Shown: positions 1 through 64,000 of the stretch, piece by piece | Numbering within the stretch: position 1 is the stretch's first letter | Layout: each line of letters opens with the position of its first letter | Assembly (NCBI RefSeq): GCF_003691585.1 | Contig: NZ_CP033169.1 | Location: 930,001 to 994,000, forward strand | Source of the DNA: Biomaibacter acetigenes | GTDB lineage: Bacteria > Bacillota > Thermosediminibacteria > Thermosediminibacterales > Tepidanaerobacteraceae | Length of the DNA stretch: 64,000 bases | Reading direction: 5' to 3' | The notes under the pieces: generated by a model | Told to the model about the DNA's origin: nothing | Databases searched by the model: none | What the model saw: the letters and a program-made list of their open reading frames with translations, nothing else | Position numbers and translations under genes: made by a program

Positions 1-42
1 AATGCGCAAATTATAAAGACCTTTGCGTTGCCGACAATTTAA
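1..42 (+). CDS. C-terminal end of an upstream gene (partial)
   Basis: Thirteen open codons ending in TAA at 40-42 lie directly before the GGAGG ribosome site of the next gene. The short tail cannot be assigned to a family by itself. Its position before a NuoG/HydA-like subunit suggests a NuoF-like flavoprotein, which is an inference only. Confidence 0.4.
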   Translation, partial: NAQIIKTFALPTI

Positions 43-60
43 TCCAGGAGGAAATTAATT

Positions 61-810
61 ATGGTAATCACTATAGACGGAATAAAATGCCAAGCCCATA
101 AGGGAGAATATATCCTCGATATAGCCAAAAGAAACAACATCCATATTCCTACCCTCTGCCATTCGGATGCCCTGCCGGGCCAGGGAAACTGCAGGCTTTG
201 CATAGTGGAGGTAATAGAAAAAGGGAGAAAAAAAGTGGTTACCTCCTGCATTTTTCCCGTAACAGGGGAAATAGAGGTGGTAACAAACTCCGAGAAAATC
301 CGGGGTATAAGAAAGACTCTTATAAGGTTGCTTTCCGCCAGGGCTCCCAAGAATGAATATATAGATAAATTGAGGCAGGAATATAACATCCCACCGGAAA
401 CCCGCTTTAAAACGGATGACAATGAAAATTGCATCCTGTGCGGCTTGTGTGTCCGGGCCTGTGAGGAAATGGGCATATATGCCATTTCCACCGTAAATCG
501 GGGCATCACCAAAAAAGTATCTACACCTTTTGATGAAGCTTCAGATGTTTGCATAGGGTGTGGGGTCTGTGCCTATGTGTGCCCCACTTCGGCCATAAAG
601 GTCCTGGATGAAGGCGGAAAGCGGCATCTATGGAATAAAACCTTTGAACTAATGAAATGCGTAAAGTGCGGCGAATATATCACAACCCGGGAACACTTTG
701 AATACATAAGAAAAAAAATAGCGGCCGAAGGGACCGAAATCATCGAGCCCCTGTGCGATAAATGCAAGAAAAAAACACTAGGAGAAAACATGGCACAAAC
801 TTATAAATAA
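61..810 (+). CDS. NuoG/HydA-like iron-sulfur subunit (2Fe-2S plus 4Fe-4S)
   Basis: This cytoplasmic electron-transfer protein has 249 residues. An N-terminal plant-type 2Fe-2S domain carries C33, C44, C47 and C63. Two 4Fe-4S ferredoxin motifs follow (C123/126/129/133 and C163/166/169/173). Two CxxC pairs near the C-terminus (C199/C202 and C231/C234) could form a further metal site. The length and order match the small NuoG/HydA-type subunits that pair with a NuoF-like NAD(P)H-oxidising flavoprotein in hydrogenase, formate dehydrogenase or transhydrogenase complexes. No catalytic H-cluster or molybdopterin domain is present, so this is a wiring subunit. The ATG follows AGGAGG at 47-52. A terminator ends the operon. 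The redox partner lies outside the window. Confidence 0.85.
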   Translation: MVITIDGIKCQAHKGEYILDIAKRNNIHIPTLCHSDALPGQGNCRLCIVEVIEKGRKKVVTSCIFPVTGEIEVVTNSEKIRGIRKTLIRLLSARAPKNEYIDKLRQEYNIPPETRFKTDDNENCILCGLCVRACEEMGIYAISTVNRGITKKVSTPFDEASDVCIGCGVCAYVCPTSAIKVLDEGGKRHLWNKTFELMKCVKCGEYITTREHFEYIRKKIAAEGTEIIEPLCDKCKKKTLGENMAQTYK

Positions 811-844
811 TCCTGAAAAGTAATACCATTAAAACGATAATGTA

Positions 845-880
845 AACCCTATATTAGGGTTATTTTTTATTTAATTTTTT
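845..880 (+). terminator. Rho-independent terminator after the Fe-S subunit gene
   Basis: A 7-bp stem (845-851 with 855-861, AACCCTA/TAGGGTT) and a 3-nt loop are followed by a T-rich run to 880. Confidence 0.8.
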
Positions 881-984
881 GCCCTAAAAATTTTTTTCTA
901 AATAAAGCAGGATTTTTAAAAAATATATAGAATTACATTATTAAAGATTGTTGGTTGGATAAACAAACAAGAGGAGGAATTGCA

Positions 985-2016
985 TTGCAAAGAGAAATTA
1001 AAAACAGTGTGGGTATTTGGGCTTTTGGTGCTAATGCTACCAGGTTTGTTCCAGGAGGCTATCACGTCGATGCCAGAGATGAATCCATGGAGGCCAAGAC
1101 CGAAAGAGCGGTAAAAGGATTGGAGGATTATGTAGACGGTTACGAGTACCATTATCCGAATGAAATAAATGAGAAAAATGTTGATTCCATCACAAATATT
1201 TTGAAAAGTGCAGGAAAGGACATTTATTGTATAGCCCTTGGGCACCATGTAAATGAAAGATATGCGTTAGGTTCTTTCATAAACCCAGACCCTACTCTAC
1301 GCCAGGAAGCCATAGATGTGGCAAAAGCGGGCATTGACCTGGCATCATCCCTGGGAGCTAATTTCATCATTTGGCCCGGCGGAGAAGGTTACAATTATCC
1401 GTTCCAGACAAACTATGAAGACATGTGGAACAATTTTATAAATGCCATTGCCACTTTGACAGAACATGCCAATAAAAAGAATGTAACGATTTTTCTGGAG
1501 CACAAGAACAGCGAACCTGCCATGAAGATAGCCATGAGGAACATCGGTATGGCGCTTTTTGTGATAAATAAGGTAAAAGAAAAGGGTATCGATACCACCA
1601 ACCTCAAGGTCAACATGGACTGGCAGCACCTCATCATGAACGGTGAGAATCTGGCCGAGTATGCAAGGTTGCTCTTCATAGAAGGTAAGATGGGCCATCA
1701 CCATGCCAACAGCGGCTGGGGCCTCTTCGATGACGACAACATGGTGGGAGCATTGTGCTTCATGCAGACACTGGAACTTGCCAAAGAACTGCAGCTCATA
1801 GGCTACGGCAAGAATGGTGAGAGAATAGGCTATGACCTGTTCCCATACACCGAAGACCAGGTGGAAGCTGTAAAGCAGAGTGTATTAAACTGGGAGTTCA
1901 TATGGGAACTGGCAAAGAAAATTGATAGTGAAGAGCTTGCAAAAGCCAAGAGTAAGAAAGATGCAGTAAAGGCCTGCAGGGAAGTATTTAAGGCTATGGG
2001 AGCCAGGGGAATGTGA
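985..2016 (+). CDS. Xylose-isomerase-like TIM barrel sugar isomerase
   Basis: This predicted 343-residue TIM barrel protein belongs to the AP-endonuclease-2/xylose isomerase superfamily. Candidate metal or catalytic residues are Glu172 (FLEHK), Asp212 and His215 (NMDWQH) and the His238-240 triplet. TTG at 985 is chosen because GAGGAGG sits at 971-977; a TTG at 955 is in frame but has no ribosome site. It is not a canonical long clostridial XylA (about 440 residues) and lacks its usual signature strings. Xylulokinase and a XylFGH importer downstream suggest that it makes a ketopentose such as xylulose. Another ketose or an epimerisation is possible. It opens the pentose operon. Confidence 0.7.
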   Translation: MQREIKNSVGIWAFGANATRFVPGGYHVDARDESMEAKTERAVKGLEDYVDGYEYHYPNEINEKNVDSITNILKSAGKDIYCIALGHHVNERYALGSFINPDPTLRQEAIDVAKAGIDLASSLGANFIIWPGGEGYNYPFQTNYEDMWNNFINAIATLTEHANKKNVTIFLEHKNSEPAMKIAMRNIGMALFVINKVKEKGIDTTNLKVNMDWQHLIMNGENLAEYARLLFIEGKMGHHHANSGWGLFDDDNMVGALCFMQTLELAKELQLIGYGKNGERIGYDLFPYTEDQVEAVKQSVLNWEFIWELAKKIDSEELAKAKSKKDAVKACREVFKAMGARGM

Positions 2017-2091
2017 GAAATCAATTAGCAAAAGTGGCTCTCAATAGATCAAAACTAATAAATTAAAAGAATTGTGATGGGAGGTGTAAAA

Positions 2092-3588
2092 GTGGCATTT
2101 TTAGGCATTGACCTGGGGACTTCTTCGGTAAAGATAATCATCATGGATAAAGACGGGAAAGTATTAGGGAGTGTTTCAAAAGACTACCCCATATACTATC
2201 CCCGGCAAAACTGGGCCGAGCAAAATCCCGAGGACTGGTGGCAATCTACCAGTGAAGGCATCAAGGAGATCCTTTCAAAAATGGGGGTCAAGGGTGAAGA
2301 CGTGAAAGGTATCGGCCTTTCCGGCCAGATGCACGGCTCGGTGGTAATGGATAAAGACAACAATGTCTTGATGCCGGCCATACTATGGTGTGACCAGAGG
2401 ACCGCAGGGGAATGCGATTACATCACCCGGAAGCTCAATCAGGCAAATCTTACAAAGTATACCGGCAACAAAGCATTGCCAGGCTTTACCGCACCCAAGA
2501 TCCTCTGGATAAAAAACCACAATCCCGGGATTTTCGAAAGGATTACCCATGTGCTCTTACCCAAGGATTATATAAGGTTTAAGCTCACAGGAGAATTTGC
2601 TACCGAAGTATCCGATGCTTCCGGAACTCTCATGTTCGATGTGGAAAAAAGGACATGGTCAAAAGAGATGCTGGAGTTTCTCGAACTTCCCGAAGAAGCC
2701 CTACCCCGATGCTTTGAGTCTTACGAAATAACAGGCAAAGTAAATTCAAAGGCCGCCGAAGAAACAGGCCTTAAACCCGGCACTCCTGTGGTGGGGGGCG
2801 GCGGAGACCAGGCCGCAGGTGCCGTGGGCACCGGTGCCGTAAAAAGCGGGATAATGTCGGTGGCCCTGGGTACATCCGGCGTAGTGTTTGCCGGCCAAGA
2901 CGCATACAGTGTAGATGAGCATAACCGGCTCCATTCCTTCTGCCATGCCAACGGTAAGTGGCATGTGATGGGTGTCATGCTTTCGGCGGCATCCTGCCTT
3001 AAATGGTGGGTGGAAGATGTAAATAAGGGTCTGGGAGAAAAGGGATTTGATATATTGCTGGATGAAGCGGATAAAGTGGATAGCGGCAGCCATGGCCTTA
3101 TTTTCCTTCCATACCTTATGGGTGAAAGGACCCCTTACAGCGACCCCGATGCCAGAGGTTGCTTCATAGGTCTCAATATAACTCACGACAGGGGGGCCAT
3201 GACCAGGTCCATCATAGAAGGTGTCTCTTTCGGCCTTAGGGATTCTCTGGAGATAATAAAAGACCTGAAGATACCCATAGATGAAGTGAGGGTAACCGGC
3301 GGCGGAGCCAAAAGTAAACTCTGGCGCCAGGTGCTGGCAGATATCTTCGGGGCCAAAGTGAATATGATAAACGCCACTGAAGGGCCCGCTTACGGTGCGG
3401 CCATACTGGCAGCTGTAGGTATAGGAGAATACGGATCCGTGGAAGATGCCTGCGATGAATTAATAAAGGTGACCGACAGCATGGAGCCGTTAGCAGAAAA
3501 TAGTAGAAAATATGAGGAAATGTATCAAATATACAAAGGTTTATATTTAACATTGAAGGATACTTTCAATAAATTGACAGGGATATGA
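2092..3588 (+). CDS. xylB: Xylulokinase (FGGY kinase)
   Basis: ATP-dependent kinase of the FGGY family, expected to convert D-xylulose to xylulose 5-phosphate for the pentose phosphate pathway. The N-terminus has the first phosphate loop GIDLGTSSVK. A WCDQRT segment lies in the first ribonuclease-H-like domain, GGGGDQAAGAVG in the second, and the late FGGY signature VTGGGAKSKLW near residue 405. At 498 residues from GTG 2092 it has family length. That start follows GGGAGGTG at 2079-2086; an upstream in-frame GTG at 2074 overlaps the ribosome site. Other ketopentose or polyol substrates are possible, but the XylFGH genes downstream support xylulose. Confidence 0.9.
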   Translation: MAFLGIDLGTSSVKIIIMDKDGKVLGSVSKDYPIYYPRQNWAEQNPEDWWQSTSEGIKEILSKMGVKGEDVKGIGLSGQMHGSVVMDKDNNVLMPAILWCDQRTAGECDYITRKLNQANLTKYTGNKALPGFTAPKILWIKNHNPGIFERITHVLLPKDYIRFKLTGEFATEVSDASGTLMFDVEKRTWSKEMLEFLELPEEALPRCFESYEITGKVNSKAAEETGLKPGTPVVGGGGDQAAGAVGTGAVKSGIMSVALGTSGVVFAGQDAYSVDEHNRLHSFCHANGKWHVMGVMLSAASCLKWWVEDVNKGLGEKGFDILLDEADKVDSGSHGLIFLPYLMGERTPYSDPDARGCFIGLNITHDRGAMTRSIIEGVSFGLRDSLEIIKDLKIPIDEVRVTGGGAKSKLWRQVLADIFGAKVNMINATEGPAYGAAILAAVGIGEYGSVEDACDELIKVTDSMEPLAENSRKYEEMYQIYKGLYLTLKDTFNKLTGI

Positions 3589-3678
3589 TATAAGGCAACA
3601 TGACGCGCCAGTTAATTTTAATACAGTTTTTTAGCTAAGTTAAAAATTACATTTATAAAAAAGAAATGGGAGTATTAA

Positions 3679-4881
3679 ATGATAACAGCAGATCAAATCC
3701 TTGTAAAACAAATCAATAAATCGTTGGTACTAAACTATATCCGCAAAAAGGAGCACATCTCCCGGGCGGATATAGCCAAAAAGACCGGCCTTAACCGTTC
3801 CACCGTTTCAGCTCTGGTAGATGAGCTTATAACGGAAGGTTTGATAGTCGAAAAAGGCATAGGGACTTCCAAAGGCGGTAGAAAGCCTGTAATCCTCGCT
3901 ATTAATAAAAATGGCGGCAGCATCATAGGTGTAGACCTGGGAGTAAATTACATTCTGACGGTTTTAACCGACCTTCTGGGGAAAATAATCTGGGAAAAGA
4001 GAATTCCTATTGATCCACAGGATCCTCCGGAGAAAAATATAGACTTACTGATTAATATGATAGGAAAGGCAAAAGAGAACGCTCCCGATACTTTAAAAGG
4101 CATCCTGGGCATCGGCATAGGGGTGCCGGGCATTGTGAACTATGAAAAGGGACTTGTTCTCATGGCCCCCAACCTCAAGTGGGAAAATGTGAATTTAAAA
4201 GATATCATTGAAGAAAAACTCAATATTCCGGTATTTATCGATAACGAAGCCAATACCGGCGCCATAGGAGAAAAATGGTTCGGCTTAGGTAAAAAGGCTA
4301 CAAACTTTGTGTATGTCAGCGCCGGTATAGGTGTGGGTACGGGGATCATCATAAATGATGAGCTTTACAGAGGTTCTTCAGGCCTTGCCGGTGAAATGGG
4401 CCACATGACCATAGACATGAACGGTAAGCCTTGCTCCTGTGATAATACGGGATGCTGGGAGGAATATGCTTCGGAAAAGGCACTGTTCAAGTATCTCAGA
4501 GACCAGGTAAGCAGATACACGTCTGATTCTGACATAAATCGAGAAAATATCGATACATTGACCATATTTGATATAGTGGATGCCGCAAAAGCAGGAGATG
4601 ACCTTGCTGTTTCAGCTTTCAGACTGGTGGGAAAACACCTGGGCATCGGTGTGGCTGGCATCATAAACACCTTTAACCCTGACCTCGTAATTATCGGGAA
4701 CACCATATCCCTGGCAGGAGATATCGTCATGCAAGAAATCACCGAGGAAGTATCTAAACGATCTTTCATAACAAAGTACTCCGAAGTGACCATAGCTCCT
4801 TCACATCTGAACATGCACGCCTGCGCCATGGGGGCCGTGACCCTGGTAATGTCAAGGGTATTTGCATCACCGAATATTTAG
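3679..4881 (+). CDS. xylR: ROK-family transcriptional regulator (XylR-type)
   Basis: This 400-residue regulator has an N-terminal winged helix (residues about 15-75, ISRADIAKKTGLNRSTVSALV) followed by a ROK sugar-kinase-like domain. The domain carries the glycine-rich GVDLG phosphate motif and the ROK zinc site, with CSCDNTGCWEE after a GEMGH motif. Domain order and length match XylR repressors that release DNA on binding xylose. It sits between xylulokinase and the importer genes on the same strand, so it probably controls this operon. No operator was identified with confidence. The ATG at 3679 follows a weak GGGAG. Confidence 0.85.
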   Translation: MITADQILVKQINKSLVLNYIRKKEHISRADIAKKTGLNRSTVSALVDELITEGLIVEKGIGTSKGGRKPVILAINKNGGSIIGVDLGVNYILTVLTDLLGKIIWEKRIPIDPQDPPEKNIDLLINMIGKAKENAPDTLKGILGIGIGVPGIVNYEKGLVLMAPNLKWENVNLKDIIEEKLNIPVFIDNEANTGAIGEKWFGLGKKATNFVYVSAGIGVGTGIIINDELYRGSSGLAGEMGHMTIDMNGKPCSCDNTGCWEEYASEKALFKYLRDQVSRYTSDSDINRENIDTLTIFDIVDAAKAGDDLAVSAFRLVGKHLGIGVAGIINTFNPDLVIIGNTISLAGDIVMQEITEEVSKRSFITKYSEVTIAPSHLNMHACAMGAVTLVMSRVFASPNI

Positions 4882-4968
4882 GGGGTGGTTTTTAAATTAC
4901 CTTCATAGGGCGAGATAGTAAAAAACACTTTTGTACTCAAACCAATAAAAATTTAGGGAGGGTTAAAA

Positions 4969-6090
4969 TTGAAAAGGAAAATTTCTGCAAAATTATTAAT
5001 TGCTACTTTTATGGCTATAGTTATGATTTTTCTTATGGCAGGATGTGCCACTACAACACCGTCAAAGGACCAATCATCAAATGGTCAATCCAATGGTTCA
5101 AATGCTTCAAACGCGGCTGCAAACAGTTCCGGAAAGATAAAGATAGGTTTAAGCATGGACGATTTACGCTTAGAGAGATGGCAGCACGATAGAGACATTT
5201 TTACCCAAAAAGCTAATGAATTAGGTGCTGAGGTTCTTGTTCAATCGGCCAATGGCGATGATCAGACACAATTTTCCCAGGCCGAAAATCTACTATCCCA
5301 GGGAATAAATGTCCTGGTGGTCATTCCTCACAATGGGGATGCTATGGCACCTATAGTGGAAGAAGCTCATAAAGCTGGAGTAAAAGTATTGGCCTACGAT
5401 AGACTAATAACCAATTCCGATGTTGACTATTATATATCCTTTGATAATGTTAAAGTGGGAGAATTACAGGCAGAATCCATCGTTAAACAAGTTCCCAAAG
5501 GAAACTATTTCTTAATGGGTGGTTCACCAACGGACAATAATGCTAAACTTTTTAGAAAAGGTCAGATGAACATTTTACAACCTTTGATTGATAAAGGTGA
5601 TATCAAAGTCGTGGGAGACCAGTGGGCAAAAGACTGGCTACCTGAAGAAGCGCTAAAGATCATGGAAAATGCATTGACGGCCAACAAAAATAAAATTGAC
5701 GCGGTGGTGGCTTCTAACGATAGCACAGCCGGTGGAGCAATACAGGCACTAGCGGCACAAAAGCTTGACGGTAAAGTGGCCATATCAGGTCAAGATGCAG
5801 ATCTTGCCGCATGCCAGAGGATTGTTGAAGGTAAGCAGACCATGACGGTTTATAAACCTATAAAGGACCTCGCGACAAAAGCCGCCGAAGTTGCCGTGGC
5901 CATGGCAAAAGGTGAGAAAATCGATGCGAACGGCAAGGTAAACAACGGCAAGATAGATGTACCCTCTATTTTGTTAAAGCCAATTGCCGTAGACAAGACA
6001 AATATTGTAGATACAGTTATTAAAGACGGCTTCCAGAAGCTGGAAGATGTATATAAGAATGTTCCAAAAGACCAGTGGCCAAAGCAATGA
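4969..6090 (+). CDS. xylF: D-xylose ABC transporter, substrate-binding lipoprotein
   Basis: Extracytoplasmic sugar-binding protein of 373 residues. The signal peptide ends in a lipobox (FLMAGC), so it should be lipid-anchored. A Ser/Asn/Gln-rich linker precedes the periplasmic-binding-protein type I fold. Strings such as KIGLSMDDLRLERWQHDRD, ISFDNVKVGE and VASNDSTAGGAI are typical of XylF. The TTG start at 4969 follows GGGAGGG. It is the first gene of the xylFGH set. A strong hairpin just after the stop probably stabilises its transcript relative to xylGH. Confidence 0.93.
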   Translation: MKRKISAKLLIATFMAIVMIFLMAGCATTTPSKDQSSNGQSNGSNASNAAANSSGKIKIGLSMDDLRLERWQHDRDIFTQKANELGAEVLVQSANGDDQTQFSQAENLLSQGINVLVVIPHNGDAMAPIVEEAHKAGVKVLAYDRLITNSDVDYYISFDNVKVGELQAESIVKQVPKGNYFLMGGSPTDNNAKLFRKGQMNILQPLIDKGDIKVVGDQWAKDWLPEEALKIMENALTANKNKIDAVVASNDSTAGGAIQALAAQKLDGKVAISGQDADLAACQRIVEGKQTMTVYKPIKDLATKAAEVAVAMAKGEKIDANGKVNNGKIDVPSILLKPIAVDKTNIVDTVIKDGFQKLEDVYKNVPKDQWPKQ

Positions 6091-6097
6091 ACTTTTT

Positions 6098-6125
6098 AAA
6101 GGGGAATGAGCTTTCATTCCCCTTT
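6098..6125 (+). promoter_or_regulatory. Intercistronic hairpin between xylF and xylG
   Basis: A perfect 12-bp stem (6098-6109 with 6114-6125) closes a 4-nt loop and is not followed by a clear T-run. Position and form fit a stabiliser or partial attenuator that keeps binding-protein mRNA more abundant than the downstream ABC genes. Confidence 0.65.
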
Positions 6126-6154
6126 ATAAAAATTATCAAAAGGGCGGGAATTTT

Positions 6155-7678
6155 GTGAACGATTTTATTCTGGAAATGAAAGATATAACCAAAGAATTTT
6201 CAGGAGTAAAGGCACTGGACAAGGTAAACTTTAGAGTAAAAAAAGGGGAAATACATGCACTTTGTGGCGAAAACGGTGCCGGAAAGTCTACACTAATGAA
6301 AATATTAAGCGGTATATATCCTTACGGCACATATACCGGGCAAATCATATATAATGGGCAAGAACTTGCAATGCACGGCATAAAAGATTCAGAAAAAGCC
6401 GGTATTGCAATAATACATCAAGAATTAGCACTGGTTAACGAGCTTTCCGTCAGTGAAAATATTTTTATTGGAAATGAGCCAAGTAAAAACGGTATAGTCG
6501 ACTTCAACGAGTTATATTCGAAAACAAAAGGATTACTTAAGGAACTGCACTTAAATATTAATCCTTATACAAAGATAAAAAATCTGGGCATAGGACAACA
6601 ACAGTTGGTGGAGATCGCCAAGGCTTTGTCCAAAAATGCAAGTTTGCTAATCCTGGATGAGCCCACAGCTTCCTTGACAGATTCGGAAGTAGCCATTCTT
6701 ATGAATATTTTAAAACAATTAAAATCCAGGGGGGTTACCTGCATCTATATATCTCATAAGCTGAATGAAGTGATGGAGATAGCAGATACGGTAACGGTAA
6801 TAAGAGATGGCAAAACCATAGGTTCGGATGCTTTAAACAATTTAACCCAGGATAAAATTATAAAAATGATGGTGGGGAGAGAATTGTCCGATTTATTTCC
6901 CAAAGAGCTGCACACCATAGGGGACACTATTTTTAGTGTAAAGAATTTTAATGCATATGAAGTAAATAATCCAAATAAAAGGGTGGTAAAAGATGTCAAC
7001 TTCAGCCTGAAAAAAGGTGAAATCCTCGGCATTTTTGGTTTAATCGGTGCCGGGAGGACGGAATTAGTTTCAAGTATTTTTGGGTCTTATGGCGGTAAAT
7101 ATGATGGGGAGATATATTTGCAAGGCAATAAAATAAATATAAAAACTCCAGATGATGCATTGAGGCATGGGATCGCCATGGTACCTGAGGATAGGAAAAG
7201 GCATGGTCTCATCGGCACTATGACGGTGAGACAAAATATTACCATATCGAATATAGAAAATTATCGTGGTAGATTTGACTCAATAGATTTAAATAAAGAG
7301 ATATTGGATGTAAAAAGTTATATAAAAGAGCTAAAAATTAAAGTGGCATATTTTGATATGTTAGTTAAGAGCTTAAGTGGGGGAAATCAACAGAAAGTAG
7401 TGCTGGCTAAAAACCTTTTGCGAAGACCTCAAATATTAATGCTGGATGAACCTACGCGGGGAATAGACGTCGGCGCGAAATATGAGATCTATAAATTGAT
7501 GAATGAACTGGTAAAAGAGGGGATTTCAATCATCATGGTATCATCCGAGTTGCCGGAAATCTTGGGTATTAGCGACAGAATATTGGTTATGCATGAGGGC
7601 AAAATCACAGGAGAATTTGAAAACAATAATATAACCCAGGAAATGATTATGGACAAAGCTTTGGGAGGTACTAAATAA
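6155..7678 (+). CDS. xylG: D-xylose ABC transporter, double ATPase
   Basis: Sugar importer ATPase of 507 residues with two ABC domains. The first has Walker A GENGAGKST and Walker B LLILDEPTASL. The second has the degenerate P-loop GLIGAGRTE, signature SGGNQQK and Walker B LMLDEPTRGIDVG. This tandem arrangement, with a weakened second P-loop, is the norm for XylG/RbsA/MglA. It energises XylH in the membrane for XylF-bound sugar. GTG at 6155 follows AGGGCGGG. The stop overlaps the xylH ATG by one base, indicating translational coupling. Confidence 0.95.
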   Translation: MNDFILEMKDITKEFSGVKALDKVNFRVKKGEIHALCGENGAGKSTLMKILSGIYPYGTYTGQIIYNGQELAMHGIKDSEKAGIAIIHQELALVNELSVSENIFIGNEPSKNGIVDFNELYSKTKGLLKELHLNINPYTKIKNLGIGQQQLVEIAKALSKNASLLILDEPTASLTDSEVAILMNILKQLKSRGVTCIYISHKLNEVMEIADTVTVIRDGKTIGSDALNNLTQDKIIKMMVGRELSDLFPKELHTIGDTIFSVKNFNAYEVNNPNKRVVKDVNFSLKKGEILGIFGLIGAGRTELVSSIFGSYGGKYDGEIYLQGNKINIKTPDDALRHGIAMVPEDRKRHGLIGTMTVRQNITISNIENYRGRFDSIDLNKEILDVKSYIKELKIKVAYFDMLVKSLSGGNQQKVVLAKNLLRRPQILMLDEPTRGIDVGAKYEIYKLMNELVKEGISIIMVSSELPEILGISDRILVMHEGKITGEFENNNITQEMIMDKALGGTK

Positions 7679-8835
7679 TGGCGGATTCAGAAAATAAGGA
7701 GATAAATAAAAAAAGAGGATTTAACTTTGACTTAAAGACATATACGATGATAATTGCATTATTGTCGATATGGGTCATATTTTTTATAACTACAAAAGGA
7801 GATTTTTTGACTCCAAGAAACTTTTCTAATTTATTAAGGCAGATGTCATCCACCGCAATATTGGCTACAGGAATGGTATTTGTAATCATTGCAGGACAAA
7901 TTGACCTTTCTGTCGGTTCTTTGCTCGGACTGTTGGGAGGTATTGCTGCCATCTTGAATGTATGGTTAAATGTAGACGGGATTTTATCGATATTAATTAC
8001 ATTGTTGATAGGTCTTCTTTTAGGGATATGGAACGGATGGTGGGTTGCATATAAAAAGGTGCCGTCTTTTATAGTTACTCTAGCCGGCATGTTACTTTTT
8101 CGAGGAATATTGATCGGCATAAGCAAAGGGTTGACGATTGCCCCGCTAAGCGCAGATTTTCAATTTGTAGGCCAAGCCTACCTTACCAAGCCTATAGGAT
8201 ATATCTTAGGTATTTTGGCAATCATTGCAACTGTTTATGGAGTGTTAAATGGCAGAAAATCTAAGATAAAATACGGTCTAGATACACCATCGTTAAGTAT
8301 AGATATTCTTAAGATAGTAGGATTAGTACTTTTAATTGTTGTTTTTGTAGGTGTTTTGAATATATATCAGGGCATCCCCTTGCCGGTGTTTATATTGGCC
8401 TTAATAGCTTTAGTTTTTTCATATATTGCAAGCAGAACTGTATTTGGAAGGCGTGTTTATGCTCTGGGTGGAAATATTGAAGCAGCTAAACTTTCCGGTA
8501 TTGATGTTAAAAAGATTACTCTAATTTTATTCGCCATAAACGGCTTACTGGCGGCAGTAGCAGGAGTTTTGCTGGCCTCCAGACTAAATGCCGCATCGGT
8601 GGCCGCAGGCCAGAATGCTGAGCTTGATGCCATCGCCGCCTGTGTAATCGGTGGAGCAAGTTTAATGGGCGGAGTCGGAACAGTTGGCGGAGCAATAATA
8701 GGGGCTCTGGTTATGGCCAGCATAGATAACGGGATGAGCATGCTGAACACCCCGCCTTTCTGGCAATATGTAGTCAAAGGATTGATTTTATTGATCGCGG
8801 TCTGGATAGATATGGAATCAAAAAATAAAGAATGA
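7678..8835 (+). CDS. xylH: D-xylose ABC transporter, permease
   Basis: Integral membrane permease of 385 residues with about ten hydrophobic segments and a charged N-terminus. The conserved GQIDLSVGS segment near residue 80 and the GVGTVGGAIIGA region near the C-terminus are typical of XylH/RbsC permeases. It forms the channel for the XylFG importer. The ATG overlaps the xylG stop (TAATG). It is the last gene of the pentose operon; a palindromic hairpin begins 37 nt after the stop. Confidence 0.94.
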   Translation: MADSENKEINKKRGFNFDLKTYTMIIALLSIWVIFFITTKGDFLTPRNFSNLLRQMSSTAILATGMVFVIIAGQIDLSVGSLLGLLGGIAAILNVWLNVDGILSILITLLIGLLLGIWNGWWVAYKKVPSFIVTLAGMLLFRGILIGISKGLTIAPLSADFQFVGQAYLTKPIGYILGILAIIATVYGVLNGRKSKIKYGLDTPSLSIDILKIVGLVLLIVVFVGVLNIYQGIPLPVFILALIALVFSYIASRTVFGRRVYALGGNIEAAKLSGIDVKKITLILFAINGLLAAVAGVLLASRLNAASVAAGQNAELDAIAACVIGGASLMGGVGTVGGAIIGALVMASIDNGMSMLNTPPFWQYVVKGLILLIAVWIDMESKNKE

Positions 8836-8871
8836 CATATGACAAAGGAATGATATATGGTAGACGATATA

Positions 8872-8896
8872 AGGCATGCTATTTCATAGCATGCCT
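8872..8896. repeat. 25-bp palindrome, left flank copy of the IS target
   Basis: The copy has 10-bp arms (AGGCATGCTA/TAGCATGCCT) around a 5-nt TTTCA centre. An identical copy lies at 10508-10532. The two copies directly abut the ends of the IS element, so they behave as an unusually long target duplication of a hairpin. The hairpin was probably the terminator of the xyl operon. Confidence 0.85.
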
Positions 8897-8910
8897 CAGC
8901 TTGTAGACAA

Positions 8911-8946
8911 AAACCGCTTTTAGAACGCACAACCTAAAAGCGGTTT
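8911..8946 (-). terminator. Hairpin at the transposase 3' end
   Basis: A 13-bp stem (8911-8923 with 8934-8946) carries T-rich tails on both sides, so it could stop transcription in either direction. The transposase stop codon lies inside the stem. Such a structure could insulate the element from outside transcription. Confidence 0.7.
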
Positions 8947-10398
8947 TTTATTTGAAGCAAAAAATTTTAAAATCATAAAGAAAAATGAATGCAAAGCAGG
9001 AGCTGCCGGTGGAAACATCCCACGTTTTCTCTTCCACATGGCCAGCTTTTTTAAATTCATGCATGCGAAAAGAAGCGTGAGATAATGTCCTACTTTGCTC
9101 AAGCCTCTTAGATTCGTATAACGCATACCATGCTTTTCTTTGGCATCGGCAAATACCCGCTCGATGGTCTGGCAGCGCATCTTGTATAATTCTTTGCCTA
9201 ATTCGGTGTGCCTTATATCTTCTGCTATTTCCACATAGTGCTCCCATATGTGCCGGGTTACCACTTTCGTGTAGTTCTTGCTCTGTGTGCATCTCAAACG
9301 CATGGGGCATTCCCGGCATATTTGTGGATCGCTCTTGTATTCCCGGTATCCTGACCGGTTGGTGGTGCTGTATTTTAATACTTGATTGTTAGGGCATATG
9401 TAGCAGTCATAATATTCGTCATATACGTATTCTCTCTTTTTAAAGTAGCCATCTTTGGTCATTGGCCTTTTATATGGCATGACAGGAAGTATTTCCGCTT
9501 CAATGATTTCTCTGCATATGCCGGGGGTCTTGTAGCCTGCATCAACCACTACTGCTTTTATTTCGGGAAATTTATCGTTTACTTCTTGAAAAAGATCGGA
9601 GAATACCTGGCTGTCGTGTACATTTCCAGGTGCTATTTTGAAGCCAAGGATGAAGTTGTTGCGGTCGCAGGCTACAGAAGCCGTGTAGGCAAAGCAGCGC
9701 TCTTTTTCTCCTTTTTGGAATATGCCGCTTTCAGGATCGGTGGTGCTTATCTTTACTCGTTTTCCGTTGGTGGAGCTGTTTCCTCCTTCGGCATTGCCGC
9801 TAGCTTCATCGTCATCTTCTTCAAACGGTTCTTTGCCGTTGGCTTCTCTTTCGGCGTTGATTTCTTTTAAAAGTTCTTTCTTGTATTTTTGTACCTGCTT
9901 TTTTGCAACTTTCTCTATGTATTTATTCTTATTGGCACTGGCTTTTATGTGGGTGGCATCGATAAATACCGCGTCTTCTTTGATAAACCCGCACTCTATG
10001 GCTTCTTTTAATATTCGTTCGAATATCTTTTCAAATAGATCGCTTTCTTTAAACCGCCGTTCATAGTTTTTTCCAAAAGTCGAGAAGTGAGGTATTTTTT
10101 CTTGGAGCCCATATCCTAGAAACCAGCGGTAAGCCATATTGACTTCTGCTTCTTTGATGGTTTGGCGCATAGAGCGGATTCCATACAGTGCTTGGAGCAT
10201 GAGCAGTTTTATTAATACCACTGGATCAATGCTGGGTCTGCCTGTATTTTCGCTGTATAGGTCTTTTACTTCGTTATATATGAAGTTAAAGTTGATGCTT
10301 TCTTCTATTGTCCTGAGGAGATGGTCTTTAGGTACTAAGCTATCAATGCTTACTAATTCTATCTGCTCTATTATTTCTCGTCTTTTCTTCGTTAACAT
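8920..10398 (-). CDS. IS1182-family transposase
   Basis: DDE transposase of 492 residues. It has the N-terminal DUF772-type region (GRPSIDPVVLIKLLMLQALYGIRS), a first catalytic Asp in VFIDATHIKAS, a middle Asp in VVVDAGYKTP, and a C-terminal Glu in QTIERVFADAKEKHGMRYTN. An acidic Ser/Asn-rich insert lies near residues 190-215. A CPNN...CRECPMRLRC cysteine region precedes the last catalytic block. Length and layout fit IS1182-family enzymes, and nothing is truncated. It is the only gene of the element. Its stop codon falls in the terminal hairpin. Confidence 0.93.
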   Translation of the reverse strand: MLTKKRREIIEQIELVSIDSLVPKDHLLRTIEESINFNFIYNEVKDLYSENTGRPSIDPVVLIKLLMLQALYGIRSMRQTIKEAEVNMAYRWFLGYGLQEKIPHFSTFGKNYERRFKESDLFEKIFERILKEAIECGFIKEDAVFIDATHIKASANKNKYIEKVAKKQVQKYKKELLKEINAEREANGKEPFEEDDDEASGNAEGGNSSTNGKRVKISTTDPESGIFQKGEKERCFAYTASVACDRNNFILGFKIAPGNVHDSQVFSDLFQEVNDKFPEIKAVVVDAGYKTPGICREIIEAEILPVMPYKRPMTKDGYFKKREYVYDEYYDCYICPNNQVLKYSTTNRSGYREYKSDPQICRECPMRLRCTQSKNYTKVVTRHIWEHYVEIAEDIRHTELGKELYKMRCQTIERVFADAKEKHGMRYTNLRGLSKVGHYLTLLFACMNLKKLAMWKRKRGMFPPAAPALHSFFFMILKFFASNKKPLLGCAF

Positions 10399-10507
10399 TT
10401 CATCGCCCCACCGTATGTTTTTATTTCTTTAATTTTACTATAAAAATGATCATTTTTATACCCTTTTTACAAAAAAGACTGCCGACAGCTACTTTGTCGA
10501 CAGTCTG

Positions 10508-10532
10508 AGGCATGCTATTTCATAGCATGCCT
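10508..10532. repeat. 25-bp palindrome, right flank copy of the IS target
   Basis: Identical to 8872-8896. It is followed by TTTTGTGTGTG, so before insertion the hairpin plus T-run probably formed the xyl operon terminator. Confidence 0.85.
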
Positions 10533-10595
10533 TTTGTGTGTGTGCCGAAGAACCGTCCCCTTGCCTACCCCTATGCAACCCGGGCTGGAAATAAA

Positions 10596-11528
10596 TCACA
10601 GCGGCACTTTTTCTATTTTTACTTGACTTAACAATGCCTTGAATGTATCAAAGTCTACAGGCTCTGTCCCTTCCCGGGTAACGGCTGCGGAGGATGCGGC
10701 GGCTGCCATTTTTACGGCATCGGTGAGACTGAGGCTTTGATCCAGCGCCAGGGCAAAGCCTGCCACCATAGCGTCACCTGCTCCCACCGTCCCCCTTACC
10801 TTTACATTCAAAGCAGGGGTAATGAAAGCTCCGTCGGCCGTGACTGTGATGCTTCCCCGGTCTCCCATAGACACAGCCACGATAGAAATACCCTTTTGAA
10901 TGAACCTCAATGATGCCTTAATGATTTCATCGGGAAAGACCAATTCTTTTCCCACCAGTTCCGATAGTTCATGAATGTTAGGTTTAATCATATAGGGTCT
11001 GGCATCTATCCCGGATTTCAAAGCTTCTTTGTCCGCGTCGAGGATTATTTTTATGTCTAAAAACTTGATTTCTTCAATGACTTCTTTATAAAAATCATAA
11101 TTTATTCCCGGGGGAAGACTGCCTGAAAGCACAAGGATATTGGCTTTTTGGGACCAGACCTTGATTTTTTGTTTAAGATTTTGCTGCTCGGAAGGCGCTA
11201 TTTCAGGTCCGGGTTCGTTGATGTCGGTATAAGCAGAATTATGTTCATCAATGATTTTGGTATTGACCCTGATGTTGTGTCTGATGGTTGTAAAATCATG
11301 GCCAATGCCGAGGCTGTTGAGATATATTAGGGCGAAAACATCATTCTCACCCATAAATCCGAGGCATACCGCCTCCCCACCAATGGCTTTCACGTTTTTG
11401 GCTACGTTGATCCCCTTACCCCCCAGGTCCACCCTGGTCCTCTTGGCCCGGTTGACCTGACCGGGTTTCAATTCATCCAGCACCACGGTTCTGTCAAAGG
11501 CCGGATTTGGCGTGACGGTTACTATCAT
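10596..11528 (-). CDS. fruK: 1-phosphofructokinase-type PfkB kinase
   Basis: This 310-residue PfkB-family kinase resembles 1-phosphofructokinase and tagatose-6-phosphate kinase (fructose 1-phosphate to fructose 1,6-bisphosphate). The N-terminus reads MIVTVTPNPAFDRT. The substrate-binding GGKGINVAKN is near residue 37, and the anion-hole/catalytic GTVGAGDAMVAG is near residue 248. It stands alone on the minus strand with no fructose PTS or FruR gene beside it, so the sugar phosphate is not fixed by context. The start follows AAGGAACG on the minus strand. Confidence 0.8.
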   Translation of the reverse strand: MIVTVTPNPAFDRTVVLDELKPGQVNRAKRTRVDLGGKGINVAKNVKAIGGEAVCLGFMGENDVFALIYLNSLGIGHDFTTIRHNIRVNTKIIDEHNSAYTDINEPGPEIAPSEQQNLKQKIKVWSQKANILVLSGSLPPGINYDFYKEVIEEIKFLDIKIILDADKEALKSGIDARPYMIKPNIHELSELVGKELVFPDEIIKASLRFIQKGISIVAVSMGDRGSITVTADGAFITPALNVKVRGTVGAGDAMVAGFALALDQSLSLTDAVKMAAAASSAAVTREGTEPVDFDTFKALLSQVKIEKVPL

Positions 11529-11870
11529 TTTACCACGTTCCTTGATATGACATTTCCATCCTGGATATTTACCAACCTTATTTCATTATTCCAATCCTCA
11601 TGAATCGAACCTCCAAGATAAATTTATATGAATTACCGTTAAAGATAATATATCATCTGGTAAGATAAAATTCAACAAAAAATGGAAGATCAACCTTCAG
11701 GTCATGGTGGGCATTTTAAAACAATTGACTATTTTTTAGTATATAGGTTATACTTGAGGTGTATTTTATTCTCTGGCTGTAAAGAACGTGTTTTCGCTAA
11801 AGGTACCCATGATCAAAATTTTCTAACAAAGAAAGAGGTTTATGGAACTGTTTAAAACGGGAGGATAATT
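11529..11870. other. Intergenic region between fruK-like and EamA genes
   Basis: This 342-bp gap separates divergent genes. It holds the promoter at 11725-11754 and AT-rich sequence. No open frame, RNA or strong hairpin was recognised in the rest. Confidence 0.5.
11725..11754 (+). promoter_or_regulatory. Sigma-A-type promoter for the EamA exporter gene
   Basis: The -35 TTGACT (11725-11730) and -10 TATACT (11749-11754) are separated by 18 bp. The gene starts 117 nt downstream. Confidence 0.55.
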
Positions 11871-12794
11871 ATGGCTAAAAATTCAGCTTTATTGGCAGGG
11901 CTTGGGGTGGCATTTATATTCGGATTTTCGTTTCTTTTTACAAAAGAAGGCCTGGATGTTCTTGCTCCTTTTCACCTGCTGGGGCTCCGATTTGGCCTGG
12001 CAGTGGCTATATTTGTGGTATTACGCCTGACCGGCCTGGTCAAAATAGATTTAAAAGGAAAGAACCTCAGCATGCTGCTCCTGCTTTCTGTCATCGAGCC
12101 GGTGGTTTATTTTATCTGTGAAACCAACGGTATAAAAATGACTTCCTCGTCGGAAACGGGAATGATGATTGCCATGGTGCCGGTGGTTACCACTTTGCTG
12201 GGGATAGCATTTCTGGACGAAAAACCTTCGCCAGCCCAGATGGGATTTATCCTGCTGTCAGTGGCGGGGGTTGTCTTTATCGTTGCCATGAAGGGCAACA
12301 TGGAGATAGGCAAAAACCTCATTGGCACTTTTGTGGTGCTGGGAGCCGTGGTTTGTGCAGGCACTTACAATGTTCTTTCCCGGAAGCTCTCTTTACAATT
12401 TTCCCCGGTAGAAATCACCTATGTGATGATGTGGGTGGGTGCCATAGTATTTAATGGCATTTCTGTGGTGCAGCATATAAGCCAGGGCAATCTGCAGCAA
12501 TATTTCGCGCCTCTGGGGAATTTGAAAGCCGTGGTTTCCATCGTATATCTCGGATTTCTTTCTTCCGTAGTGGCCTATTTCTTGCTGAATTTCATGCTTT
12601 CGAAGCTGGAAGCCGCCAGGTCATCGGTGTTTACCAATCTTGCTACGGTATTTTCCATAATTGCGGGGGTAACACTGGGCCATGAGCCCTTTTACTGGTT
12701 TAATGTGGTGGGAGGCATCATGATTTTGCTCGGGGTCTGGGGTACAAACTATTACAGTAAGAAAGAGGCAATGAAAAGTCTGAATGTAAGTTAA
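11871..12794 (+). CDS. EamA/DMT-family membrane transporter
   Basis: Integral membrane protein of 307 residues with about ten hydrophobic helices in two EamA repeats (around residues 8-140 and 150-295). The FLFTKEGL motif at the end of helix 1 and the repeat-end pattern around LLGIAFLDEKPSP are typical of drug/metabolite exporters of the RhaT/EamA type. The substrate cannot be told from sequence; members export amino acids, metabolites or drugs. It is monocistronic, with its own promoter and a terminator after the stop. The ATG follows GGGAGG. Confidence 0.8.
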   Translation: MAKNSALLAGLGVAFIFGFSFLFTKEGLDVLAPFHLLGLRFGLAVAIFVVLRLTGLVKIDLKGKNLSMLLLLSVIEPVVYFICETNGIKMTSSSETGMMIAMVPVVTTLLGIAFLDEKPSPAQMGFILLSVAGVVFIVAMKGNMEIGKNLIGTFVVLGAVVCAGTYNVLSRKLSLQFSPVEITYVMMWVGAIVFNGISVVQHISQGNLQQYFAPLGNLKAVVSIVYLGFLSSVVAYFLLNFMLSKLEAARSSVFTNLATVFSIIAGVTLGHEPFYWFNVVGGIMILLGVWGTNYYSKKEAMKSLNVS

Positions 12795-12798
12795 GAGA

Positions 12799-12832
12799 AA
12801 AGGGGATGGTAAAATCATCCCTTTGTTTTTTT
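12799..12832 (+). terminator. Terminator after the EamA gene
   Basis: A GGGATG/CATCCC stem (12803-12808 with 12816-12821), extended by A-T pairs, precedes a T-run at 12826-12832. Confidence 0.7.
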
Positions 12833-12884
12833 GTTTTCATACTCATAAATCAGAATTTGTGAAACTACAATAAAGGTTTTACGA

Positions 12885-12913
12885 TTGATTATTTTAAAAG
12901 GTTGTAGTATTAT
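12885..12913 (+). promoter_or_regulatory. Possible promoter of the symporter/CoA-transferase operon
   Basis: TTGATT (12885-12890) and TATTAT (12908-12913) are 17 bp apart, about 90 nt before the symporter gene. An imperfect dyad of the form GTGAATAATTTCAC follows and could be an operator. Confidence 0.4.
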
Positions 12914-13001
12914 AAATGTAGAGAAAGTGAATAATTTCACAATTATAAGATTTTAATAATAATTGGAAACTTAGCGATAATAATGAGGGGGTCATCTTGT
13001 A

Positions 13002-14432
13002 ATGCTGGATTTGACGGCAGCGCATATTGTAGGTATTTTTATTACACTGGTAGGCATCACCCTGGTGGGGATATATTCCGGCAGGAACATAAAAAGCTCC
13101 GCAGATTTTGCCGTAGGCGGCCGCAGGGCCGGTTCCCTGATAGTGGCGGGCACCATCATAGGAACTCTGGTGGGCGGAGCTTCTACTATCGGAACGGCTC
13201 AACTGGCCTTCGTATACGGTTTTTCGGCCTGGTGGTTCAATCTTGGCGCGGGGATTGGATGCCTGATTCTGGCATTGTTCTTCGCAAAGCCCCTTTATAA
13301 TACGAATAAACACACCGTTCCCCAGATGCTGGCGGAAGAATTTGGACCCGGAGCGGGTCCCATATCCAGCCTCTTCGCTTCCCTGGGAATTTTTTTGAGC
13401 GTTGTAGCCCAGGTGCTCTCTGCGGTAGCCCTTTTGACAGCCATGTTGAATATATCGCCCCTTACGGCTGCGATAGTTTCAGTCATATTGATGGCGGCCT
13501 ATGTGGTATTTGGCGGCGTATGGGGCACGGGCCTTGTGGGGATAGCCAAGCTTTTGCTCATTTATCTTTCCATGCTGGTGGGAGGCGTTATCGCCTTTTC
13601 GGGTGGAGGAGGGCTTGCAGGTTATAAAGCCGTATTTCCCGCTTTTCCATACTTCAGCCTTTTCGGCAGGGGATTCTGGATAGATTTTGCGGCGGGCTTT
13701 TCCCTGGTAATAGGGGTCCTATCGACTCAAACCTATATACAGGCGGTCATTTCGGGGAGGAGTTTAAAAGAGGCGAAAGCCGGAACGTTAATAAGCGCCG
13801 CGGTAATTCCGCCCATAGGTGTGGCTGGAACTTTTATCGGGTTATATATGAGGATACATTTCCCTGATATAAATCCAGCCCTGGCCTTTCCTTACTTCGT
13901 GCTAAAAACGTTGAACCCATGGTTTGGAGGCATCGTGCTGGCGGCCCTCCTCATAGCCACCGTGGGCGGGGGAGCCGGGCTGGCCCTGGGTATCAGCACC
14001 ATATTCACAAATGACATTTACAGCCGTTATATAAATAAAGAGGCCGACGATGCCTCGAAGCTAAAATTTACGAGGTTTATGATAGTCTTTGTGCTGGCCC
14101 TTACCCTGGTGTTTATCGCTGGCAACATTAAATCCCTGATACTCAATTGGAACTTCATGTCCATGGGGCTCAGGGGCGCAGGGATTTTTATTCCGCTATG
14201 TGCCGCACTTTTCTTCAAGGGCAGGATAAACAAAAATTTCGCCATCTTCTCCATGGTGATAGGGCCGCTTTCCATGCTTTTAGGCAAAAACCTTCTACCC
14301 CAAAATATCGATCCGCTCTTTCTGGGGATAGCAATGAATTTTATTACCATTCTAATTGGATTTATGTGGGAAAGCATAAAGGAAAGGGTCTCGGAAAAAT
14401 GGGACACGGCCGATTCCCACAGTAAGCCATAA
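13002..14432 (+). CDS. Sodium:solute symporter (SSS family)
   Basis: Polytopic membrane protein of 476 residues with about thirteen hydrophobic helices. Helix 2 bears SSADFAVGGRRAGS and helix 3 GTLVGGASTIGTAQLA, both typical of SSS/Pan-type Na+ cotransporters. It should import an organic acid or other solute with Na+. It lies 22 nt upstream of a small coiled-coil gene and then a CoA-transferase pair. A carboxylic acid substrate that is activated to its CoA ester is therefore plausible but not shown. The ATG follows GAGGGGGTC. Confidence 0.85.
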   Translation: MLDLTAAHIVGIFITLVGITLVGIYSGRNIKSSADFAVGGRRAGSLIVAGTIIGTLVGGASTIGTAQLAFVYGFSAWWFNLGAGIGCLILALFFAKPLYNTNKHTVPQMLAEEFGPGAGPISSLFASLGIFLSVVAQVLSAVALLTAMLNISPLTAAIVSVILMAAYVVFGGVWGTGLVGIAKLLLIYLSMLVGGVIAFSGGGGLAGYKAVFPAFPYFSLFGRGFWIDFAAGFSLVIGVLSTQTYIQAVISGRSLKEAKAGTLISAAVIPPIGVAGTFIGLYMRIHFPDINPALAFPYFVLKTLNPWFGGIVLAALLIATVGGGAGLALGISTIFTNDIYSRYINKEADDASKLKFTRFMIVFVLALTLVFIAGNIKSLILNWNFMSMGLRGAGIFIPLCAALFFKGRINKNFAIFSMVIGPLSMLLGKNLLPQNIDPLFLGIAMNFITILIGFMWESIKERVSEKWDTADSHSKP

Positions 14433-14454
14433 TTTTAAAATGAGGTGTTAAGGT

Positions 14455-14745
14455 ATGGGGAAAATAGATAAATTGATGGACTTTATCTGGCTTTTAAATG
14501 CGCAAGTCAACAGCCTCCATGAGCCCAAGCTGTTGACCCAAAACGCCGTTAAAAAGGCAAAGGAATTTGAGGATAGATTAAAGGAAATAAACTTGTCAGG
14601 AGAAGAAGCTGACATTATTAAGAAGGAGCTTGAAAATTCCCTTATTTATATGAAAGAAACAAGCAAGAAATTAGCCGAGCTGGAAGAAGAAATATTTGCC
14701 ATACTGGAAAATCTGACGCAAATTATAAAAACTACAATGCAGTAA
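14455..14745 (+). CDS. Small coiled-coil protein of unknown function
   Basis: This 96-residue, largely helical protein has heptad-like patterns over most of its length (KKAKEFEDRLKEINL and KKLAELEEEIFAIL). No signal peptide, membrane helix or known motif was recognised. Its place between a Na+ symporter and a CoA-transferase, with a proper ribosome site (GAGGTG), suggests a real operon member. It could be an accessory of the transporter or enzyme. The function is unknown. Confidence 0.6.
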   Translation: MGKIDKLMDFIWLLNAQVNSLHEPKLLTQNAVKKAKEFEDRLKEINLSGEEADIIKKELENSLIYMKETSKKLAELEEEIFAILENLTQIIKTTMQ

Positions 14746-14798
14746 CATCAAACTTAAACTTTGTCATCAAGCAACTTTTTAATGTTGGAGGTGTAATC

Positions 14799-15917
14799 TT
14801 GAATAGTGATATAAATAAAAAAGTTATGACTGCGCAAGAAGCTGTCAATCGTTTCATAAAACCCGGGACCCACATAGCCTTTGGAGGGTTTACCATACTC
14901 CGCCGACCCATGGCCATTGCCCGGGAAATAGTCAGACAGGGCATAGGGGACCTTTTTGTGACCATGAACGGTGGCACCCTGGTGGAGGAGATGCTAGCCG
15001 GGGCAGGTCTCATCAAATGGCTGGAAACTACATACCTGGGCCTGGAGGGCGGTATGCCCGTGGCTTATGCCATGAGGCAAGGGATTGAGATGGGGAACAT
15101 AGAATTGGTGGAAGACTATAGCAACTGGAGCTTTGCCCAGAGGACCCTGGCGGGGAAATATGGCCTGCCTTTTATGCCATGCATGGGCGATTTGGGTAGC
15201 GATATATTGAATTACGACACTTTTGGAAAAGCAGGTCTCAGGGGCAGGAACGAAAAGGGAGAATTCATACACCCGGGCATCCCGCCGAAAAAGTATGAGG
15301 TGATAGACGATCCCTTTGAAGGTTTCGGCTTTCGGCCCAGGAGGTTTAATGCCGGGGAAGATACCTGCGGCAACAGGACCAACGCTTACAGGGACGGCAA
15401 AATAAAATCCGACAAATATACCGGCAAAGAAGGAGTTAAAATTCTGCTGGTACCGCCGCTGCTGCCGGAGGTGTGTGTGATCCATGCTCAGCGGGTGGCC
15501 ATAGACGGCACCGTCAGGATTGAAGGCCTCATCGGGCCCGATATCGACCAGTCTTTATGCGGAAGGGTTCTCATAGTGGAATGTGAAAGAATATGCTCAC
15601 CGGAAGAACTCCGGGCAGTGCCGGAACACAACCAGATTGCATCACACTTTGTGCATGCTATAGTAGAGCAGCCCTTCGGAGCATATCCCAGCGCCGTTCC
15701 AAATTATTACGATTATGATTATGCCTGGTTCAAGCAATATGCAAAAGAGATAAACCACCAGCCTGTGGAAAAGGTACGGGAGTTCTGGCAGGAGCATGTA
15801 GGAAATACCACCGATGACTGGGAATATTTGTATAATAGAGTCGGTATGGAAAAGCTCTTTTCCCTCAGAACAAAGCCGGAGTACCATTATAATCCTGAGA
15901 TAGATAGGTTCAAGTAA
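14799..15917 (+). CDS. CoA-transferase subunit alpha (glutaconate CoA-transferase-like)
   Basis: This 372-residue alpha subunit belongs to the family I CoA-transferases, close in layout to GctA/IpdA. The N-terminal segment has the CoA-site pattern KPGTHIAFGGFT and the MNGGTLVEEMLAGAG glycine-rich region. The C-terminal extension is longer than in classical GctA (about 320). It would move CoA between acyl-CoA and a carboxylate together with the beta subunit downstream. The TTG start at 14799 follows GGAGGTG. The acid substrate is unknown, and IpdAB-like hydrolytic roles are an alternative. A Na+ symporter upstream hints at uptake of the acid. Confidence 0.8.
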   Translation: MNSDINKKVMTAQEAVNRFIKPGTHIAFGGFTILRRPMAIAREIVRQGIGDLFVTMNGGTLVEEMLAGAGLIKWLETTYLGLEGGMPVAYAMRQGIEMGNIELVEDYSNWSFAQRTLAGKYGLPFMPCMGDLGSDILNYDTFGKAGLRGRNEKGEFIHPGIPPKKYEVIDDPFEGFGFRPRRFNAGEDTCGNRTNAYRDGKIKSDKYTGKEGVKILLVPPLLPEVCVIHAQRVAIDGTVRIEGLIGPDIDQSLCGRVLIVECERICSPEELRAVPEHNQIASHFVHAIVEQPFGAYPSAVPNYYDYDYAWFKQYAKEINHQPVEKVREFWQEHVGNTTDDWEYLYNRVGMEKLFSLRTKPEYHYNPEIDRFK

Positions 15918-16022
15918 AACCAGGGACGGTTCGTAAATTGAATTTTCATTATGCTAAAAAAATGTTGCGCCGGCAGAAGATGTTGAGCGGTTACTATTTT
16001 ACTTTAGAAGGAGTTGATATCT

Positions 16023-16895
16023 ATGCTAAATATAGATGTAGACGAGTACAGAGCTTACCTTGAAAAAACCGGCCTTGAAGAAGATAAATACACCAACATG
16101 GAGCTTCTGGCGGTGGCCACGGCCCGGGAGATGCCCGATGGGTCCTTTGCCTTTGTAGGGACCGGCCTGCCGCTGATGGCGGCCATGCTGGCGCAGCACA
16201 TGCATGCGCCTGACATGACCATCATCCTTGAAGCCGGCACCGTGGGGCCGAAGATAGAACACATTCCCCTCTCGGTGGCGGACCCCCGAGCCGCCTACCA
16301 GGCTTCGACCCTTTCCACCCTGGCCGATGCCTTCGGCACCATAGCCAACCGCGGTTACTGCACCCTTGGGGTGCTGGGGGCTGCCGAGTGCGACAAGTAC
16401 GGCAATTTAAATTCTACTTCCATAGGGGGATACTGGCCCGCAGGGGTCTCCGAGACAGGGAAGGGCCCCGAAGTGAGGCTCACCGGCAGCGGTGGAGCCA
16501 ACAGCATAGCATCGGTGGCAGACAAAATCATAGCCATGATGGTGCACGAAAAGCGCCGTATGCCGGAAAAGGTGGAATATCTCACCACTCCCTCAGGCAT
16601 GAGGGGTCCCAGAGGAGAGACACGGTACGATTACGGCCTTTATCGGGGCGGGGACCTGGTGGTCATAACTGACCTTTGCAAGATGAAGCCGGATCCTGAA
16701 ACGGGGATTCTATACATGACCGAGATTTACCCCGACATAGACCCGGAATATGTAAAAGAGAACACCGGTTGGGAGCTGGATGTTTCTAGAGCAAAGGTCT
16801 TAGAGCCGCCTACCTCGGAAGAGCTAATGATACTTCGTATGAAGGTGGACCCTGATAGGATATATCTTGGGAGAAAGTCCAGGAGGAAGGATTAA
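16023..16895 (+). CDS. CoA-transferase subunit beta
   Basis: This 290-residue beta subunit is the partner of the alpha gene upstream. Glu70 in IILEAGTVG occupies the place of the glutamate that carries the CoA-thioester intermediate in this family, and GSGGANSIAS is the later glycine-rich loop. ATG at 16023 is preferred because AGAAGGAG ends at 16013; an in-frame TTG at 16014 touches that site. A gap of about 105 nt to the alpha gene holds a GGGACGGTTC repeat but no terminator. The substrate is unassigned. Confidence 0.8.
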   Translation: MLNIDVDEYRAYLEKTGLEEDKYTNMELLAVATAREMPDGSFAFVGTGLPLMAAMLAQHMHAPDMTIILEAGTVGPKIEHIPLSVADPRAAYQASTLSTLADAFGTIANRGYCTLGVLGAAECDKYGNLNSTSIGGYWPAGVSETGKGPEVRLTGSGGANSIASVADKIIAMMVHEKRRMPEKVEYLTTPSGMRGPRGETRYDYGLYRGGDLVVITDLCKMKPDPETGILYMTEIYPDIDPEYVKENTGWELDVSRAKVLEPPTSEELMILRMKVDPDRIYLGRKSRRKD

Positions 16896-16933
16896 AAGAT
16901 GCAAAGTTTTTCGCTCAAAAGTTACAATTAATC

Positions 16934-17617
16934 TTAAAAAAGGTTAAGATATTTTGATAGATACAATAATCCCAGTATCACCGGCTGATGGAAGAGATAG
17001 ATGACGAGGGAATACCGGCCCATTTCTGACAATAGATTGGGTTTTAAATCCATGGGCAGAATTCTTTTTCCCCGCATATACACCATTCTATAAAAAATGA
17101 TTCCGAATATGAACACGCCGAGATATGGGAAAAGAGGATAATAGTCGAGGGATGCGAAATCTTTATTCATGAGCCCCAGGGGATACAATTGAGGAGAATT
17201 AACCGTCAACTCATAAAAAATATCTCCGATTATTATAATAGTTATACCTAGCAAAAAAGATATTCCCGTATCTATTTTTTTTAATAAAGGCGAAAGCAAA
17301 TAACTTATACCCATGAAATGAAGTATACCGAACTTTATATACATTTCTCTGTCCAGTAAGAAGGTTATTGCTGTAAGCAGCATGCCGAGGGCAAAGATCT
17401 TGAGCCCTCTTTTTGTTGTCCTTTTGCTGAAATTGGAACTAATCCCGGCCAGAACCATGAACATTATGGCCGAAAGCTTTCCCTCATAGTACCAGAAGCC
17501 CTTAGCATATTCTATATTCATGCCTAAAAAATAATTCAAGTTGAATACCGTATGAAAAATCATCATCAGAAATATGGCAATTCCCCGAAAAAAGTCGATT
17601 TCAACTATCCTTTTCAC
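16934..17617 (-). CDS. HGSNAT/DUF1624-like membrane acyltransferase
   Basis: This 227-residue membrane protein has about seven hydrophobic helices. The opening EIDFFRGIAIFLMMIFHTVFN matches the heparan-alpha-glucosaminide N-acetyltransferase-like (DUF1624) family, with the conserved Asp-Phe-Phe-Arg-Gly and a His in helix 1. A late LVIYLFHQP motif is also typical. Such proteins transfer acyl groups to sugars across the membrane, but bacterial members are mostly uncharacterised. The start is GTG at 17617 behind a GGGGGG site on the minus strand. It is divergent from the PRD regulator. Confidence 0.75.
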   Translation of the reverse strand: MKRIVEIDFFRGIAIFLMMIFHTVFNLNYFLGMNIEYAKGFWYYEGKLSAIMFMVLAGISSNFSKRTTKRGLKIFALGMLLTAITFLLDREMYIKFGILHFMGISYLLSPLLKKIDTGISFLLGITIIIIGDIFYELTVNSPQLYPLGLMNKDFASLDYYPLFPYLGVFIFGIIFYRMVYMRGKRILPMDLKPNLLSEMGRYSLVIYLFHQPVILGLLYLSKYLNLF

Positions 17618-17785
17618 AAAAACCCCCCGTTTTCGTTTTGAATCGGAATCTTAGTGCTTTTTTCTTGCTCAAAACCATTTTATCATATTTGACGTCAATA
17701 GTGTTAAAGTTAATGTCACGTAAATATTCAACAGCATCTGAAGTATAATTTAATTTTGCCACAATAGGTTTGAAATATGTTAGAC

Positions 17786-17814
17786 TTTTCATAAAAGTAA
17801 TACGGGTATATAAT
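17786..17814 (+). promoter_or_regulatory. Putative promoter of the PRD-regulator/GRE cluster
   Basis: TTTTCA (17786-17791) and a consensus TATAAT (17809-17814) are separated by 17 bp, 19 nt before the regulator start codon. Confidence 0.5.
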
Positions 17815-17832
17815 TTAATATAAGAAGAAAGG

Positions 17833-19998
17833 ATGGGCCGATGGAAAATGGATGAAAGGTGCGCACAACTTCTAAATACCATAATTTCGGCCGATAAGCC
17901 TGTTAAGATATCCGAGCTGGCGAAACAATTTAACGTGTCGCCCAGGACTATCCGCTATGACCTGGACAGAATAGATAATTTTTTAATGGACAACAATTTG
18001 CCACAATTGGCGAGAAAACCAAACTGCGGTGTGCAGTTTCCCGGCTCTTTCGAATTAAAAGAAAAAGCCCTATCTTTACTTGAGGGCATTGACAGCTATA
18101 ATTATGTGCTGTCTCCCGAAGAAAGGCAAAAGGTCATCCTGAGCGAACTTTTTCAGGCAAAGGATTATATGACCATAGAGAACCTGGCAGAAATGCTTAG
18201 CGTCAGTCGTGGAAGTGTAATAAATGATCTGAAAAAGGTGAAGGAATGGCTTATAGACCAGAATCTGGAACTTGAATCCTCGCCCAGGTATGGCATAAAA
18301 GTCCTGGGAAACGAAAAAGATCTCCGCCGGGCTGTCGTAAACCTCCTTACCGAAAATGTGGAAATGGAAAAGGCTCTCAACATAATAAAAGCTCCCATTC
18401 ACCGGCGTATAGGTGTGGCGGTGGACCGTCAGCTAAAGAAATTGTTTGAAGATCTGGACATCGCCCCTATAGAAGAAGCTGTGCGCCTGGCGGAAGAACA
18501 ACTGGGGACGATATTTTCCGACGGAGCTTACTCGGGGCTGGTCATACACCTGGCACTGGCTTTAAAGAGGATCCAGTTGGGAAAAGATATTACCATGCCG
18601 AGAGAAGAGCTGTCGGGCCTCGGTCTCACAAAAGAATTCGCCGTAGCGTCAAGTATGGTTAAAAGATTGGAAGAAAGTTATAATGTGAAAATTCCGACGG
18701 ATGAGATAGGATATATTACCATCCACCTGCTTGGCGGCAAAGTTGCGGCCTCAGAAATGTACATGAAAGAAAATTGGGCAGTGCTCCAGACTCTGACCGC
18801 AAAAATCATAGAAGTCATTCAGAGCAAACTGGGGATCGATTTTTCAGCGGATGACGAACTTTACAAGGGCTTGATGGAACACCTGGGGCCCACCATATAC
18901 CGCTTAAAACACGGATTGCCTTTAAAAAATCCCATTCTCGAAGAAATCAAGACAAATTATGAACACATATTTCATGTGGTAAAAGGTGGATTGAAAGCAC
19001 TGGAAGAATATGTAGGAACAAGAATCCCCGATGAAGAAGCAGGATACATCGCCATTCATTTCGGCGCGGCTCTGGAAAGGAGCAAATCCACCGGTGCCAG
19101 GATATACAGGGCGCTGGTGGTCTGCGGCACCGGCATAGGCACGGCCAAGCTGCTGTCATCAAGATTAAGGGTAGAATTTTCCAATATTCAAATAGCTGGC
19201 ACCATAGCGAGCCATCAGGTAAAAGAAAAATTTTTGAATGAAGATAAAAATATTGATCTCATAATATCCACGGTGCCCACTTACTGCGACAGCATGCCGG
19301 AGATAATTGTAAACCCCCTACTGCCGCCGGAGGACGTGGAAAAGATAAACCGGTATATAAACCTTCATCCTCCGAAAAACATTGAAAGAAAACAGGGTTT
19401 TAAGCCTTCTATAGAAGAAATCCTGGCAATTATAGAGAGATACTGTACCATCAAATCTCGCAAAGAACTTATCCGCGCTCTTGCAGAGTATTTGAATTTA
19501 CCGCTTTATGAAAGGTCGAAGGGAGTTGTCAAGCCGGTGTTAAAAGATTTATTGACAGAAAAAACCATAAAGTTAAATGTCGATGCAAAAGATTGGGAAG
19601 AGGCCGTAAGGATAGGAGGTGAGATATTAGTAGAAAACGGTTTTGTAGAACCCCGTTACGTGGATGCCATGGTCAGGACCGTCAGGGAAATGGGTCCCTA
19701 CATCGTCATCGCCCCGGGCATTGCCATGCCCCATGCCCGCCCGGAAGATGGAGTAAAACAGGTCTGCATGAGTTTAATAACATTGAAAGAGCCTGTGGAG
19801 TTTGGGAATATAGACAATGACCCAGTTAAGACGGTGATTTGTTTAGGAGCAGTAGATAACTCTACACATTTAAAAGCGCTGTCGGATTTGATGAATTTAT
19901 TAAACGATGATATAAAACTTGATAGTATAAGAAAATCAAAAGAAATGCGTAATATTTTAGATACAATTCAAATAATAGGTGAGCAAAAGGCTGTATGA
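17833..19998 (+). CDS. PRD-domain transcriptional regulator with EIIB and EIIA domains
   Basis: This 721-residue MtlR/LicR-type activator has, in order: an HTH_11 domain (about 10-60), a second Mga-like HTH (about 105-155), PRD1 (about 190-295, with His in VIHLAL and TIHLLGG), PRD2 (about 305-415, with His in MEHLGP and AIHFGAA), an EIIB-like domain with Cys431 (VVCGTGIGTAK), and a C-terminal EIIA domain with His634 in IAMPHARPEDG. The EIIA resembles the ascorbate/mannitol type and keeps its phospho-histidine. No free EIIA gene exists beside the EIIB and EIIC genes downstream. The domain may therefore both sense and serve that PTS. Met6 is an alternative start. Confidence 0.88.
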   Translation: MGRWKMDERCAQLLNTIISADKPVKISELAKQFNVSPRTIRYDLDRIDNFLMDNNLPQLARKPNCGVQFPGSFELKEKALSLLEGIDSYNYVLSPEERQKVILSELFQAKDYMTIENLAEMLSVSRGSVINDLKKVKEWLIDQNLELESSPRYGIKVLGNEKDLRRAVVNLLTENVEMEKALNIIKAPIHRRIGVAVDRQLKKLFEDLDIAPIEEAVRLAEEQLGTIFSDGAYSGLVIHLALALKRIQLGKDITMPREELSGLGLTKEFAVASSMVKRLEESYNVKIPTDEIGYITIHLLGGKVAASEMYMKENWAVLQTLTAKIIEVIQSKLGIDFSADDELYKGLMEHLGPTIYRLKHGLPLKNPILEEIKTNYEHIFHVVKGGLKALEEYVGTRIPDEEAGYIAIHFGAALERSKSTGARIYRALVVCGTGIGTAKLLSSRLRVEFSNIQIAGTIASHQVKEKFLNEDKNIDLIISTVPTYCDSMPEIIVNPLLPPEDVEKINRYINLHPPKNIERKQGFKPSIEEILAIIERYCTIKSRKELIRALAEYLNLPLYERSKGVVKPVLKDLLTEKTIKLNVDAKDWEEAVRIGGEILVENGFVEPRYVDAMVRTVREMGPYIVIAPGIAMPHARPEDGVKQVCMSLITLKEPVEFGNIDNDPVKTVICLGAVDNSTHLKALSDLMNLLNDDIKLDSIRKSKEMRNILDTIQIIGEQKAV

Positions 19999-20023
19999 CC
20001 CTTATAGAAATGAGGTGGTTTTA

Positions 20024-22423
20024 ATGGATAATAGAATTTTATCTGAGAGAATAAAGAGATTAAAAGATGAAGTCGTGTCAATAAAACCAAAAATATGTAT
20101 TGAACGTGCAAGATTAATAACTGAATCTTATAAAGAGACCGAGTCGTTACCAATGGTTATGAGAAGAGCCAAAGCACTAGAGAAAATTCTTTTGAACATG
20201 TCAATATATATATCCGAAGGGGAGTTGATAGTAGGTAACCAAGCAAGCAAACCCAGGTCGGCTCCCATTTTCCCCGAATATTCATGGGATTGGATAGTAG
20301 AAGAAATCGATAGTTTTGATAAACGTCCTAGCGATAGGTTTGAAATTTCAGAGGATGACAAAAAAGAATTATTACGTATTTTGGAGTATTGGAAAGGGAA
20401 AACAGTCAAAGATAGGGTTCTTGCTACACAGACTGAAGATGTTCTAGAAGATAGAAAAATCGGAGTCTTAGGTTGGGAAGGTAATGTAACAGCCGGACAA
20501 GGACATATAGTAGTAGACTATGAAATGGCACTTAACAAAGGGTTTAAAGGTATTATTGAAGATAGTCGGGAGAAATTGAAATCACTAAATCTATCAGACC
20601 CTGAAGATTTAAGAAAAAAACCTTTTTATGAAGCTGTAATTATTGCATTTAACGCAGGTATACAGTTTGGAAAAAGGTATGCAAATCTAGCCCAAAAATT
20701 AGCGTGTGAAGAAACTAACCCAATAAGGAAAAAAGAATTAGAGGCGATTTCTGAAATATGTAATTGGGTTCCCGAGAATCCTCCCAGGAATTTTAAAGAA
20801 GCTATTCAAATTATATGGTTTGTTCAATTAATACTACAAATAGAAAGCAACGGGCACTCCATTTCTCTTGGGAGATTCGACCAGTACATGTATCCATATT
20901 ATAAAAAAGATATAGAAAAAGGTATTTTGACAAAAGAAGAGGCACTGGAGCTTATTGAATGTTTTTATATAAAACTTTTTTCTGTAAATAAGATTAGGCC
21001 CTGGTCTCATACCCGATTTGTATCAGGTTATCCCACTTACCAAAACTTGATAGTCGGCGGTCAGACAAAAGACGGCAGAGATGCTACAAATGAACTTTCT
21101 TATCTTTGCTTGGATGCGTTGGCAGATATAAGATTATCAGAACCCAATTTCTATGTAAGATACCATGAAAACATGCCAAAAGACTTTTTAAAAAAATGTA
21201 TAGAGGTTATTAAAATAGGTTTTGGTATGCCAGCTCTAGTTAATGATAAAGTAATAATTCCTTCTTTAATGAACCGGGGAGTAACATTAGAGGATGCCAT
21301 GAATTATTCCACAATGGGTTGCCTCGAAGTACAGGTTCCGGGTAAATGGGGGTATAGAGCTAATGGGAAGAGTAAATTTAACCTATTGAAAATATTGGAA
21401 CTTGCTTTAAATAATGGTGTAGACCCCAGGACGGGGATTCAACTATGCCCAGGTGAGGGAAATCTAACAGACTTTAAATCATTTGATGATGTCATGAAGG
21501 CGTGGGAAAAACAACTAAAGTTTTTTATGGAGTTGCAGGTGACTGCAGATAACATTAACGACCTGGCCATGGAAGAACTTGCCCCGGATGTCTTTTGTTC
21601 GGCACTCGTTCAAGATTGTTTGGGTAGAGGTAAGACCCTGATGGAAGGTGGAGCGGTTTATGACATGATGAGCGGATGTCAAGTAGGCGTAGCAAATGTG
21701 GGCAACTCTCTATCCGCTATCAAAGAATTAGTTTTCGATAAGAAAGTTATTTCGCTGGAAGATCTGGATAAAGCTTTAAAGAACAATTTTGAAGGAATCG
21801 AAGGTAAAAGAATACAGGAATTGCTTATAAACCGGGCGGCCAAATATGGCAACGATGATGACAGTGTAGATTTAATTACTAAAGAGGCTTTTGACATTTA
21901 TGTAAATGGTATTGAAAACTATAAAAATACTCGTTATGGCAGGGGACCAATAGGAGGAATCTTCATTCCGGCTACAGTAACAATTTCCGCCAATGTTCCT
22001 TCAGGCGCAGTAGTAGGCGCAACTCCTGACGGAAGAAAAGCGGGAGAACCTGTTAATGACGGAGTTTCACCTGTTCATGGAACAGAAAAACATGGTCCCA
22101 CCGCAGTAATAAAGTCTGTGACAAAGCTATCTACATTGCTAATGACCGGTGGCCAGCTTTTAAATATGAGATTTAACAAGACCATGTTAAACAGCGAAGA
22201 AACTATAGAAAAGTTTATGGCTTTGATTAGAACATTTTTTGATCGTTATGGGTGGCATGTTCAGTTTAACATGATATCTTCTGAAGTTCTTAAAGAAGCA
22301 AGAAGGAATCCTGAGAAGTATAAAGATCTAGTAATTAGAGTTGCAGGTTATAGTGCTGTTTTTGTGTCATTGGATCCTACAGTGCAAGAAGATATTATTA
22401 ACAGGATGGAATATCAGTTGTAG
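20024..22423 (+). CDS. Glycyl radical enzyme (eliminase/dehydratase or sugar-phosphate lyase type)
   Basis: This 799-residue glycyl radical enzyme has thiyl Cys433 in MGCLEVQ. Glu435, two residues on, is the general-base position seen in dehydratases and lyases. Radical Gly775 lies in RVAGYSA, 24 residues from the end. It lacks the Cys-Cys pair of pyruvate formate-lyase, so PFL activity is unlikely. ATG 20024 follows GAGGTGG. The upstream GTG at 19979 overlaps the regulator gene and is rejected. The enzyme lies in a PTS operon with its own activase, so its substrate is likely a phosphorylated sugar or polyol brought in by the PTS. Candidates are 1,5-anhydroglucitol 6-phosphate-type substrates or a polyol; this is an inference. 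Confidence 0.88.
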   Translation: MDNRILSERIKRLKDEVVSIKPKICIERARLITESYKETESLPMVMRRAKALEKILLNMSIYISEGELIVGNQASKPRSAPIFPEYSWDWIVEEIDSFDKRPSDRFEISEDDKKELLRILEYWKGKTVKDRVLATQTEDVLEDRKIGVLGWEGNVTAGQGHIVVDYEMALNKGFKGIIEDSREKLKSLNLSDPEDLRKKPFYEAVIIAFNAGIQFGKRYANLAQKLACEETNPIRKKELEAISEICNWVPENPPRNFKEAIQIIWFVQLILQIESNGHSISLGRFDQYMYPYYKKDIEKGILTKEEALELIECFYIKLFSVNKIRPWSHTRFVSGYPTYQNLIVGGQTKDGRDATNELSYLCLDALADIRLSEPNFYVRYHENMPKDFLKKCIEVIKIGFGMPALVNDKVIIPSLMNRGVTLEDAMNYSTMGCLEVQVPGKWGYRANGKSKFNLLKILELALNNGVDPRTGIQLCPGEGNLTDFKSFDDVMKAWEKQLKFFMELQVTADNINDLAMEELAPDVFCSALVQDCLGRGKTLMEGGAVYDMMSGCQVGVANVGNSLSAIKELVFDKKVISLEDLDKALKNNFEGIEGKRIQELLINRAAKYGNDDDSVDLITKEAFDIYVNGIENYKNTRYGRGPIGGIFIPATVTISANVPSGAVVGATPDGRKAGEPVNDGVSPVHGTEKHGPTAVIKSVTKLSTLLMTGGQLLNMRFNKTMLNSEETIEKFMALIRTFFDRYGWHVQFNMISSEVLKEARRNPEKYKDLVIRVAGYSAVFVSLDPTVQEDIINRMEYQL

Positions 22424-22451
22424 TAGAAACAAATGAAGGGAGGTGAAGTAA

Positions 22452-22718
22452 ATGAAATTTGTAACGGTATGTGGATGTGGCCTGGGTACCTGTTTACTGT
22501 TAAAAATGACTGCTGAAAATGCACTTAAACAATTAGGTGTTAAAGCAGAAGTGATTCATAGTGATCTTGGTAGCGCTACATCGATTGATTGTGATATGTT
22601 TATCATCACGACGGACATGGAAAATCAATTTAAAGCCGCAAATAAAAAATATGTAACCATAAAAAATGTTGCAGATATAAATGAGATGAAGCAAAAATTA
22701 GAACCACACGTAAAATAA
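22452..22718 (+). CDS. PTS EIIB component, ascorbate (Ula/Sga) family
   Basis: Cytoplasmic phosphocarrier of 88 residues. Cys7 starts the P-loop-like VCGCGLGTC, which corresponds to the AVCGNGQGSS loop of UlaB, followed by the LLLKM helix. Two further cysteines (C9 and C14) in the loop are unusual and might be redox-sensitive. It passes phosphate from EIIA to the sugar in EIIC, encoded 33 nt downstream. The ATG follows GGGAGGTG. Confidence 0.85.
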   Translation: MKFVTVCGCGLGTCLLLKMTAENALKQLGVKAEVIHSDLGSATSIDCDMFIITTDMENQFKAANKKYVTIKNVADINEMKQKLEPHVK

Positions 22719-22751
22719 CCTTAAATTATAAAATTACGAGGAGGTTATTGT

Positions 22752-24035
22752 ATGGATGTTTTTAAATTTTTAGCAACGCAAATATTAGGTCAACCGCCTA
22801 TACTTGTGGGACTAGTTGCATGTCTCGGATTGATCGTTCAGAGAAAACCAATTCATGCTATAATATCCGGGACCATGAAAACAGTAGTAGGATTTTTAAT
22901 TCTAGTTATAGGAGCAGTTACAATTGTCAATGTTTTATCTCCGATAGGTCCATTATTGGAAAATGCTTTTGGCTTTAAGGGAGTAGTACCGAATGATGAA
23001 GCCATAGGTGCAGTAGCCTTAATGCAATATGGTAGTGAAGGCGCCCTAGTGATGGTTGTTGGGTTTTTAGTAAATATTTTAGTAGCCCGTTTTACGAAAT
23101 ATAAATATATATATCTGACCGGTCATCATCTTTTATACACAGCACTATTAATTACAGTTCTTTTAAAAGTTCATTTAAATCTATCGGGTTTTCCTTTAAT
23201 TATCGTAGGAGGAATTATTTTAGGTATATACTGTCCATTAACAATTGCTCTGGTCCAACCTTATATGAAAAAAGTGACAGGCGGCGCACCTATAGCTTAT
23301 GCTCATTCCACAAATTTGGGAGCATTTTTAGGGGGATTTTTAGGACAATATGTAGGTAACCCGGAAGATAGTACTGAGAATATTAAACTACCCGAATGGC
23401 TTTCATTCTTTAGGGATACTACCTTATCTACTGGTTTTACTATGATATTGATATTTGTTGCAATAATGTTAATAGTGGGCCCTATTGCGGCGGCTAAACA
23501 AGTTGCCGGTGGTCAAAATTGGTTAATCTGGGCCATTATGCAAGGGTTACAGTTTGGAGCAGGTGTGACTGTACTGCTATCAGGCGTTAGAATGCTCATA
23601 GCCGAAATAGTTCCTGCATTTAAGGGATTTTCAGAGAAAATCGTTCCTGACGCTCTTCCTGGCCTGGATTGTCCCGTAGTTATGCCATATGCTCCAACAG
23701 CATGGATATTGGGATTCCTGATCAGTTTTCCAATAGGTGTAATTCTCACGTTTGTTATGGCTGGAATGAATTTTAAATATCTATTAATAGCTGGTGTAGT
23801 TCCGCACTTTTTTGCCAGTGGTCCGGCCGCCGTATTCGGAAATGCAACGGGTGGTAAAAAAGGAGCTATTTTAGCCGCCGTTGTATCAGCGGTACTTATA
23901 AGCTTCGGAAACGCAATGCTAATTCCGTTGACAGGTCCTCTTGCCAATAGCGGTACGACTTGGGGTGAAATGGAATACGGTATATGGGGAACATTGTTTG
24001 GATATGTAGTTAAATTTATAGGACGAATGTTTTAA
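22752..24035 (+). CDS. PTS EIIC permease, ascorbate (UlaA/SgaT) family
   Basis: Integral membrane sugar channel of 427 residues with about ten hydrophobic helices. The opening LGQPPILVGLVACLGLIVQRK and a GTMKTVVGFLIL segment are typical of UlaA-type EIIC proteins. With the EIIB gene upstream it should import and phosphorylate a polyol or sugar-acid-like substrate. The family also handles substrates other than ascorbate. No EIIA gene is adjacent. The operon continues after a long hairpin with the DUF362 gene. Confidence 0.85.
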   Translation: MDVFKFLATQILGQPPILVGLVACLGLIVQRKPIHAIISGTMKTVVGFLILVIGAVTIVNVLSPIGPLLENAFGFKGVVPNDEAIGAVALMQYGSEGALVMVVGFLVNILVARFTKYKYIYLTGHHLLYTALLITVLLKVHLNLSGFPLIIVGGIILGIYCPLTIALVQPYMKKVTGGAPIAYAHSTNLGAFLGGFLGQYVGNPEDSTENIKLPEWLSFFRDTTLSTGFTMILIFVAIMLIVGPIAAAKQVAGGQNWLIWAIMQGLQFGAGVTVLLSGVRMLIAEIVPAFKGFSEKIVPDALPGLDCPVVMPYAPTAWILGFLISFPIGVILTFVMAGMNFKYLLIAGVVPHFFASGPAAVFGNATGGKKGAILAAVVSAVLISFGNAMLIPLTGPLANSGTTWGEMEYGIWGTLFGYVVKFIGRMF

Positions 24036-24063
24036 AATAACTTTGGGTAAATAAAAAATTCTT

Positions 24064-24112
24064 AGTGAGGTATTATCTTGGAAGGTTCATATTTGAAAGA
24101 TAATACCTCACT
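24064..24112 (+). terminator. Long perfect hairpin after the EIIC gene
   Basis: A 16-bp perfect stem (24064-24079 with 24097-24112) and a 17-nt loop are followed by ATATTTAA rather than a strong T-run. It may be a partial terminator or mRNA-processing site separating GRE/PTS from DUF362/activase expression. Confidence 0.55.
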
Positions 24113-24214
24113 ATATTTAATACTGTATATAGCTTAAATATTAAAAATTGAGATATTGATAATATATCGTGGTTTGATACGATTATTAAGATATAATCGG
24201 AGGTTCAGTCGTAA

Positions 24215-25456
24215 ATGAATTCATCATTGGTAGCAATTAAAAAGAAAAGAAATAAAGAAACAATTAAAACTGTTGTTAGAGAGACAATTAATTTATTAGG
24301 GGGAATAAATCAAGTTGTTTCACCCGGAAACGTTGTTTTAATTAAACCCAATGTATTGGCAGGGAAAGATGCTAGCACAGGTGCCACGACGTCTCCGGAA
24401 ATTGTGGGGACAATAACCAAAATGTGTTATGAAGCCGGTGCTAAAAAAGTCATAATTGCCGAAAGCTCCAATTGGGGAATCAACACTTTTGAAGCATTTA
24501 AAGCCTGCGGTTATTTTGAAATGGCAGAAAAAGCAGGGGCAGAATTACTAGACTTGAAAAAAGATGAAATTGTAGAACGGTTTATTGACGGTTATGTCCT
24601 TAAGAAAGTTAGAATACCTAAAACTATTTTAGACGTTGATACGGTGATAAATATTCCGGTACTGAAAACTCACAGCATGACTAAAGTTACATTGAGCTTA
24701 AAAAATGTGGCGGTTGGGATTTCTACAGATGATGACAAGCAAAGATGTTTACATCATATAGGAATATTTCCGGCCCTTTCGTCAGAGATGTCAAAAAAGG
24801 GGTCCTTTTTAGATTATTCTATTGCAGATATAAACATGATATCTCGTTCAGAGTTGGTTATCATCGATGGTTTGATTGGATTACAAGGTCTCGGTGCACC
24901 ACTGTTAGGAAAACCGGTAAAATCGAATATAATAATTGCAGGATTTAACAGAGTATCTGTTGATGCAATTGGTTCTAAAATAATAGGATATGAACCATCA
25001 GAAATAAATCATATAAAACTTGCGGCTGACAAAGGTTTAGGAGAAATGGATATTGAAAAACTGAAAATAAGAGGAGAAAATTTAAGTGATAGCATAATAA
25101 ATTTCGAAAAATCATTCCTTCCTGATATAACTTATCCTTATGATAATATTGATGTTGTATGCGGTGGAGGGTGCGAAGCGTGTCGGTCTACACTTAATTA
25201 TATTTTAATAAGGCATAAAGAGCAATTAGAAAGTTTAGGCATACCTATTACCATATACTTGGGGAAAGACATAGAAATTAAAAAGCCCAAAAAAGAAAAG
25301 CGTTTATATGTCCACTATGGAAACTGTGCAGGTGAACTAATTTACGGTGGGTGTTTTGTCCCCGGGTGCCCACCAAGGTCTCGAAGGCAATTCTTTCAGG
25401 CCATAGGCGCTTTAGATCTTTATAAAGAGGATGAAGGTTTGCATTCAAATCGCTAA
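24215..25456 (+). CDS. DUF362-family protein with C-terminal cysteine motifs
   Basis: This 413-residue protein has a DUF362 domain over about residues 25-300 (VLIKPNVLAG, VINIPVLKTHSMTKVTLSLKN). The C-terminal part lacks a standard ferredoxin module. It carries CxxxCxxC (C316/C320/C323) and later C371, C380 and C385, which could bind an Fe-S cluster. No reaction is established for most DUF362 proteins. Its place between a glycyl radical enzyme/PTS set and the activase, 16 nt before the latter, suggests an electron-donor or maturation role, or an enzyme acting on the product. The ATG follows CGGAGG. Confidence 0.7.
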   Translation: MNSSLVAIKKKRNKETIKTVVRETINLLGGINQVVSPGNVVLIKPNVLAGKDASTGATTSPEIVGTITKMCYEAGAKKVIIAESSNWGINTFEAFKACGYFEMAEKAGAELLDLKKDEIVERFIDGYVLKKVRIPKTILDVDTVINIPVLKTHSMTKVTLSLKNVAVGISTDDDKQRCLHHIGIFPALSSEMSKKGSFLDYSIADINMISRSELVIIDGLIGLQGLGAPLLGKPVKSNIIIAGFNRVSVDAIGSKIIGYEPSEINHIKLAADKGLGEMDIEKLKIRGENLSDSIINFEKSFLPDITYPYDNIDVVCGGGCEACRSTLNYILIRHKEQLESLGIPITIYLGKDIEIKKPKKEKRLYVHYGNCAGELIYGGCFVPGCPPRSRRQFFQAIGALDLYKEDEGLHSNR

Positions 25457-25472
25457 GTAAGGACGGTTAAAC

Positions 25473-26396
25473 ATGAGTATAATTCAAAAACATGAAGGAA
25501 TAATCTTTGATATACAGCGGTACAGTATTCATGACGGTCCGGGTATAAGAACAGTTGTATTTCTGAAAGGTTGCCCGCTGAGATGTCTTTGGTGCTGCAA
25601 CCCCGAGTCCCAATTGACAAATCCCCAATTGAGTTTTATTCAAAGTAAATGTATAGGTTGTCTGGAATGCATTAAAATATGTCCAAATAAGGCAATACGT
25701 TTTGACAAGGAAAAAGGATTTTTAATTGATTACAAACTGTGCGATATGTGTGGAAGATGCTCTGATGTTTGCTATCCAGGTGCAAGAGTAATTATAGGGA
25801 AAAAAATGAGTGTTGACGAAGTCATTGCGGAGGTTATTAAAGACAAGAGTTTTTATAACCGTTCGAACGGGGGAGTTACTCTTTCCGGTGGAGAAGTGCT
25901 TCTACAGTGGGGTTTTGCCAAAGAGATATTAAAAAAATGCAAAGAATTGAATATAAATACCGCTATAGAAACCTGCGGGTATTGTAAGTGGGAATATTTT
26001 ACTGAGGTTTTAGAATATGTTGATTTAGTCTTATATGATTTAAAACATTTGGATAGCGCCGAACATAAAAGACTAACCGGCGTTGATAATCAATTAATAT
26101 TAGAGAATGCCGCAAAAGTTGTTAAAAAGGGCAAGGAAATGATCATAAGGGTACCGCTGATACCCAGTTTGAATGATTCAAAAGATAATATTATGATGTT
26201 AGTAGATTTTGTTTCGACACTCGAGAAAGTAAAAGAGATAGATTTATTGCCTTACCATCAACTAGGAGTATCAAAGTATAACCAGATTGGCCAGACTTAT
26301 AAATTAAATGAAATTAACCCACCTTCGAAAGAGAAAATTAACGATATAAAAAGATATATCGAAAACCGGGGATTTTTAGTTAAAGTTGGGGGATAA
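25473..26396 (+). CDS. Glycyl radical enzyme activase (radical SAM)
   Basis: Radical SAM enzyme of 307 residues that should install the radical on Gly775 of the enzyme at 20024-22423. The SAM cluster motif is C34/C38/C41 (GCPLRCLWC). A ferredoxin-like insert follows with two 4Fe-4S motifs (C60/63/66/70 and C90/93/96/100), the arrangement of dehydratase-type activases rather than the shorter PFL activase. TLSGGEVLLQ binds SAM. The SIHDGPGIRT string precedes the cluster as expected. It is the last gene of the cluster and is followed by a terminator. Confidence 0.93.
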   Translation: MSIIQKHEGIIFDIQRYSIHDGPGIRTVVFLKGCPLRCLWCCNPESQLTNPQLSFIQSKCIGCLECIKICPNKAIRFDKEKGFLIDYKLCDMCGRCSDVCYPGARVIIGKKMSVDEVIAEVIKDKSFYNRSNGGVTLSGGEVLLQWGFAKEILKKCKELNINTAIETCGYCKWEYFTEVLEYVDLVLYDLKHLDSAEHKRLTGVDNQLILENAAKVVKKGKEMIIRVPLIPSLNDSKDNIMMLVDFVSTLEKVKEIDLLPYHQLGVSKYNQIGQTYKLNEINPPSKEKINDIKRYIENRGFLVKVGG

Positions 26397-26445
26397 ATTT
26401 GAGAGATTATCACGTTTCCTAAAGCATCTCAATGATGATCCGAAA

Positions 26446-26487
26446 GCGAATGAACCATCTCACAGCACGTTCATTCGCACTTTTTTA
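26446..26487 (+). terminator. Terminator after the GRE-activase gene
   Basis: A 10-bp stem GCGAATGAAC/GTTCATTCGC (26446-26455 with 26469-26478) is followed by ACTTTTTTA. Confidence 0.8.
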
Positions 26488-26570
26488 TGTACTTAATTTA
26501 GTTAGCATTTGAAAAGTGCAGTTTTTAATCTTATCCCTTTTTTACCGGACCTTGATAACTAAATCTTTAC

Positions 26571-26803
26571 TCATTTATTTTCCTTATCCTGCCATTTTTC
26601 AGCAGATTTGAGCCATAATTTTGCTAACTTGCTGACATTGTGGATGAAAATGGATAGATTAACCCATACGCCGGTACTTTCACCATCAGAATAGACATAC
26701 ATCAAGACCATATTTTCTTTTTAATAGACCAATGATGGCCTCACCGCCGGAACGCCACCGTATTAATCTTTTAAACCAGTGCTGGCGTTCATGCTACCGC
26801 TTC
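26571..26803 (-). pseudogene. Transposase C-terminal remnant
   Basis: On the minus strand one frame encodes IRWRSGGEAIIGLLKRKYGL and then stops. A second frame continues with STGVWVNLSIFIHNVSKLA and ends at TGA 26573-26571. Together they match the last 75 or so residues of a DDE transposase of the IS4/IS5-like group, with the start missing and one frameshift. It marks an old insertion next to the end of the GRE cluster. The rest of this gap (26488-26570 and 26804-26960) holds nothing recognised. Confidence 0.7.
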
Positions 26804-26973
26804 ATTCAGCCAGCTGGGGAGGGTGAGTGTTTTGTTTATGCTTTTAATGTATTTACGAAAGAGCTTGTATAAGAGTCTAAAGGCCGGCGGATGTAAATTT
26901 TTATTAAGTCTGTCAGCAGGAAAATACCGACTGTATGTAGAAAAGTAAGGAACCAGGGAAGGAGGTTTATATT

Positions 26974-27732
26974 ATGTTAGAACTTTTTAAAAATCTTCCA
27001 CCGATTTATCTTGGAATTACATTAAGCATGCTGGCGGGTATGGCAACAGGTTTGGGGGCTCTGCCGCTTCTTTTCATCAGAAAGAGATTTTCCGGCGGCA
27101 TAATCGATGCATCCCTGGGGTTTGCAGCGGGCGTGATGCTGGCTGCTACGGCGTTCAGTCTGGTGCTGGCTTCCATAGAAGAGGGAGGCATAATTCCGCT
27201 GATTGTCGGAATGACAATGGGAGTTTTATTTGTGGATCGCATGGATAAAATCATTCCCCATGACCATTTTGTCAAGGGACATGAGGGGCCGGGCATAGGT
27301 CGCCTGAGGAAAATATGGCTGTTTGTTTTTACCATAATCATACATAACTTTCCCGAAGGTCTGGCGGTGGGGGTGGGAGGATTTTCAAAGCACGCTTATT
27401 CTCTGGCTTTTGCCATTGGGGCGCAAAATATCCCTGAAGGTCTTGCAGTGGCAGCCGCTCTTGCAGCAGCTGAATATAAAGTCGGTTATGCCGTATTGAT
27501 AGCATTTCTTTCAGGCCTGGCGGAACCTGTGGGAGGGATATTGGGAGCGGGGCTGGTGGGCATATCCTCTTCCATATTGCCCTATGCCCTGGCCTTTGCG
27601 GGAGGTGCCATGCTGTTTGTCATCAGCGATGAAGTTATACCCGAAACCCATTCCGGAGACCATCAACGATTAGCTACATTTTCGCTGGTTGCAGGTTTTA
27701 TTTTAATGACCATATTGGATACTCTGCTTTGA
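26974..27732 (+). CDS. ZIP-family divalent metal transporter
   Basis: Membrane protein of 252 residues with about eight hydrophobic helices. The HNFPEGLAVGVGGF motif in helix 4 and QNIPEGLAVAAAL in helix 5 supply the metal-binding His/Glu residues of the ZIP family. It should import Zn2+ or another divalent metal (Fe, Mn) into the cytoplasm, as ZupT-like proteins do. Metal selectivity cannot be read from sequence. The ATG follows GGAGG. It is monocistronic. Confidence 0.88.
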   Translation: MLELFKNLPPIYLGITLSMLAGMATGLGALPLLFIRKRFSGGIIDASLGFAAGVMLAATAFSLVLASIEEGGIIPLIVGMTMGVLFVDRMDKIIPHDHFVKGHEGPGIGRLRKIWLFVFTIIIHNFPEGLAVGVGGFSKHAYSLAFAIGAQNIPEGLAVAAALAAAEYKVGYAVLIAFLSGLAEPVGGILGAGLVGISSSILPYALAFAGGAMLFVISDEVIPETHSGDHQRLATFSLVAGFILMTILDTLL

Positions 27733-27830
27733 ATTTCATTTAAAACTTGAATGAAACAATATAAAACTATATAATCTAATTGAATAAATCTATTTATTTT
27801 AGAATCTTTTTAAGCAAAAGGGTGTTGCTC

Positions 27831-28340
27831 TTGGAAAATAAGAATAAACAAATCTTACTGGAGCTATTGCATGATATGGAGGATTTTGCCCGTCTGAAGG
27901 GAATAGAATGTCCTGCCATTTACTTGATAGGCGGAGCAGGTTGTATCATAGCAGGATACTTGGAAAGAGCAACAGTTGATTTTGATTTTATAGATATAAA
28001 TTATCCGGCAAAAGCAGGTAGATTGTTCAAAATCCTGGATAGGTTTGACATGCTGGATCTATATGTAACGCCGGTGGCGCCCGGATTTGAAAAAAGGGCA
28101 ATTAAAATAGACGGATTTGATTCTGTGTACGTTTTATCTAGAGAAGATATAATTGTAAGTAAATTGGGGAGATATTCGGAAAAAGATAAAGAAGATATAA
28201 AAAAACTTATGGCCGGTGCCGATAAAGAGAAACTGAAAAAACTGATTGAACTGGTTATTGATAGAAAAGACTTTAGCCCTAGAGTAAAGTATCATTTTAT
28301 TAAAAACGTTAAAGATTTTGAGGAGAAATATAATGTATAG
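27831..28340 (+). CDS. Nucleotidyltransferase-like protein (DUF6036 type)
   Basis: This 169-residue protein has an N-terminal region resembling minimal nucleotidyltransferases: LIGGAGCIIAGYL near residue 30, then an acidic pair in TVDFDFIDI. A later LSREDIIVSKLGRYSEKDKEDI segment is typical of DUF6036/AbiEii-type folds. TTG 27831 is chosen for its GGGTG site; the open frame extends to 27780 without a ribosome site. It overlaps the next gene by 8 nt, so the two are likely translated together. Some relatives act in toxin-antitoxin or phage-defence pairs. That role is possible here but not shown. Confidence 0.65.
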   Translation: MENKNKQILLELLHDMEDFARLKGIECPAIYLIGGAGCIIAGYLERATVDFDFIDINYPAKAGRLFKILDRFDMLDLYVTPVAPGFEKRAIKIDGFDSVYVLSREDIIVSKLGRYSEKDKEDIKKLMAGADKEKLKKLIELVIDRKDFSPRVKYHFIKNVKDFEEKYNV

Positions 28341-28692
28341 ACAGTTTTGCAAGAATTATAAAAATTTTATAAAGCTTAATAAAGCCGGTTTGGAAAAAAA
28401 TGAATACCGTCTAAAAATAGCGGAATCTATTAAAGGCCTGGCTGATTTAGAAACTTATAAAAAATGGAAAGAAAACAATGATATCAGATATTCGGAAATA
28501 GAAAATATTGTCTTTGAAATAAAAAGAAGAAAGGATATTTTCCATTTTAAATCTTTTTCCTGGGAACTTGACGGATACGGCTTTGAAGCAAGAAAAAGCG
28601 ATTCGGCGGATAGAGAAAAGGTCGAAGAACAGTTAAAACTTATTGATATACTTTTAGGTACAAGTTACTGGTATGATAATGTCGATGCATGA
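28333..28692 (+). CDS. Unknown partner of the nucleotidyltransferase-like protein
   Basis: This 119-residue, charged, mainly helical protein has no signal peptide or membrane segment and no family that I recognise. The ATG at 28333 follows GAGGAG and overlaps the upstream stop by 8 nt, a strong sign of coupled translation and a paired function. The pair could be antitoxin/toxin or a two-part enzyme. No catalytic motif is visible here. Confidence 0.6.
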   Translation: MYRQFCKNYKNFIKLNKAGLEKNEYRLKIAESIKGLADLETYKKWKENNDIRYSEIENIVFEIKRRKDIFHFKSFSWELDGYGFEARKSDSADREKVEEQLKLIDILLGTSYWYDNVDA

Positions 28693-28768
28693 TTTCAGGA
28701 AGGCCATTTTCCCGCAGCCAATTCCCGCTCCGTCCCCGGGGCAATGACACCTAAAGTTTCATCCGACA

Positions 28769-28797
28769 TTGTGGAAATTGTCATTTACCGATATAAT
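28769..28797 (+). promoter_or_regulatory. Putative promoter of the ERCC4 nuclease gene
   Basis: TTGTGG (28769-28774) and a consensus TATAAT (28792-28797) are 17 bp apart, 41 nt before the start codon. Confidence 0.45.
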
Positions 28798-28837
28798 ATA
28801 GAAAAATGGAAATAAGGACAAGGACGAGGGGAACGGG

Positions 28838-29905
28838 ATGAGTTCGCTATTATGGATTCTTGAATCCGTCGAAAATGACAAATTTCCTTATAGACTTACC
28901 ATTCAAAAGGACGGCAAAGAAGTTCTCTGCCTTCGGGTACAAAACCGCTGGCCGGGAGCCGGCAGTCAAATTTTTTGCCTGAAGGAATCGGAGGATTATT
29001 CCGATCCGGTGGAAGAAATCGAAAGAGTCCCGATAATATCTTTAAACCGCTATGGGAAGCGCTTTTCGATGGTTCTGAATAGGCCTGCCAACAAAAGGTG
29101 TGAATTTTTATTTTTAAAAAAGAAATATAAGACAAAAGAAGGGGAATACGAGCAGATATTCTGGAGAACCCAGCAGGGATTAAAAGAGAGAAAGCCCAGG
29201 GTGAAGCTTACCGCCAGAGGAGATGCCCGGATCCATGTCCTGATAGACATCAACGAAAAATACCCCTGGAAATTTCAAGAATGTGTCGTGGAAAGGAAAG
29301 CCCTCCCGGCAGGTGACTACGCTCTCTTGAGAGATGATGGGATTGCGGCGGTGGTGGAAAGGAAAACTTTCGAGAACCTCAGAAGCAACTTTAATGATAT
29401 AGCCATACTGCACCAAAAACTTGGAGAACTGGAAGCGTACGCTCATTCGGCGATGGTGGTGGAGGCAAATTATTCTGATTTTTTAAATCCGAAAAAACTG
29501 ACGGTTTATACTCCGACCTATGCGGCTAAAGTTCTGGCAGAGCTTTCTGCACTGCACCCGGGCACCAAGATAGTCTTTGCGGGCAACAGGAAGCTGGCGA
29601 ATGAATGGACCTTGAGATTTTTTCAAGCTATTGAATCCCATGAAAGGGACGCCCTGCCGGACAGGGTTGCCGAAATAGCTGAAGAATACGGCGGACCATC
29701 GCCGGACTTTAAGGGTGGCATTTATTATGATATTAGAGAATACATCCTGGATGAATCTAGAAATGAATTTATTTCAGCGGAACTTAAAGATAAATTTCCG
29801 GATGCCCCCGAAAGCACCGTTAAAAGGGTGCTGCAGGACCTTAAAAAAGAAGGATTGATTACTTCAATGGGCAGGGGCAGGAAAAGCCGCTGGATAAAAG
29901 TTTAG
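28838..29905 (+). CDS. ERCC4-domain nuclease with C-terminal winged helix
   Basis: This 355-residue protein has an ERCC4/XPF-type nuclease domain at about residues 125-270. It carries GDYALL, then the metal site in DDGIAAVVERKTFENL (the ERK triad) and a LHQKLGELEAY helix. A C-terminal winged-helix segment (about 300-355, ISAELKDKFPDAPESTVKRVLQDL) could bind DNA. The N-terminal 120 residues are unassigned. It is probably a DNA repair or structure-specific endonuclease. Bacterial members are poorly studied. Its 3' end overlaps the convergent methyltransferase gene by 4 nt. Confidence 0.82.
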   Translation: MSSLLWILESVENDKFPYRLTIQKDGKEVLCLRVQNRWPGAGSQIFCLKESEDYSDPVEEIERVPIISLNRYGKRFSMVLNRPANKRCEFLFLKKKYKTKEGEYEQIFWRTQQGLKERKPRVKLTARGDARIHVLIDINEKYPWKFQECVVERKALPAGDYALLRDDGIAAVVERKTFENLRSNFNDIAILHQKLGELEAYAHSAMVVEANYSDFLNPKKLTVYTPTYAAKVLAELSALHPGTKIVFAGNRKLANEWTLRFFQAIESHERDALPDRVAEIAEEYGGPSPDFKGGIYYDIREYILDESRNEFISAELKDKFPDAPESTVKRVLQDLKKEGLITSMGRGRKSRWIKV

Positions 29906-31047
29906 GTATTACCGTTCCCCTTCGGCCTTGGTCCAAAATATTGGTAGTAATAGCATTTTATCATGCCGTTATAGAGCTTGCGGTTTTTATCTGCCTTCCT
30001 GCCGAAGACCCTTTCAAAGCCTTCATGAGATGTAAGGATATAGTAGGACCAGGTATCGAGCTTTTTAAATATATGTCCCATATCCCTGTAAAGTTTTTCA
30101 ACTTCTTTTAATTCTCCCAGTCTTTCCCCGTACGGTGGATTGCATACTATACATCCATAGTCGCCCCGAGGAATTATGTTTCTCACATCTTTTTTTTCAA
30201 AAGTAATGTATTGATCTACACCGGCCTTTCGTGCATTATCCCTGGAAAGTTTGACTGCCTTTTCATCTATGTCTGAACCGTAGATCTGAAGCTTTACATC
30301 CTTTACTGCAGATTCATGGGCTTCTTTTCTGACATCCCACCAGAGCTTTTTTGGTATGTTGGGCCATTTTTCAGCGGTAAACTCCCGCTCAATGCCCGGA
30401 GCTATATTGGCACCTATAAGTGCTGCTTCGATGGGTATGGTGCCGGAACCGCAGAAGGGATCGAGAAGGGGCCTGTCGTATGTCCAGCCGGATAGCTGCA
30501 CCATGGCGGATGCAAGAGTTTCCCTTAACGGAGCTTCGTTGGAAAGGGCCCGGTATCCCCTTTTGTGCAGTCCTTCTCCGCTGGTGTCTATCATCAGCGT
30601 GACCCTATCCTTCATGAGAGAAAACTGAATGCGGTAAAGGGGGCCTTTTTCCTCAAACCAATTCTTTTTGTATTTTTTCTTTAGTTTTTCCACAACAGCC
30701 TTTTTCACTATGGCCTGACAATCGGGTATGCTGAAAAGCTTTGATTTCAGTGAATGACCCTTTACTGGGAATGCCGCATCTCCGGGCAACCATTCATCCC
30801 AGGGCAATGCTTTAGTGCCTTCAAAGAGTTCATCAAAAGTTGTGGCATTGAACTCACCGACTTTCACTAAAATCCGCTCGGCGGTCCGAAGCCACAGGTT
30901 CGCCCGGCATATGGCAGTCTCATCGCCTTTAAAGGTTACCCTGCCGTCTTCCACAAAAGTGTCTGTATATCCCAACCTTTTTATCTCCCGGGTTGTTATA
31001 GCTTCTATTCCAAAAAGTGTTGGCGCTACCAATTCTATTTCTGTCAT
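29902..31047 (-). CDS. THUMP-domain 23S rRNA methyltransferase (RlmL/YpsC-like)
   Basis: SAM-dependent RNA methyltransferase of 381 residues. An N-terminal ferredoxin-like/THUMP region (about 1-155) is followed by a Rossmann methyltransferase domain with DPFCGSGTIPIEAALIG and the amino-methylating NPPY motif (CNPPYGERLG). Layout and length match YpsC and the N-terminal half of RlmL, which make N2-methylguanosine in 23S rRNA. The exact target base is not fixed by sequence. The ATG follows GGAG on the minus strand. Confidence 0.9.
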   Translation of the reverse strand: MTEIELVAPTLFGIEAITTREIKRLGYTDTFVEDGRVTFKGDETAICRANLWLRTAERILVKVGEFNATTFDELFEGTKALPWDEWLPGDAAFPVKGHSLKSKLFSIPDCQAIVKKAVVEKLKKKYKKNWFEEKGPLYRIQFSLMKDRVTLMIDTSGEGLHKRGYRALSNEAPLRETLASAMVQLSGWTYDRPLLDPFCGSGTIPIEAALIGANIAPGIEREFTAEKWPNIPKKLWWDVRKEAHESAVKDVKLQIYGSDIDEKAVKLSRDNARKAGVDQYITFEKKDVRNIIPRGDYGCIVCNPPYGERLGELKEVEKLYRDMGHIFKKLDTWSYYILTSHEGFERVFGRKADKNRKLYNGMIKCYYYQYFGPRPKGNGNT

Positions 31048-31352
31048 AATCCATCTCCGGTTTTTAAGATTGCTGGGGATGCAAAAACTTTCCGTTATTA
31101 GATTATACCAGGTTTTTTTGATTTAATCTAATGTTTATCGTTTAAACCCCACGACTTTCTTTATTATAAAGGGAAATATATTTTGCAGGTGGGCTGGCAG
31201 TTTTGAAGGATGTGAGGCAGAAAAATAAATTTTATGAAGGATATAATATTATTGATGTTGAAATATACTTTTAATAGGGTTTTTATGCAAAGGCCCGCAT
31301 TTAAGTGTGGTACCTACGGATTGGTTGGAGTACTGAGGGTAAGGAGCGCGTT
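31048..31352. other. Intergenic region upstream of the small DUF2007-like gene
   Basis: About 305 bp of AT-rich sequence. A frame of roughly 33 codons ends near 31272 but has no start signal and is not supported. No terminator or RNA motif was recognised. Confidence 0.4.
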
Positions 31353-31589
31353 ATGGATAAGTATGCGAGAATAGCAACTCTGGAAAATGAGATTGAAGCG
31401 GTGCTTCTGGATTCCATATTGACCGAGCGGAATATTCCACATGTGATAAGATCTTATCATGATATTGTTTACAACGGCATATATCAGACGGTAAGAGGAT
31501 GGGGTTATGTGGGTTCTCTGGAATCCTACCGGCAAGAAATAATGGATATATTGATGAATATCAGAAAAAGTCCGTCAGGAGATATCTGA
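31353..31589 (+). CDS. Small DUF2007-like protein
   Basis: This 78-residue cytoplasmic protein has the pattern ARIATLENEIEAVLLDSILTE with a following HVIRS strand. It resembles small DUF2007-type 'signal transducing' or PII-like domains, whose function is unknown. ATG 31353 follows AAGGAG. It is convergent with the broken diguanylate cyclase gene, and the two overlap slightly. Confidence 0.55.
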   Translation: MDKYARIATLENEIEAVLLDSILTERNIPHVIRSYHDIVYNGIYQTVRGWGYVGSLESYRQEIMDILMNIRKSPSGDI

Positions 31590-32759
31590 TTTTATTCTAT
31601 TTCTTCCGCTGTTTTTCGCCTGGTAAAGGAAGTTATCCACTTTTTTTAAAAGCTCGATTAATTTTTCATTGTTGTATTGATAGACACCACCGCTGACGGT
31701 TATTTTCATATCCTGACCCGCCCAGGTTATATTTGAAATATCCTGCCTTATTCTTTCGGCTACAACAAATGCTTGCTCTTTATGAGTTTCGGGCAAAATC
31801 ACCATGAATTCCTCACCGCCCAGACGACCGAATATATCCGTTTCTCTAATGTTGTTCTTTATGGTCCTGCATACTTTTTTCAAAACCTTGTCACCTGCAA
31901 CGTGTCCAAAAGTATCGTTGATTGCTTTGAAATGGTCTATATCCAGGAGAATAACAGAAAATGTTTGGCCATATTTCTCAGCTATTTTCTTAGCGAATTC
32001 AGACATTTTAAAAGATACCTCCGGTTATATGCACCGGTCAGGCTGTCGGTGACAGAGATTTCCCTGAGCTTAAGGTTCAGCTGTTCTGTTTTTTGTTTTG
32101 CTTCTTTCAGCTCTTCGTTGTTTTTTTCGAGAAGGTAATTTTTTTGTTCTATTTCTTTTCTCTGTTTTTCCACTTCGTTCAGATATAATATGACCCGCTC
32201 ATGTTCCATGTTGTAGTTGTTTATTATCGCTGCCATAATCACTGCATTGAAAATGACGGCAATAATAAATCCGAAAAATACATCTAAGTATCTGGATAAG
32301 ATTGAATCATATCCATGAACAAACCAGGGAAATTTGTATTCAAATATAAAAGAGCCATGATGGTTCCTAAAAACAGAATAATGGCCAGCACTCTTTTAAA
32401 ACCTTTTAGTAAAACAGCAATAAATGCGGAATATACTATCAGATAATATGGGATGCTTCCGAAGGTCCCGCCGTTGATTACCCACATTGCAGGAAAAAAT
32501 ATAAAAGTCAACATGATGAGAGCTAAATATACTGAAAGTGTGTACTTTTTTTTGTACATTGATAAATAATAAAGATAAATCGATATGATACCGCAACCAA
32601 AAGGGATAATTACCGTAAAGATCCCAAGATCTAATAGATAGTTTGTTATACTTGCCGAAAAAGACATGAAATACCTATGAGGGCAATGATATGGAAAAAT
32701 CTGTATTGTAGCGGAAAATTGGAAGTGTTACCAACCAGTTTGGAAAAAACAATCCTCAT
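31575..32759 (-). pseudogene. Membrane diguanylate cyclase, three apparent -1 frameshifts
   Basis: Read on the minus strand from ATG 32759 (after GAGGGGG), the pieces join into one protein of about 394 residues. It has five to six membrane helices, a coiled coil (EKQRKEIEQKNYLLEKNNEEL), then a GGDEF domain with DSLTGAYNRRYL, I-site RETD and active-site GGEEF. It would make cyclic di-GMP. The frame is lost at 32658-32662 (A5), about 32330-32332 (A3) and 32006-32009 (T4), plus-strand positions. Adding one base in each run restores a continuous, family-like protein. Open pieces are 32284-32667, 31982-32242 and 31575-32006. Either sequencing undercalls or a decaying gene. Confidence 0.82.
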
Positions 32760-32925
32760 GTGGTACTACCCCCTCTATTAGCCTTTTGGAACAATTTTAT
32801 GTTATTATAACAAAATTTTGATTGCTGGTCCAAGACTTATTTTATGAACCGAATGTTGGATAAAAATTTTGAATTATGTTATACTGGTATTAAAAGACAC
32901 AGTAAAGGGAAGGGTGATACTTACT

Positions 32926-33798
32926 ATGAGAGTTTTAGTTACCGGTGCATCGGGGCTTCTGGGAGAGGCCATCTGCAATGCCGTCCAAAAAATCATGAAG
33001 TAAGGGCGCTAAAAGGCAAAGCCGACGGGGATATCACCGATGCCGGGGATATTATTGGGAAAATAGATGATTTTAATCCGGATGTGGTAGTTCATGCCGC
33101 TGCCATAAAGGACCCGGATACTGCTGAAAAGGACCCGAGGATGGCGTATCTTGTAAACTGTATCGGTGTCAGGAATGTAGCCCTGGCGGCCCAAAAAATC
33201 GGGGCAAAGATGCTGTACATATCCACCGAGTCGGTGTTTGACGGGGAAAAGAGGGCGCCATATTATGAATATGAAAAGCCCAACCCGGTAAATGTCTACG
33301 GACAGACAAAGCTCATGGGAGAGCAAATTACCATGAGCCTCATAAAAAATTATTTTATCGTGCGCCTGCCGCTTCTGTTTGGATATACCGGCAAGCCTCA
33401 GGATAATATCATTTTAAAAAAACGTGGGCAAAATTAAAAATGGAGAAAAAGTGGTGGCTGGGGCCGACCAGTACAGCCAGCCCACTTATGTGGACATGGT
33501 GGCCGATGTCATTGCGAAGCTGATTGACACCGAATATTATGGTATATACCATGTTTCAAATTCCGGTTCAGCTTCAAGATACGAATTCCACAAGGCAGTG
33601 CTTGAATATTTAGGCATGGATGACTCCAATTTGATCCCGGCCTCGGATGTGAACATGAACCGGCCCGCTGTGAGACAACGGTATGTGGCCATGCACAACC
33701 TTGCTCTTGAAGCCACCCTTGGCATCAAGCTGCCGCCATGGGAGGAAGCCCTCAGAATGTGCCTCGATAAAATGAAATCCATGAATCTGGTACCTTAA
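32926..33798 (+). pseudogene. RmlD-like dTDP-4-dehydrorhamnose reductase, two apparent -1 frameshifts
   Basis: An extended SDR-family sugar nucleotide reductase. It starts at ATG 32926 with MRVLVTGASGLLGEAI, then has VVVHAAAIKDPDTAE, YISTESVFDG, the catalytic NVYGQTKLMGE (Tyr and Lys), and a C-terminal SQPTYVDMVADVIAKLID region. The frame breaks in an A6 run at 32987-32992 and an A7 run at 33416-33422. One added A in each gives a continuous protein of about 291 residues. No other rml or rhamnose genes are nearby, so the exact substrate is uncertain. It is either sequencing error or a true pseudogene. The 3' end overlaps the convergent corA gene. Confidence 0.8.
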
Positions 33799-34757
33799 AA
33801 CATCTTCCACTTGATAAACACAATTACCGTCACAAGTGATATTACAAAAGACGCAATCAAAATACCGGCAAATGCAAAGGGGGACTGCTGGAACGGGATG
33901 GGCACATTCATACCGTATAAACTGGCAATCAGGGTTGGAATGGATAAAACGATGGTTATGGAAGTGAGGAATTTCATCACTATATTTAAATTGTTGGAAA
34001 TTACCGAGGCATAAGCATCCATGGTACCGCTCAGGATACTGGAATAAATCTCACTCATTTCTATAGCCTGCTTATTCTCAGTGATCACATCTTCCAGCAA
34101 GTCCTCATCCTCTTCGTACATCTTTATAAGGCCGCTGTTTTCCGGCACATGTAGCCCTTTTAAGAGGCGGGATTTTAATAATTTTTCCATGACTATCTCA
34201 TTGGCCTTAAGAGAAGTGGTAAAATAAACAAGGCTTTTTTCGAGCTTCAGGAGCTGGATGAGCTCTTCATTTTTCATGGACTGGTGAAGTCTTCTCTCAA
34301 TCTCCTCACTTTTTTTGTCGATTTGTTTTAAGTACCTCAAATAATAGGCAGCGGTTTTAAAGAGTATCTGCAAAAGGAATCTTGTTTTTTTGTAGGTATA
34401 AAAATCCCTCTGCCGGATTTTTATAAACTCGTCCATAATGGGATTGTCATTAAGGCATACCGTTACGAAGCAATCTTCGGTGATGATAATCCCCAGCGGC
34501 AGGGTATCGTATATGTCATTGTTTACAACCGGAATTTTTATAATGACCAGTACATAGTTATCGTCATAATCGATACGGGAGCTTTCTTCCTCATCGAGGG
34601 CATATTTAATGACTTCAGCGGGTACCTGGCAGACATTGCCGGTATAAGACACCTCTTCATCGGTGGGATTGGTAATATGTATCCAGGAGCCCTTTTCGAA
34701 AATATTGTTTAGATTTTTCAGCCCTTCACCTTCAAAGGTCTTGTATATGGTAAGCAT
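33795..34757 (-). CDS. corA: CorA-family magnesium/divalent cation channel
   Basis: Membrane protein of 320 residues. A long cytoplasmic domain with extended helices (about 1-250) precedes two C-terminal membrane helices. The selectivity motif YGMN sits between them (ASLYGMNVP), and the end is basic as usual for CorA. It should mediate Mg2+ (or Co2+/Ni2+) influx as a pentamer. The start follows GGGGTGA on the minus strand. It is monocistronic. Confidence 0.93.
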   Translation of the reverse strand: MLTIYKTFEGEGLKNLNNIFEKGSWIHITNPTDEEVSYTGNVCQVPAEVIKYALDEEESSRIDYDDNYVLVIIKIPVVNNDIYDTLPLGIIITEDCFVTVCLNDNPIMDEFIKIRQRDFYTYKKTRFLLQILFKTAAYYLRYLKQIDKKSEEIERRLHQSMKNEELIQLLKLEKSLVYFTTSLKANEIVMEKLLKSRLLKGLHVPENSGLIKMYEEDEDLLEDVITENKQAIEMSEIYSSILSGTMDAYASVISNNLNIVMKFLTSITIVLSIPTLIASLYGMNVPIPFQQSPFAFAGILIASFVISLVTVIVFIKWKMF

Positions 34758-34900
34758 TTTTTCACCCCATTTTCATAGGAGTATTATACCATTTTTATTT
34801 TTAATGATTCAAATATTTTGTGGGTAACTATTCATCATATGTTTGAGGAAAAGTTACGCCGACTCAAGCAAGATGAATAGTACCCTACTGGAGGGATAGT

Positions 34901-36046
34901 ATGGATATAAAAAATCTTTCCACACCGGTTTTTATGGTAGACCTGGATATTCTGGAATTTAACATTAAAGAAATGGCCAGCCTTTGCAAAAAAAATAATA
35001 AAGAGCTCTGGCCCATGGTAAAGACCCACAAGAGCACTCAAATAGCCAGGATGCAACAAGAGGCTGGAGCTAAAGGTTTTCTGGTAGGAACTCTGGATGA
35101 GGCGGAAAAACTTGCACAAGAAGGGTTTAAAAACATTATGCTGGCATATCCGGCAGCCGGGGAACAAAACGTTGCCAGGGTAATTAATACAGCTAAAAAG
35201 TCGCGGATTATCCTCAGCCTGGATGGCATGGATGCGGCGAAAGCCTTAAATGAAGCGGCAAAGTGCCATGGCCTGACTCTGGAATATCTCATCATAATCG
35301 ACAGCGGCCTTCACCGCTTTGGGGTTTTGCCTGAAGAAGCGGTGAAACTGGCCAGTAATTTATCGGTTTTGGAGTATCTAAAGCTAGTCGGTATAGGCAC
35401 CCATCCCGGCCATGTATATGGTGCCTCAAGCTCCGAGGAAGTCAAAAAAGTTGCCGACGAAGAGATGACAGCCATGAAGCAGGCAAGGGAAAATATGGAA
35501 AGAGCTGGATTCAGAATTAACATTGTGGCGACCGGCAGCACTCCAACGGCGATATATGCCGCTAAAGATGAAAATATTACAGCACTCCGCCCGGGCAATT
35601 ATGTATTTTATGACAACATCCAGATGGCTTTAGGCGTTGTTCCGGAATCGAGGTGTGCTCTCGCCGTGCTGGGCACAATTATATCGCATCCCAGGGAAGA
35701 TATTTTTATCATAGATGTGGGCAGCAAATGTCTGGGGCTTGATAAAGGTGCCCACGGCATCTCACTGGTAAAGGGGTATGGCTTAATAAAAGACCATCCG
35801 GAGCTTTTGATAACTGATCTTTCAGAGGAAGTAGGGAAAATAAAGATAATAGGTGACACCAAAGTCAAAGTAGGAGATAAACTGCAGGTGATTCCTAACC
35901 ACGCCTGCTCCACCGCCAATATGACGGATTATCTCATAGGCCATAGAAAAGGCGAAATTGAAAGGGCCATATATATCGATATACGTGGAGGTTCCTTCAG
36001 GAACCCGTCGGTGAACGATTTATTTTGCTTAAAGAGCAGGATTTAG
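34901..36046 (+). CDS. D-threonine aldolase/DSD1-like PLP enzyme
   Basis: Fold-type III PLP enzyme of 381 residues with an alanine-racemase N-terminal barrel. The PLP lysine is in MVKTHKSTQIARMQ. A GTHPGHVYG loop and VATGSTPT phosphate-binding segment follow. The C-terminal beta domain has PNHACSTANM, whose His and Cys bind the metal in the D-threonine aldolase, D-serine dehydratase and 3-hydroxyaspartate aldolase group. It acts on beta-hydroxy D-amino acids, giving glycine plus an aldehyde or a keto acid plus ammonia. The two activities cannot be separated here. The start follows GGAGGG. Confidence 0.83.
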   Translation: MDIKNLSTPVFMVDLDILEFNIKEMASLCKKNNKELWPMVKTHKSTQIARMQQEAGAKGFLVGTLDEAEKLAQEGFKNIMLAYPAAGEQNVARVINTAKKSRIILSLDGMDAAKALNEAAKCHGLTLEYLIIIDSGLHRFGVLPEEAVKLASNLSVLEYLKLVGIGTHPGHVYGASSSEEVKKVADEEMTAMKQARENMERAGFRINIVATGSTPTAIYAAKDENITALRPGNYVFYDNIQMALGVVPESRCALAVLGTIISHPREDIFIIDVGSKCLGLDKGAHGISLVKGYGLIKDHPELLITDLSEEVGKIKIIGDTKVKVGDKLQVIPNHACSTANMTDYLIGHRKGEIERAIYIDIRGGSFRNPSVNDLFCLKSRI

Positions 36047-36124
36047 AAAAAAGGTGTAGAATATATAATAAATAAAAAAGATTCAGCATAAATTTTACGG
36101 ATGAAGTTACCAGAAAAAATATAC

Positions 36125-36153
36125 TTGACAGAGATATGCATGATTATTAAAAT
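36125..36153 (+). promoter_or_regulatory. Promoter of the liv operon with overlapping dyad
   Basis: Consensus TTGACA (36125-36130) and TAAAAT (36148-36153) are separated by 17 bp. ATGCATGATTAT and ATGATTATGCAT blocks lie within and just after it, a dyad-like arrangement that could bind a repressor. The leader is over 100 nt long. Confidence 0.6.
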
Positions 36154-36286
36154 TAACGTATGATTATGCATCCGGATTTTATCAGTAAAACCTAGAGCAA
36201 GAATAGATGAAAGGGGGGTTAAAGCCGGCAGAAAAAACATAATTTAATACCAAGTTTAATATTTCAAGAAAAATCGGAGGTGCATT

Positions 36287-37504
36287 ATGAGAAAATTCTG
36301 GGGGATCTTTTTAGTTTTAGTGCTGGTAGTTTCTATGGTGGCTGTTGGATGCGGCCAGAAGCAGGAACCTGCCAAGGAGGAACAAAAAGCCCAGGAGGCT
36401 CCCAAGGAAGAAGCCAAACAGGAAACTACAGGTGATGTGGTAAAAGTCGGATGGATCGGTTCTTTGACAGGGGACCAGGCTGTTTGGGGCCAGTGCGAAT
36501 TTAACACAGTTAAGATGCTGGTGGAGGAAATTAATGCCCAAGGTGGCCTTCTGGGCAAAAAGCTGGAGGCCATAGGATATGATACCCGGGGCGACGCCAT
36601 GGAAGCGGTGAATGCCGTGAGACGTCTCACCAGCCAGGATAAAGTGGTGGCTATTATAGGCCCCAATGCCAGCGGCCAGGCCATACCCATTTCCACGGTG
36701 CTAGAGGAAATGAAGGTCCCGGATATTGCGACGGTAGCCACCAATCCCAAGGTTACTGTGGTCGACGGAAAGACAAAACCCTTCAACTTCCGGGTTTGCT
36801 TTATAGACCCCTATCAAGGCGCCGTTGCGGCAGGATATGCCGTCGATGTGCTGAAATTCAAGAAAGCTGCGGTGCTCTATGATGTAGCCGATGATTATTC
36901 CCAGGGGTTGACCGAGTTTTTCATCAAGACCTTCACCGAAAAGGGCGGAGAAATAGTGGCAAAAGAAGCCTTCAAATCGGGGGATACCGACTTCCGGCCC
37001 CAGCTTTCCAAGATAAAAACCGCCAACCCCGATATCATTTTTATGCCCTATTTCTTTAAGGAAGTGGCTCTTAGCGCCAATCAGGCCCGGGAACTGGGCA
37101 TCAAGGCCGTTCTCATGGGCGGAGACGGCTGGCCTTCTGAAGTGCTTCTGGAGATGGCCAGGGATGCGGTGAACGGCAGCTACTTCGTAAATCACGTAGA
37201 CTTTGACGACCCAGCGGTGCAGGACTTCAAGAACAGGTACATGAAAAAGTATGATAGAAAAGTGGAGTTGAACGGCTATCTGGCCCATGATGCGTTTCTA
37301 ATGTTTGTAGACGCGGTAAAGAGAGCCAACAGTTTCGACCCGGTGGCGATTCGCGATGCCCTGGAGACCACCAATATTCAGGGTATTACGGGCAATATAA
37401 AGATAGGCAAAGATACCCACAACCCCGAGGGCAAAGAAGCCGCCATTATAAAGATAGTTGACGGTAAGTACGTATTCCAGCAAAAATATTCTCCAAGCAA
37501 ATAA
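36287..37504 (+). CDS. livK: Branched-chain amino acid ABC transporter, binding lipoprotein
   Basis: Extracytoplasmic solute-binding protein of 405 residues. The signal peptide ends in a lipobox (VAVGC), followed by a Glu/Lys-rich linker. The mature part is a Leu/Ile/Val-binding type I fold (KVGWIGSLTGDQA, INAQGGLLGKKLE, AIIGPNASGQA). It begins a full livKHMGF set. Ligands in this family range from branched-chain amino acids to amides, urea and aromatic acids, so the substrate is not certain. The ATG follows GGAGGTG. Confidence 0.9.
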   Translation: MRKFWGIFLVLVLVVSMVAVGCGQKQEPAKEEQKAQEAPKEEAKQETTGDVVKVGWIGSLTGDQAVWGQCEFNTVKMLVEEINAQGGLLGKKLEAIGYDTRGDAMEAVNAVRRLTSQDKVVAIIGPNASGQAIPISTVLEEMKVPDIATVATNPKVTVVDGKTKPFNFRVCFIDPYQGAVAAGYAVDVLKFKKAAVLYDVADDYSQGLTEFFIKTFTEKGGEIVAKEAFKSGDTDFRPQLSKIKTANPDIIFMPYFFKEVALSANQARELGIKAVLMGGDGWPSEVLLEMARDAVNGSYFVNHVDFDDPAVQDFKNRYMKKYDRKVELNGYLAHDAFLMFVDAVKRANSFDPVAIRDALETTNIQGITGNIKIGKDTHNPEGKEAAIIKIVDGKYVFQQKYSPSK

Positions 37505-37510
37505 TTTGAG

Positions 37511-37548
37511 GTTCGAAGTTAGAAGTTTTCAAACTTCTAACTTCGAAC
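37511..37548. repeat. 38-bp near-perfect palindrome between livK and livH
   Basis: An 18-bp perfect stem (37511-37528 with 37531-37548) leaves only 2 nt between the arms. No T-run follows. It may stabilise livK mRNA. The GAAGTTAGAAGTT-type sequence resembles short dispersed intergenic repeats. Confidence 0.75.
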
Positions 37549-37581
37549 ATTTAATATGTACGTAGTGAAGGAGCGATACCC

Positions 37582-38460
37582 TTGATTCAATTTTTGCAGC
37601 AGATGATAAACGGTCTGTCTATTGGCAGTGTATATGCTCTCATGGCCGTTGGTTATTCCCTGGTATACAGCATCATGAACTTTTCCAATTTTGCCCATGG
37701 CGGTATAATAATGCTGGGAGCTTATTTTGGTTTTTTCTTTTTAACGTTGTTTAACTGGCCTTTTGCCATGGCTTTTCTTGGCGCTGCCATTTGTGCGGCC
37801 ATCCTGGCAGTGCTGGTGGAAAGAGTGGCGTATAAGCCCTTGAGGATGCGCAATGCGCCGTTTTTATATTTCATCATATCGGCTATGGGGGCCTCCATGT
37901 TCATAGAAAACTTTGTCATAGCCACCATAGGCCCTACTTTCAAGACTTATCCCACCGTGTTTTCCCGGGAACCCTTCCGTTTAGGCCCACTCTTTATTGG
38001 CAGGCTCGATACCATGATGTTTGTCATTTCTGCCATATGCCTTGCGGCATTAATTTATTTCATCGATTTTACTAAAATGGGAAAAGCCATTCAGGCCACC
38101 GCCTTCAACCCTAGAGCCAGCGCTCTGATGGGTATTAATACAGACCTCATAATCATTACGGTCTTTGCCATAGGCGGGTTTCTAGCTGGCATTGCAGGAG
38201 TGCTTTTTGGTATGAAGTACACAGTTTACCCTCAGATAGGATTTATAACCATAAAATCCTTTATAGCGGCGGTTTTCGGCGGCCTGGGAAGCCTTCCCGG
38301 GGCGGTGATAGGTTCGGTGATCCTGGGCGTTTTGGAGACGCTGATTTCGGGATATTTTTCATCACAGTTCCGGGACCTTATTTCCTTCAGCCTGCTCATC
38401 TTTATCCTGGTGTTCAGGCCCATAGGGCTGATGGGTAAATCCACGGAGGAAAAGGCATAG
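37582..38460 (+). CDS. livH: Branched-chain amino acid ABC transporter permease LivH
   Basis: Membrane permease of 292 residues with about eight hydrophobic helices. The N-terminal NGLSIGSVYALMAVGYSLVY and the late FGGLGSLPGAVIGS loop (which contacts the ATPase) are typical of LivH. It forms the channel together with LivM, encoded 10 nt downstream. The start is TTG 37582 after GAAGGAG. Confidence 0.92.
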   Translation: MIQFLQQMINGLSIGSVYALMAVGYSLVYSIMNFSNFAHGGIIMLGAYFGFFFLTLFNWPFAMAFLGAAICAAILAVLVERVAYKPLRMRNAPFLYFIISAMGASMFIENFVIATIGPTFKTYPTVFSREPFRLGPLFIGRLDTMMFVISAICLAALIYFIDFTKMGKAIQATAFNPRASALMGINTDLIIITVFAIGGFLAGIAGVLFGMKYTVYPQIGFITIKSFIAAVFGGLGSLPGAVIGSVILGVLETLISGYFSSQFRDLISFSLLIFILVFRPIGLMGKSTEEKA

Positions 38461-38470
38461 GAGGGATAGC

Positions 38471-39349
38471 ATGGACTGGTTTTACATCAAAGGCATCCTC
38501 ATATTGTCCGGCATAAACCTCATGGCGGTTCTGGGGCTTTCCCTCCTGACGGGGTTTACGGGCCTTTTTTCCTTCGGTCATGCGGGCTTCATGGCCATAG
38601 GGGCATATACTGCGGCAGCAATGGGAATAAAACTGGGGTTGCCTCTTATTCCATCACTTTTAATCGGTGGACTGGCTGCCGGGATTTTCAGCCTCTTTAT
38701 CGGTAAATTGACCCTCAACCTGAAAGGCGACTATTTCTGCATCGCCACCCTGGGATTTGGCGAAGCCATCCGCCTGATCCTGGACAATGTCCAGTATTTC
38801 GGCGGTGCGCGGGGGTGGCCGGGGATTCCGCTTAAGATAGATTTGTGGAATGTGATTATAATAAACGTTGTTGGAATTCTTATCCTCATAAATCTCATAA
38901 ATTCCCGCCATGGGCGGAATATGATTGCCATTCGAGAGGAAGAACTGGCCGCTAAAACCATAGGGATAGATACTTTTAAATACAAGATGATTTCTCTCTT
39001 TATAAGCGCCGTATATGCGGGCATAGCCGGCGGCATGGTGGGATATTATACGGGGTTTTTGCAGCCCAAAATGTTCAGCATGAACAAATCCACCGAACTT
39101 ACCATCATAGTAATCTTCGGCGGTATAGGCAGCATTTCCGGCAGTGTGCTGGGGGCCCTATTCCTGACAGCTCTGCCCGAAATATTGAGGGCTTTTGCGT
39201 TGTGGAGGCTGGTAGCCTACGGAGCGGCAGTTATTTTCATAATGATAAGCAGGCCTGAAGGGCTTATGGGTGGAAAAGAGATTACTCTAAAAGGTATTAT
39301 GAGGCTGCTGAGGCTGAAAAACCGTCCCGGAAAAGCTGCCGAGGGTTAG
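38471..39349 (+). CDS. livM: Branched-chain amino acid ABC transporter permease LivM
   Basis: Membrane permease of 292 residues with about eight to nine helices. LSLLTGFTGLFSFGHAGFMAIGAY and the later FGGIGSISGSVLGA coupling loop identify LivM. It pairs with LivH. The ATG follows AGGAGGG, 10 nt after the livH stop. The C-terminus is basic. Confidence 0.92.
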   Translation: MDWFYIKGILILSGINLMAVLGLSLLTGFTGLFSFGHAGFMAIGAYTAAAMGIKLGLPLIPSLLIGGLAAGIFSLFIGKLTLNLKGDYFCIATLGFGEAIRLILDNVQYFGGARGWPGIPLKIDLWNVIIINVVGILILINLINSRHGRNMIAIREEELAAKTIGIDTFKYKMISLFISAVYAGIAGGMVGYYTGFLQPKMFSMNKSTELTIIVIFGGIGSISGSVLGALFLTALPEILRAFALWRLVAYGAAVIFIMISRPEGLMGGKEITLKGIMRLLRLKNRPGKAAEG

Positions 39350-39359
39350 GAGGTATAAA

Positions 39360-40136
39360 ATGGAAATGCTCGAGATGAAAAATGTGACCAAAACATTTGG
39401 CGGTCTGACCGCCGTTGAAAAGGTTAATTTTATGGTGAAGAAAGGTTCCATTTCGGGTCTTATCGGCCCTAACGGGGCGGGAAAAACCACCATATTTAAT
39501 CTCATAACAGGCATCTATAAAGTTACCGAGGGGGAAATTATTTTTAAAGGGATACCCATTCAAAATCTTGAGCCTCATAGGATAGCAAGCATGGGTATCA
39601 CCCGTACTTTCCAGAACATCCGGCTCTTTAAAAAACTATCGGTATATGACAACATCCTGACTGCATGTCACCACAATGCCGGGTATAATTTAATAGAATC
39701 GGTATTGAGGCTGGGAAGATTTAAAAAAGAAGAAAAAGATTTAAGGCAGGATACCGAGAATTTAATGGAAATAATGGGCCTCGCCAAGTGGCGGGACCAT
39801 GCTGCCCACAGCCTGCCCTATGGCCTGCAGCGCCGCCTGGAGATAGCCCGGGCCCTGGCGGTAAAGCCGGAGCTGCTGCTTTTAGATGAGCCCGCAGCTG
39901 GTATGAATCCCGACGAAACCCTCCAGTTGATGAACCTTATCCGGGAGATAAGGGACAAATTTAAGTGTACAATTTTCATAATAGAGCACCACATGGACCT
40001 GGTGATGGGAATATGTGAAAACATCATGGTGCTCAACTTCGGCAGGAAGCTCACCGAGGGTCCGCCTGAAAAAGTGCAGCGGGACCCGCAAGTCATACAG
40101 GCTTATCTGGGAGAGGGGGCGAAACTGGGTGCTTAA
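39360..40136 (+). CDS. livG: Branched-chain amino acid ABC transporter ATPase LivG
   Basis: ABC ATPase of 258 residues. Walker A is GPNGAGKTT and Walker B LLLLDEPAAGMNP, with a switch His in FIIEHHMD. The ABC signature region reads SLPYGLQRRLEIARAL, as in LivG, where the usual LSGGQ is altered to LPYGLQ. It pairs with LivF. The start is ATG 39360 after TAGGAGG. The 3' end overlaps livF by 8 nt. Confidence 0.93.
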   Translation: MEMLEMKNVTKTFGGLTAVEKVNFMVKKGSISGLIGPNGAGKTTIFNLITGIYKVTEGEIIFKGIPIQNLEPHRIASMGITRTFQNIRLFKKLSVYDNILTACHHNAGYNLIESVLRLGRFKKEEKDLRQDTENLMEIMGLAKWRDHAAHSLPYGLQRRLEIARALAVKPELLLLDEPAAGMNPDETLQLMNLIREIRDKFKCTIFIIEHHMDLVMGICENIMVLNFGRKLTEGPPEKVQRDPQVIQAYLGEGAKLGA

Positions 40137-40866
40137 GGTAGAAAACCTTCATGTGTATTACGGAGGCATTCACGCCCTCAAGGGAATTGATATTTCGGTG
40201 GAAAAAGGCGAGATAGTGACCATTATAGGAGCCAACGGAGCCGGAAAATCCACGCTGCTCAATACCATATCCGGGCTTGTAAGGAGCAGGGAAGGCAGGA
40301 TTATTTTTAAAGGCAGCCTCCTGCGACCGGTGCCCCATCATATTGTGATGAAGGGCATCTGCCAGGTCCCGGAAGGAAGGCTGGTTTTTGCAAACCTTAC
40401 CGTGAAAGATAATCTCCTGTTAGGAGCCTATCTACGAAAGGATAAAAACATAAAAAAAGATCTGGAGAAAGTTTACGAACTTTTCCCGAGGCTTGCGGAA
40501 AGGCAAAAACAGCTGGCTGGAACCCTTTCCGGAGGCGAACAGCAGATGCTGGCCATGGGCAGGGGTCTCATGAGCAATCCGGAGCTCATGCTTCTGGATG
40601 AGCCATCCCTGGGCCTTGCGCCCATTCTGGTGGATACCATCTTTACCGTCATACAGGATATCAAAAAAATCGGTAAGACCATACTTCTGGTGGAGCAAAA
40701 TGCCTATAAAGCCCTTTCCACCGCCGACAGGGCTTATGTGCTGGAACAGGGGAAGATAGTCAAGGCCGGGAAGGCCGCGGATCTCATCAAAGACCCTACC
40801 ATTCAGGAATCATATCTGGGGCAAAAAGCAGAGGCCGGAGACCGGAAGTCAGAGGTCGGATTTTAG
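40129..40866 (+). CDS. livF: Branched-chain amino acid ABC transporter ATPase LivF
   Basis: ABC ATPase of 245 residues with Walker A GANGAGKST, signature LSGGEQQML and Walker B LMLLDEPSLGLAP. GTG 40129 is chosen: LKVENLHVYYGG follows at once and GAGAGGGGG lies upstream. The frame is open to 40015, but that stretch overlaps livG without a ribosome site. The last dozen residues (EAGDRKSEVGF) come from a GGAAGTCAGAGGTC-type repeat that seems to have extended the protein. It is the last gene of the liv operon. Confidence 0.93.
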   Translation: MLKVENLHVYYGGIHALKGIDISVEKGEIVTIIGANGAGKSTLLNTISGLVRSREGRIIFKGSLLRPVPHHIVMKGICQVPEGRLVFANLTVKDNLLLGAYLRKDKNIKKDLEKVYELFPRLAERQKQLAGTLSGGEQQMLAMGRGLMSNPELMLLDEPSLGLAPILVDTIFTVIQDIKKIGKTILLVEQNAYKALSTADRAYVLEQGKIVKAGKAADLIKDPTIQESYLGQKAEAGDRKSEVGF

Positions 40867-40969
40867 ACTTTGAAGTTGGAAAGATTTAAAATGTATTTTC
40901 GAGGATAAAATAAAATATGTATAGAAGGGAATTATAAGTAGAGAAGAATATATGAAAGGTAGGGATAAG

Positions 40970-41194
40970 ATGACGGCACTTGATATTCGAAGCCTGGTAC
41001 TGAAGAACCTGGCGGGCAGCACTCGGGAAGAAGTAGAGGGCTATATCACCGAAACCATTGAGACCCGGGAAGAAGAGGCCCTTCCCGGTATGGGGATCCT
41101 CTTTGAGACGGTATGGCAAAAATCTAACGACAACGAGAGAAGCAGCATGATGGATAAGATTATGGAGACCATAAACAACCAACCTACGTCTTAA
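40970..41194 (+). CDS. sspI: Small acid-soluble spore protein, SspI family
   Basis: This 74-residue protein has the SspI layout: an IRSLVLKNLAGSTREEVEGYI opening, then EEEALPGMGILFETVW, then NDNERSSMM. The match to the Bacillus pattern is close along the whole length. SspI-type proteins are minor spore-core proteins made in the forespore, so this supports a sporulating host. ATG 40970 follows AGGTAGGG; an in-frame ATG at 40952 would add six residues. A terminator follows. Confidence 0.85.
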   Translation: MTALDIRSLVLKNLAGSTREEVEGYITETIETREEEALPGMGILFETVWQKSNDNERSSMMDKIMETINNQPTS

Positions 41195-41220
41195 ACTAAA
41201 CTTAAAAAGATTATTTCAAA

Positions 41221-41250
41221 GCTCCGGCCTTAAAACCGGAGTTCTTTTTT
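41221..41250 (+). terminator. Terminator after sspI
   Basis: CTCCGG/CCGGAG stem (41222-41227 with 41236-41241) and a T6 run at 41245-41250. Confidence 0.8.
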
Positions 41251-41323
41251 GTTTTAAACATAACATTTTAAGGAAGATATTCATATATTGTATTAGACCA
41301 GAAAGAAGGGGGGAAAAACACGG

Positions 41324-41590
41324 ATGGACTGGTATCATGGCATTCACAAGGCCTATGAAATAGATCTTGAAGAAATCCGGATTTTAGCCGAAGTGGCGAG
41401 AACAGCTCCGCCTCCGGTAGCCCACAGTGTGTTGAGGTTTATAATGGATGAAGTAATGGAAGCCATGCACTGGCATATGATGCTCATGATGAGACCTGGA
41501 TATGCTGAGCCACATTATGAATACGACTATGAACATCCGTCGTATGGTGCTCCATACACGGCTGAAGATAAAAAGGAAGATGATAAGTAA
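41324..41590 (+). CDS. Small Met/His/Tyr-rich protein, unknown
   Basis: This 88-residue protein begins MDWYHGIHKAYEIDLEEI. A helical middle carries VMEAMHWHMMLMM, and the tail is rich in Tyr, His, Pro and acidic residues. No family is recognised. The composition resembles small spore-coat or spore-surface proteins, and it lies between sspI and a second MDW-starting small gene, so a sporulation role is an inference. The ATG follows AAGGGGGG. Confidence 0.6.
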   Translation: MDWYHGIHKAYEIDLEEIRILAEVARTAPPPVAHSVLRFIMDEVMEAMHWHMMLMMRPGYAEPHYEYDYEHPSYGAPYTAEDKKEDDK

Positions 41591-41623
41591 ACCGGAAACA
41601 ATGAAGTAAAAGGAGGGATGAAG

Positions 41624-41812
41624 ATGGACTGGAGAGAGGGGCTCAACAGGATTCTAAGACTGGATGAACAGGAACTAGCTCTCTGGGAAAATTTGATGAT
41701 GACGGCACCCAATGAGAGCATGAGGCGGATGCTCAGAAATGCGATAGCCCGTGAAAGAGAAGAAATGCGCATGATAAGGGAATTGATGATGGGTGGGCCT
41801 ATGGACCCATAA
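41624..41812 (+). CDS. Small helical Met-rich protein, unknown
   Basis: This 62-residue protein begins MDWREGLNRILRLDEQEL and continues as an amphipathic Arg/Glu/Met-rich helix. It shares the MDW start and the Met-rich character with the 88-residue protein 33 nt upstream. ATG 41624 is favoured because AGGAGGG ends at 41617; an ATG at 41618 abuts the site. A terminator follows. The function is unknown; it is possibly sporulation-linked by position. Confidence 0.55.
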   Translation: MDWREGLNRILRLDEQELALWENLMMTAPNESMRRMLRNAIAREREEMRMIRELMMGGPMDP

Positions 41813-41836
41813 ACTCATTCTTTGACATAAAATGGT

Positions 41837-41870
41837 AAACCGGGGTGGCTTAAAGCTCCGGTTTATTATA
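41837..41870 (+). terminator. Terminator after the small Met-rich genes
   Basis: AAACCGG/CCGGTTT stem (41837-41843 with 41858-41864) followed by a T/A-rich tail. Confidence 0.65.
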
Positions 41871-41884
41871 TATATTTATGAAAG

Positions 41885-41910
41885 AAATCCGCTTTCGCAG
41901 CGGATTTTTT
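41885..41910. terminator. Bidirectional terminator near the PG-binding gene
   Basis: A 9-bp stem AAATCCGCT/AGCGGATTT (41885-41893 with 41899-41907) has T-rich sequence on the plus side and, in reverse, a T-rich tail that serves the minus-strand gene. Confidence 0.65.
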
Positions 41911-42146
41911 CAGGGAATCAGTTTTTCGAGCATGTCATAAGTTTGCGGGCCTACTATGCCGTCTACCTTTAATTTATTATCTTTTTGAAACTGCATTACA
42001 GCCTTTTCGGTAAGAGGGCCAAAAATGCCGTCTATAGGACCCACATTATAACCCAGGCTTTGCAGCTTGCTCTGAAGCTCCCTTACGTCGTTTCCCCGCA
42101 TGCCCCGGTGTAAAATCCTGCTGCCAAATTCATACTGAAAGTCCAT
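41910..42146 (-). CDS. Peptidoglycan-binding domain protein
   Basis: This 78-residue protein is almost entirely one PG_binding_1 repeat: RGMRGNDVRELQSKLQSLGY, then GPIDGIFGPLTEKAVMQFQ and a final VDGIVGPQTYDML. No signal peptide or catalytic domain is attached, which is unusual. It may act inside the spore or need another export route. The start follows GGAGGG on the minus strand. It lies next to spore-related genes. Confidence 0.75.
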   Translation of the reverse strand: MDFQYEFGSRILHRGMRGNDVRELQSKLQSLGYNVGPIDGIFGPLTEKAVMQFQKDNKLKVDGIVGPQTYDMLEKLIP

Positions 42147-42318
42147 GGCTAAATCCCTCCTCTACGCTTTCAATATATAATATTTCAAAGACTTGCCCTT
42201 GTTGCTTCGATACGTTATAATTTTTTATACGACGGCTTATTTTATTGATGGCTTATTTTATTCTTGAAGCGAAGCCGGAGTGCTAAGGGTGATTTACTTT
42301 GACAAAAGAGGAGAGTTC

Positions 42319-43944
42319 ATGAATACCGTATATGTTATAGGACATAAAAATCCCGACACGGATTCCATATGCTCGGCTATAGTTTATGCTGAATTTAAAC
42401 GCATGTTGAGAAAGGAGTATAATTTTATATCCGGAAGGCTGGGGCCAATAAATAGGGAAACACAGTTCGTGCTGGACTATTTTAAAGTGCCAGAACCGGA
42501 ACTCATTGAAAATGTCTACACCCAGGTAACCGACATTACTTTTGACAGACCTATCAATATTTTAAAGGATTCACCGCTATCGGAAACATGGGAAACCATG
42601 ATGAAACATAATGCGCGGACTGTCAATATTGTCGATGAAAACGGAAAATTTATAGGTCTTGCAACCCTGGGGGATATTGCTAAGGCATATTTGGAGTCAT
42701 CCGGGGATTTTTCAAAATTCAAAGTGCCCATGCAAAATATTTTAAAGACCCTGGATGGAAAAGCCATACTCATGAATGATGACTTTTTCAGTGGAAATAT
42801 TGTGGTGGCTGCCATGCAAGCTGGCGATGTAAAAAAACGGCTGAGAAAGGGCGACTTGCTGATTACGGGCAACAGGGAAGATGTTCAACTTCTGGCAGTG
42901 GAATATGGTGCCAGGGTTCTTGTTATAACCGGAAATCATGATGTATCGGAACTGGTCTTTGAAAGGGCCGGGCAGAAGGGTGTTAATATAATAAAAGTTC
43001 CCCATGACACTTTCGATACTGTTAAGCTCATCAATCAGAGCATTCCCGTCCATTACATTATGAAAAACGATGGACTTATTGTCTTTAGCACTAATGATTT
43101 AATAGATGATGTCAAAGAGGTTATGTTGAAACACAAGTACAGGAATTTTCCAATTCTGGACCAAAGCCAAAAACCCGCAGGCATGCTGGCAAGACGGCAT
43201 ATACTTGATCATGCTCGTAAAAATGTTATCCTGGTGGATCATAACGAAAGGTCCCAGTCGGTAAAAGGCCTTGAGGAGGCCATGATACTGGAGATCATCG
43301 ATCATCACAGGATCGGCTGCATAGAGACTGACCAACCCATTGTTTTTATCAACCGTCCTGTGGGCTGCACTGCCACGATAATATTTGGACTTTACGAGCA
43401 GAAAGGAATAACTCCGGATAAAACTATGGCGGGATTGATGTGTGCCGCCATATTGTCTGATACCCTTGTTTTCAAATCCCCCACATGCACTCAAGAAGAC
43501 ATCAATGCCGCAAAAAGGCTGGCGAAAATTGCCGGCATTGATATAGAGCAGTTTTCTTCGGCCATGTTCCAGGCGGGCACATCGCTGGAAGGCAAGAGCG
43601 AAGAAGAAATTTTTTACACCGATTTTAAAGATTTTAATATAGGCAAATATAAAATAGGTGTCAGCCAGGTAAATATATCTCAAAAAATCTCCGAATCTTT
43701 GAAGAGCCGGATGATAAAATTTATGGAAAAACTTAAGGCTGAGAGGAACTATGACCTGCTATTCTTGATGCTTACGGATATAATCACGCAGGGTTCGGAA
43801 TTTTTATACGTGGGTGAGCATAAAGAACTGCTCAGCAGGGCTTTTGATGTGGAAATAAAAGGGGAAAGCTTTTACCTCCCCATGGTGGTCTCCAGGAAAA
43901 AGCAGGTCATACCCAGGATTATATCCGCAATAAATTCATATTAA
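42319..43944 (+). CDS. ppaC: Manganese-dependent inorganic pyrophosphatase with CBS-DRTGG insert
   Basis: This 541-residue DHH-family enzyme hydrolyses pyrophosphate to phosphate. The N-terminal DHH domain has GHKNPDTDS. A regulatory insert (about residues 65-295) contains two CBS halves flanking a DRTGG-type domain, and the DHH signature continues at EIIDHHRIG. The DHHA2 domain ends the protein. CBS-containing PPases are typical of clostridia and are regulated by adenine nucleotides. ATG 42319 follows AGAGGAGAG; the frame is open from 42280 without a better site. It has its own terminator. Confidence 0.9.
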   Translation: MNTVYVIGHKNPDTDSICSAIVYAEFKRMLRKEYNFISGRLGPINRETQFVLDYFKVPEPELIENVYTQVTDITFDRPINILKDSPLSETWETMMKHNARTVNIVDENGKFIGLATLGDIAKAYLESSGDFSKFKVPMQNILKTLDGKAILMNDDFFSGNIVVAAMQAGDVKKRLRKGDLLITGNREDVQLLAVEYGARVLVITGNHDVSELVFERAGQKGVNIIKVPHDTFDTVKLINQSIPVHYIMKNDGLIVFSTNDLIDDVKEVMLKHKYRNFPILDQSQKPAGMLARRHILDHARKNVILVDHNERSQSVKGLEEAMILEIIDHHRIGCIETDQPIVFINRPVGCTATIIFGLYEQKGITPDKTMAGLMCAAILSDTLVFKSPTCTQEDINAAKRLAKIAGIDIEQFSSAMFQAGTSLEGKSEEEIFYTDFKDFNIGKYKIGVSQVNISQKISESLKSRMIKFMEKLKAERNYDLLFLMLTDIITQGSEFLYVGEHKELLSRAFDVEIKGESFYLPMVVSRKKQVIPRIISAINSY

Positions 43945-43950
43945 CATATA

Positions 43951-43980
43951 AAAGCTCCGGTTTTTATCCGGAGCTTTTTA
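43951..43980 (+). terminator. Terminator after the pyrophosphatase gene
   Basis: A 10-bp stem AAAGCTCCGG/CCGGAGCTTT (43951-43960 with 43968-43977) overlapping a T-run. Confidence 0.85.
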
Positions 43981-44135
43981 AAAGCTGAAAAAAGAGTTCA
44001 AGATAATAATCGGTTAAAAATCGACTAAATACAGGTAAAACAATAATATTTAGATAAAATTCCGATTTACTTTTACTTGCCGTAAAATAAATTATACTGT
44101 ACAATGTATACAAATAAAATTGGGAGGTATAAAAC

Positions 44136-45239
44136 TTGGAGGAACTGCTCTATGGCTTATACAATCTAAGTATTTATCAAGTAATAATGTTCATAATAGG
44201 CGGAGCATTGATCTATCTTGCCATCAAGAAAGAGTACGAGCCAATGCTTTTGTTGCCCATAGGGTTTGGAGCAATACTCGCCAATATACCTTTTTCTTCG
44301 GCAGTGGGAAAAGAAGGCTTTTTAAGTCTGCTTTTTCATGCCGGGATTTTGACGGAACTTTTCCCCATACTCATTTTTATAGCAGTAGGGGCTATGATCG
44401 ACTTTAAACCGTTGCTGCAACAGCCTTTCATGCTTTTTTTCGGAGCAGCGGCTCAATTCGGCATATTTTTTACTATGGCCATGGCGGCTTTGCTTGGGTT
44501 CAACCTTAAAGAGGCGGCATCCATCGGCATCATCGGCGCCGCCGATGGTCCTACATCCATCTATGTGGCCACCAGGTTCGCACGGCATTTACTCGCACCC
44601 ATTTCGGTGGCGGCGTATTCTTACATGTCTCTTGTCCCTATCATTCAGCCTCCGGTCATAAGGATTTTGACTACACCGGAAGAAAGAAAGATACATATGA
44701 AACCCAATTTTGGCAGAAAGATATCCAGCACTGTAGAGATCCTATTCCCAATAGTTACAACCATAGTTGCGGGAGTTCTTGCACCCATAAGTGTAGCTCT
44801 TATAGGTTCCCTCATGTTCGGAAATCTTATACGAGTATCAGGTGTGCTTGAAAGGTTATCAAAGGCCGCTCAGAACGAGCTCGCAAATCTTGTTACCCTT
44901 CTTCTGGGTATTACCATAGGCTCCACCATGACTGCGGAACAGTTTTTGAATGCTTCAACTCTTATGATTATAGGCATGGGCCTGGTGGCTTTCGTTTTTG
45001 ATACCGCAGGCGGGGTCATCTTTGCAAAAATACTAAACATATTTTTAAAAGACAAGGTAAATCCCATGGTGGGTGCATGTGGTATTTCTGCGTTTCCTAT
45101 GTCAGCCAGGGTCATTCAAAAGATGGCCCAGCAGGAAGATCCATCCAATTTTGTGCTCATGCAGGCGGTGGGTGCCAATGTGGCAGGCCAGATAGGGTCC
45201 ATCATAGCGGGCGGTCTAATTTTAACTCTTGTAAAATAA
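44136..45239 (+). CDS. Na+-translocating decarboxylase beta subunit (OadB/GcdB-like)
   Basis: Polytopic membrane protein of 367 residues with about nine helices. The GAADGPTSIYVATRFA motif, carrying the Asp for Na+ transport, and the terminal MQAVGANVAGQIGSIIAGG are characteristic of beta subunits of oxaloacetate, glutaconyl-CoA or methylmalonyl-CoA decarboxylases. It couples decarboxylation of biotin-CO2 to Na+ export. The next gene encodes a gamma-like subunit. The carboxyltransferase and biotin carrier are not in the window, so the substrate is unknown. The TTG start follows GGGAGGT. Confidence 0.9.
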   Translation: MEELLYGLYNLSIYQVIMFIIGGALIYLAIKKEYEPMLLLPIGFGAILANIPFSSAVGKEGFLSLLFHAGILTELFPILIFIAVGAMIDFKPLLQQPFMLFFGAAAQFGIFFTMAMAALLGFNLKEAASIGIIGAADGPTSIYVATRFARHLLAPISVAAYSYMSLVPIIQPPVIRILTTPEERKIHMKPNFGRKISSTVEILFPIVTTIVAGVLAPISVALIGSLMFGNLIRVSGVLERLSKAAQNELANLVTLLLGITIGSTMTAEQFLNASTLMIIGMGLVAFVFDTAGGVIFAKILNIFLKDKVNPMVGACGISAFPMSARVIQKMAQQEDPSNFVLMQAVGANVAGQIGSIIAGGLILTLVK

Positions 45240-45259
45240 TATGGTAGGAGGTGGAGAAC

Positions 45260-45376
45260 ATGAGTGTGTTTTTTGAAACCCTTCGGATTATGGGCATGGG
45301 AATGACAGGTATTTTTGTTTCCATACTGCTCTTCTACGGTCTGATATTAACTATGATAAAAATTTTTCCAAGGTAA
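45260..45376 (+). CDS. Short OadG-like gamma subunit
   Basis: A 38-residue single-pass membrane protein, ATG 45260 after TAGGAGGTGG. IMGMGMTGIFVSILLFYG and a KIFPR end match the membrane segment of OadG-type gamma subunits, which lack their usual cytoplasmic tail here. It lies 20 nt after the beta subunit gene and probably anchors the pump. Confidence 0.7.
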   Translation: MSVFFETLRIMGMGMTGIFVSILLFYGLILTMIKIFPR

Positions 45377-45437
45377 ATGAGAAAAAAAATAGACTGAGGG
45401 ACAGCACTTTCACAAAAAGACTTTTTAAAATCAATAA

Positions 45438-45941
45438 TTATAATGTATCTATGGTCCTGTCGATGTAATGCTGAATTTCTGCTGCTATACCTTCTGCGTC
45501 GTCTATATCATAACAGGGCACTCCCACATCTAATCTTACATCGCTGGCAATGGCAATGAGCTCCTCTGGTTTTGACAAAAGCTGCTTGCTAACTTCCGAT
45601 CTAAAGACTTCGATCTTTGGCTTATTTTCTTTTTTGTACCCTTCTGTTAAAATCAGATCTACACCGGATATCCTGGAGACGATTTCATCCAGGGTTATTT
45701 CTTTTTGGAGCTTTTCTATAAGGGCAAATTTTTCAAAAGAGGATAGGGCAACTATATCTGCCCCAGCCTTTGCATGCCGCCAGGAATCCTTACCCGGTTT
45801 ATCGATCTCAAACTCATGGGCGTGTTTTATGATAGCAATTCTTAAGCCTCGTTTTTTTAGCTCTTTTATGACTTTTTCAAGTAAAGTGGTCTTCCCTGTT
45901 CCGGACTTTGCTACAAAAGAAATAACCGGTATATCACTCAT
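45438..45941 (-). CDS. mobB: Molybdopterin-guanine dinucleotide biosynthesis protein B
   Basis: P-loop GTP-binding protein of 167 residues. Walker A is AKSGTGKTTL near the N-terminus, then IAIIKHAHEFEIDKPGKDSWRHAKAGA and a DLILTEGYKKE motif. These are the family marks of MobB, which aids attachment of GMP to molybdopterin. No other moa/moe/mob gene is near. ATG 45941 is preferred over 45998 because AAGGGGG precedes it. It implies molybdo- or tungsto-enzymes elsewhere in the genome. Confidence 0.88.
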   Translation of the reverse strand: MSDIPVISFVAKSGTGKTTLLEKVIKELKKRGLRIAIIKHAHEFEIDKPGKDSWRHAKAGADIVALSSFEKFALIEKLQKEITLDEIVSRISGVDLILTEGYKKENKPKIEVFRSEVSKQLLSKPEELIAIASDVRLDVGVPCYDIDDAEGIAAEIQHYIDRTIDTL

Positions 45942-46159
45942 GAAAATACCCCCTTCCCAGCATCTTTGATCATGATTATGTATTACACTGCCAATCAAAA
46001 TAATAATAGGTTAAACTTATTCATATGTCAATGTGAAAGTTACTATGTTTAAGTTTACTTTCTCATGTTAATTTATTATTAAGTAAAACGGGTAATATTG
46101 CATTTTTTAATTATCAATACTATTATAATAAATAATATTGCCATGATAAGTAGCAGGAT

Positions 46160-46475
46160 TGCCCTCGGGACAGTTACATTTCATCAAAATGAATCCCTGT
46201 CAAAATACCATGGTACTTGCGACAGAATATCACCCAAAGGAATATTATTTTACATTTGTGGGACAAGCAACAAAATATGACAGTTGATGTGCCGATCATG
46301 TGAGCTTTATCGTGCTGACAAAAAATGTAAAGCCTTAAGTCTATGTAAGATCTACCCAAAGCAGCGTTTTTAAAAAAGGATGCGGTTCAGAAAACGTGGA
46401 GGTAAATCTTAAAAACATAGGCCTAAGAGATAAAATAACTGTAATGCAGTTGGGAGGTGTTATATATACGTGCAT
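46160..46475 (+). pseudogene. Decayed, internally deleted copy of the DapF-like gene
   Basis: The first 130 or so bases align with 52022-52145 of the intact DapF-fold gene (shared TTTCATCAAAATGA and CAAAGGAATATTAT blocks). After a deletion of several hundred bases, about 46340-46470 aligns with 52612-52740 (ACCCAAAGC, GGATGCGGTTC-type and GTAATGCAG blocks). Several stops and the loss of the first catalytic Cys region make it non-functional. It ends just before the ribosome site of the histidinol dehydrogenase homologue. The rest of the 45942-46531 gap is AT-rich with nothing recognised. Confidence 0.75.
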
Positions 46476-46531
46476 GGTGCAAGAAAACAGTCCTCGTAAT
46501 TTAAAATTATAAAAAAGAGGAGTGCACAAAA

Positions 46532-47800
46532 GTGATTAAGTTAAAAGAACCCGCTATAACCAAAGACCAAAGGGATAAGTCTATCCAACAAAAAGTTGCC
46601 GAAATCATAGACAAAGTTAAAAGGGAAGGCGACAAAGCTTTAAGAGAATACAACATATTATTTGATGGATGTGACAGGGAAAATTACATAGTCACTAAAG
46701 AAGAAATAGATAAGGCCTTTCAAGAGGTAAGCAGTGATATCATAAATGATCTGCGCTTTGCCGCCCACAACATAGAAGAATTTGCCAGAAGGCAAAAAGA
46801 AACCATAAAGTCTTTGGAAGAAAAAGAAATAATGCCAGGAGTGTTTTTAGGACACAGGACTATTCCTGTGAGATCATGTGCTTGTTACGTGCCGGGGGGA
46901 AGATACCCATTGCCGTCATCGGCATTGATGTCCATAATTCCGGCAAAAGTGGCCGGTGTTAAGAGGGTCATAACCTGTTCACCTCCGGCCAAAGATACAA
47001 AGACTATAAACCCTTTCACATTAGTGGCCATGAGTATAGCCGGAGCCGATGAGATATATGTCATGGGGGGAGTTCAAGCCATAGCGGCATTTACCTATGG
47101 CACAAAAACCATCACACCCGTGGAAAAGATCGTAGGACCGGGCAATCAATACGTAACAGAGGCAAAGCGTCAGGTGAGCGGTGAGGTGGGCATAGATTTT
47201 TTAGCAGGTCCCAGTGAGGTAGTGGTCATTGCTGATAAAACCGCCAATCCTGTAAACATTGCCGCAGACCTGTTGGCCCAATCGGAACACGATCCGCAAG
47301 CCCGGGGCATATTGCTGTGCACCGATGAAGCCATAGGTAAAGCTGTTATAAAGCAGGTAGAGGATTTTCTTTTCGATTTGTCCACGGCCGATATAGCCCG
47401 TCAGGCATGGATCAACAATGGTCAGGTTACCGTCTTTGATACCCTGGAAGAGGCAATAGATACGGCCAATGAAATTGCTCCAGAACACCTGGAACTCCAG
47501 GTGCAAAGCCCTGACGAAGTGGTGCCTAAATTGACAAATTACGGTTCACTGTTCATTGGAGAAAAAGCCGCGGAGGTCTTTGGAGATTATGTTTCCGGGA
47601 CCAATCACATATTGCCTACCATGAGAGCAGCAAGATACACCGGCGGAGTATGGGTGGGCACTTTCATCAAGATCGCGACAAATCAACGTTTGACAGATGA
47701 AGGGGTAAAAGCCATTGCGCCGGTGGCATCGAGATTGGCACATCTTGAAGGCTTATATGCGCATAAGCTTGCCGCCGATGTGAGATTAAAAAATATGTGA
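46532..47800 (+). CDS. hisD: Histidinol dehydrogenase homologue
   Basis: This 422-residue zinc- and NAD-dependent dehydrogenase has YVPGGRYPLPSSALM, the GPGNQYVTEAKRQV signature, LLAQSEHDPQA (Gln/His zinc ligands), the catalytic EIAPEHLELQV Glu-His pair, and SGTNHILPT. The sequence is complete. True HisD oxidises histidinol to histidine in biosynthesis, but no other his genes are near and the surroundings are histidine catabolism. It may therefore be a catabolic paralogue acting on histidinol or a related alcohol. The GTG start follows AGAGGAG. Confidence 0.85.
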   Translation: MIKLKEPAITKDQRDKSIQQKVAEIIDKVKREGDKALREYNILFDGCDRENYIVTKEEIDKAFQEVSSDIINDLRFAAHNIEEFARRQKETIKSLEEKEIMPGVFLGHRTIPVRSCACYVPGGRYPLPSSALMSIIPAKVAGVKRVITCSPPAKDTKTINPFTLVAMSIAGADEIYVMGGVQAIAAFTYGTKTITPVEKIVGPGNQYVTEAKRQVSGEVGIDFLAGPSEVVVIADKTANPVNIAADLLAQSEHDPQARGILLCTDEAIGKAVIKQVEDFLFDLSTADIARQAWINNGQVTVFDTLEEAIDTANEIAPEHLELQVQSPDEVVPKLTNYGSLFIGEKAAEVFGDYVSGTNHILPTMRAARYTGGVWVGTFIKIATNQRLTDEGVKAIAPVASRLAHLEGLYAHKLAADVRLKNM

Positions 47801-47811
47801 GGAGGGGTAGC

Positions 47812-48210
47812 ATGGGCAGTAATTCTAATGGTGGAGACTTGTTACCAATAAATCCCAGCATTGGTGCACCGGCCAGATATTTATTCGGCATGGCTAGAGA
47901 TGGAGTATTATCGCCGATTTTTGCAAAACTCCATGAAAAGTATAAAGCCCGTATGTAGCGGAGACATCCGAATTTATCCAGACCATACAAAGCCCCCGCC
48001 GGAATAGCAGGTGCGATGATAAGCATCATCGCTTATCTAATAATGATGACACAGCTGCCGAAAGATGGTATAAAAACAGGCATTATATGGTGCGCTGTGG
48101 GGCTCGCGTTTTATTTCATAAGAAATTATGCAAAAAGAGGATCTGATAATACACCGGATGTGAAAGAAGAAGATATATTGAGCGAAATTATCCCGGAAAT
48201 GCCGTCATAG
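47812..48210 (+). pseudogene. Amino acid permease (APC family) remnant
   Basis: A good ribosome site (GAGGAGGGG) leads into a 48-codon frame containing GAPARYLFGMARDGVLSPIF, the late APC-permease motif, which then stops. Downstream, NLSRPYKAPAGIAGA and a last hydrophobic stretch in another phase match the C-terminus of the same family. The first roughly 300 residues and the segment between the two pieces are missing. It probably once served histidine uptake next to hisD; this is an inference. Confidence 0.75.
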
Positions 48211-48239
48211 CCTGTCATGGATCAGTTGAATAAAGATAC

Positions 48240-48600
48240 CGCCTATGGAAGAACATTGTAGGCATTGCTTTTTTAGCTGCACTATTGCTTTATGTTTTTC
48301 CTTATATGTGATATCTCCAAATTCTGTTGTCACTGTCCTTTGAAAGTCTTTTTGAATCACCATCCAGTTTTCCTTTTCTTGTTTTTTCTTTATATATTTT
48401 TTTTATCATATATTTTTTTATCAAGTTCGTGAAGTAATTCTGTACAGATTTCTCCCCAGATCATTTAACATTTTTTCGGTTCCATTTCAAATTCTGGATA
48501 GGTATATTTGCCATCCAGCAAGTCAATTATTTTTTCTCCGGTAAGCAGCTTTATTATATTAAATTGGTAACATATTAATACAGAAAATTCATACAACAGC
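48240..48600 (-). pseudogene. ISLre2-like transposase N-terminal remnant
   Basis: Minus-strand pieces LLTGEKIIDLLDGKYTYPEF, IWGEICTELLHELDKKIYD and DFQRTVTTEFGDITYK occur in order but in shifting frames with stops. They resemble the N-terminal part of ISLre2 (UPF0236) transposases. The assignment is from memory of the family pattern and is tentative. The rest of the 48211-48703 gap is AT-rich. Confidence 0.45.
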
Positions 48601-48703
48601 AAAATAATGCTAATTTTTAAGTTTTAGTTTAGAGGAAAATATATAATTATATAGAAAAAATTTAAAATAAAAATTAAAAACATAAATTAAATTAAGGGGG
48701 AAG

Positions 48704-50113
48704 ATGGGAATGATTCTGTTTATTGTTATTCTTTACATGGCTTTAATGTTATTTGTCGGTTGGTGGTGCAGTAAATATTATATCAATGGCATGACAGATT
48801 TCTTGCTAGCGGGCAGGAGACTCGGAATATGGCTCCTGGCTGGAACGCTGGCGGCCACCCACTTTGGTGGAGGAGCAGTTATGGGTGGAGGTGAATATGG
48901 TTTTAATTATGGTATATCCGGTGCATGGTACGGCGTATCCTGCGGCATAGGTTTATTACTCCTGGCATTTATGACTGCCAGTAAATTCAGAGACCTCTCC
49001 CTATACACGGTACCTGATTATCTTGAACAAAGATATGGTGGCAAGACAGTTAGGGTCCTCGGAGCAATACTTTCATTGATAGCTCTTGTTGGCATCCTTG
49101 CGGCCCAGGTACTTTCAGCAAAAGGTGCACTGGGTATTCTCGGCATAAAAGGTAATGCCGGAGCAATCATAGCCACGTTGGTATTTATAGTCTATACTAC
49201 TTCGGGGGGATTATGGGCTGCTACCATTACAGACTTCGTTCAAATAATACTTGCTGCAATTGGCGTCATTATAGCCAGCGCCGTGGTTTTAGCAAAAACC
49301 GGCGGATTTGGCGGGCTTTCTGCAATGCTTGTGACAAAAGGTGCCGAAGCAGGTTACTTTAATATCTGGGGCATGGGTACAGCCAGCATTATGTGGGTTT
49401 TACTTCCCACTGTTATGTATACCCTCATAGGTCAGGATTTTTACCAGAGGCTTTTTGCTGCAAAAGACGCAAAAGTTGCAAGAAATGCTTCAATCGTGGG
49501 TGGGATAGTACTTGTCATCGTGAGCTTCTTCCCAGCTATCATAGGTATGGGTGCCAGAGCCCTTTCAAATATTGATGAGGCCGGCATGTCGGTACCATGG
49601 GTTATGGAAAACTTACTGCATCCGGTAATAGGCGGCATTGTGCTGGCGGCAATATTAGCTGCCATCATGTCTACTGCCGATTCTCTTTTAACTGCGGCCG
49701 CTTCTCATATAGTAAAAGACCTTTGGGTAGAGACTTTCAAGCTAGATGAAGTAAAAGATGAAAAGAGACTTCTTAATATTTCAAGAAACTTTACTTTTTT
49801 AATCGGCATATTGTCTTTGATAATAGCTCTGCTGGTGCCTGGGATAATCGATGCCCTTATTTACTCCTATACCATGTATACCGCCGGGGTATTTATCCCC
49901 GTGATTGGCGGTGTCTTATGGAAAGGTGCTACCAGGGCCGGTGCCCTATCATCCCTTATAGGTGGTTCAATAGTGGCCCTTTGTGGAATACTTTCTAAAG
50001 CCAATATTTTTGGCGCACCGGCAGAAATATATGCTGCCCTGGTTTCACTGGTGATCTTTGTGGTGGTGTCACTAGCCACCCAGAAAAAGCTGGTTGATGG
50101 AATAACGAAGTAA
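48704..50113 (+). CDS. Sodium:solute symporter (SSS family) of the hut island
   Basis: Membrane protein of 469 residues with about thirteen helices. TDFLLAGRRLGIWLLAGTLAATHFGGG and the late MSTADSLLTAAASHIVKDL segment, with its Na2-site Ser/Thr, are typical of SSS cotransporters (PutP/PanF group). Its position between a histidinol dehydrogenase homologue and hutH suggests uptake of histidine, urocanate or a related compound with Na+. Two in-frame starts (48704, 48710) follow AAGGGGG. Confidence 0.85.
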   Translation: MGMILFIVILYMALMLFVGWWCSKYYINGMTDFLLAGRRLGIWLLAGTLAATHFGGGAVMGGGEYGFNYGISGAWYGVSCGIGLLLLAFMTASKFRDLSLYTVPDYLEQRYGGKTVRVLGAILSLIALVGILAAQVLSAKGALGILGIKGNAGAIIATLVFIVYTTSGGLWAATITDFVQIILAAIGVIIASAVVLAKTGGFGGLSAMLVTKGAEAGYFNIWGMGTASIMWVLLPTVMYTLIGQDFYQRLFAAKDAKVARNASIVGGIVLVIVSFFPAIIGMGARALSNIDEAGMSVPWVMENLLHPVIGGIVLAAILAAIMSTADSLLTAAASHIVKDLWVETFKLDEVKDEKRLLNISRNFTFLIGILSLIIALLVPGIIDALIYSYTMYTAGVFIPVIGGVLWKGATRAGALSSLIGGSIVALCGILSKANIFGAPAEIYAALVSLVIFVVVSLATQKKLVDGITK

Positions 50114-50205
50114 ATTCGTGTAGCTTATTTCTATATCAGAATAATCCATGCCGTACAGAGGTATAAAACTGCATATATAAAATTTCAAAACCAACTAAAT
50201 AGGTT

Positions 50206-50273
50206 TTAAGGGAAACCCCTTCGAAATTTGAGACTCGAGTTTCGAAATGAACATCGAAAAGGGTTTCCCTTAA
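50206..50273 (+). promoter_or_regulatory. Large structured hairpin between the symporter and hutH
   Basis: The outer arms TTAAGGGAAACCC and GGGTTTCCCTTAA (50206-50218 with 50261-50273) extend through CTTCGA/TCGAAAA. An inner CGAAA/TTTCG dyad and a CTCGAG core lie between. No T-run follows directly. It could be a terminator of the symporter transcript or part of the hutH leader. It is the only notable feature of the 315-bp gap besides the promoter. Confidence 0.6.
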
Positions 50274-50348
50274 TTCACTTTTAAGGGTCATTTACGATGT
50301 TAAAGCATCACAGTATCTCTATATTAATTAATAAAAAAATATCTGTTT

Positions 50349-50376
50349 TTGCCGGCTAGTCTATGTAAAATAAAAT
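50349..50376 (+). promoter_or_regulatory. Possible hutH promoter
   Basis: TTGCCG (50349-50354) and TAAAAT (50371-50376) with a 16-bp spacer, 52 nt before the hutH start codon. Confidence 0.35.
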
Positions 50377-50428
50377 CTTTCCACTAATTTCATGCGGAAA
50401 ATGGAAAAATATTGGGAGGTTAACCAAC

Positions 50429-51964
50429 ATGATAGTAAATGGAGAAAACTTAACTATTCAAGATATAGTAAAAGTTGCGGTAATGGGAGAAAAGGTACAA
50501 CTTTCACCCGAATCCATACAAAAGATCCAAAAATCCAGGGAGTATGTGGAGCAAATCATACAAAAAGACGATATAGTTTACGGTGTGACAACAGGATTTG
50601 GGAAATTCTGTAATGTGGTCATATCTCCGGAAGATACCAGAAAGCTCCAGCTAAATCTTATTAGGAGCCATTCCGTAGGAATCGGTGAGTATTTCCCTGA
50701 AGAAGTGGTGAGGGCTATGATGCTTTTAAGGATAAATGCTCTTGCCAAAGGGTATTCGGGTATAAGGCTTTCTACATTGCAAACTTTGCTGGATATGCTA
50801 AATAAAGGGGTAATACCCCGGGTGCCAAGTCAGGGGTCACTGGGAGCCAGTGGCGACCTTGTTCCTTTGGCACATATGGTTCTTGTAATGATCGGTGAAG
50901 GTGAAGCAGTGTATAAAGGAGAAGTCTTGCCCGGGGAAAAGGTGATGGAAATAGCAGGAATAAAGCCCATATCTCTGGAAGCTAAGGAAGGCCTTGCCCT
51001 CATCAACGGCACTCAGGCTATGTCGGCAGTGGGGAGTTTGGCCCTGGCTAAAGCTGTCAATCTTTCCAAAACTGCCGATATTTGTGGGGCTTTGAATCTT
51101 GAGGCTTTAAACGGCATCATAGACGCATTTGATGAAAAGGTACAGGCGGTAAGGCCACATTCCGGACAAAAGTTATGCGCCGCCAACATAAAAAAGTTGC
51201 TGGAAGGCAGTGAATTTATTACCAGACAGGGTGAGTTTAAAGTCCAGGATGCTTATGTTTTGCGCTGCATGCCCCAGGTCCATGGAGCAGTGAAAGATGC
51301 CCTCTCCCATGTGAAAAATGTTATAGAAATTGAAATAAATTCCGCCACTGATAATCCCCTTATTTTCCCCGATGATGGCAGAGTAATTTCCGGCGGAAAT
51401 TTCCATGGAGAACCTGTGGCCATAAATATGGATTATATGGGTATAGCCGTTTCAGAACTAGCCAGTATATCCGAGCGTCGCATAGAGCGTCTGGTGAATC
51501 CCAACTTAAATGAAGGCTTGCCCGCTTTTTTGACCGGAAACGGCGGCCTAAACTCAGGCCTCATGATCAGCCAGTACACCGCAGCATCGTTGGTATCGGA
51601 AAATAAGGTTTTAGCACACCCGGCCAGCGTTGATTCCATCCCTTCCTCGGCAAACCAGGAAGACCATGTTAGCATGGGTACTATAGCGGCAAGAAAGGCC
51701 ATGAAGATAGTGGAGAACACCCAAAATGTGCTGGCCATCGAGCTTTTATGTGCAACACAGGCTATAGATTTGAGAAGAGCAAAGATGGGTCGCTCTACAA
51801 AACTTGGCAAAGGGACCCAGATCGTATATGAATTGGTGAGAAAACAAGTGCCCCAAATAGAAGAAGACAGAGTATTGAGTGAGGATGTTAAAACCCTGGC
51901 AAAGTTGGTAGATAGTGGGCAATTGGCTAGAGCCGTAGAAGAATGGATAGGTGAATTGAGATAA
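50429..51964 (+). CDS. hutH: Histidine ammonia-lyase
   Basis: This 511-residue enzyme deaminates L-histidine to urocanate. The self-formed MIO prosthetic group comes from Ala140-Ser141-Gly142 in GSLGASGDLVPLAHM. The early YGVTTGFGKF carries the catalytic Tyr, and SSANQEDHVSMGTIAARKA is the later signature. Length and motifs are those of authentic HutH. ATG 50429 follows GGGAGGT. The DapF-like gene begins 53 nt after the stop, so the two are probably co-transcribed. Confidence 0.96.
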   Translation: MIVNGENLTIQDIVKVAVMGEKVQLSPESIQKIQKSREYVEQIIQKDDIVYGVTTGFGKFCNVVISPEDTRKLQLNLIRSHSVGIGEYFPEEVVRAMMLLRINALAKGYSGIRLSTLQTLLDMLNKGVIPRVPSQGSLGASGDLVPLAHMVLVMIGEGEAVYKGEVLPGEKVMEIAGIKPISLEAKEGLALINGTQAMSAVGSLALAKAVNLSKTADICGALNLEALNGIIDAFDEKVQAVRPHSGQKLCAANIKKLLEGSEFITRQGEFKVQDAYVLRCMPQVHGAVKDALSHVKNVIEIEINSATDNPLIFPDDGRVISGGNFHGEPVAINMDYMGIAVSELASISERRIERLVNPNLNEGLPAFLTGNGGLNSGLMISQYTAASLVSENKVLAHPASVDSIPSSANQEDHVSMGTIAARKAMKIVENTQNVLAIELLCATQAIDLRRAKMGRSTKLGKGTQIVYELVRKQVPQIEEDRVLSEDVKTLAKLVDSGQLARAVEEWIGELR

Positions 51965-52017
51965 CCCTGGCAAAATTGCCGGACAATTTTTTTATAACAG
52001 ACTTAAGGAGGAAGCTT

Positions 52018-52812
52018 ATGAAACTAAATTTCATCAAAATGAGTCCCTGCCAAAATACCACTGTATTCATCACAGAATATTGCCCAAAGGAATATTATAT
52101 TGCAGTTGCCAGGGAAGTAATGAACTATGACAGTTTATGTGCCGAACAGGTGGGGTTTATCGTACCGCCTAAAAACGCAGATTCGGTTTTGGGCATGGAG
52201 ATGGCCGGAGGTGAATTTTGTGGCAACGCCAGCCTTTGCGCAGCCGTCTATGTGAGATATAGTGGAATTTATGAAAAAGATGATTTCTTTATAGATGTGT
52301 CAGGTGCAAGTGACCCTTTAAGATGTCATGTGGAGGAAAAATCCAATTATGTTTATAGCGCAGAATGTGAGATGCCTTTTCCCATTTCGGTTAAAGATGC
52401 AAAGATTGAAATTAACAAGAAAAAGATAAAAGGGAGTATCATAGATTTTAAGGGAATATCACATTTTATATTTAAATCATGGCGCGATTTTAATGATTAT
52501 GATAAAGTTATGGATCTCATTAAATCAAAAATCGAATCTGATGCCATCGGTATTGTCCCGTACATTGAACTGGGGAAAGGTGAATACGAGATAAAGCCTT
52601 ATGTCTATGTTAGGTCCACCCAAAGCCACGTTTTTGAAAAAGGTTGTGGTTCGGGGAGCATGGCATTGGGGGTATACCTAAAAAAATATATGGGTTTAAG
52701 AGGTAAAATCGGGGTAATGCAGCCGGGAGGTACTATAGGTGTTGAAGTAGGAGATAAAAACTTTATATCTAGCGATGTTAAGATAACTTGTGAGGGGTCT
52801 ATATTGATATAA
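52018..52812 (+). CDS. DapF-fold amino acid epimerase/racemase, possibly histidine racemase
   Basis: This 264-residue protein has the two-domain diaminopimelate-epimerase fold. The cofactor-independent catalytic pair is Cys68 (GEFCGNASLC) and Cys210 (EKGCGSGSMALG). It differs from lysine-pathway DapF, and no dap genes are near. Known DapF-fold relatives include histidine racemases (the CntK type of metallophore synthesis and a fusobacterial enzyme). Linkage to hutH makes D-/L-histidine interconversion a good hypothesis, but proof is lacking. ATG 52018 follows AAGGAGG. A broken copy lies at 46160-46475. Confidence 0.75.
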   Translation: MKLNFIKMSPCQNTTVFITEYCPKEYYIAVAREVMNYDSLCAEQVGFIVPPKNADSVLGMEMAGGEFCGNASLCAAVYVRYSGIYEKDDFFIDVSGASDPLRCHVEEKSNYVYSAECEMPFPISVKDAKIEINKKKIKGSIIDFKGISHFIFKSWRDFNDYDKVMDLIKSKIESDAIGIVPYIELGKGEYEIKPYVYVRSTQSHVFEKGCGSGSMALGVYLKKYMGLRGKIGVMQPGGTIGVEVGDKNFISSDVKITCEGSILI

Positions 52813-52826
52813 ATAGACAAGTAATA

Positions 52827-52867
52827 AAAATAATATTAGCAAAAATATGCTGTTTTAATATTATTTT
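52827..52867 (+). terminator. AT-only hairpin after the DapF-like gene
   Basis: A 12-bp A/T stem (52827-52838 with 52856-52867), perhaps extended by GCA/TGC. It ends in TTTT, so it may end the hutH transcript. Confidence 0.45.
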
Positions 52868-52878
52868 ATATGAAGGAT

Positions 52879-52906
52879 TTGCAAGATTTTTTATTTAATA
52901 TATAAT
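52879..52906 (+). promoter_or_regulatory. Promoter of the YjiH-hutU operon
   Basis: TTGCAA (52879-52884) and a consensus TATAAT (52901-52906) with a 16-bp spacer, 48 nt before the start codon. Confidence 0.5.
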
Positions 52907-52953
52907 CCAGTTCATTATTTTATTAAAAAAATATAAAATTTGGAGGGATTTAT

Positions 52954-54240
52954 ATGGATAGGTCCAAAGCTGCGTGGAAGTTTGTTGTTTACAGTGTTAT
53001 CGGATTTTTTATGTTCTTTATCCCTATCAAGCTTAATGGAAGTTCTTCTATTCCTCTTGATCATGTGGTTACAGGGTTAAGGCAAGCTCTTCCTGGACTC
53101 GCACTACTTTACGGTCTTATTGTTACAATCATCGGCGGTGTAATGCCATGGCTCAATGGGACTTGGAAAAAATCCACGGTAGATAGGGTATTTTCGGTGT
53201 TCAAGGTTGCGGGCATTGTTATAGCCTTTATGGTATATTTAAAGATAGGGCCCGCATGGATGATGGACCCGGATATGGGGCCGTTTCTTTTCAATAAATT
53301 GGTGGTACCGGTGGGTATGATAGTACCAATAGGGTCCGTATTCCTGGCTTTTTTGGTTAGCTATGGCCTTATGGAATTTGTGGGAACCCTCTTAAGACCA
53401 GTAATGCGAACTATTTGGAAAACACCTGGAAGATCTGCGGTAGATGCCGTTGCATCTTTCGTTGGAAGTTATTCGATAGCTTTATTGATAACAAATAAAG
53501 TGTTCAAAGAAGGTAAATATACTATCAAAGAAGCGGCCATAATTGCTACCGGATTTTCCACGGTTTCTGCAACCTTTATGATAATAGTAGCAAAGACCCT
53601 TAAAATAATGGATATGTGGAATATGTATTTCTGGGCAACTCTTGTTATTACATTCGTAGTAACTGCCATTACCGCCCGCTTGTGGCCGCTGGCTGCCAAG
53701 TCAAATGAATATGTGGGTGAAGCCTCTCCTGAAAAAGAGGAAAAAGGCAACCTTTTAGCTAGGGCGTGGGATGAAGCCCTAAAAGTGGCCGATGTAGCTC
53801 CAGGGATTTGGGATAATATCGTAAAAAATATAAAAGATGGTTTCAGGATGGCTACATCAATACTACCGACCATAATGTCTATAGGACTTCTTGGGCTTGT
53901 GCTTGCAGAATTTACACCAATATTTGATTGGATAGGATGGATATATTATCCCTTTACGGCACTATTGCGCATTCCTGAACCTTTCCTGGCGGCCAAAGCT
54001 TCTGCCGTAGAGGTAGCGGAAATGTTCCTCCCTGCACTATTAACAGTAAGCGCGCCTCTGGCGACAAAGTTCGTGGTAGCTGTAGTATCCGTATCAGCAA
54101 TACTATTTTTCTCGGCTTCGATACCGTGTATACTTTCTACCGAAATCCCCTTGACCATAAGCGAGATAATGGTAATATGGATAGAAAGGACCATACTCTC
54201 GATTATATTTGCCGGTGTACTGGCGATGATATTGTTTTAA
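52954..54240 (+). CDS. YjiH-family membrane protein, candidate hut transporter
   Basis: Polytopic membrane protein of 428 residues with about ten to eleven helices of the nucleoside-recognition ('gate') type. VDAVASFVGSYSIALLITNKVFKEGKYT and a matching late segment EVAEMFLPALLT form two related halves. YjiH-type genes often sit beside histidine-degradation genes, as here 25 nt before hutU, which suggests transport of histidine, urocanate or a product. No experiment known to me fixes the substrate. The ATG follows GGAGGG. Confidence 0.75.
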   Translation: MDRSKAAWKFVVYSVIGFFMFFIPIKLNGSSSIPLDHVVTGLRQALPGLALLYGLIVTIIGGVMPWLNGTWKKSTVDRVFSVFKVAGIVIAFMVYLKIGPAWMMDPDMGPFLFNKLVVPVGMIVPIGSVFLAFLVSYGLMEFVGTLLRPVMRTIWKTPGRSAVDAVASFVGSYSIALLITNKVFKEGKYTIKEAAIIATGFSTVSATFMIIVAKTLKIMDMWNMYFWATLVITFVVTAITARLWPLAAKSNEYVGEASPEKEEKGNLLARAWDEALKVADVAPGIWDNIVKNIKDGFRMATSILPTIMSIGLLGLVLAEFTPIFDWIGWIYYPFTALLRIPEPFLAAKASAVEVAEMFLPALLTVSAPLATKFVVAVVSVSAILFFSASIPCILSTEIPLTISEIMVIWIERTILSIIFAGVLAMILF

Positions 54241-54265
54241 AATATAACCAAAGGAAAGGAATCGC

Positions 54266-55909
54266 ATGGAAATTATTAAATCACCCACAGGAAAAGAAAT
54301 TACATGTAAGAGTTGGCAGCAGGAGGGGCTTTTGAGGCTCCTCCTCAATTGCCTTGACCCGGATATTGCCAAGGCTCCGGAAGAACTGGTGGCCTATGGC
54401 GGTCGGGGCAAAGTGGCAAGGGATATAGAGTCTTTAAAGGCCATCGTAAATGCTTTGATGAATCTTGAAAACGATGAGACTCTGCTCATTCAATCAGGGA
54501 AACCCGTGGGGGTTTTCAGGACTTTCGAGTATGCCCCCAGGGTCATCATGGCCGGGGCGCTGCTGGTGCCCCACTGGTCTAACTGGGAATATTTCCACAA
54601 GCTGGAAGAAAGGGGTTTGACGGCTTTTGGCCAATCAACCGCCGGTTCCTGGGCATACATCGGAACCCAGGGGATACTGCAGGGCACGTGGGAGACTTTT
54701 GGACAGGTGGCTAAAAGACACTTTGGAGGCACTCTTAAAGGAAAGATGGTGCTAACCTCGGGCCTTGGGGAGATGGGCAGCGCCCAGCCACTGGCCATTA
54801 CCGCCAACGGAGGTGTGGCTATTGTGGCCGATGTAGACAGGGCTATCGTCAAAAAGCGACTGATATCAAGCATGATTGATATTATGGCCGATTCCCTGGG
54901 TGAAGCCCTTGAAATGGCAGGAGAATACATAGCCAAAGGCGAACCCGTATCCATTGGATTGTGCGGCAATGCGGCTGATGTATATGGATATTTTGTAAGC
55001 CATAAAATTACTCCCGATGTGGTAACGGATCAAACACCGGCCCATGATCTGGAAAGCTATATACCATCGGGACTTTCGCCCCGAGAAGCGCACCTACTGG
55101 CGGAGGAAGAACCAGAACGATATGAGAAAATGGTTATGGAAACCATAAGGCGTCATGTAAGGGCCATGGTGGAACTTAAGAACATGGGAGCGGTGGTGTT
55201 CGATTATGGCAACAACCTGAGAGAGCAGGGGCGAAAGGCAGGCATTGAAGATGCTTTTTGTTTTCCGGGATTTGCTTCAGAGTACATCAGGCCGCTCTTT
55301 TGTGAAGGGAGAGGGCCTTTCAGGTGGGTAGCATTGTCGGGAGATCCTGAAGATATTTACAAGACCGATGAGGTAATCCTGTCGCTTTTTAAAGGAGACA
55401 CAAGGCTTCACGACTGGCTGAATTTTGTGGAAAGGAGATTTATGTTCCACGGGCTGCCGGCTCGGGTATGCTGGCTCAATTATAAGGAGAGGTCGGTTTT
55501 CGGAAAGATCATAAATGAGATGGTGACGTCAGGGAAGCTAAAAGCCCCCATAGCCATCACAAGAGACCATATGGATGCGGCGGCGGTGGCCTCACCCTTC
55601 AGGGAAACCGAGGCCATGAAAGACGGTAGCGACGCCATTGCAGACTGGCCGGTACTAAATGCCCTTTTAAACTGCAGCTCCGGGGCTACACTGGTAGGAA
55701 TCTATCAGGGAGGCGGAGTGGGTATTGGATATTCCATCCACTCCGGGGTGACGGTGATAGCCGATGGTACTGAACAGGCGCAAAAAAGACTGGACCATGT
55801 CTTGAAAGCAGATCCCGCTCTTGGCGTCATACGTTATGCCGATGCCGGGTACGAAACTGCAAGAGAAATAATTAAAGATCCAGATTTTCCCGCAAAAGTG
55901 GTAAGTTGA
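54266..55909 (+). CDS. hutU: Urocanate hydratase, classical bacterial form
   Basis: This 547-residue urocanase converts urocanate to imidazolone propionate with tightly bound NAD+ as electrophile. It has SGKPVGVFRTFEYAPRVIM, TSGLGEMGSAQPLA with the NAD-binding loop, DQTPAHD, and the Cys-containing GLPARVCWLNYKER segment. QGGGVGIGYSIHSG is near the end. It is followed immediately by an AraC-type regulator and, further on, by a second longer urocanase. The ATG follows AAAGGAAAGG. Confidence 0.95.
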   Translation: MEIIKSPTGKEITCKSWQQEGLLRLLLNCLDPDIAKAPEELVAYGGRGKVARDIESLKAIVNALMNLENDETLLIQSGKPVGVFRTFEYAPRVIMAGALLVPHWSNWEYFHKLEERGLTAFGQSTAGSWAYIGTQGILQGTWETFGQVAKRHFGGTLKGKMVLTSGLGEMGSAQPLAITANGGVAIVADVDRAIVKKRLISSMIDIMADSLGEALEMAGEYIAKGEPVSIGLCGNAADVYGYFVSHKITPDVVTDQTPAHDLESYIPSGLSPREAHLLAEEEPERYEKMVMETIRRHVRAMVELKNMGAVVFDYGNNLREQGRKAGIEDAFCFPGFASEYIRPLFCEGRGPFRWVALSGDPEDIYKTDEVILSLFKGDTRLHDWLNFVERRFMFHGLPARVCWLNYKERSVFGKIINEMVTSGKLKAPIAITRDHMDAAAVASPFRETEAMKDGSDAIADWPVLNALLNCSSGATLVGIYQGGGVGIGYSIHSGVTVIADGTEQAQKRLDHVLKADPALGVIRYADAGYETAREIIKDPDFPAKVVS

Positions 55910-55919
55910 GGTGAGCGGG

Positions 55920-57143
55920 ATGGACGATTTTATACGAGATTATGCCAGAAAAGGTTTCCTCAGGGACTTACTTTTCAACGATATCACCAGCGTAAAAGAT
56001 ATATGGGAACTGCAAAAAAAATTAAATATAGAACATTTACCCAATACAGTCATGGTGGTAACTATAGACAACTATTATTCGGATACAGTAAACAAGAGTG
56101 AAATCCAAAAGCAAGCAATAAGGATAAGAGTGTACGAATGCTTGAAAAGATTTGCGGAAAAGTTTGATGCACTGGTAGTAAATATGGAAGAGAACTTGCT
56201 TGCAGTATTGTTCTGGATAGAAAAAGATAAGGCATCAGAAGTTGAATACAGCATGAACACAGGTGCTTGTTTGAAAGAACAGGTGGAAAAGGAGACCGGG
56301 ATATCTGTTTCAATAGGTATAGGTCGGCGGTATAAAGACATACTGGACCTGCACATATCATACAAAGAAGCCCTTTCAGCCTGCCATCATAAATTCTTCC
56401 TGGGCAAAAGCCAGGTGATCCATATCGACAATGCGCTCCCCTTTTCAGAAGATCTGGGACTTTATTCCGTGGAAGTGGAATCCCAGCTCTCAGTGCGGGT
56501 GCTGGCCTGCGATGAGGAAGGAGCCTATAACATACTCCGGGAGTTGATGGGAGACACCCTGCAGCAAAAGGCTATAAATCCTTTAACAATGAAGACCCGG
56601 CTCATAGAGATTATAACCACTCTAATGAGGGTATCGGTGGAGGCCGGGGCCGACCAGGAAAATCTTGCGGTGTTGAGCGGCAAATGCGTGGAAGGAATTT
56701 TAAAGAGTGATACAATGACAGCCCTTCAAAGTTTGATGCAACAAGCCATAAAGGGTATCATTCAGGAAGTCTACCAGGGCCGCAAGCGCATGAACCTCGA
56801 AGTCTTTGAAAAGGCTTTAAATTATATCCGAGATAATTTCAACAGGCCCATTACCCTGGAGGAAGTGTCTGACCATGTCCATATAAGCCCTTATTACTTT
56901 AGCCACGGTTTCAAAAACTTTACCGGCATGAACTTTATTGACTATGTTACAAAGCTTCGCATAGATGAAGCCAAAAAGCTGCTTCTTACCACTGACATGA
57001 ACGTAGGAGATATAGGAAAGCAGGTGGGATATTATGACCCCAACTATTTCGGCAGGGTTTTTAAGAACTTGGTGGGAATGCCCCCCAGCAAATTCAAGGT
57101 GAGCAAAAAAGTCCGCCTGGATAGAATATTTTCCGAAGGTTAA
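55920..57143 (+). CDS. AraC-family regulator with degenerate GGDEF-like N-domain
   Basis: This 407-residue regulator has a C-terminal AraC/XylS DNA-binding domain (about 305-395) with two helix-turn-helices, NRPITLEEVSDHVHISPYYF and MNVGDIGKQVGYYDPNYFGR. The N-terminal half has an ISVSIGIGRRYKDILDLHISYKEAL-type segment resembling the degenerate GGDEF/PucR-like sensing region of YesN-type proteins. Located between two urocanase genes, it probably activates the hut operon in response to urocanate or histidine. ATG 55920 follows GAGGTGA; a GTG at 55911 is an alternative. Confidence 0.82.
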   Translation: MDDFIRDYARKGFLRDLLFNDITSVKDIWELQKKLNIEHLPNTVMVVTIDNYYSDTVNKSEIQKQAIRIRVYECLKRFAEKFDALVVNMEENLLAVLFWIEKDKASEVEYSMNTGACLKEQVEKETGISVSIGIGRRYKDILDLHISYKEALSACHHKFFLGKSQVIHIDNALPFSEDLGLYSVEVESQLSVRVLACDEEGAYNILRELMGDTLQQKAINPLTMKTRLIEIITTLMRVSVEAGADQENLAVLSGKCVEGILKSDTMTALQSLMQQAIKGIIQEVYQGRKRMNLEVFEKALNYIRDNFNRPITLEEVSDHVHISPYYFSHGFKNFTGMNFIDYVTKLRIDEAKKLLLTTDMNVGDIGKQVGYYDPNYFGRVFKNLVGMPPSKFKVSKKVRLDRIFSEG

Positions 57144-57221
57144 ATTAATTTTAATATAGAATATGATGGTAGAAAACAGATTATTTTTGTTTGAAATATA
57201 TTAAGGGGAGGGAGTTTTTGG

Positions 57222-59258
57222 ATGTTAAGCAATTTTGACATATCAAAGGCTATGACGGTAAAACTGGACGATGAGTTGCCGGAAATGCCGGATTTTGTGG
57301 AAGGGATAAGGAGGGCGCCGGCCAGAGATTTCCGCTTAACAAAAGAGCAGACAAAAATTGCCTTAAAAAATGCACTCCGCTATGTGCCGGAGAAATATCA
57401 TGAAAAACTTGCTCCGGAGTTTTTAAACGAGCTTTTGACCCGGGGAAGGATCTATGCTTACAGGTTCAGGCCCGAAGGCAGGATCTACGGGAAACCTGTA
57501 GACGAATATAAAGGCAAATGCCTTGCGGGCAAGGCTTTTCAGGTCATGATAGACAATAACCTTGATTTTGAGGTGGCCTTATACCCCTATGAACTGGTGA
57601 CATACGGGGAAACGGGCAGCGTGTGCCAGAACTGGATGCAGTATAGATTGATAAAGAAATATCTTGAAGTCCTTACCGAAGATCAGACCCTTGTCATCGA
57701 GTCGGGCCATCCCGTAGGACTTTTCCCTTCAAAGCCCGATGCCCCAAGGGTAATTATCACCAATGCCCTTATGGTGGGCATGTTCGATAACCAGGATGAC
57801 TGGGAAATAGCTGAAGAAATGGGTGTGGCCAACTACGGGCAGATGACGGCAGGAGGTTGGATGTACATTGGTCCCCAGGGCATTGTCCACGGCACCTTCA
57901 ACACCCTCTTAAACGCCGGAAGGTTGAAGCTGGGTATACCCCATGATAAGGACTTGAGAGGCCACCTGTTTGTGTCTTCAGGCCTGGGTGGCATGAGCGG
58001 TGCCCAGGCTAAAGCTGTGGAAATAGCCGGGGGTGTGGGCATCATAGCCGAGGTGGATTACTCACGGATTAAGACCCGCAAGATGCAGGGATGGGTGAGC
58101 AAGGTATCCTCCGATTTTGAAGAGGTATTCAGGATTGCCCATGAGTATTTACAGAAAAAAGAACCTATTTCCATAGCGTATTATGGAAATATTGTAGACC
58201 TTCTTGAATATTTCGTCAAAAACAACATAAAAGTTGATCTGCTGTCAGACCAGACTTCCTGCCATGTGCCCTATGACGGCGGCTACTGTCCTCAGGGGCT
58301 CACCTTTGCAGAGAGGACTAGAATGCTCGCCGAAGACAGGGAAAAATTCCGGGAGCTTGTGAATAAGAGTTTGAGGCATCACTTTGAATTGATTAAGATA
58401 TTGGTGGACAGGGGCACTTATTTCTTCGATTACGGAAATTCCTTCATGAAGGCTGTGTTTGATGCAGGTGTTAAGGAAATTTCCAAAAACGGTGTGGATG
58501 AAAAAGACGGGTTCATATTTCCTTCCTATGTAGAGGATATAATGGGACCGGAACTCTTTGATTACGGTTATGGGCCTTTCAGATGGGTCTGCCTGAGCGG
58601 AAAGCATGAGGACCTCATAAAGACCGATAAAGCAGCTATGGAATGCATCGATCCCAGCAGGCGGGGCCAGGACCGCGACAATTATATCTGGATCCGCGAT
58701 GCCGAAAAGAACAACCTGGTGGTGGGAACCCAGGCCAGGATTCTATACCAGGACGCCGAGGGAAGGGTGAAGATAGCTCTTAAGTTCAATGAAATGGTGA
58801 GAAATGGTGAAATCGGACCGGTAATGCTGGGAAGAGACCACCATGATGTGAGCGGTGCCGATTCACCCTTCCGGGAAACCGCAAATATCAAGGATGGAAG
58901 CAATGTCATGGCAGATATGGCCACCCAGTGCTTTGCAGGCAATGCCGCCAGGGGCATGACCCTTGTGACCCTGCACAATGGGGGCGGTGTGGGTATAGGT
59001 AAGGCTATCAACGGCGGTTTCGGACTGTTGCTGGATGGAAGCCAGAAAACCGACAATATCATAAAATCTGCCCTGCTCTGGGATGTCATGGGCGGTGTGG
59101 CCCGGAGGTCCTGGGCAAGGAATCCGCATTCTATAGAGACCGCTGTGGAATTCAATAAAAACTATCGTGGCCTCGGCCATATAACAATTCCTTATATTCC
59201 CGACCAAAAGCTTATTGATGAAGTTGTGGAAAAGGGGTTAGGAGAATCGAGCAAGTAG
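57222..59258 (+). CDS. Long-type urocanate hydratase (UROC1-like)
   Basis: This 678-residue protein of the urocanase superfamily is about 130 residues longer than hutU here. Shared motifs are IESGHPVGLFPSKPDAPRV, SSGLGGMSGAQAKA, DQTSCH and NGGGVGIGKAINGG. The segment aligned with GLPARVCW of the short form reads GTQARILYQDAEG and lacks the Cys. The length is that of the animal-like and some anaerobe urocanases. It may be a second urocanate hydratase, or act on a modified urocanate. The ATG follows AGGGGAGGG. Confidence 0.85.
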   Translation: MLSNFDISKAMTVKLDDELPEMPDFVEGIRRAPARDFRLTKEQTKIALKNALRYVPEKYHEKLAPEFLNELLTRGRIYAYRFRPEGRIYGKPVDEYKGKCLAGKAFQVMIDNNLDFEVALYPYELVTYGETGSVCQNWMQYRLIKKYLEVLTEDQTLVIESGHPVGLFPSKPDAPRVIITNALMVGMFDNQDDWEIAEEMGVANYGQMTAGGWMYIGPQGIVHGTFNTLLNAGRLKLGIPHDKDLRGHLFVSSGLGGMSGAQAKAVEIAGGVGIIAEVDYSRIKTRKMQGWVSKVSSDFEEVFRIAHEYLQKKEPISIAYYGNIVDLLEYFVKNNIKVDLLSDQTSCHVPYDGGYCPQGLTFAERTRMLAEDREKFRELVNKSLRHHFELIKILVDRGTYFFDYGNSFMKAVFDAGVKEISKNGVDEKDGFIFPSYVEDIMGPELFDYGYGPFRWVCLSGKHEDLIKTDKAAMECIDPSRRGQDRDNYIWIRDAEKNNLVVGTQARILYQDAEGRVKIALKFNEMVRNGEIGPVMLGRDHHDVSGADSPFRETANIKDGSNVMADMATQCFAGNAARGMTLVTLHNGGGVGIGKAINGGFGLLLDGSQKTDNIIKSALLWDVMGGVARRSWARNPHSIETAVEFNKNYRGLGHITIPYIPDQKLIDEVVEKGLGESSK

Positions 59259-59264
59259 TTTCTA

Positions 59265-59290
59265 CCCGGCGGGCACCGCCACCCGCCGGG
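59265..59290 (+). promoter_or_regulatory. G+C-rich hairpin after the long urocanase gene
   Basis: A 9-bp stem CCCGGCGGG/CCCGCCGGG (59265-59273 with 59282-59290) and an 8-nt loop. Only a weak T-run follows, so it is more likely an attenuator or mRNA stabiliser inside the operon. Confidence 0.6.
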
Positions 59291-59332
59291 ATTACTTTAA
59301 TACAATAAAATGCTTTAACTGGAGGAATGAAA

Positions 59333-60229
59333 ATGAGTTCAATTATAGAATGTATCCCAAACTTTAGCGAAGGCAGAAGGCCTGAAGTTATTGAAGCTAT
59401 CGCCGAAGCCATAAAATCGGTGGATGATATTCAGCTTTTGAATTATTCTTCTGACCAGAGCCACAACCGCAGCGTTTTTACATTCATAGGGGCTCCGGAA
59501 TCCGTTAAAGAGGCGGCTTTTAAAGGAGCCAAAAAGGCCGCGGAACTCATAGATATGACAAAACACAGGGGGGAACATCCCCGCATGGGTGCCGTGGATG
59601 TAATACCTTTCGTGCCTGTTAAAAATATTACGATGCAAGAGTGTGTAAATCTGACAAAGGAACTGGGCGAAAGGATTGCCCGGGAGCTTTCCATTCCTGT
59701 GTTTTTGTATGAAGAATCGGCCACCAGGCCCGAGCGCAGGAACCTGGCGGATATAAGGCGCGGGGAATTCGAGGGGATGGCCGAGAAAATAAAAGACCCC
59801 GCATGGGCACCGGATTTTGGAAAAGCCGAGATTCATCCTACTGCCGGTGTTGTTGCCGTTGGTGCCCGCATGCCTTTGATAGCGTACAATGTAAATTTAA
59901 GCACATCGGACATAAATATTGCCAGGAACATAGCCAAAATTATCCGGGAAAGCAGCGGAGGCCTTAAATGTGTAAAGGCCATAGGAGTAATGCTGGAAGA
60001 CAGGAACCTGGCGCAGGTCTCTATAAACATGACCAACTATGAGAAGACTTCACTTTACAGAGTTTTTGAGCTAATTCGCACAGAAGCCAGGAGATACGGT
60101 GTCCACATTGTGGGCAGTGAAATCGTGGGGCTCACCCCCATGAATGCATTGATAGATGTGGCAAAATTCTACCTGCAGCTGGAAGGGTTCGATGATAAAA
60201 AGCAGGTGCTGGAAAATTATTTGTTGTAA
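59333..60229 (+). CDS. ftcD: Glutamate formimidoyltransferase
   Basis: This 298-residue enzyme transfers the formimino group of N-formiminoglutamate to tetrahydrofolate, leaving glutamate. ECIPNFSEGRRPEVI opens the protein, and the active-site region GEHPRMGAVDVIPFVP with its catalytic His is intact. It is the stand-alone transferase form; the cyclodeaminase is a separate gene at 63561. No hutG hydrolase is seen. ATG 59333 follows GGAGG; ATG 59327 is too close to the site. Confidence 0.93.
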   Translation: MSSIIECIPNFSEGRRPEVIEAIAEAIKSVDDIQLLNYSSDQSHNRSVFTFIGAPESVKEAAFKGAKKAAELIDMTKHRGEHPRMGAVDVIPFVPVKNITMQECVNLTKELGERIARELSIPVFLYEESATRPERRNLADIRRGEFEGMAEKIKDPAWAPDFGKAEIHPTAGVVAVGARMPLIAYNVNLSTSDINIARNIAKIIRESSGGLKCVKAIGVMLEDRNLAQVSINMTNYEKTSLYRVFELIRTEARRYGVHIVGSEIVGLTPMNALIDVAKFYLQLEGFDDKKQVLENYLL

Positions 60230-60253
60230 AATTTCAATATTGAGGTGAATAGC

Positions 60254-61534
60254 ATGAATAATTTTCCTGACCTGATAGTAAAAAATATTGGTCTGCTGGC
60301 CACGCCTGAGGGAAAATGTGCGAAGAAAGGCAAAGAGCAGGGCAAAATAAAGCTTATAGAAGATGCTTTCATTGCTGTCCAGGGGGATACCATAACTGGT
60401 GTGGGGACCGAAGAGCAGCTAAAGGCTCTTGAAAAGCAGAGAAATTTTTGCTATAAAACCCAAATCGTCGATGCTGGTGGCAGTCTTGTGACACCTGGCC
60501 TGGTGGACCCGCACACTCACCTTATCTTTTCTGGATGGCGGCAAAAGGAGCTTTCCCTCAAACTCAAAGGTATGAGCTATCTTGAGATCCTAAAGATGGG
60601 CGGGGGGATCTTAAATACCGTAAAAAATACCCGCAGGGCAAGTTTAGAAGACCTGATACAAAATGGCAGGACTGCCCTGGACAGGATGATGACCCATGGC
60701 ACTACCACCTGCGAGGTAAAGAGCGGGTATGGGCTGAATGTGGAAGACGAAATAAAATCACTGGAAGCTATCCGGGAGTTAAATAAGATTCATCCGATGG
60801 AGTTGGTGCCCACTTTTCTGGGCGCCCATGCTGTGCCGGAAGAATATAAAGGAAAAACAGGGGAGTATGTAGAATTAATAAATAAACAAATGATACCGAG
60901 AGTGGCCGGCGAGCATCTTGCAGAGTTTTGCGACGTTTTCTGTGAGCAAGGGGTATTCAGCGTGGATGAATCTCGAAAGATTCTGGAGTGCGGCAAAAAT
61001 CACGGCCTAATCCCGAAGGTCCATGCCGATGAAATGACTTCACTGGGGGGAGCAAACCTTGCGGCAGAAGTGGGAGCCATTTCCGCCGACCACCTGATCC
61101 ACGCCGGCGATGAGGGGCTTTGCGCCATGGCGGAAAAGAGTGTAGTAGCGGTACTTTTGCCGGGGACATCGCTCTTTTTAAACGAATCTTTTGCCCGGGC
61201 AAGGACCATGATAGAAATGGGAATCCCGGTAGCACTGGCCACCGATTTTAATCCCGGTTCATGCCCTACCGAATCCCTTCAGCTTGTGATGAATCTTGCG
61301 TGCATGAAATACAGGATGATACCGGAAGAGGTTCTCACTGCGGTGACCCTCAATGCCGCATCGGCCATAAACATGGCTTCTACCATCGGTAGCATCGAGC
61401 CGGGCAAACAGGCGGATATTGTGATATGGAATGCCCCGGACCTGGACTTTATCATCTACCACTTTGGGGTTAACCTGGTAAAAACAGTGATTAAAAAAGG
61501 AAAATTTACGGTCAACGACGGACAGGTAATATAA
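60254..61534 (+). CDS. hutI: Imidazolonepropionase
   Basis: This 426-residue amidohydrolase opens imidazolone propionate to N-formiminoglutamate. The metal-binding DPHTHLIFSGWRQKE follows a beta-sandwich start, HADEMTSLGGA and SADHLIHAG contribute later metal ligands, and ATDFNPGSCPTESL has the final Asp. Order and length match HutI. ATG 60254 follows TGAGGTG, 25 nt after ftcD. It completes the route from histidine to formiminoglutamate. Confidence 0.95.
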   Translation: MNNFPDLIVKNIGLLATPEGKCAKKGKEQGKIKLIEDAFIAVQGDTITGVGTEEQLKALEKQRNFCYKTQIVDAGGSLVTPGLVDPHTHLIFSGWRQKELSLKLKGMSYLEILKMGGGILNTVKNTRRASLEDLIQNGRTALDRMMTHGTTTCEVKSGYGLNVEDEIKSLEAIRELNKIHPMELVPTFLGAHAVPEEYKGKTGEYVELINKQMIPRVAGEHLAEFCDVFCEQGVFSVDESRKILECGKNHGLIPKVHADEMTSLGGANLAAEVGAISADHLIHAGDEGLCAMAEKSVVAVLLPGTSLFLNESFARARTMIEMGIPVALATDFNPGSCPTESLQLVMNLACMKYRMIPEEVLTAVTLNAASAINMASTIGSIEPGKQADIVIWNAPDLDFIIYHFGVNLVKTVIKKGKFTVNDGQVI

Positions 61535-61573
61535 CACAATATTTATTTTACATGAACGTAAGGAGGTTATTCC

Positions 61574-63246
61574 GTGAAGACTGATATTGAAATTGCCCAG
61601 GAAGCCAAACTCGAACCTATAAAAAAGATTGCCGAATCCATCGGCCTTTCGGAGGAAGAGATTTTCTTCTACGGTAAGTATAAGGCAAAGGTGGACCACA
61701 GGATATTGAAGAAATTACAGGGCAAGAAGGAGGGAAAGTTGATCCTTGTTACCGCCATCACCCCTACACCGGCCGGTGAGGGCAAGACAACAACAACGGT
61801 AGGCCTGGGGGATGCTCTGAAAAAACTTGGCAAGAAAGTCGTGATAGCGCTCAGGGAACCGGCCCTTGGCCCTGTCTTCGGAATAAAGGGCGGTGCAGCC
61901 GGAGGCGGATATGCCCAGGTGGTACCGATGGAGGATATAAATTTGCATTTTACAGGGGATTTTCATGCTATAGGAGCTGCCAACAACCTATTGGCGGCCA
62001 TGCTGGACAACCACATTTACCAGGGGAATACTTTAAATATCGATCCCAGAAAGATTACCTGGCGGCGCTGCATGGATATGAATGACCGGCAGCTCCGATT
62101 TATCGTGGATGGCCTGGGAGGAAAAGCCAACGGGGTTCCCAGGGAGGATGGGTTTGATATAACAGTAGCTTCGGAAGTCATGGCGGCTTTTTGCCTGGCC
62201 AAAAGCTTGCCGGATTTAAAGGAGCGCCTATCAAAAATAATTGTGGCCTATACATATGATGGTAAACCCGTGACGGCAGGGGATTTAAAGGCTGAAGGGG
62301 CTATGGCCGTTCTGCTGAAAGAAGCCATAAACCCAAACCTTGTTCAAACCCTTGAACATACTCCCGCTTTCATCCATGGCGGACCTTTTGCCAACATAGC
62401 CCACGGCTGCAACAGCCTGATTGCCACGAAACTGGCACTGAGTCTGGCGGATTATGTAGTGACTGAGGCAGGATTCGGTGCGGACCTGGGTGCCGAAAAA
62501 TTCGTAGATATAAAGTGCCGTCTGGGAGGATTAAAGCCTGATGCTGCTGTCCTGGTGGCAAGCGTAAGAGCGCTGAAACACCACGGAGGGGTAGCAAAAC
62601 AGGAGCTTTCAAAGAAAATCTACAGGCCCTTGAAAAAGGAATACCGAATATGATAAAACATATTGAAAATATCAGCAAGCAGTATGGTCTTCAGGTGGCG
62701 GTGGCCATAAACCGCTTCCCCACCGATACCGAAGATGAGCTCAATATGGTCTTCGATGGATGCAAGGCTATGAATGTACCTGCAGCCGTCTCCGAAGTCT
62801 TTACAAAAGGCTCCGAAGGTGGCCTGGATCTGGCTGAACAAGTATTAAAATTGATTGAAAAAGGGCAAAATGAATTTAAATTCGTATATCCCCTCGATAT
62901 GAACTTAAAAGACAAAATTGAAACCATAGCCAGAAATGTCTACGGAGCCGAAGGCGTGGATTTTACCCGGGAAGCGGAAAAGGAGATAGAAAATCTGGAA
63001 GCTCTGGGTTACAGCCATTTACCCATCTGTATGGCAAAAACCCAGTATTCCCTGTCCGATGACCCCAAGCTTCTTGGAAAACCCGAGGGATTCAGGATTA
63101 CCGTAAGGCAGATAAAGGTTTTCGCAGGAGCAGGATTTGTGATAGCCCTAACGGGTGCCATCATGACCATGCCGGGCCTACCCAAAGTTCCTGCAGCCGA
63201 AAAGATAGATGTCGATGAAGATGGAAGGATTACGGGTCTATTCTAG
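61574..63246 (+). CDS. fhs: Formate-tetrahydrofolate ligase with one apparent -1 frameshift
   Basis: This ATP-dependent enzyme interconverts formate plus THF and 10-formyl-THF. The first part (61574-62653) has Walker [17 protein letters not shown] and [14 protein letters not shown]. The second (62650-63246) has [12 protein letters not shown]-like [13 protein letters not shown] and ends GRITGLF. The frame is lost at A5G2, 62633-62639. One added base gives [14 protein letters not shown] and a full protein of about 557 residues. The loss of this central enzyme within an intact operon is unlikely, so a sequence error is favoured. In this operon it could run in reverse, making ATP from formyl-THF. 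The GTG start follows AGGAGG. Confidence 0.88.
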
Positions 63247-63262
63247 GATAAAGATTAAATGG

Positions 63263-63531
63263 TTGATTTCGGTGTAGAAACCAAGTCCGCTGTCGGAGAT
63301 GGCCGAAAAGCACCGAAAAGCTGTGCCGTCGCCGCTCTTGAGTTTAGAACAACACCCACCTTCGGTGGGGCCCCGGTGGAGGCAGCGGGCACGGACGCCC
63401 GCTGGCCGGCAGCAAGGTACACGCCGAATTGCCGGCGAGCCTCCACGAAGTGCAGAACTAAACTCTAGAGCGGCAGAGAGCTGCGGTGCCGGGCCATCTC
63501 CGGCAGAAGTGACTGTTTACACCCAAATCAA
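63263..63531 (+). ncRNA. Large multi-branched structured RNA (class not certain)
   Basis: A nested set of complementary arms spans the fhs-cyclodeaminase gap. The outer stem is 63263-63276 with 63518-63531 (one mismatch). Next comes a 14-bp stem, 63291-63304 with 63492-63505, then a 6-bp stem, 63310-63315 with 63484-63489. A 17-nt pair with one T-T mismatch follows, 63331-63347 with 63458-63474. Inside lie a CCCACC/GGTGGG hairpin (63355-63369) and a GTGGAGGC/GCCTCCAC stem (63376-63383 with 63439-63446). The latter encloses two hairpins, 63384-63403 and 63405-63436. The block is much richer in G+C than its flanks. No ORF within it looks real. It could be a HEARO/omega-RNA-like transposon RNA or another large ncRNA; orientation is assumed. 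Confidence 0.7.
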
Positions 63532-63560
63532 TAGTTTAAAAAATACAGAAGGAGGCTTTT

Positions 63561-64000
63561 ATGTTACTTTCCGAATATAATATCAAAGATTTCATTTCCA
63601 TCCTGGCTTCAAAGGAACCTGCCCCCGGAGGTGGAGCCGCATCGGCCCTGGTGGGAGCCGTGGGGAATGCCCTTTCCTCCATGGTGGCAAACCTCACTCT
63701 CGGCAAACAGAAATTCCAGGGAAAAGAGTCCCTTATGCAGGAGATATTGAGGGAAGGAGAAGAATTGCAGAAAACCCTGATTTCGTTGATTGATAAAGAC
63801 ACCGAAGCCTTTAACCAGGTGGCCGGGGTTTTTAAGATGCCCAAAGATACTGAAGAACAAAAAGCCGTAAGGAGTAAAGCCATGCAAAAGGCTCTAAAAG
63901 AAGCCACCCTGGTTCCATTTAGCATAATGGAAAAAAGCGTTTCAGCCCTACGCCTTCATGAAAAGGCCCTGGGCAACTCAAACCCCGCCGCTGTCAGTGA
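63561..64000 (+). CDS. fchA: Formimidoyl-THF cyclodeaminase (partial, runs off the window)
   Basis: The first 146 codons of a methenyl-THF-forming cyclodeaminase (FTCD C-terminal domain family). LLSEYNIKDFISILASKEP is followed by APGGGAASALVGAVGNALSSMV, the conserved glycine-rich helix start of this family, then VANLTLGKQKF. It removes ammonia from formimino-THF made by the transferase at 59333. ATG 63561 follows AGAAGGAGG. The frame is still open at the window end; a full family member has about 210 residues. Confidence 0.9.
   Translation, partial: MLLSEYNIKDFISILASKEPAPGGGAASALVGAVGNALSSMVANLTLGKQKFQGKESLMQEILREGEELQKTLISLIDKDTEAFNQVAGVFKMPKDTEEQKAVRSKAMQKALKEATLVPFSIMEKSVSALRLHEKALGNSNPAAVS

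Follow-up and report, generated by a model that had tools for sequence, protein, structure and literature searches.

Among described systems, those closest to the protein studied here are the LarA (Lar_N, DUF2088) family and, for its gene neighbourhood, a group of glycyl radical enzymes (GREs). In LarA proteins, as laid out in parts of PMC7583248 and in section 2.5 of PMC12611868, roles have been assigned to a lysine that tethers the nickel-pincer nucleotide (NPN), to a nickel-ligand histidine and to catalytic histidine. DUF362 and DUF2088 share one Pfam clan, CL0471, according to the relevant part of PMC11770544, and that paper, the only one with both the nickel-pincer cofactor and DUF362 in the open-access literature searched, takes DUF362 as an outgroup in the parts concerned. 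The sections of PMC11796402 concerned report that about 15% of the genomes analysed, many of them from cyanobacteria, have larB, larE and larC without larA, and they consider unknown NPN-binding proteins likely. DUF362 itself is a large known family, uncharacterized in function as far as the open-access literature shows; in that literature we found no statement on DUF362 proteins with NPN residues or with an Oxidored_q6-like domain, and none on DUF362 together with a glycyl radical. On the GRE side, section 5.1 of the review PMC12441222 reports that E. coli YbiW and PflD cleave the PTS-made 6-phosphates of 1,5-anhydroglucitol and 1,5-anhydromannitol to 1-deoxyfructose 6-phosphate.

The window, that is, the whole stretch of DNA that was analysed, comprises 64,000 nucleotides (positions 930,001 to 994,000 of contig NZ_CP033169.1) of the single-contig, 3.40-Mb genome of Biomaibacter acetigenes. 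On its plus strand lie, in this order, a PRD regulator with a PTS EIIA domain (17833..19998, Pfam), a GRE (19979..22423), a PTS EIIB of the ascorbate type (22452..22718) and a UlaA-type EIIC (22752..24035), both assigned from profile matches, then the DUF362 protein that we call P0001 (24215..25456, 413 amino acids), and finally a GRE activase (25473..26396), a radical SAM protein with a ferredoxin insert (TIGR02494, 389.7 bits). The GRE has Cys448 in GCLE and Gly790 in RVAGYSA, which we take to be the marks of a GRE eliminase, and its closest PDB relatives are 6xs4 and YbiW (8yjn, 8id7), at 774-775 bits. We infer its substrate by analogy, from its kinship with YbiW and PflD and from the PTS genes. 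The locus resembles the YbiW/PflD 1,5-anhydrohexitol 6-phosphate lyase systems in having PTS, GRE and activase together, and it differs from them in its UlaA-type PTS and in the added DUF362 gene. The open reading frame coordinates confirmed that the P0001 stop codon is followed after 16 nt by the start of the activase frame. The intergenic region between the EIIC and DUF362 genes contains a perfect 16-bp inverted repeat (24064..24112, plus strand), whose RNA hairpin (-25.1 kcal/mol, z -6.2) has no T-run. This hairpin could give the DUF362-activase pair a different expression level, and since it sets the pair apart, P0001 and the activase may share one. An Rfam search over positions 17000-27000 of the window gave no match. 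Further along, a likely histidine degradation cluster (50429-61534) comprises genes for an aromatic amino acid lyase, a urocanase and an amidohydrolase.

P0001 scored 153.9 bits with PF04015 (DUF362; cut-off 24) over residues 41-254, which places it in the family; at E <= 1 no other Pfam family matched, neither a ferredoxin family nor the Radical_SAM profile. Its cysteines are found at residues 71, 98, 178, 316, 320, 323, 371, 380 and 385. The last six are where the original prediction had located them, as an unusual C-terminal set with the CxxxCxxC spacing of radical SAM clusters. For comparison we used at least 80 DUF362 loci, recovered by a contig scan with one peptide pattern that favoured one subclass. 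Of these 80, 27 span at least 20 kb and 13 are shorter than 8 kb. A DUF362 reading frame was called on the plus strand in 79/80, and 75 of these fit the cysteine motif by regular expression. The exception was L095, whose DUF362 gene the caller dropped in favour of a longer antisense frame. Of the four called frames that did not fit, L056 and L094 are cut by contig ends, and L092 and L117 have another spacing as judged by eye. An alignment set (A2) combined P0001 with relatives from 65 of the 80 listed loci. In it, C320, C323, C371 and C385 were invariant (66/66), as they had been in an earlier set of P0001 and 22 proteins (23/23), whereas C380 (25352..25354) was cysteine in just 5/66 and C316 (25160..25162) in P0001 alone (1/66). 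The proposed conservation therefore held for the former four positions and failed for C316 and C380. The CxxxCxxC spacing is private to P0001, and the radical SAM reading built on it hinges on C316, with the conserved set being CxxC, GxC and GCPP. A radical-SAM-like site was accordingly rejected, as C316 is absent from all 65 aligned relatives and no Radical_SAM profile match was found at E <= 1.

The CxxC-GxC-GCPP pattern of the four invariant cysteines is that of NuoB and of the small subunits of [NiFe] hydrogenases, from which we expect a single [4Fe-4S] cluster. Its predicted ligands are Cys320 and Cys323 of the CxxC motif (25172..25183), Cys371 of GxC (25325..25327) and Cys385 of GCPP (25367..25369), all on the plus strand, and we regard a single cluster on these residues as likely. 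They fall within a small C-terminal domain (residues about 308-402; 25136..25420, plus strand) that appears to be related to Oxidored_q6 (PF01058), the family of [NiFe] hydrogenase small subunits, NuoB/NDUFS7 and MbhJ. When a profile of the C-terminal segment was run against all PDB sequences, [NiFeSe] hydrogenase small subunits came out on top (E 0.002), followed by MbhJ (E 0.0089) with the four cysteines in register; lower rows were mainly NuoB/NDUFS7 and then unrelated proteins such as hexokinase and copper chaperones, and no match in this search passed E 0.001. The Oxidored_q6 profile matched 31/66 members weakly at E <= 1 (best 0.0011) and gave no match at that threshold to the segment of P0001 itself, yet the Oxidored_q6 ligand order is present in 66/66. 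Folded alone, the domain gave a predicted model with pLDDT 81.1, whose arrangement may resemble the flavodoxin-like one of Oxidored_q6 proteins. Its best structural matches were weak, with Z scores of 5.2-6.4, the highest (6.4) being MbhJ and a formate hydrogenlyase chain, in a range where CheY-type chains reach 5.9, and its best Foldseek match had E 0.076. Unlike the Oxidored_q6 proteins, the P0001 domain has only about 95 residues, is without a Pfam match and is joined to a LarA-type domain. Taken together, these data point to a small Oxidored_q6-like domain with a sequence kinship that is weak but consistent. The original prediction was borne out in so far as P0001 is a DUF362 protein of a GRE operon whose cysteine module is not a ferredoxin, and an iron-sulfur site is very likely.

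The remainder of P0001 (residues about 7-303; 24233..25123, plus strand) was predicted to adopt the LarA fold. The full-length model (pLDDT 87.9, pTM 0.88) was compared with known structures and matched 12 entries with Z scores of 15.9-18.9 (216-230 residues aligned, rmsd 2.7-3.5), the next row having a Z of 5.8. By their titles, eleven of these entries are lactate racemases, malate racemases or LarA-like proteins, and the other is 4nar, an untitled Thermotoga protein. Foldseek with the same model returned 19 matches at E <= 0.001, again of these kinds. On the strength of this model the main domain is predicted to have the LarA fold, although the structural alignments with LarA types have only 10-15% identity and the Lar_N profile (PF09861) did not match P0001 at E <= 1. 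Similarly, a PDB sequence search with P0001 alone gave nothing at E <= 1, and one with the full-length A2 profile gave 22 matches, none of them LarA. We consider the two-domain architecture of P0001 highly probable.

To compare the residues of the LarA site, we aligned 53 DUF362 proteins, from both the four-cysteine and the ferredoxin kinds, together with the three LarA proteins of the window genome. The position of the LarA tether lysine (Lys183) is lysine in 53/53 DUF362 proteins, that of the nickel-ligand histidine (His199) is histidine in 53/53, and that of the catalytic His173 is histidine in 52/53. In P0001 the corresponding residues are Lys163 (codon 24701..24703), His180 (24752..24754) and His153 (24671..24673), all on the plus strand, the last aligning with the catalytic histidine known as His174 in L. 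plantarum LarA and His173 in LarA Ip. DUF362 proteins therefore appear, by alignment, to have kept the tether lysine and the nickel-ligand histidine of LarA. Of the racemase-type pair of catalytic histidines they appear to have kept one, as the position of the other is occupied by Asn in P0001 and, in 35/53, by Ser, Arg, Asn, Asp or Thr. The ribose-binding Asp and phosphate-binding Arg of LarA were likewise not conserved across the 53 proteins. When 19 diverse DUF362 proteins were compared by hhalign with the three LarA proteins (E 6.8e-5, probability 63%), the two histidine pairs and the lysine pair were in register; a first comparison, with the narrower set A2, had a probability of 9% and ended before the lysine. 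The families also meet at the profile level: of five PF04015 matches in the window genome, one is a LarA protein that exceeds the DUF362 cut-off with 25.8 bits, and a DUF362 protein of this genome, with a ferredoxin insert, has a weak Lar_N match (19.8 bits, below cut-off). Those DUF362 proteins in which an 8Fe ferredoxin is inserted or forms the C-terminus share the main domain and the Lys and His residues with P0001 and differ from it in the kind of Fe-S module.

The window genome has a LarC (profile search), a LarE (352 bits) and three full LarA genes, and a LarB-like reading frame, named by eye, lies two genes upstream of LarC. We scored co-occurrence in 388 genomes of the phylum (DUF362 at E <= 1e-10, Lar_N at E <= 1e-20), with kinship and genome size uncontrolled. 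Because the two families cross-match, genomes with weak matches were counted as negative, namely 8 for DUF362 (E > 1e-10) and 51 for Lar_N (193/244 kept). LarC was found in 220 genomes, DUF362 in 292 and Lar_N (LarA) in 193. LarC accompanied DUF362 in 202/292 genomes and occurred in 18/96 genomes without it, giving an odds ratio of 9.7 that ignores kinship. The association persisted among the LarA-negative genomes, where LarC was found in 71/113 with DUF362 and 14/82 without (odds ratio 8.2, kinship again ignored); put differently, 71 of the 85 larC-positive, larA-negative genomes of the sample carry DUF362. In the same 388 genomes the odds ratio for LarA and LarC was 3.0, and a GRE control, taken from a slightly different draw of 398 genomes with handles above 398 removed, gave 1.6 for GRE and LarC. 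For the four-cysteine class, defined as genomes with a listed match reaching about residue 386 or beyond and with at most four candidates scored per genome, the counts among the matches listed were 54/69 versus 166/319 (odds ratio 3.3), with 15 of the 69 having no LarC.

No LarC match was found in 90/292 DUF362 genomes, 42 of which are without LarA too, or in 58/193 genomes with a strong LarA match, some of which have several LarA genes (G046, G073, G061). LarC as scored is for this reason not a strict marker. The 58 LarA genomes may have a divergent or missed LarC, or LarA proteins without cofactor. Among 14 control genomes, DUF362 was found in 5, LarC in 6, both in 4 and LarA in 2. Synechococcus elongatus and Haloferax volcanii had LarC and DUF362 matches and no LarA, Corynebacterium glutamicum and Methanocaldococcus jannaschii had a LarC match with neither DUF362 nor LarA, and Bacteroides ihuae had DUF362 with no LarC match. 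The LarE family search matched all 14 controls, 5 of them above cut-off, and LarE was dropped as a marker since it discriminates poorly. We also looked at 181 loci, of which 132 are DUF362 loci and many have short flanks: none showed a larC or larE gene, and 2 had a LarA gene. In the window genome, a LarA gene (L185) and a ferredoxin-insert DUF362 gene (L192) lie together at contig positions 3316081-3319002, their Pfam matches about 1.5 kb apart.

Since P0001 joins a LarA-type domain, with tether lysine and metal histidine, to a one-cluster domain, its architecture suggests a redox enzyme. One-cluster domains of that kind carry electrons from nickel sites in hydrogenases. A redox role for P0001 also fits with the ferredoxin modules carried by other DUF362 proteins. 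Our preferred reading, to which we assign a probability of roughly 0.5, is that P0001 is a soluble two-domain redox enzyme in which a LarA-type domain holds a cofactor at Lys163/His180 and is coupled to a [4Fe-4S] domain. A hydride from a substrate alcohol would pass to this cofactor, NPN or a relative, and would leave as single electrons through the [4Fe-4S] cluster, with a ferredoxin or flavodoxin as acceptor, unless the reaction runs in the reverse direction. In this operon the site of reaction would be a hydroxyl or keto group of a sugar phosphate used or made by the GRE, for example 1,5-anhydrohexitol 6-phosphate or 1-deoxyfructose 6-phosphate. We hold it doubtful that the substrate or product of the GRE is the substrate of P0001, against which counts that the link is seen in a single operon.

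NPN as the cofactor of P0001 is the boldest step of this reading, and we hold it less likely than not. It rests on the three aligned residues, the LarA fold and the co-occurrence with LarC; the missing ribose and phosphate contacts and the DUF362 genomes with no LarC count against it. The same absences would suit a LarA-fold enzyme that holds a cofactor other than NPN, or a metal, at the Lys/His site, with the [4Fe-4S] cluster serving as redox partner or being itself catalytic. The lysine and two histidines in register with LarA and the strong LarC co-occurrence argue against such an enzyme, which we see as possible and on the unlikely side.

The original prediction placed P0001 in GRE biochemistry, as an electron donor to the activase or as acting on the GRE product, and it relied on homologues being linked to GREs. 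Such linkage was sought from both sides. No DUF362 gene was present in any of 17 loci around the closest GRE genes listed, including the second GRE locus of the window genome. In tblastn searches with nine DUF362 queries against 49 GRE loci, six queries (P0001, L004, L007, L012 and L058 among them) had no match, and the ferredoxin-bearing queries produced short matches alone (40-179 amino acids), which we took for the ferredoxin inserts of activases. From the other side, a GRE lay within 10 kb in 4/80 DUF362 loci listed and was adjacent in none. Among the matches listed, the nearest same-contig DUF362-GRE pair outside the window, picked by eye, is 97 kb apart. In L052 (Petroclostridium), the locus of the best DUF362 relative among the matches listed, a GRE lies 6.6 kb downstream, separated by other genes. 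Another genome of the genus has two GRE loci, at 55% and 51% identity, and a P0001 match that is weak and of ferredoxin type. A second locus of the window genome itself (L168, contig positions 606001-626000) has a regulator, PTS, activase and a GRE, the last 55-56% identical to that of the window, and no DUF362 gene. We found no clear orthologue of P0001, the best identities among the matches listed being 39% and 34%, and a plasmid search gave two distant matches. In the loci covered, linkage of the DUF362 class to genes for GREs or activases is thus not conserved, and the arrangement in the window is unusual, since such linkage is scarce in DUF362 loci, in GRE loci and in the same-genus genome. 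The link on which the original prediction relied is therefore largely absent among homologues, and a general role as a GRE accessory protein, sought from both sides and found nowhere else in these loci, was rejected.

These neighbourhoods would also be expected if P0001 were a general DUF362 protein that owes its operon position to chance. Clustering of 79 neighbourhoods found no partner gene that recurs across the class, in a procedure whose frame calls drop genes beneath a longer antisense frame and may miss neighbours, and the same-genus genome combines GRE loci with a weak, ferredoxin-type P0001 match. The gene is nevertheless on the same strand as its neighbours, at short spacing, and placed between the EIIC and activase genes, and we consider chance placement unlikely. 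Two sets of DUF362 surroundings may be noted. One locus (L095, 2620-12339) has in this order, as judged by eye, a four-cysteine DUF362 gene, a MutL-type ATPase-like gene, a glutamate mutase E-like gene, a LysR gene, a dehydrogenase gene, a GRE and an activase. Another group (L057, L064, L066, L092 and relatives) encodes DUF362 proteins of about 400 amino acids with ACTGCRNTV-like motifs; their neighbours, also named by eye, include 2-oxoacid:ferredoxin oxidoreductase-, leucine dehydrogenase- and HpaB-like genes, which hints at amino acid fermentation.

If P0001 were instead a carrier dedicated to reducing the adjoining activase at its radical SAM cluster, the shared strand, the 16-nt spacing, the likely [4Fe-4S] domain and the hairpin that divides these two genes from those of the GRE and the PTS would all be in keeping with it. 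The GRE survey speaks against such a carrier on each count, from the 17 loci with no DUF362 gene to the nearest listed pair at 97 kb and the 4/80 loci with a GRE within 10 kb. A carrier would also have no need of a LarA-type pocket, yet the lysine and nickel-ligand histidine are kept in 53/53 proteins. Electron delivery to the activase, as originally proposed, thus found no support, the activase having iron-sulfur residues of its own in an eight-cysteine insert (cysteines 60-100, with Fer4 matches in Pfam) besides its CxxxCxxC. We consider a dedicated carrier improbable, lean slightly towards a redox enzyme over a carrier, and conclude that P0001 probably catalyses a redox step rather than powering the neighbouring activase.

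Least probable is a hidden-redox epimerase like LarA with a structural [4Fe-4S] domain, perhaps one that serves the GRE by turning the phosphates of 1,5-anhydroglucitol and 1,5-anhydromannitol into each other: the LarA fold, the sugar gene neighbourhoods described for single-histidine LarA proteins in section 2.6 of PMC12611868 and the use of the two epimers by E. coli YbiW and PflD reported in part of PMC12441222 are in its favour, but the sole catalytic histidine of DUF362 differs from that of the single-histidine LarA proteins, which according to section 2.5 of PMC12611868 retain the one that DUF362 has lost, and the differing kinds of Fe-S modules in DUF362 proteins speak for electron transfer.

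Returning to the preferred reading of P0001 as a redox enzyme, the LarA fold, the kept Lys and His residues and the co-occurrence with larC make the DUF362 family, as judged from sequence comparisons, a candidate for the reported non-LarA users of NPN. DUF362 would not be the whole answer, because C. glutamicum and M. jannaschii have LarC with neither DUF362 nor LarA; the family may nonetheless have the missing users of this orphan nickel cofactor among its members. To our knowledge, the nickel-pincer cofactor is known only for hidden redox, in racemisation and epimerisation. We therefore offer, as a speculation that we rate as rather unlikely, that the missing clients of NPN outside LarA are DUF362 proteins and that those of the four-cysteine class, P0001 included, are NPN oxidoreductases in which the hydride leaves as electrons through a hydrogenase-type [4Fe-4S] cluster. 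If true, this would be open redox chemistry with the nickel-pincer cofactor, beyond hidden redox.

What the first reader, a model, noticed from the sequence alone, without database searches (positions are those of the whole stretch)
52018..52812. Possible histidine racemase inside a hut operon
A cofactor-independent DapF-fold enzyme with both catalytic cysteines (C68/C210) follows hutH, with no lysine-pathway genes near. DapF-fold histidine racemases are known. Here one could feed D-histidine into HutH or make D-histidine for another use.
Basis: partly seen in the sequence, partly recalled or inferred. Interest (0 to 1): 0.65.

Follow-up and report, generated by a model that had tools for sequence, protein, structure and literature searches.

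The report
Histidine racemase in histidine-degradation gene cluster
A bacterial gene cluster for breaking down the amino acid histidine carries a likely enzyme that flips histidine between its mirror-image forms, probably so that the cell can also eat the D form, and the same pairing recurs in several other groups of bacteria.

Summary
An intact 264-aa gene with catalytic Cys68 and Cys210 starts 53 bp after hutH, inside a hut cluster (hutH, two hutU, ftcD, hutI). It is not DapF. It scores 155 and 131 bits to the NCBIfam models of the two characterised cofactor-independent histidine racemases (Fusobacterium HisR, Staphylococcus CntK) and 35 bits to DapF. A tree puts it in a racemase clade with both, split from DapF at 100/100. 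Its predicted structure matches HisR best (Z 31). The genome has a genuine dapF elsewhere and no opine dehydrogenase. New here: linkage to hutH recurs in at least three subclades, often with a 3-nt gap. Near relatives carry the hut cluster without the gene. This favours a D-histidine branch feeding HutH (inferred), and gives a testable role for racemases whose physiology is unexplained in print. A decayed second copy lies 5.8 kb upstream, next to hisD.

The parts
52018..52812 (+). hisR-like gene, predicted cofactor-independent histidine racemase, 264 aa; C68 and C210 catalytic, E43/E66/E207 predicted imidazole or amino-group contacts
50429..51964 (+). hutH, histidine ammonia-lyase
   Evidence: TIGR01225 727.9 bits
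51967..51982 (+). weak terminator-like hairpin between hutH and hisR; no promoter-like + strand site listed in the gap
   Evidence: consensus scan, terminator count not above shuffles
48704..50113 (+). sodium:solute symporter upstream of hutH; also next to hisR or hutH in relatives; candidate histidine importer (substrate inferred)
   Evidence: TIGR00813 171.9 bits, below its cut-off of 184; neighbours
52954..54240 (+). Gate-domain (nucleoside recognition) membrane protein, possible transporter
   Evidence: PF07670 49 bits
54266..55909 (+). hutU, urocanate hydratase, short form
   Evidence: TIGR01228 796 bits
55911..57143 (+). AraC-type regulator
57222..59258 (+). second hutU, long form (678 aa)
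   Evidence: TIGR01228 434.5 bits
59327..60229 (+). ftcD, glutamate formimidoyltransferase
   Evidence: TIGR02024 462.5 bits
60245..61534 (+). hutI, imidazolonepropionase
   Evidence: TIGR01224 486 bits
46175..46464 (+). decayed second copy of the hisR gene: both ends remain, the middle is lost, in-frame stops
   Evidence: tblastn-type pieces 57% and 63%; DNA 78% and 73% to the intact copy
46532..47800 (+). hisD, histidinol dehydrogenase, directly after the decayed copy; the only hisD found in the genome
   Evidence: TIGR00069 496 bits

Best explanation
The gene encodes a cofactor-independent histidine racemase of the HisR/CntK clade. Cys68 and Cys210 act as the two acid/base residues that exchange the alpha proton, and E43/E66/E207 hold the imidazole and alpha-amino groups (inferred from homology). 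In this organism it serves the hut cluster: imported D-histidine, which HutH cannot use, is turned into L-histidine, which HutH then deaminates to urocanate. Shown here: clade, residues, predicted fold, gene linkage and its recurrence. Inferred: activity, net direction, import of D-histidine.
For: Profile scores HisR 155 / CntK 131 / DapF 35 bits. PDB sequence hits HisR 4.5e-29 and CntK 6e-21. Tree: racemase side of 49 rows, with HisR and CntK, split from the DapF side of 14 rows at 100/100. N13, E66, C68, E207, C210 invariant in 24 of 24 aligned relatives, E43 in at least 90%. Own DapF lacks GGEFC and has six more residues before its second Cys. Model pLDDT 94.6, best PDB matches HisR then CntK. 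hutH on the same strand within 1 kb of 15 of 30 genome-contig loci, 11 of those 15 with a 3-nt gap. In a sample of 398 genomes 20 have a relative, 11 of the 20 have hutH, 7 of the 20 within 1 kb. hut clusters without hisR at the same slot (G015, G017). A listed use of HutH enzymes is producing optically pure D-histidine (PMC11432326, passages), which fits HutH being blind to D-histidine (my inference). F. nucleatum depletes D- and L-histidine from medium (cited in PMC11602996 Discussion).
Against: No activity data. The protein is below the curated cut-offs of both histidine racemase models (155 of 400, 131 of 300). 12 of 30 genome-contig loci have no hutH in the DNA held, though some contigs are cut short and two of the 12 are DapF-like; in the family survey round L008 only 8 of 30 fetched loci have hutH within 1.5 kb, and 44 further matched places were not examined. 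Most genomes with hutH lack the gene: 115 of 126 in the phylum sample, the same-genus genome G001 among them. Of 33 genomes with a relative, 5 had no DapF over the cut-off, G010 of the window's own clade among them, so a DAP role cannot be excluded there. In F. nucleatum D-histidine did not restore growth of a hisR mutant (PMC11602996).
Confidence: 0.68

Rival explanations
1. It is a histidine racemase, but runs L to D: it draws on the histidine taken up by the hut system to make D-histidine for a metallophore, the cell wall or signalling.
For: CntK does this for staphylopine; CntK and the opine-linked rows are the sister group of the window's clade. A racemase runs both ways.
Against: No opine dehydrogenase PF10100 in G000, while 3 of 3 opine-linked genomes ring. 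The partner gene in several subclades is hutH, which destroys L-histidine. Non-opine uses of D-histidine were not tested.
Confidence: 0.17
2. Detoxification or balance: HisR removes D-histidine that would inhibit HutH or be mischarged, rather than supplying food.
For: Adjacency to hutH would suit this as well. That D-histidine inhibits histidase is recalled, not from a call; a review table says that D-histidine can inhibit growth of A. baumannii (PMC5346588 passage).
Against: Does not need an uptake system, yet relatives sit beside a sodium symporter or a polar amino acid ABC transporter.
Confidence: 0.1
3. It is a DapF-fold epimerase or racemase of another amino acid (diaminopimelate, lanthionine, a histidine analogue).
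For: Fold is shared by DapF, O-ureidoserine racemase, hydroxyproline epimerase and proline racemase at Z 23-29. Cut-offs of the histidine models are missed. HisR itself turns lanthionine slowly (PMC11602996, abstract).
Against: Highest scores, tree place and all three predicted imidazole-pocket Glu are those of histidine racemases. Genome has its own dapF. Neighbour genes act on histidine.
Confidence: 0.08

Closest known systems
HisR of Fusobacterium nucleatum (PDB 9CR1/9CR6, NF052224; PMC11602996)
   Same: 31-34% identity over the whole length, both Cys, Glu49/65/206 equivalents, top structural match
   Different: In F. nucleatum hisR lies among V-ATPase and folate genes and its role is unknown; here it follows hutH. 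On the tree it groups with other hutH-linked rows (84/92, below the star level), not with the window's clade. NCBIfam score 155, cut-off 400.
CntK of Staphylococcus aureus (6JIS, NF033599)
   Same: Full-length match, 23-26% identity; sister group of the window's clade at 96/90
   Different: CntK sits with cntL and cntM; PF10100 is absent from G000
DapF, diaminopimelate epimerase (TIGR00652, PF01678)
   Same: Same fold, Z about 23-28
   Different: 35.4 bits of a cut-off of 114.65; 20% identity to the genome's own DapF; different Cys motifs
D-histidine use through D-amino acid dehydrogenase, Salmonella (title of Wild et al. 1974 seen in a reference list)
   Same: Same net aim, D- to L-histidine

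Membership tests
HisR/CntK cofactor-independent histidine racemase | DapF-type fold | tested here: met
   AlphaFold model pLDDT 94.6, best Foldseek and VIA matches 9CR1/9CR6 and CntK
HisR/CntK cofactor-independent histidine racemase | two catalytic Cys | tested here: met
   C68, C210, invariant in 24 of 24 rows
HisR/CntK cofactor-independent histidine racemase | predicted substrate Glu residues (HisR 49, 65, 206) and Asn18 | tested here: met
   E43, E66, E207, N13; residue roles from PMC11602996
HisR/CntK cofactor-independent histidine racemase | placed with HisR and CntK, apart from DapF | tested here: met
   split at 100/100
NCBIfam equivalogs NF052224 and NF033599 | score over curated cut-off | tested here: not met
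   155.3 of 400 and 130.7 of 300
HisR/CntK cofactor-independent histidine racemase | histidine racemase activity without PLP | not testable with these tools
   needs an assay
DapF | score over TIGR00652 and PF01678 cut-offs | tested here: not met
   35.4 of 114.65 and 22.5 of 34.7 bits
DapF | DapF Cys motifs (as in own DapF: SEAPMCGNGIRC, WERGCGLTLACGTG) | tested here: not met
   GGEFCGN and FEKGCGSG instead
Opine-metallophore racemase (CntK role) | opine dehydrogenase CntM (PF10100) in genome | tested here: not met
   none in G000
hut cluster gene | same strand and close to hutH, linkage kept elsewhere | tested here: met
   53 bp; recurs in three subclades

The most novel reading that the evidence does not exclude
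hutH-linked HisR proteins form a widespread, so far undescribed D-histidine branch of the hut pathway in Bacillota, including gut-type Oscillospiraceae: a one-enzyme entry that needs no oxygen and lets cells burn both enantiomers of histidine. It would also suggest the ancestral job of the racemase clade, from which CntK was recruited to metallophores.
Probability: 0.55. Interest if true: 0.62.

Novelty: new variant of a known kind. Interest (0 to 1): 0.5.

Why it matters
Only two cofactor-independent histidine racemases are characterised according to PMC11602996 (abstract and Discussion), and for the fusobacterial one the authors say its purpose remains unclear. A racemase coupled to hutH gives a concrete and easily tested role, names a source-to-sink route for D-histidine, and gives a rule for annotating genes that would otherwise be called dapF-like. 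In the held library 1 paper holds 'D-histidine', 'urocanate' and 'racemase' together, 2 hold 'D-histidine' and 'hutH' and none holds 'cofactor-independent', 'racemase' and 'histidine utilization'; passages read from PMC11432326 do not describe a racemase-hutH pairing, and PMC6085447 was seen only as a listing.

Tried and rejected
Rejected: simple DapF. Rejected for this genome: staphylopine-type metallophore. Considered: a histidinol-use cluster because hisD sits here; but hisD is the only one in the genome, hisZ, G, B, H, A, F and IE are at G000:C1 1.914-1.921 Mb without hisD, and the nine other family genomes searched each have one hisD of this lineage at 59-65% identity, so hisD is most simply biosynthetic. 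Its place beside a hisR copy in the window and in G003 stays unexplained.

Weak result: over the phylum sample, presence of hisR and hutH in the same genome is only mildly associated (11 of 20 against 115 of 378, Fisher p 0.027; without the three opine genomes p 0.006). The adjacency figure (7 of 20, about 1e-14) assumes random placement and independent genomes and is only a rough guide, since the seven come from three families. The G358 relative was counted as adjacent from hit coordinates; its neighbourhood was not fetched. An AU test that all hutH-linked rows form one clade rejects it, as expected with unlinked rows inside the clades; this does not tell gain from loss. Rows dropped before the tree: L024, L026, L029 (truncated). 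L031 and L032 fell with DapF. L136 and L140 of the later survey come from the same genomes as L008 and L011. In one search the minus-strand loci show no motifs because only plus frames were scanned.

The stretch 47812-48210 looked like an amino acid permease remnant to me by eye (one search shows one in-frame stop); its first piece gave no Pfam match.

Full report
What is there. The ORF 52018-52812 (+) encodes 264 aa with a good ribosome-binding site. It follows hutH by 53 bp. The cluster runs: sodium:solute symporter, hutH, this gene, a Gate-domain membrane protein, hutU, an AraC-type regulator, a second long hutU, ftcD, hutI, then formate-THF ligase. The consensus scan lists no + strand promoter-like site in the 53-bp gap, a weak terminator-like hairpin in it, and a 10-of-12 promoter-like site after the gene; such scans are not evidence of function.

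What family. NCBIfam: HisR 155.3, CntK 130.7, DapF 35.4 bits, all under their cut-offs; Pfam DAP_epimerase 22.5 bits of 34.7. PDB by sequence: F. nucleatum HisR 4.5e-29, CntK 6e-21, best DapF 7e-4. The genome's own DapF is elsewhere, canonical (322.6 bits) and 20% identical. A 63-row maximum-likelihood tree splits 49 racemase rows, which include HisR and CntK, from 14 DapF-side rows at 100/100; the window's clade of 8 (100/98) is sister to CntK plus the opine-cluster rows (96/90). HisR and CntK are long branches and the exact place of HisR is less sure. The AlphaFold model (pLDDT 94.6) matches HisR (Z 31), CntK (Z 31), O-ureidoserine racemase (29) and DapF (28); the fold alone would not decide.

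Active site. PMC11602996 (abstract; sections 8 and 11, and section 9 part 1, read) proposes Asn18 and Glu206 for the amino group, Glu65 and Glu206 for the imidazole; CntK's authors, as reported there, propose the equivalent of Glu49. All four are kept here (N13, E43, E66, E207), and N13, E66, E207 are invariant in 24 of 24 aligned relatives. Own DapF has SEAPMCGNG where these have GGEFCGN, and six more residues before its second Cys.

Context elsewhere. A protein-pattern scan of genome contigs gave 30 loci: 15 of 30 have hutH on the same strand within 1 kb upstream, 3 more (L015, L022, L027) within about 5 kb, 12 none in the DNA held. In 11 of the 15 the gap is 3 nt, which suggests translational coupling. 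Among related genomes G020 and G022 have hutH then hisR, G010 hisR then hutH, G003 hisD-hisR-symporter, G024 symporter next to hisR. Family f53 (G145, G248, G378), on a separate branch near HisR, again has hutH then hisR. The same-phylum sample: 20 of 398 genomes have a relative at E <= 1e-10, 126 of 398 have hutH, 11 both, 7 within 1 kb. In the family sample round L008, 73 of 400 genomes match; of 30 fetched loci (of 74 matched places), 8 have hutH within 1.5 kb. Ten loci (L084, L150, L154, L159-L165) carry a polar amino acid ABC permease gene near the racemase gene (two ATPases and one permease typed by profile).

Presence and absence. G015 has hutH then the Gate-domain gene with only about 0.4 kb between and no hisR; G017, of the same genus as G020, has symporter-hutH-hutU with no hisR. 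So hisR comes and goes at one slot directly after hutH. G001, same genus as the window, has hutH but not the rest of the cluster in the 15 kb read.

Metallophore rival. PF10100 rings clearly in 3 of 33 genomes, all with the racemase gene close by (G090, G349, G388), weakly in G024, not in G000; the neighbour in G388 is CntL by profile, under its cut-off (294 of 350 bits).

Mechanism. Most likely: uptake of histidine of either hand, two-base (C68/C210) racemisation, removal of the L form by HutH, which pulls the equilibrium from D to L. Shown: sequence, fold prediction, linkage. Inferred: chemistry, direction, transport. HutH's use for making optically pure D-histidine is mentioned in PMC11432326 (passages).

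Second copy. 46175-46464 keeps the two ends of a second hisR (DNA 78% and 73%) with the middle lost, right before hisD. G003 has hisD followed by an intact hisR.

Novelty. The enzyme kind is known; its recurrent coupling to hutH was not found in the searched library (most of the papers listed there were seen as listings only). In the HisR paper the string 'hut' occurs twice and 'hutH' never; the passages shown with it are in the reference list, where Hutton is an author.

Noticed in passing
46175-46464: Decayed second hisR copy upstream of hisD, ends kept, middle lost.
   Followed up: yes
46532-47800: The genome's only hisD lies in the hut region, away from the his operon (hisZ, G, B, H, A, F, IE at G000:C1 about 1.914-1.921 Mb), whose hisC ORF lacks its N-terminal part.
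   Followed up: partly
54266-55909 and 57222-59258: Two urocanate hydratases of different length in one cluster, also in relatives (L057, L167).
   Followed up: no
61574-63246: Formate-tetrahydrofolate ligase split into two ORFs (359 and 198 aa) that overlap at ATGA; the second matches profile positions 361-556.
   Followed up: partly
34901-36046: PLP enzyme with Ala_racemase_N and D-ser_dehydrat domains, a D-amino acid enzyme family, just before a branched-chain-type ABC transporter: a second D-amino acid gene in the window (transporter named by eye).
   Followed up: no
L120 11099-12637 (G000:C1 about 667.1-668.6 kb): A second hutH in the genome, 76% identical, with no match to the other hut proteins in the 19.5 kb read.
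   Followed up: partly
L150, L154, L159-L165: Racemase-clade genes near polar amino acid ABC transporter genes in genomes of the family of L008.
   Followed up: partly
G010: Near-complete genome with a hut-linked hisR and no DapF over the cut-off.
   Followed up: no

Follow-up and report, generated by a model that had tools for sequence, protein, structure and literature searches.

Biomaibacter acetigenes carries, between fhs and the cyclodeaminase gene of its hut operon, one copy of an undescribed mobile repeat that has no protein-coding capacity. Judged from sequence comparison, the repeat preserves its fold across several genera by compensatory change, and the same element flips at fixed sites between species. 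We consider it likely that the element, which is ~265 bp long, is a MITE-like non-autonomous DNA transposon in which short terminal inverted repeats (TIRs) surround a conserved Y-shaped palindromic domain, an assessment that includes the transposase and flipping proposals made below. The interiors of bacterial MITEs usually decay or derive from the parent insertion sequence (IS), whereas here an unrelated, elaborate fold is conserved across genera; repeated inversion at fixed sites is a second unusual trait beside this conserved interior. We found no description of such a family in the literature at the level of titles and abstracts.

A long interrupted stem ending in a Y

The stems of the element lie where the initial annotation placed them, at 63263–63531 of the window (the whole 64,000-nt stretch of B. 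acetigenes DNA that was analysed), and comparison between copies puts the termini at 63265 and 63529, at most 2 nt away. The block is G+C-rich relative to its surroundings, as had been noted, at ~60% against 42–52% in most neighbouring segments. As RNA, positions 63240–63560 (321 nt) fold with −156 kcal/mol, compared with −103.7 ± 5.6 kcal/mol for dinucleotide shuffles (z = −9.4), and the complementary strand folds almost equally well (−148 kcal/mol, z = −7.4). Inverted arms are present at 63255–63276/63518–63539, 63290–63304/63492–63506 (15 nt) and 63331–63347/63458–63474 (17 nt, with a single T·T mismatch), in addition to two tip hairpins. The element has the shape of a single long stem, broken by internal loops and one T·T mismatch, with a Y of two hairpins at its end. 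This highly structured block is not a simple terminator, in line with the first description, but the cloverleaf-like fold proposed for it gives way to the interrupted stem with its terminal Y, which both strands can form. The absence of a credible ORF also holds: ORFs of 69 and 93 aa cross the element, but the indels that distinguish its copies do not come in multiples of three. The GTGA that had been pointed out next to a stem belongs to the right inverted repeat (AGTGACT).

The features of the window copy are as follows.

63265–63529, + strand (the strand modelled by covariance model R1): whole element, 265 bp; termini from TIR comparison, model match 122.7 bits
63265–63283, + strand: left TIR GATTTCGGTGTAGAAACCA, which fits the family motif GATTYnGGTGTAAAAAST
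63511–63529, − strand: right TIR, reading GACTGTTTACACCCAAATC on the + strand; from TIR comparison
63258–63264, no strand: left flank AATGGTT, a probable decayed target-site duplication, 6 of 7 positions identical to the right flank, 6-bp duplications being the family rule
63530–63536, no strand: right flank AATAGTT, a probable decayed target-site duplication by its sequence and the family rule
63290–63304, + strand: outer stem, 5′ arm CTGTCGGAGATGGCC; 8 of 9 tested pairs covary, 98% of cells paired
63492–63506, + strand: outer stem, 3′ arm GGCCATCTCCGGCAG, which pairs with the 5′ arm; covariation
63331–63347, + strand: middle stem, 5′ arm GCCGCTCT-T-GAGTTTAG; 11 of 15 pairs covary
63339 opposite 63466: conserved T·T mismatch in the middle stem, kept in ~42 of 60 copies
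63458–63474, + strand: middle stem, 3′ arm CTAAACTC-T-AGAGCGGC; inverted arms and covariation
63355–63369, + strand: extra TTCG hairpin CCCACCTTCGGTGGG, found in one subfamily only (alignment A1)
63376–63383, + strand: inner stem under the Y junction, 5′ arm GTGGAGGC (3′ arm at 63439–63446); inverted arms and covariation
63383–63404, + strand: Y-tip hairpin A, CAGCGGGC...GCCCGCTG; inverted arms and covariation
63405–63436, + strand: Y-tip hairpin B, GCCGGCA...TGCCGGC, with a conserved GAATTGCC at its 3′ side; alignment and covariation

The TTCG hairpin of the window's subfamily (63350–63376, 27 nt) recurs at 89–93% identity in another repeat of the same genome (L020, L021, L022, L024 and L026, near 1501–1527), which is multi-copy, strongly structured and perhaps a group II intron.

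Dispersed copies with transposon ends

Searching the B. acetigenes genome with the region by blastn gives 31 matches at E ≤ 1, some of them short matches to hairpins; apart from the window copy itself, the strongest match shares 86% identity along 262 nt. With a covariance model derived from 17 cores we recovered 12 copies in this genome, the one discussed here being the sole copy in the window, and detected the element in 9 of the 13 genomes searched in the taxonomic family. Outside the family, one genome from a second family of the class holds five copies, and a single weak match lies elsewhere. The total is ~80 copies in 10–11 of the 26 genomes searched within the class. Scanning 84,980 species genomes with a degenerate pattern hit six contigs, labelled Tepidanaerobacter, Tepidanaerobacteraceae, Thermoanaerobacterales or Bacillota, and plasmids, phages and viral contigs gave no match to the element.

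Copies start with GATTYnGGTGTAAAAASTC and finish with its reverse complement. The TIR motif outnumbers a reversed-pattern control by 24 to 1 in a same-genus relative (G001) and by 13 to 0 in G009. Many copies are bounded by perfect, AT-rich 6-bp target duplications, with hexamers such as AAGATT, AATATT, ATAATT, ATTTTT, AATTTT and AAATTT. Over 32 candidate elements, a set that still includes some spurious pairs, agreement between flanks is highest of all combinations tried at a length of 6 bp and the adjacent offset (58%), and flank matches total 112 against a maximum of 109 in 2,000 permutations. The 6-bp length is fixed family-wide, and the window copy itself agrees at only six of seven positions with a one-base shift.

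The element contains no transposase gene, and its orthologous site can be found empty. In G001 only ~30 bp separate fhs from the cyclodeaminase gene, with no element between them (that part of Fhs is 89% identical), and the same gap is also empty in the other relatives examined. By parsimony the window copy was inserted after fhs. The initial annotation's suggestion of a mobile element is thus borne out by TIRs, target duplications, dispersed copies and an empty site. The fhs gene of the window is itself split into two ORFs (61574–62653 and 62650–63246), where the same-genus orthologue is one open frame of 563 codons; the split reflects either a frameshift in the B. acetigenes sequence or an error in sequencing.

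Other identities for the element fare less well. A riboswitch or attenuator for the hut and folate genes would suit a location between fhs and the cyclodeaminase gene, but the gap lacks the element in relatives, other copies lie in other intergenic spaces beside other genes, and no Rfam riboswitch matches; we regard this identity as very improbable, and the first two points also speak against a hut-specific role. The Rfam covariance-model search, which included HEARO and the THF riboswitches, matched no family either at E ≤ 10 or at gathering score, in keeping with the earlier remark that the block does not resemble a THF riboswitch. A HEARO-like or omega-RNA element with an IscB/IsrB partner, the candidate put forward at first, would likewise be mobile, stand-alone, highly structured and ~200–300 nt long. 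However, RF02033 matches neither the element nor the whole genome, and the element has TIRs and target duplications, so that this identity is practically untenable. To our knowledge, HEARO elements have neither TIRs nor 6-bp target duplications.

Derivatives of 35, 80 and 105 bp that consist of TIRs only carry perfect 6-bp repeats, showing that the interior is not needed for insertion. Since these TIR-only derivatives also moved, reading the element as a transposon leaves the reason for the conservation of its fold unexplained. The 35-bp example (L111, 1485–1519) has little beyond its two TIRs and perfect ATTATT flanking repeats, and is possibly the smallest mobilised derivative.

At L080/L081 (~1501–2594) a 1.1-kb element is bounded by the same TIRs and holds, between two half-elements of different subfamilies, a 97-aa ORF together with a nucleotidyltransferase-like gene that scores weakly as DUF6036/AbiEii-like. 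We rejected it as the autonomous form, since it has no transposase and no matching duplication. A second palindromic repeat family, in which heptads resembling GAAGTCGGA surround a hairpin of the form GGAATTTGC...GCAAATTCC, is inserted in or beside several copies (L042, L051, L080 and L081).

A candidate source of the transposase

Degenerate IS1182-family elements (DUF772 and DDE_Tnp_1_6) with the same ends are present in G001 and G004, sharing the tips GATTCYRGTGTAAAAAC with the structured element. In G004 a structured element directly adjoins an IS1182-family copy, the B. acetigenes genome holds an IS1182-type fossil with one such end, and G012 holds a remnant. No IS copy that bears these ends is intact, and the best one, in G001, is surrounded by a 9-bp repeat, a real mismatch with the 6 bp of the small elements; both points count against the partnership. 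On balance, this IS1182 subgroup probably is, or was, the source of the transposase.

The element resembles deletion MITEs of IS1182-family ISs in its tips, but it is not simply an IS with the middle deleted, because blastn detects no similarity between the structured interior and the IS at a locus that holds the two together (L208). Two further candidates were set aside. An IS256/Mutator origin, suggested by a GTGTAAAAA motif, fails because the IS256-type transposases present have other ends. The intact IS1182 copies of the B. acetigenes genome (99.4–99.8% identical) also have other ends (CAGACTGTCGACAAAG) and are inserted in palindromes. These nearly identical copies, at ~8896–10508 of the window and at C1:1746598, 689183, 683863 and 2063920, end in CAGACTGTCGACAAAG / CAGCTTGTAGACAAAAAC and are flanked on either side by duplicated palindromes such as GGAGGGTTTTTTAAAACCCTCC, as though this IS targets and duplicates hairpin sites.

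Compensatory change across genera

When the 17 cores are aligned by sequence only, pairing is kept in 94.5% of stem cells. Changes on both sides occur in 92 cells, against 31 ± 5 for shuffles and no more than 10 for slid controls. Twenty full-length elements from several genera give a similar picture: pairing holds in 96.4% of stem cells, two-sided change affects 31 of the 53 pairs, and both-side-changed cells number 156, against 47 ± 6 when shuffled and at most 22 when slid. Deriving the structure from these same sequences gives the unslid version an advantage, yet the difference is wide. The outer arm exists in several subfamily versions (GGAGATGGCC, GTGACGGCC, GATGACGGC and GATAACGGC), each with a matched partner. 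Homologues thus covary strongly in their stems, the property on which the initial annotation had staked its structured RNA. Stem covariation alone cannot tell RNA from DNA, and in a dispersed palindrome it is no proof of an RNA gene.

Inversion in place

Comparing the flanks of copies between species yielded ten shared sites. In eight of these, the element is reversed relative to conserved flanking genes in one species or more. The orientation differs between L152 and L149, L171 and L174, L175 and L190, and L154 and L156 (one flank only), as well as between L145 and both L183b and L189, L155 and both L173 and L176, L162 and both L179 and L183a, and L170 and both L181 and L182. For five of these eight sites, the nearest relative of a copy is shown to be its inverted orthologue, with identities such as 96% for L152/L149 and 93% for L170/L182 and L171/L174; the sites of L162, L175 and L145 are outside these five.

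Flank anchors are collinear on both sides and reach the element in several pairs. By inspection of L152/L149, the distinguishable ends have swapped at the tips while the flanking ATGYAT has not moved. The orientation calls are safe, since for copies scored on both strands the scores lie ~85–110 bits apart; the exception is L167, a decayed composite. Mis-assembly is an unlikely cause of the inversions because the perfect inverted arms, of 7–20 nt, are shorter than usual assembly k-mers.

RNA or DNA as the selected molecule

The inversions bear on which molecule is selected. A functional structured ncRNA, as a stand-alone gene or an mRNA-processing element, could have been spread by a transposon while its RNA fold was selected on the model strand. 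The strong covariation, the conserved loops and the conserved T·T mismatch speak for such an RNA, and the flipping at fixed sites speaks against it. Of 44 intergenic copies, 16 have the model strand sense to the adjoining genes, 20 antisense and 8 mixed, and 36 lie between co-directional genes (both are raw, ORF-based counts). Orientation is possibly biased per genome, on small numbers: all five scored copies of G011 and most of G003 are antisense, and most of G008 are sense.

Mispairs point the same way as gene orientation. Distinct mispair events in the window's genus comprise 20 G·U and 24 A·C, about equal numbers, as would be expected without strand preference. With near-random gene orientation as well, a strand-specific RNA gene appears unlikely in the window's genus. 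No promoter-like site rises above chance, and counts of promoter and terminator sites are near the shuffled expectation. By contrast, three genomes that we label g3 have 28 G·U against 11 A·C, with TIRs largely decayed and the fold intact; the G·U excess hints at an RNA role, which is possible in these genomes. Overall, we judge a selected ncRNA improbable.

Arms could also be kept alike by arm-to-arm conversion, through template switching in replication or inversion, which would produce covariation without selection on the fold. The near-palindromic arms lend themselves to this, frequent inversion in place shows that arms or tips recombine, and mispairs in the window's genus have no strand preference. 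Yet conversion should erase the T·T mismatch and the asymmetric internal loops, both of which persist across genera, and individual copies hold many unrepaired one-side changes. The retained mismatches in particular disfavour conversion alone, and we doubt that it accounts for the covariation. Both selection on the element and inversion-coupled conversion between arms may play a part.

A more speculative idea, to which we give a modest chance, is that the family represents a new class of mobile element. Its Y fold would be a working part, recognised as hairpin DNA or RNA and driving the in-place flipping, and in Tepidanaerobacter-like genomes it would have outlived the transposon ends as a structured RNA maintained by the host. 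Intact, decayed, flipped and TIR-less copies form a natural series in which selection on RNA, selection on DNA hairpins and arm-to-arm conversion can be tested against one another.

Proposed mechanism and relation to known elements

Under the MITE-like reading that we prefer, a TIR-dependent DDE transposase, putatively of the IS1182 family, would act in trans to cut the element and insert it into AT-rich intergenic DNA. The near-palindromic fold, as cruciform or hairpin DNA, or transposase bound at both tips, may then permit flipping without departure from the site. Within an operon the transcript would contain a hairpin whichever way round the element lies, so that insertion would be tolerated. 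The hairpin may expose the mRNA, for instance to RNase III, or shield it, an effect suggested earlier for Correia, ERIC and YPAL elements. Selection on the fold would act mainly at the level of the spreading element rather than on each resident copy.

These three families are the closest analogues within the broad MITE class, by likeness of form and behaviour, and the element is set apart from them by its hosts and by the termini recorded in their descriptions. ERIC/IRU and YPAL of enterobacteria are likewise intergenic, co-transcribed, strongly folding small mobile sequences. ERIC is 127 bp long with 7-bp TIRs, and YPAL is 168 bp long with no terminal TIR and duplications of 3–26 bp, compared with ~265 bp here. 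YPAL sites show present/absent differences between species, and covariation of a multi-branched interior is not described for ERIC or YPAL in the review literature cited (PMC2229807). Correia elements (CREE/NEMIS) of Neisseria are also small, TIR-bounded, non-autonomous and intergenic, with long hairpins in transcripts; RNase III cleavage and inversion in place have been reported for them (PMC10969869), and they have TA-type termini and TIRs of ~24 bp (PMC2229807). The element described here differs from Correia in its 6-bp duplications and its other termini, in a Y domain conserved by compensation across genera, and in inversion between species at most shared sites.
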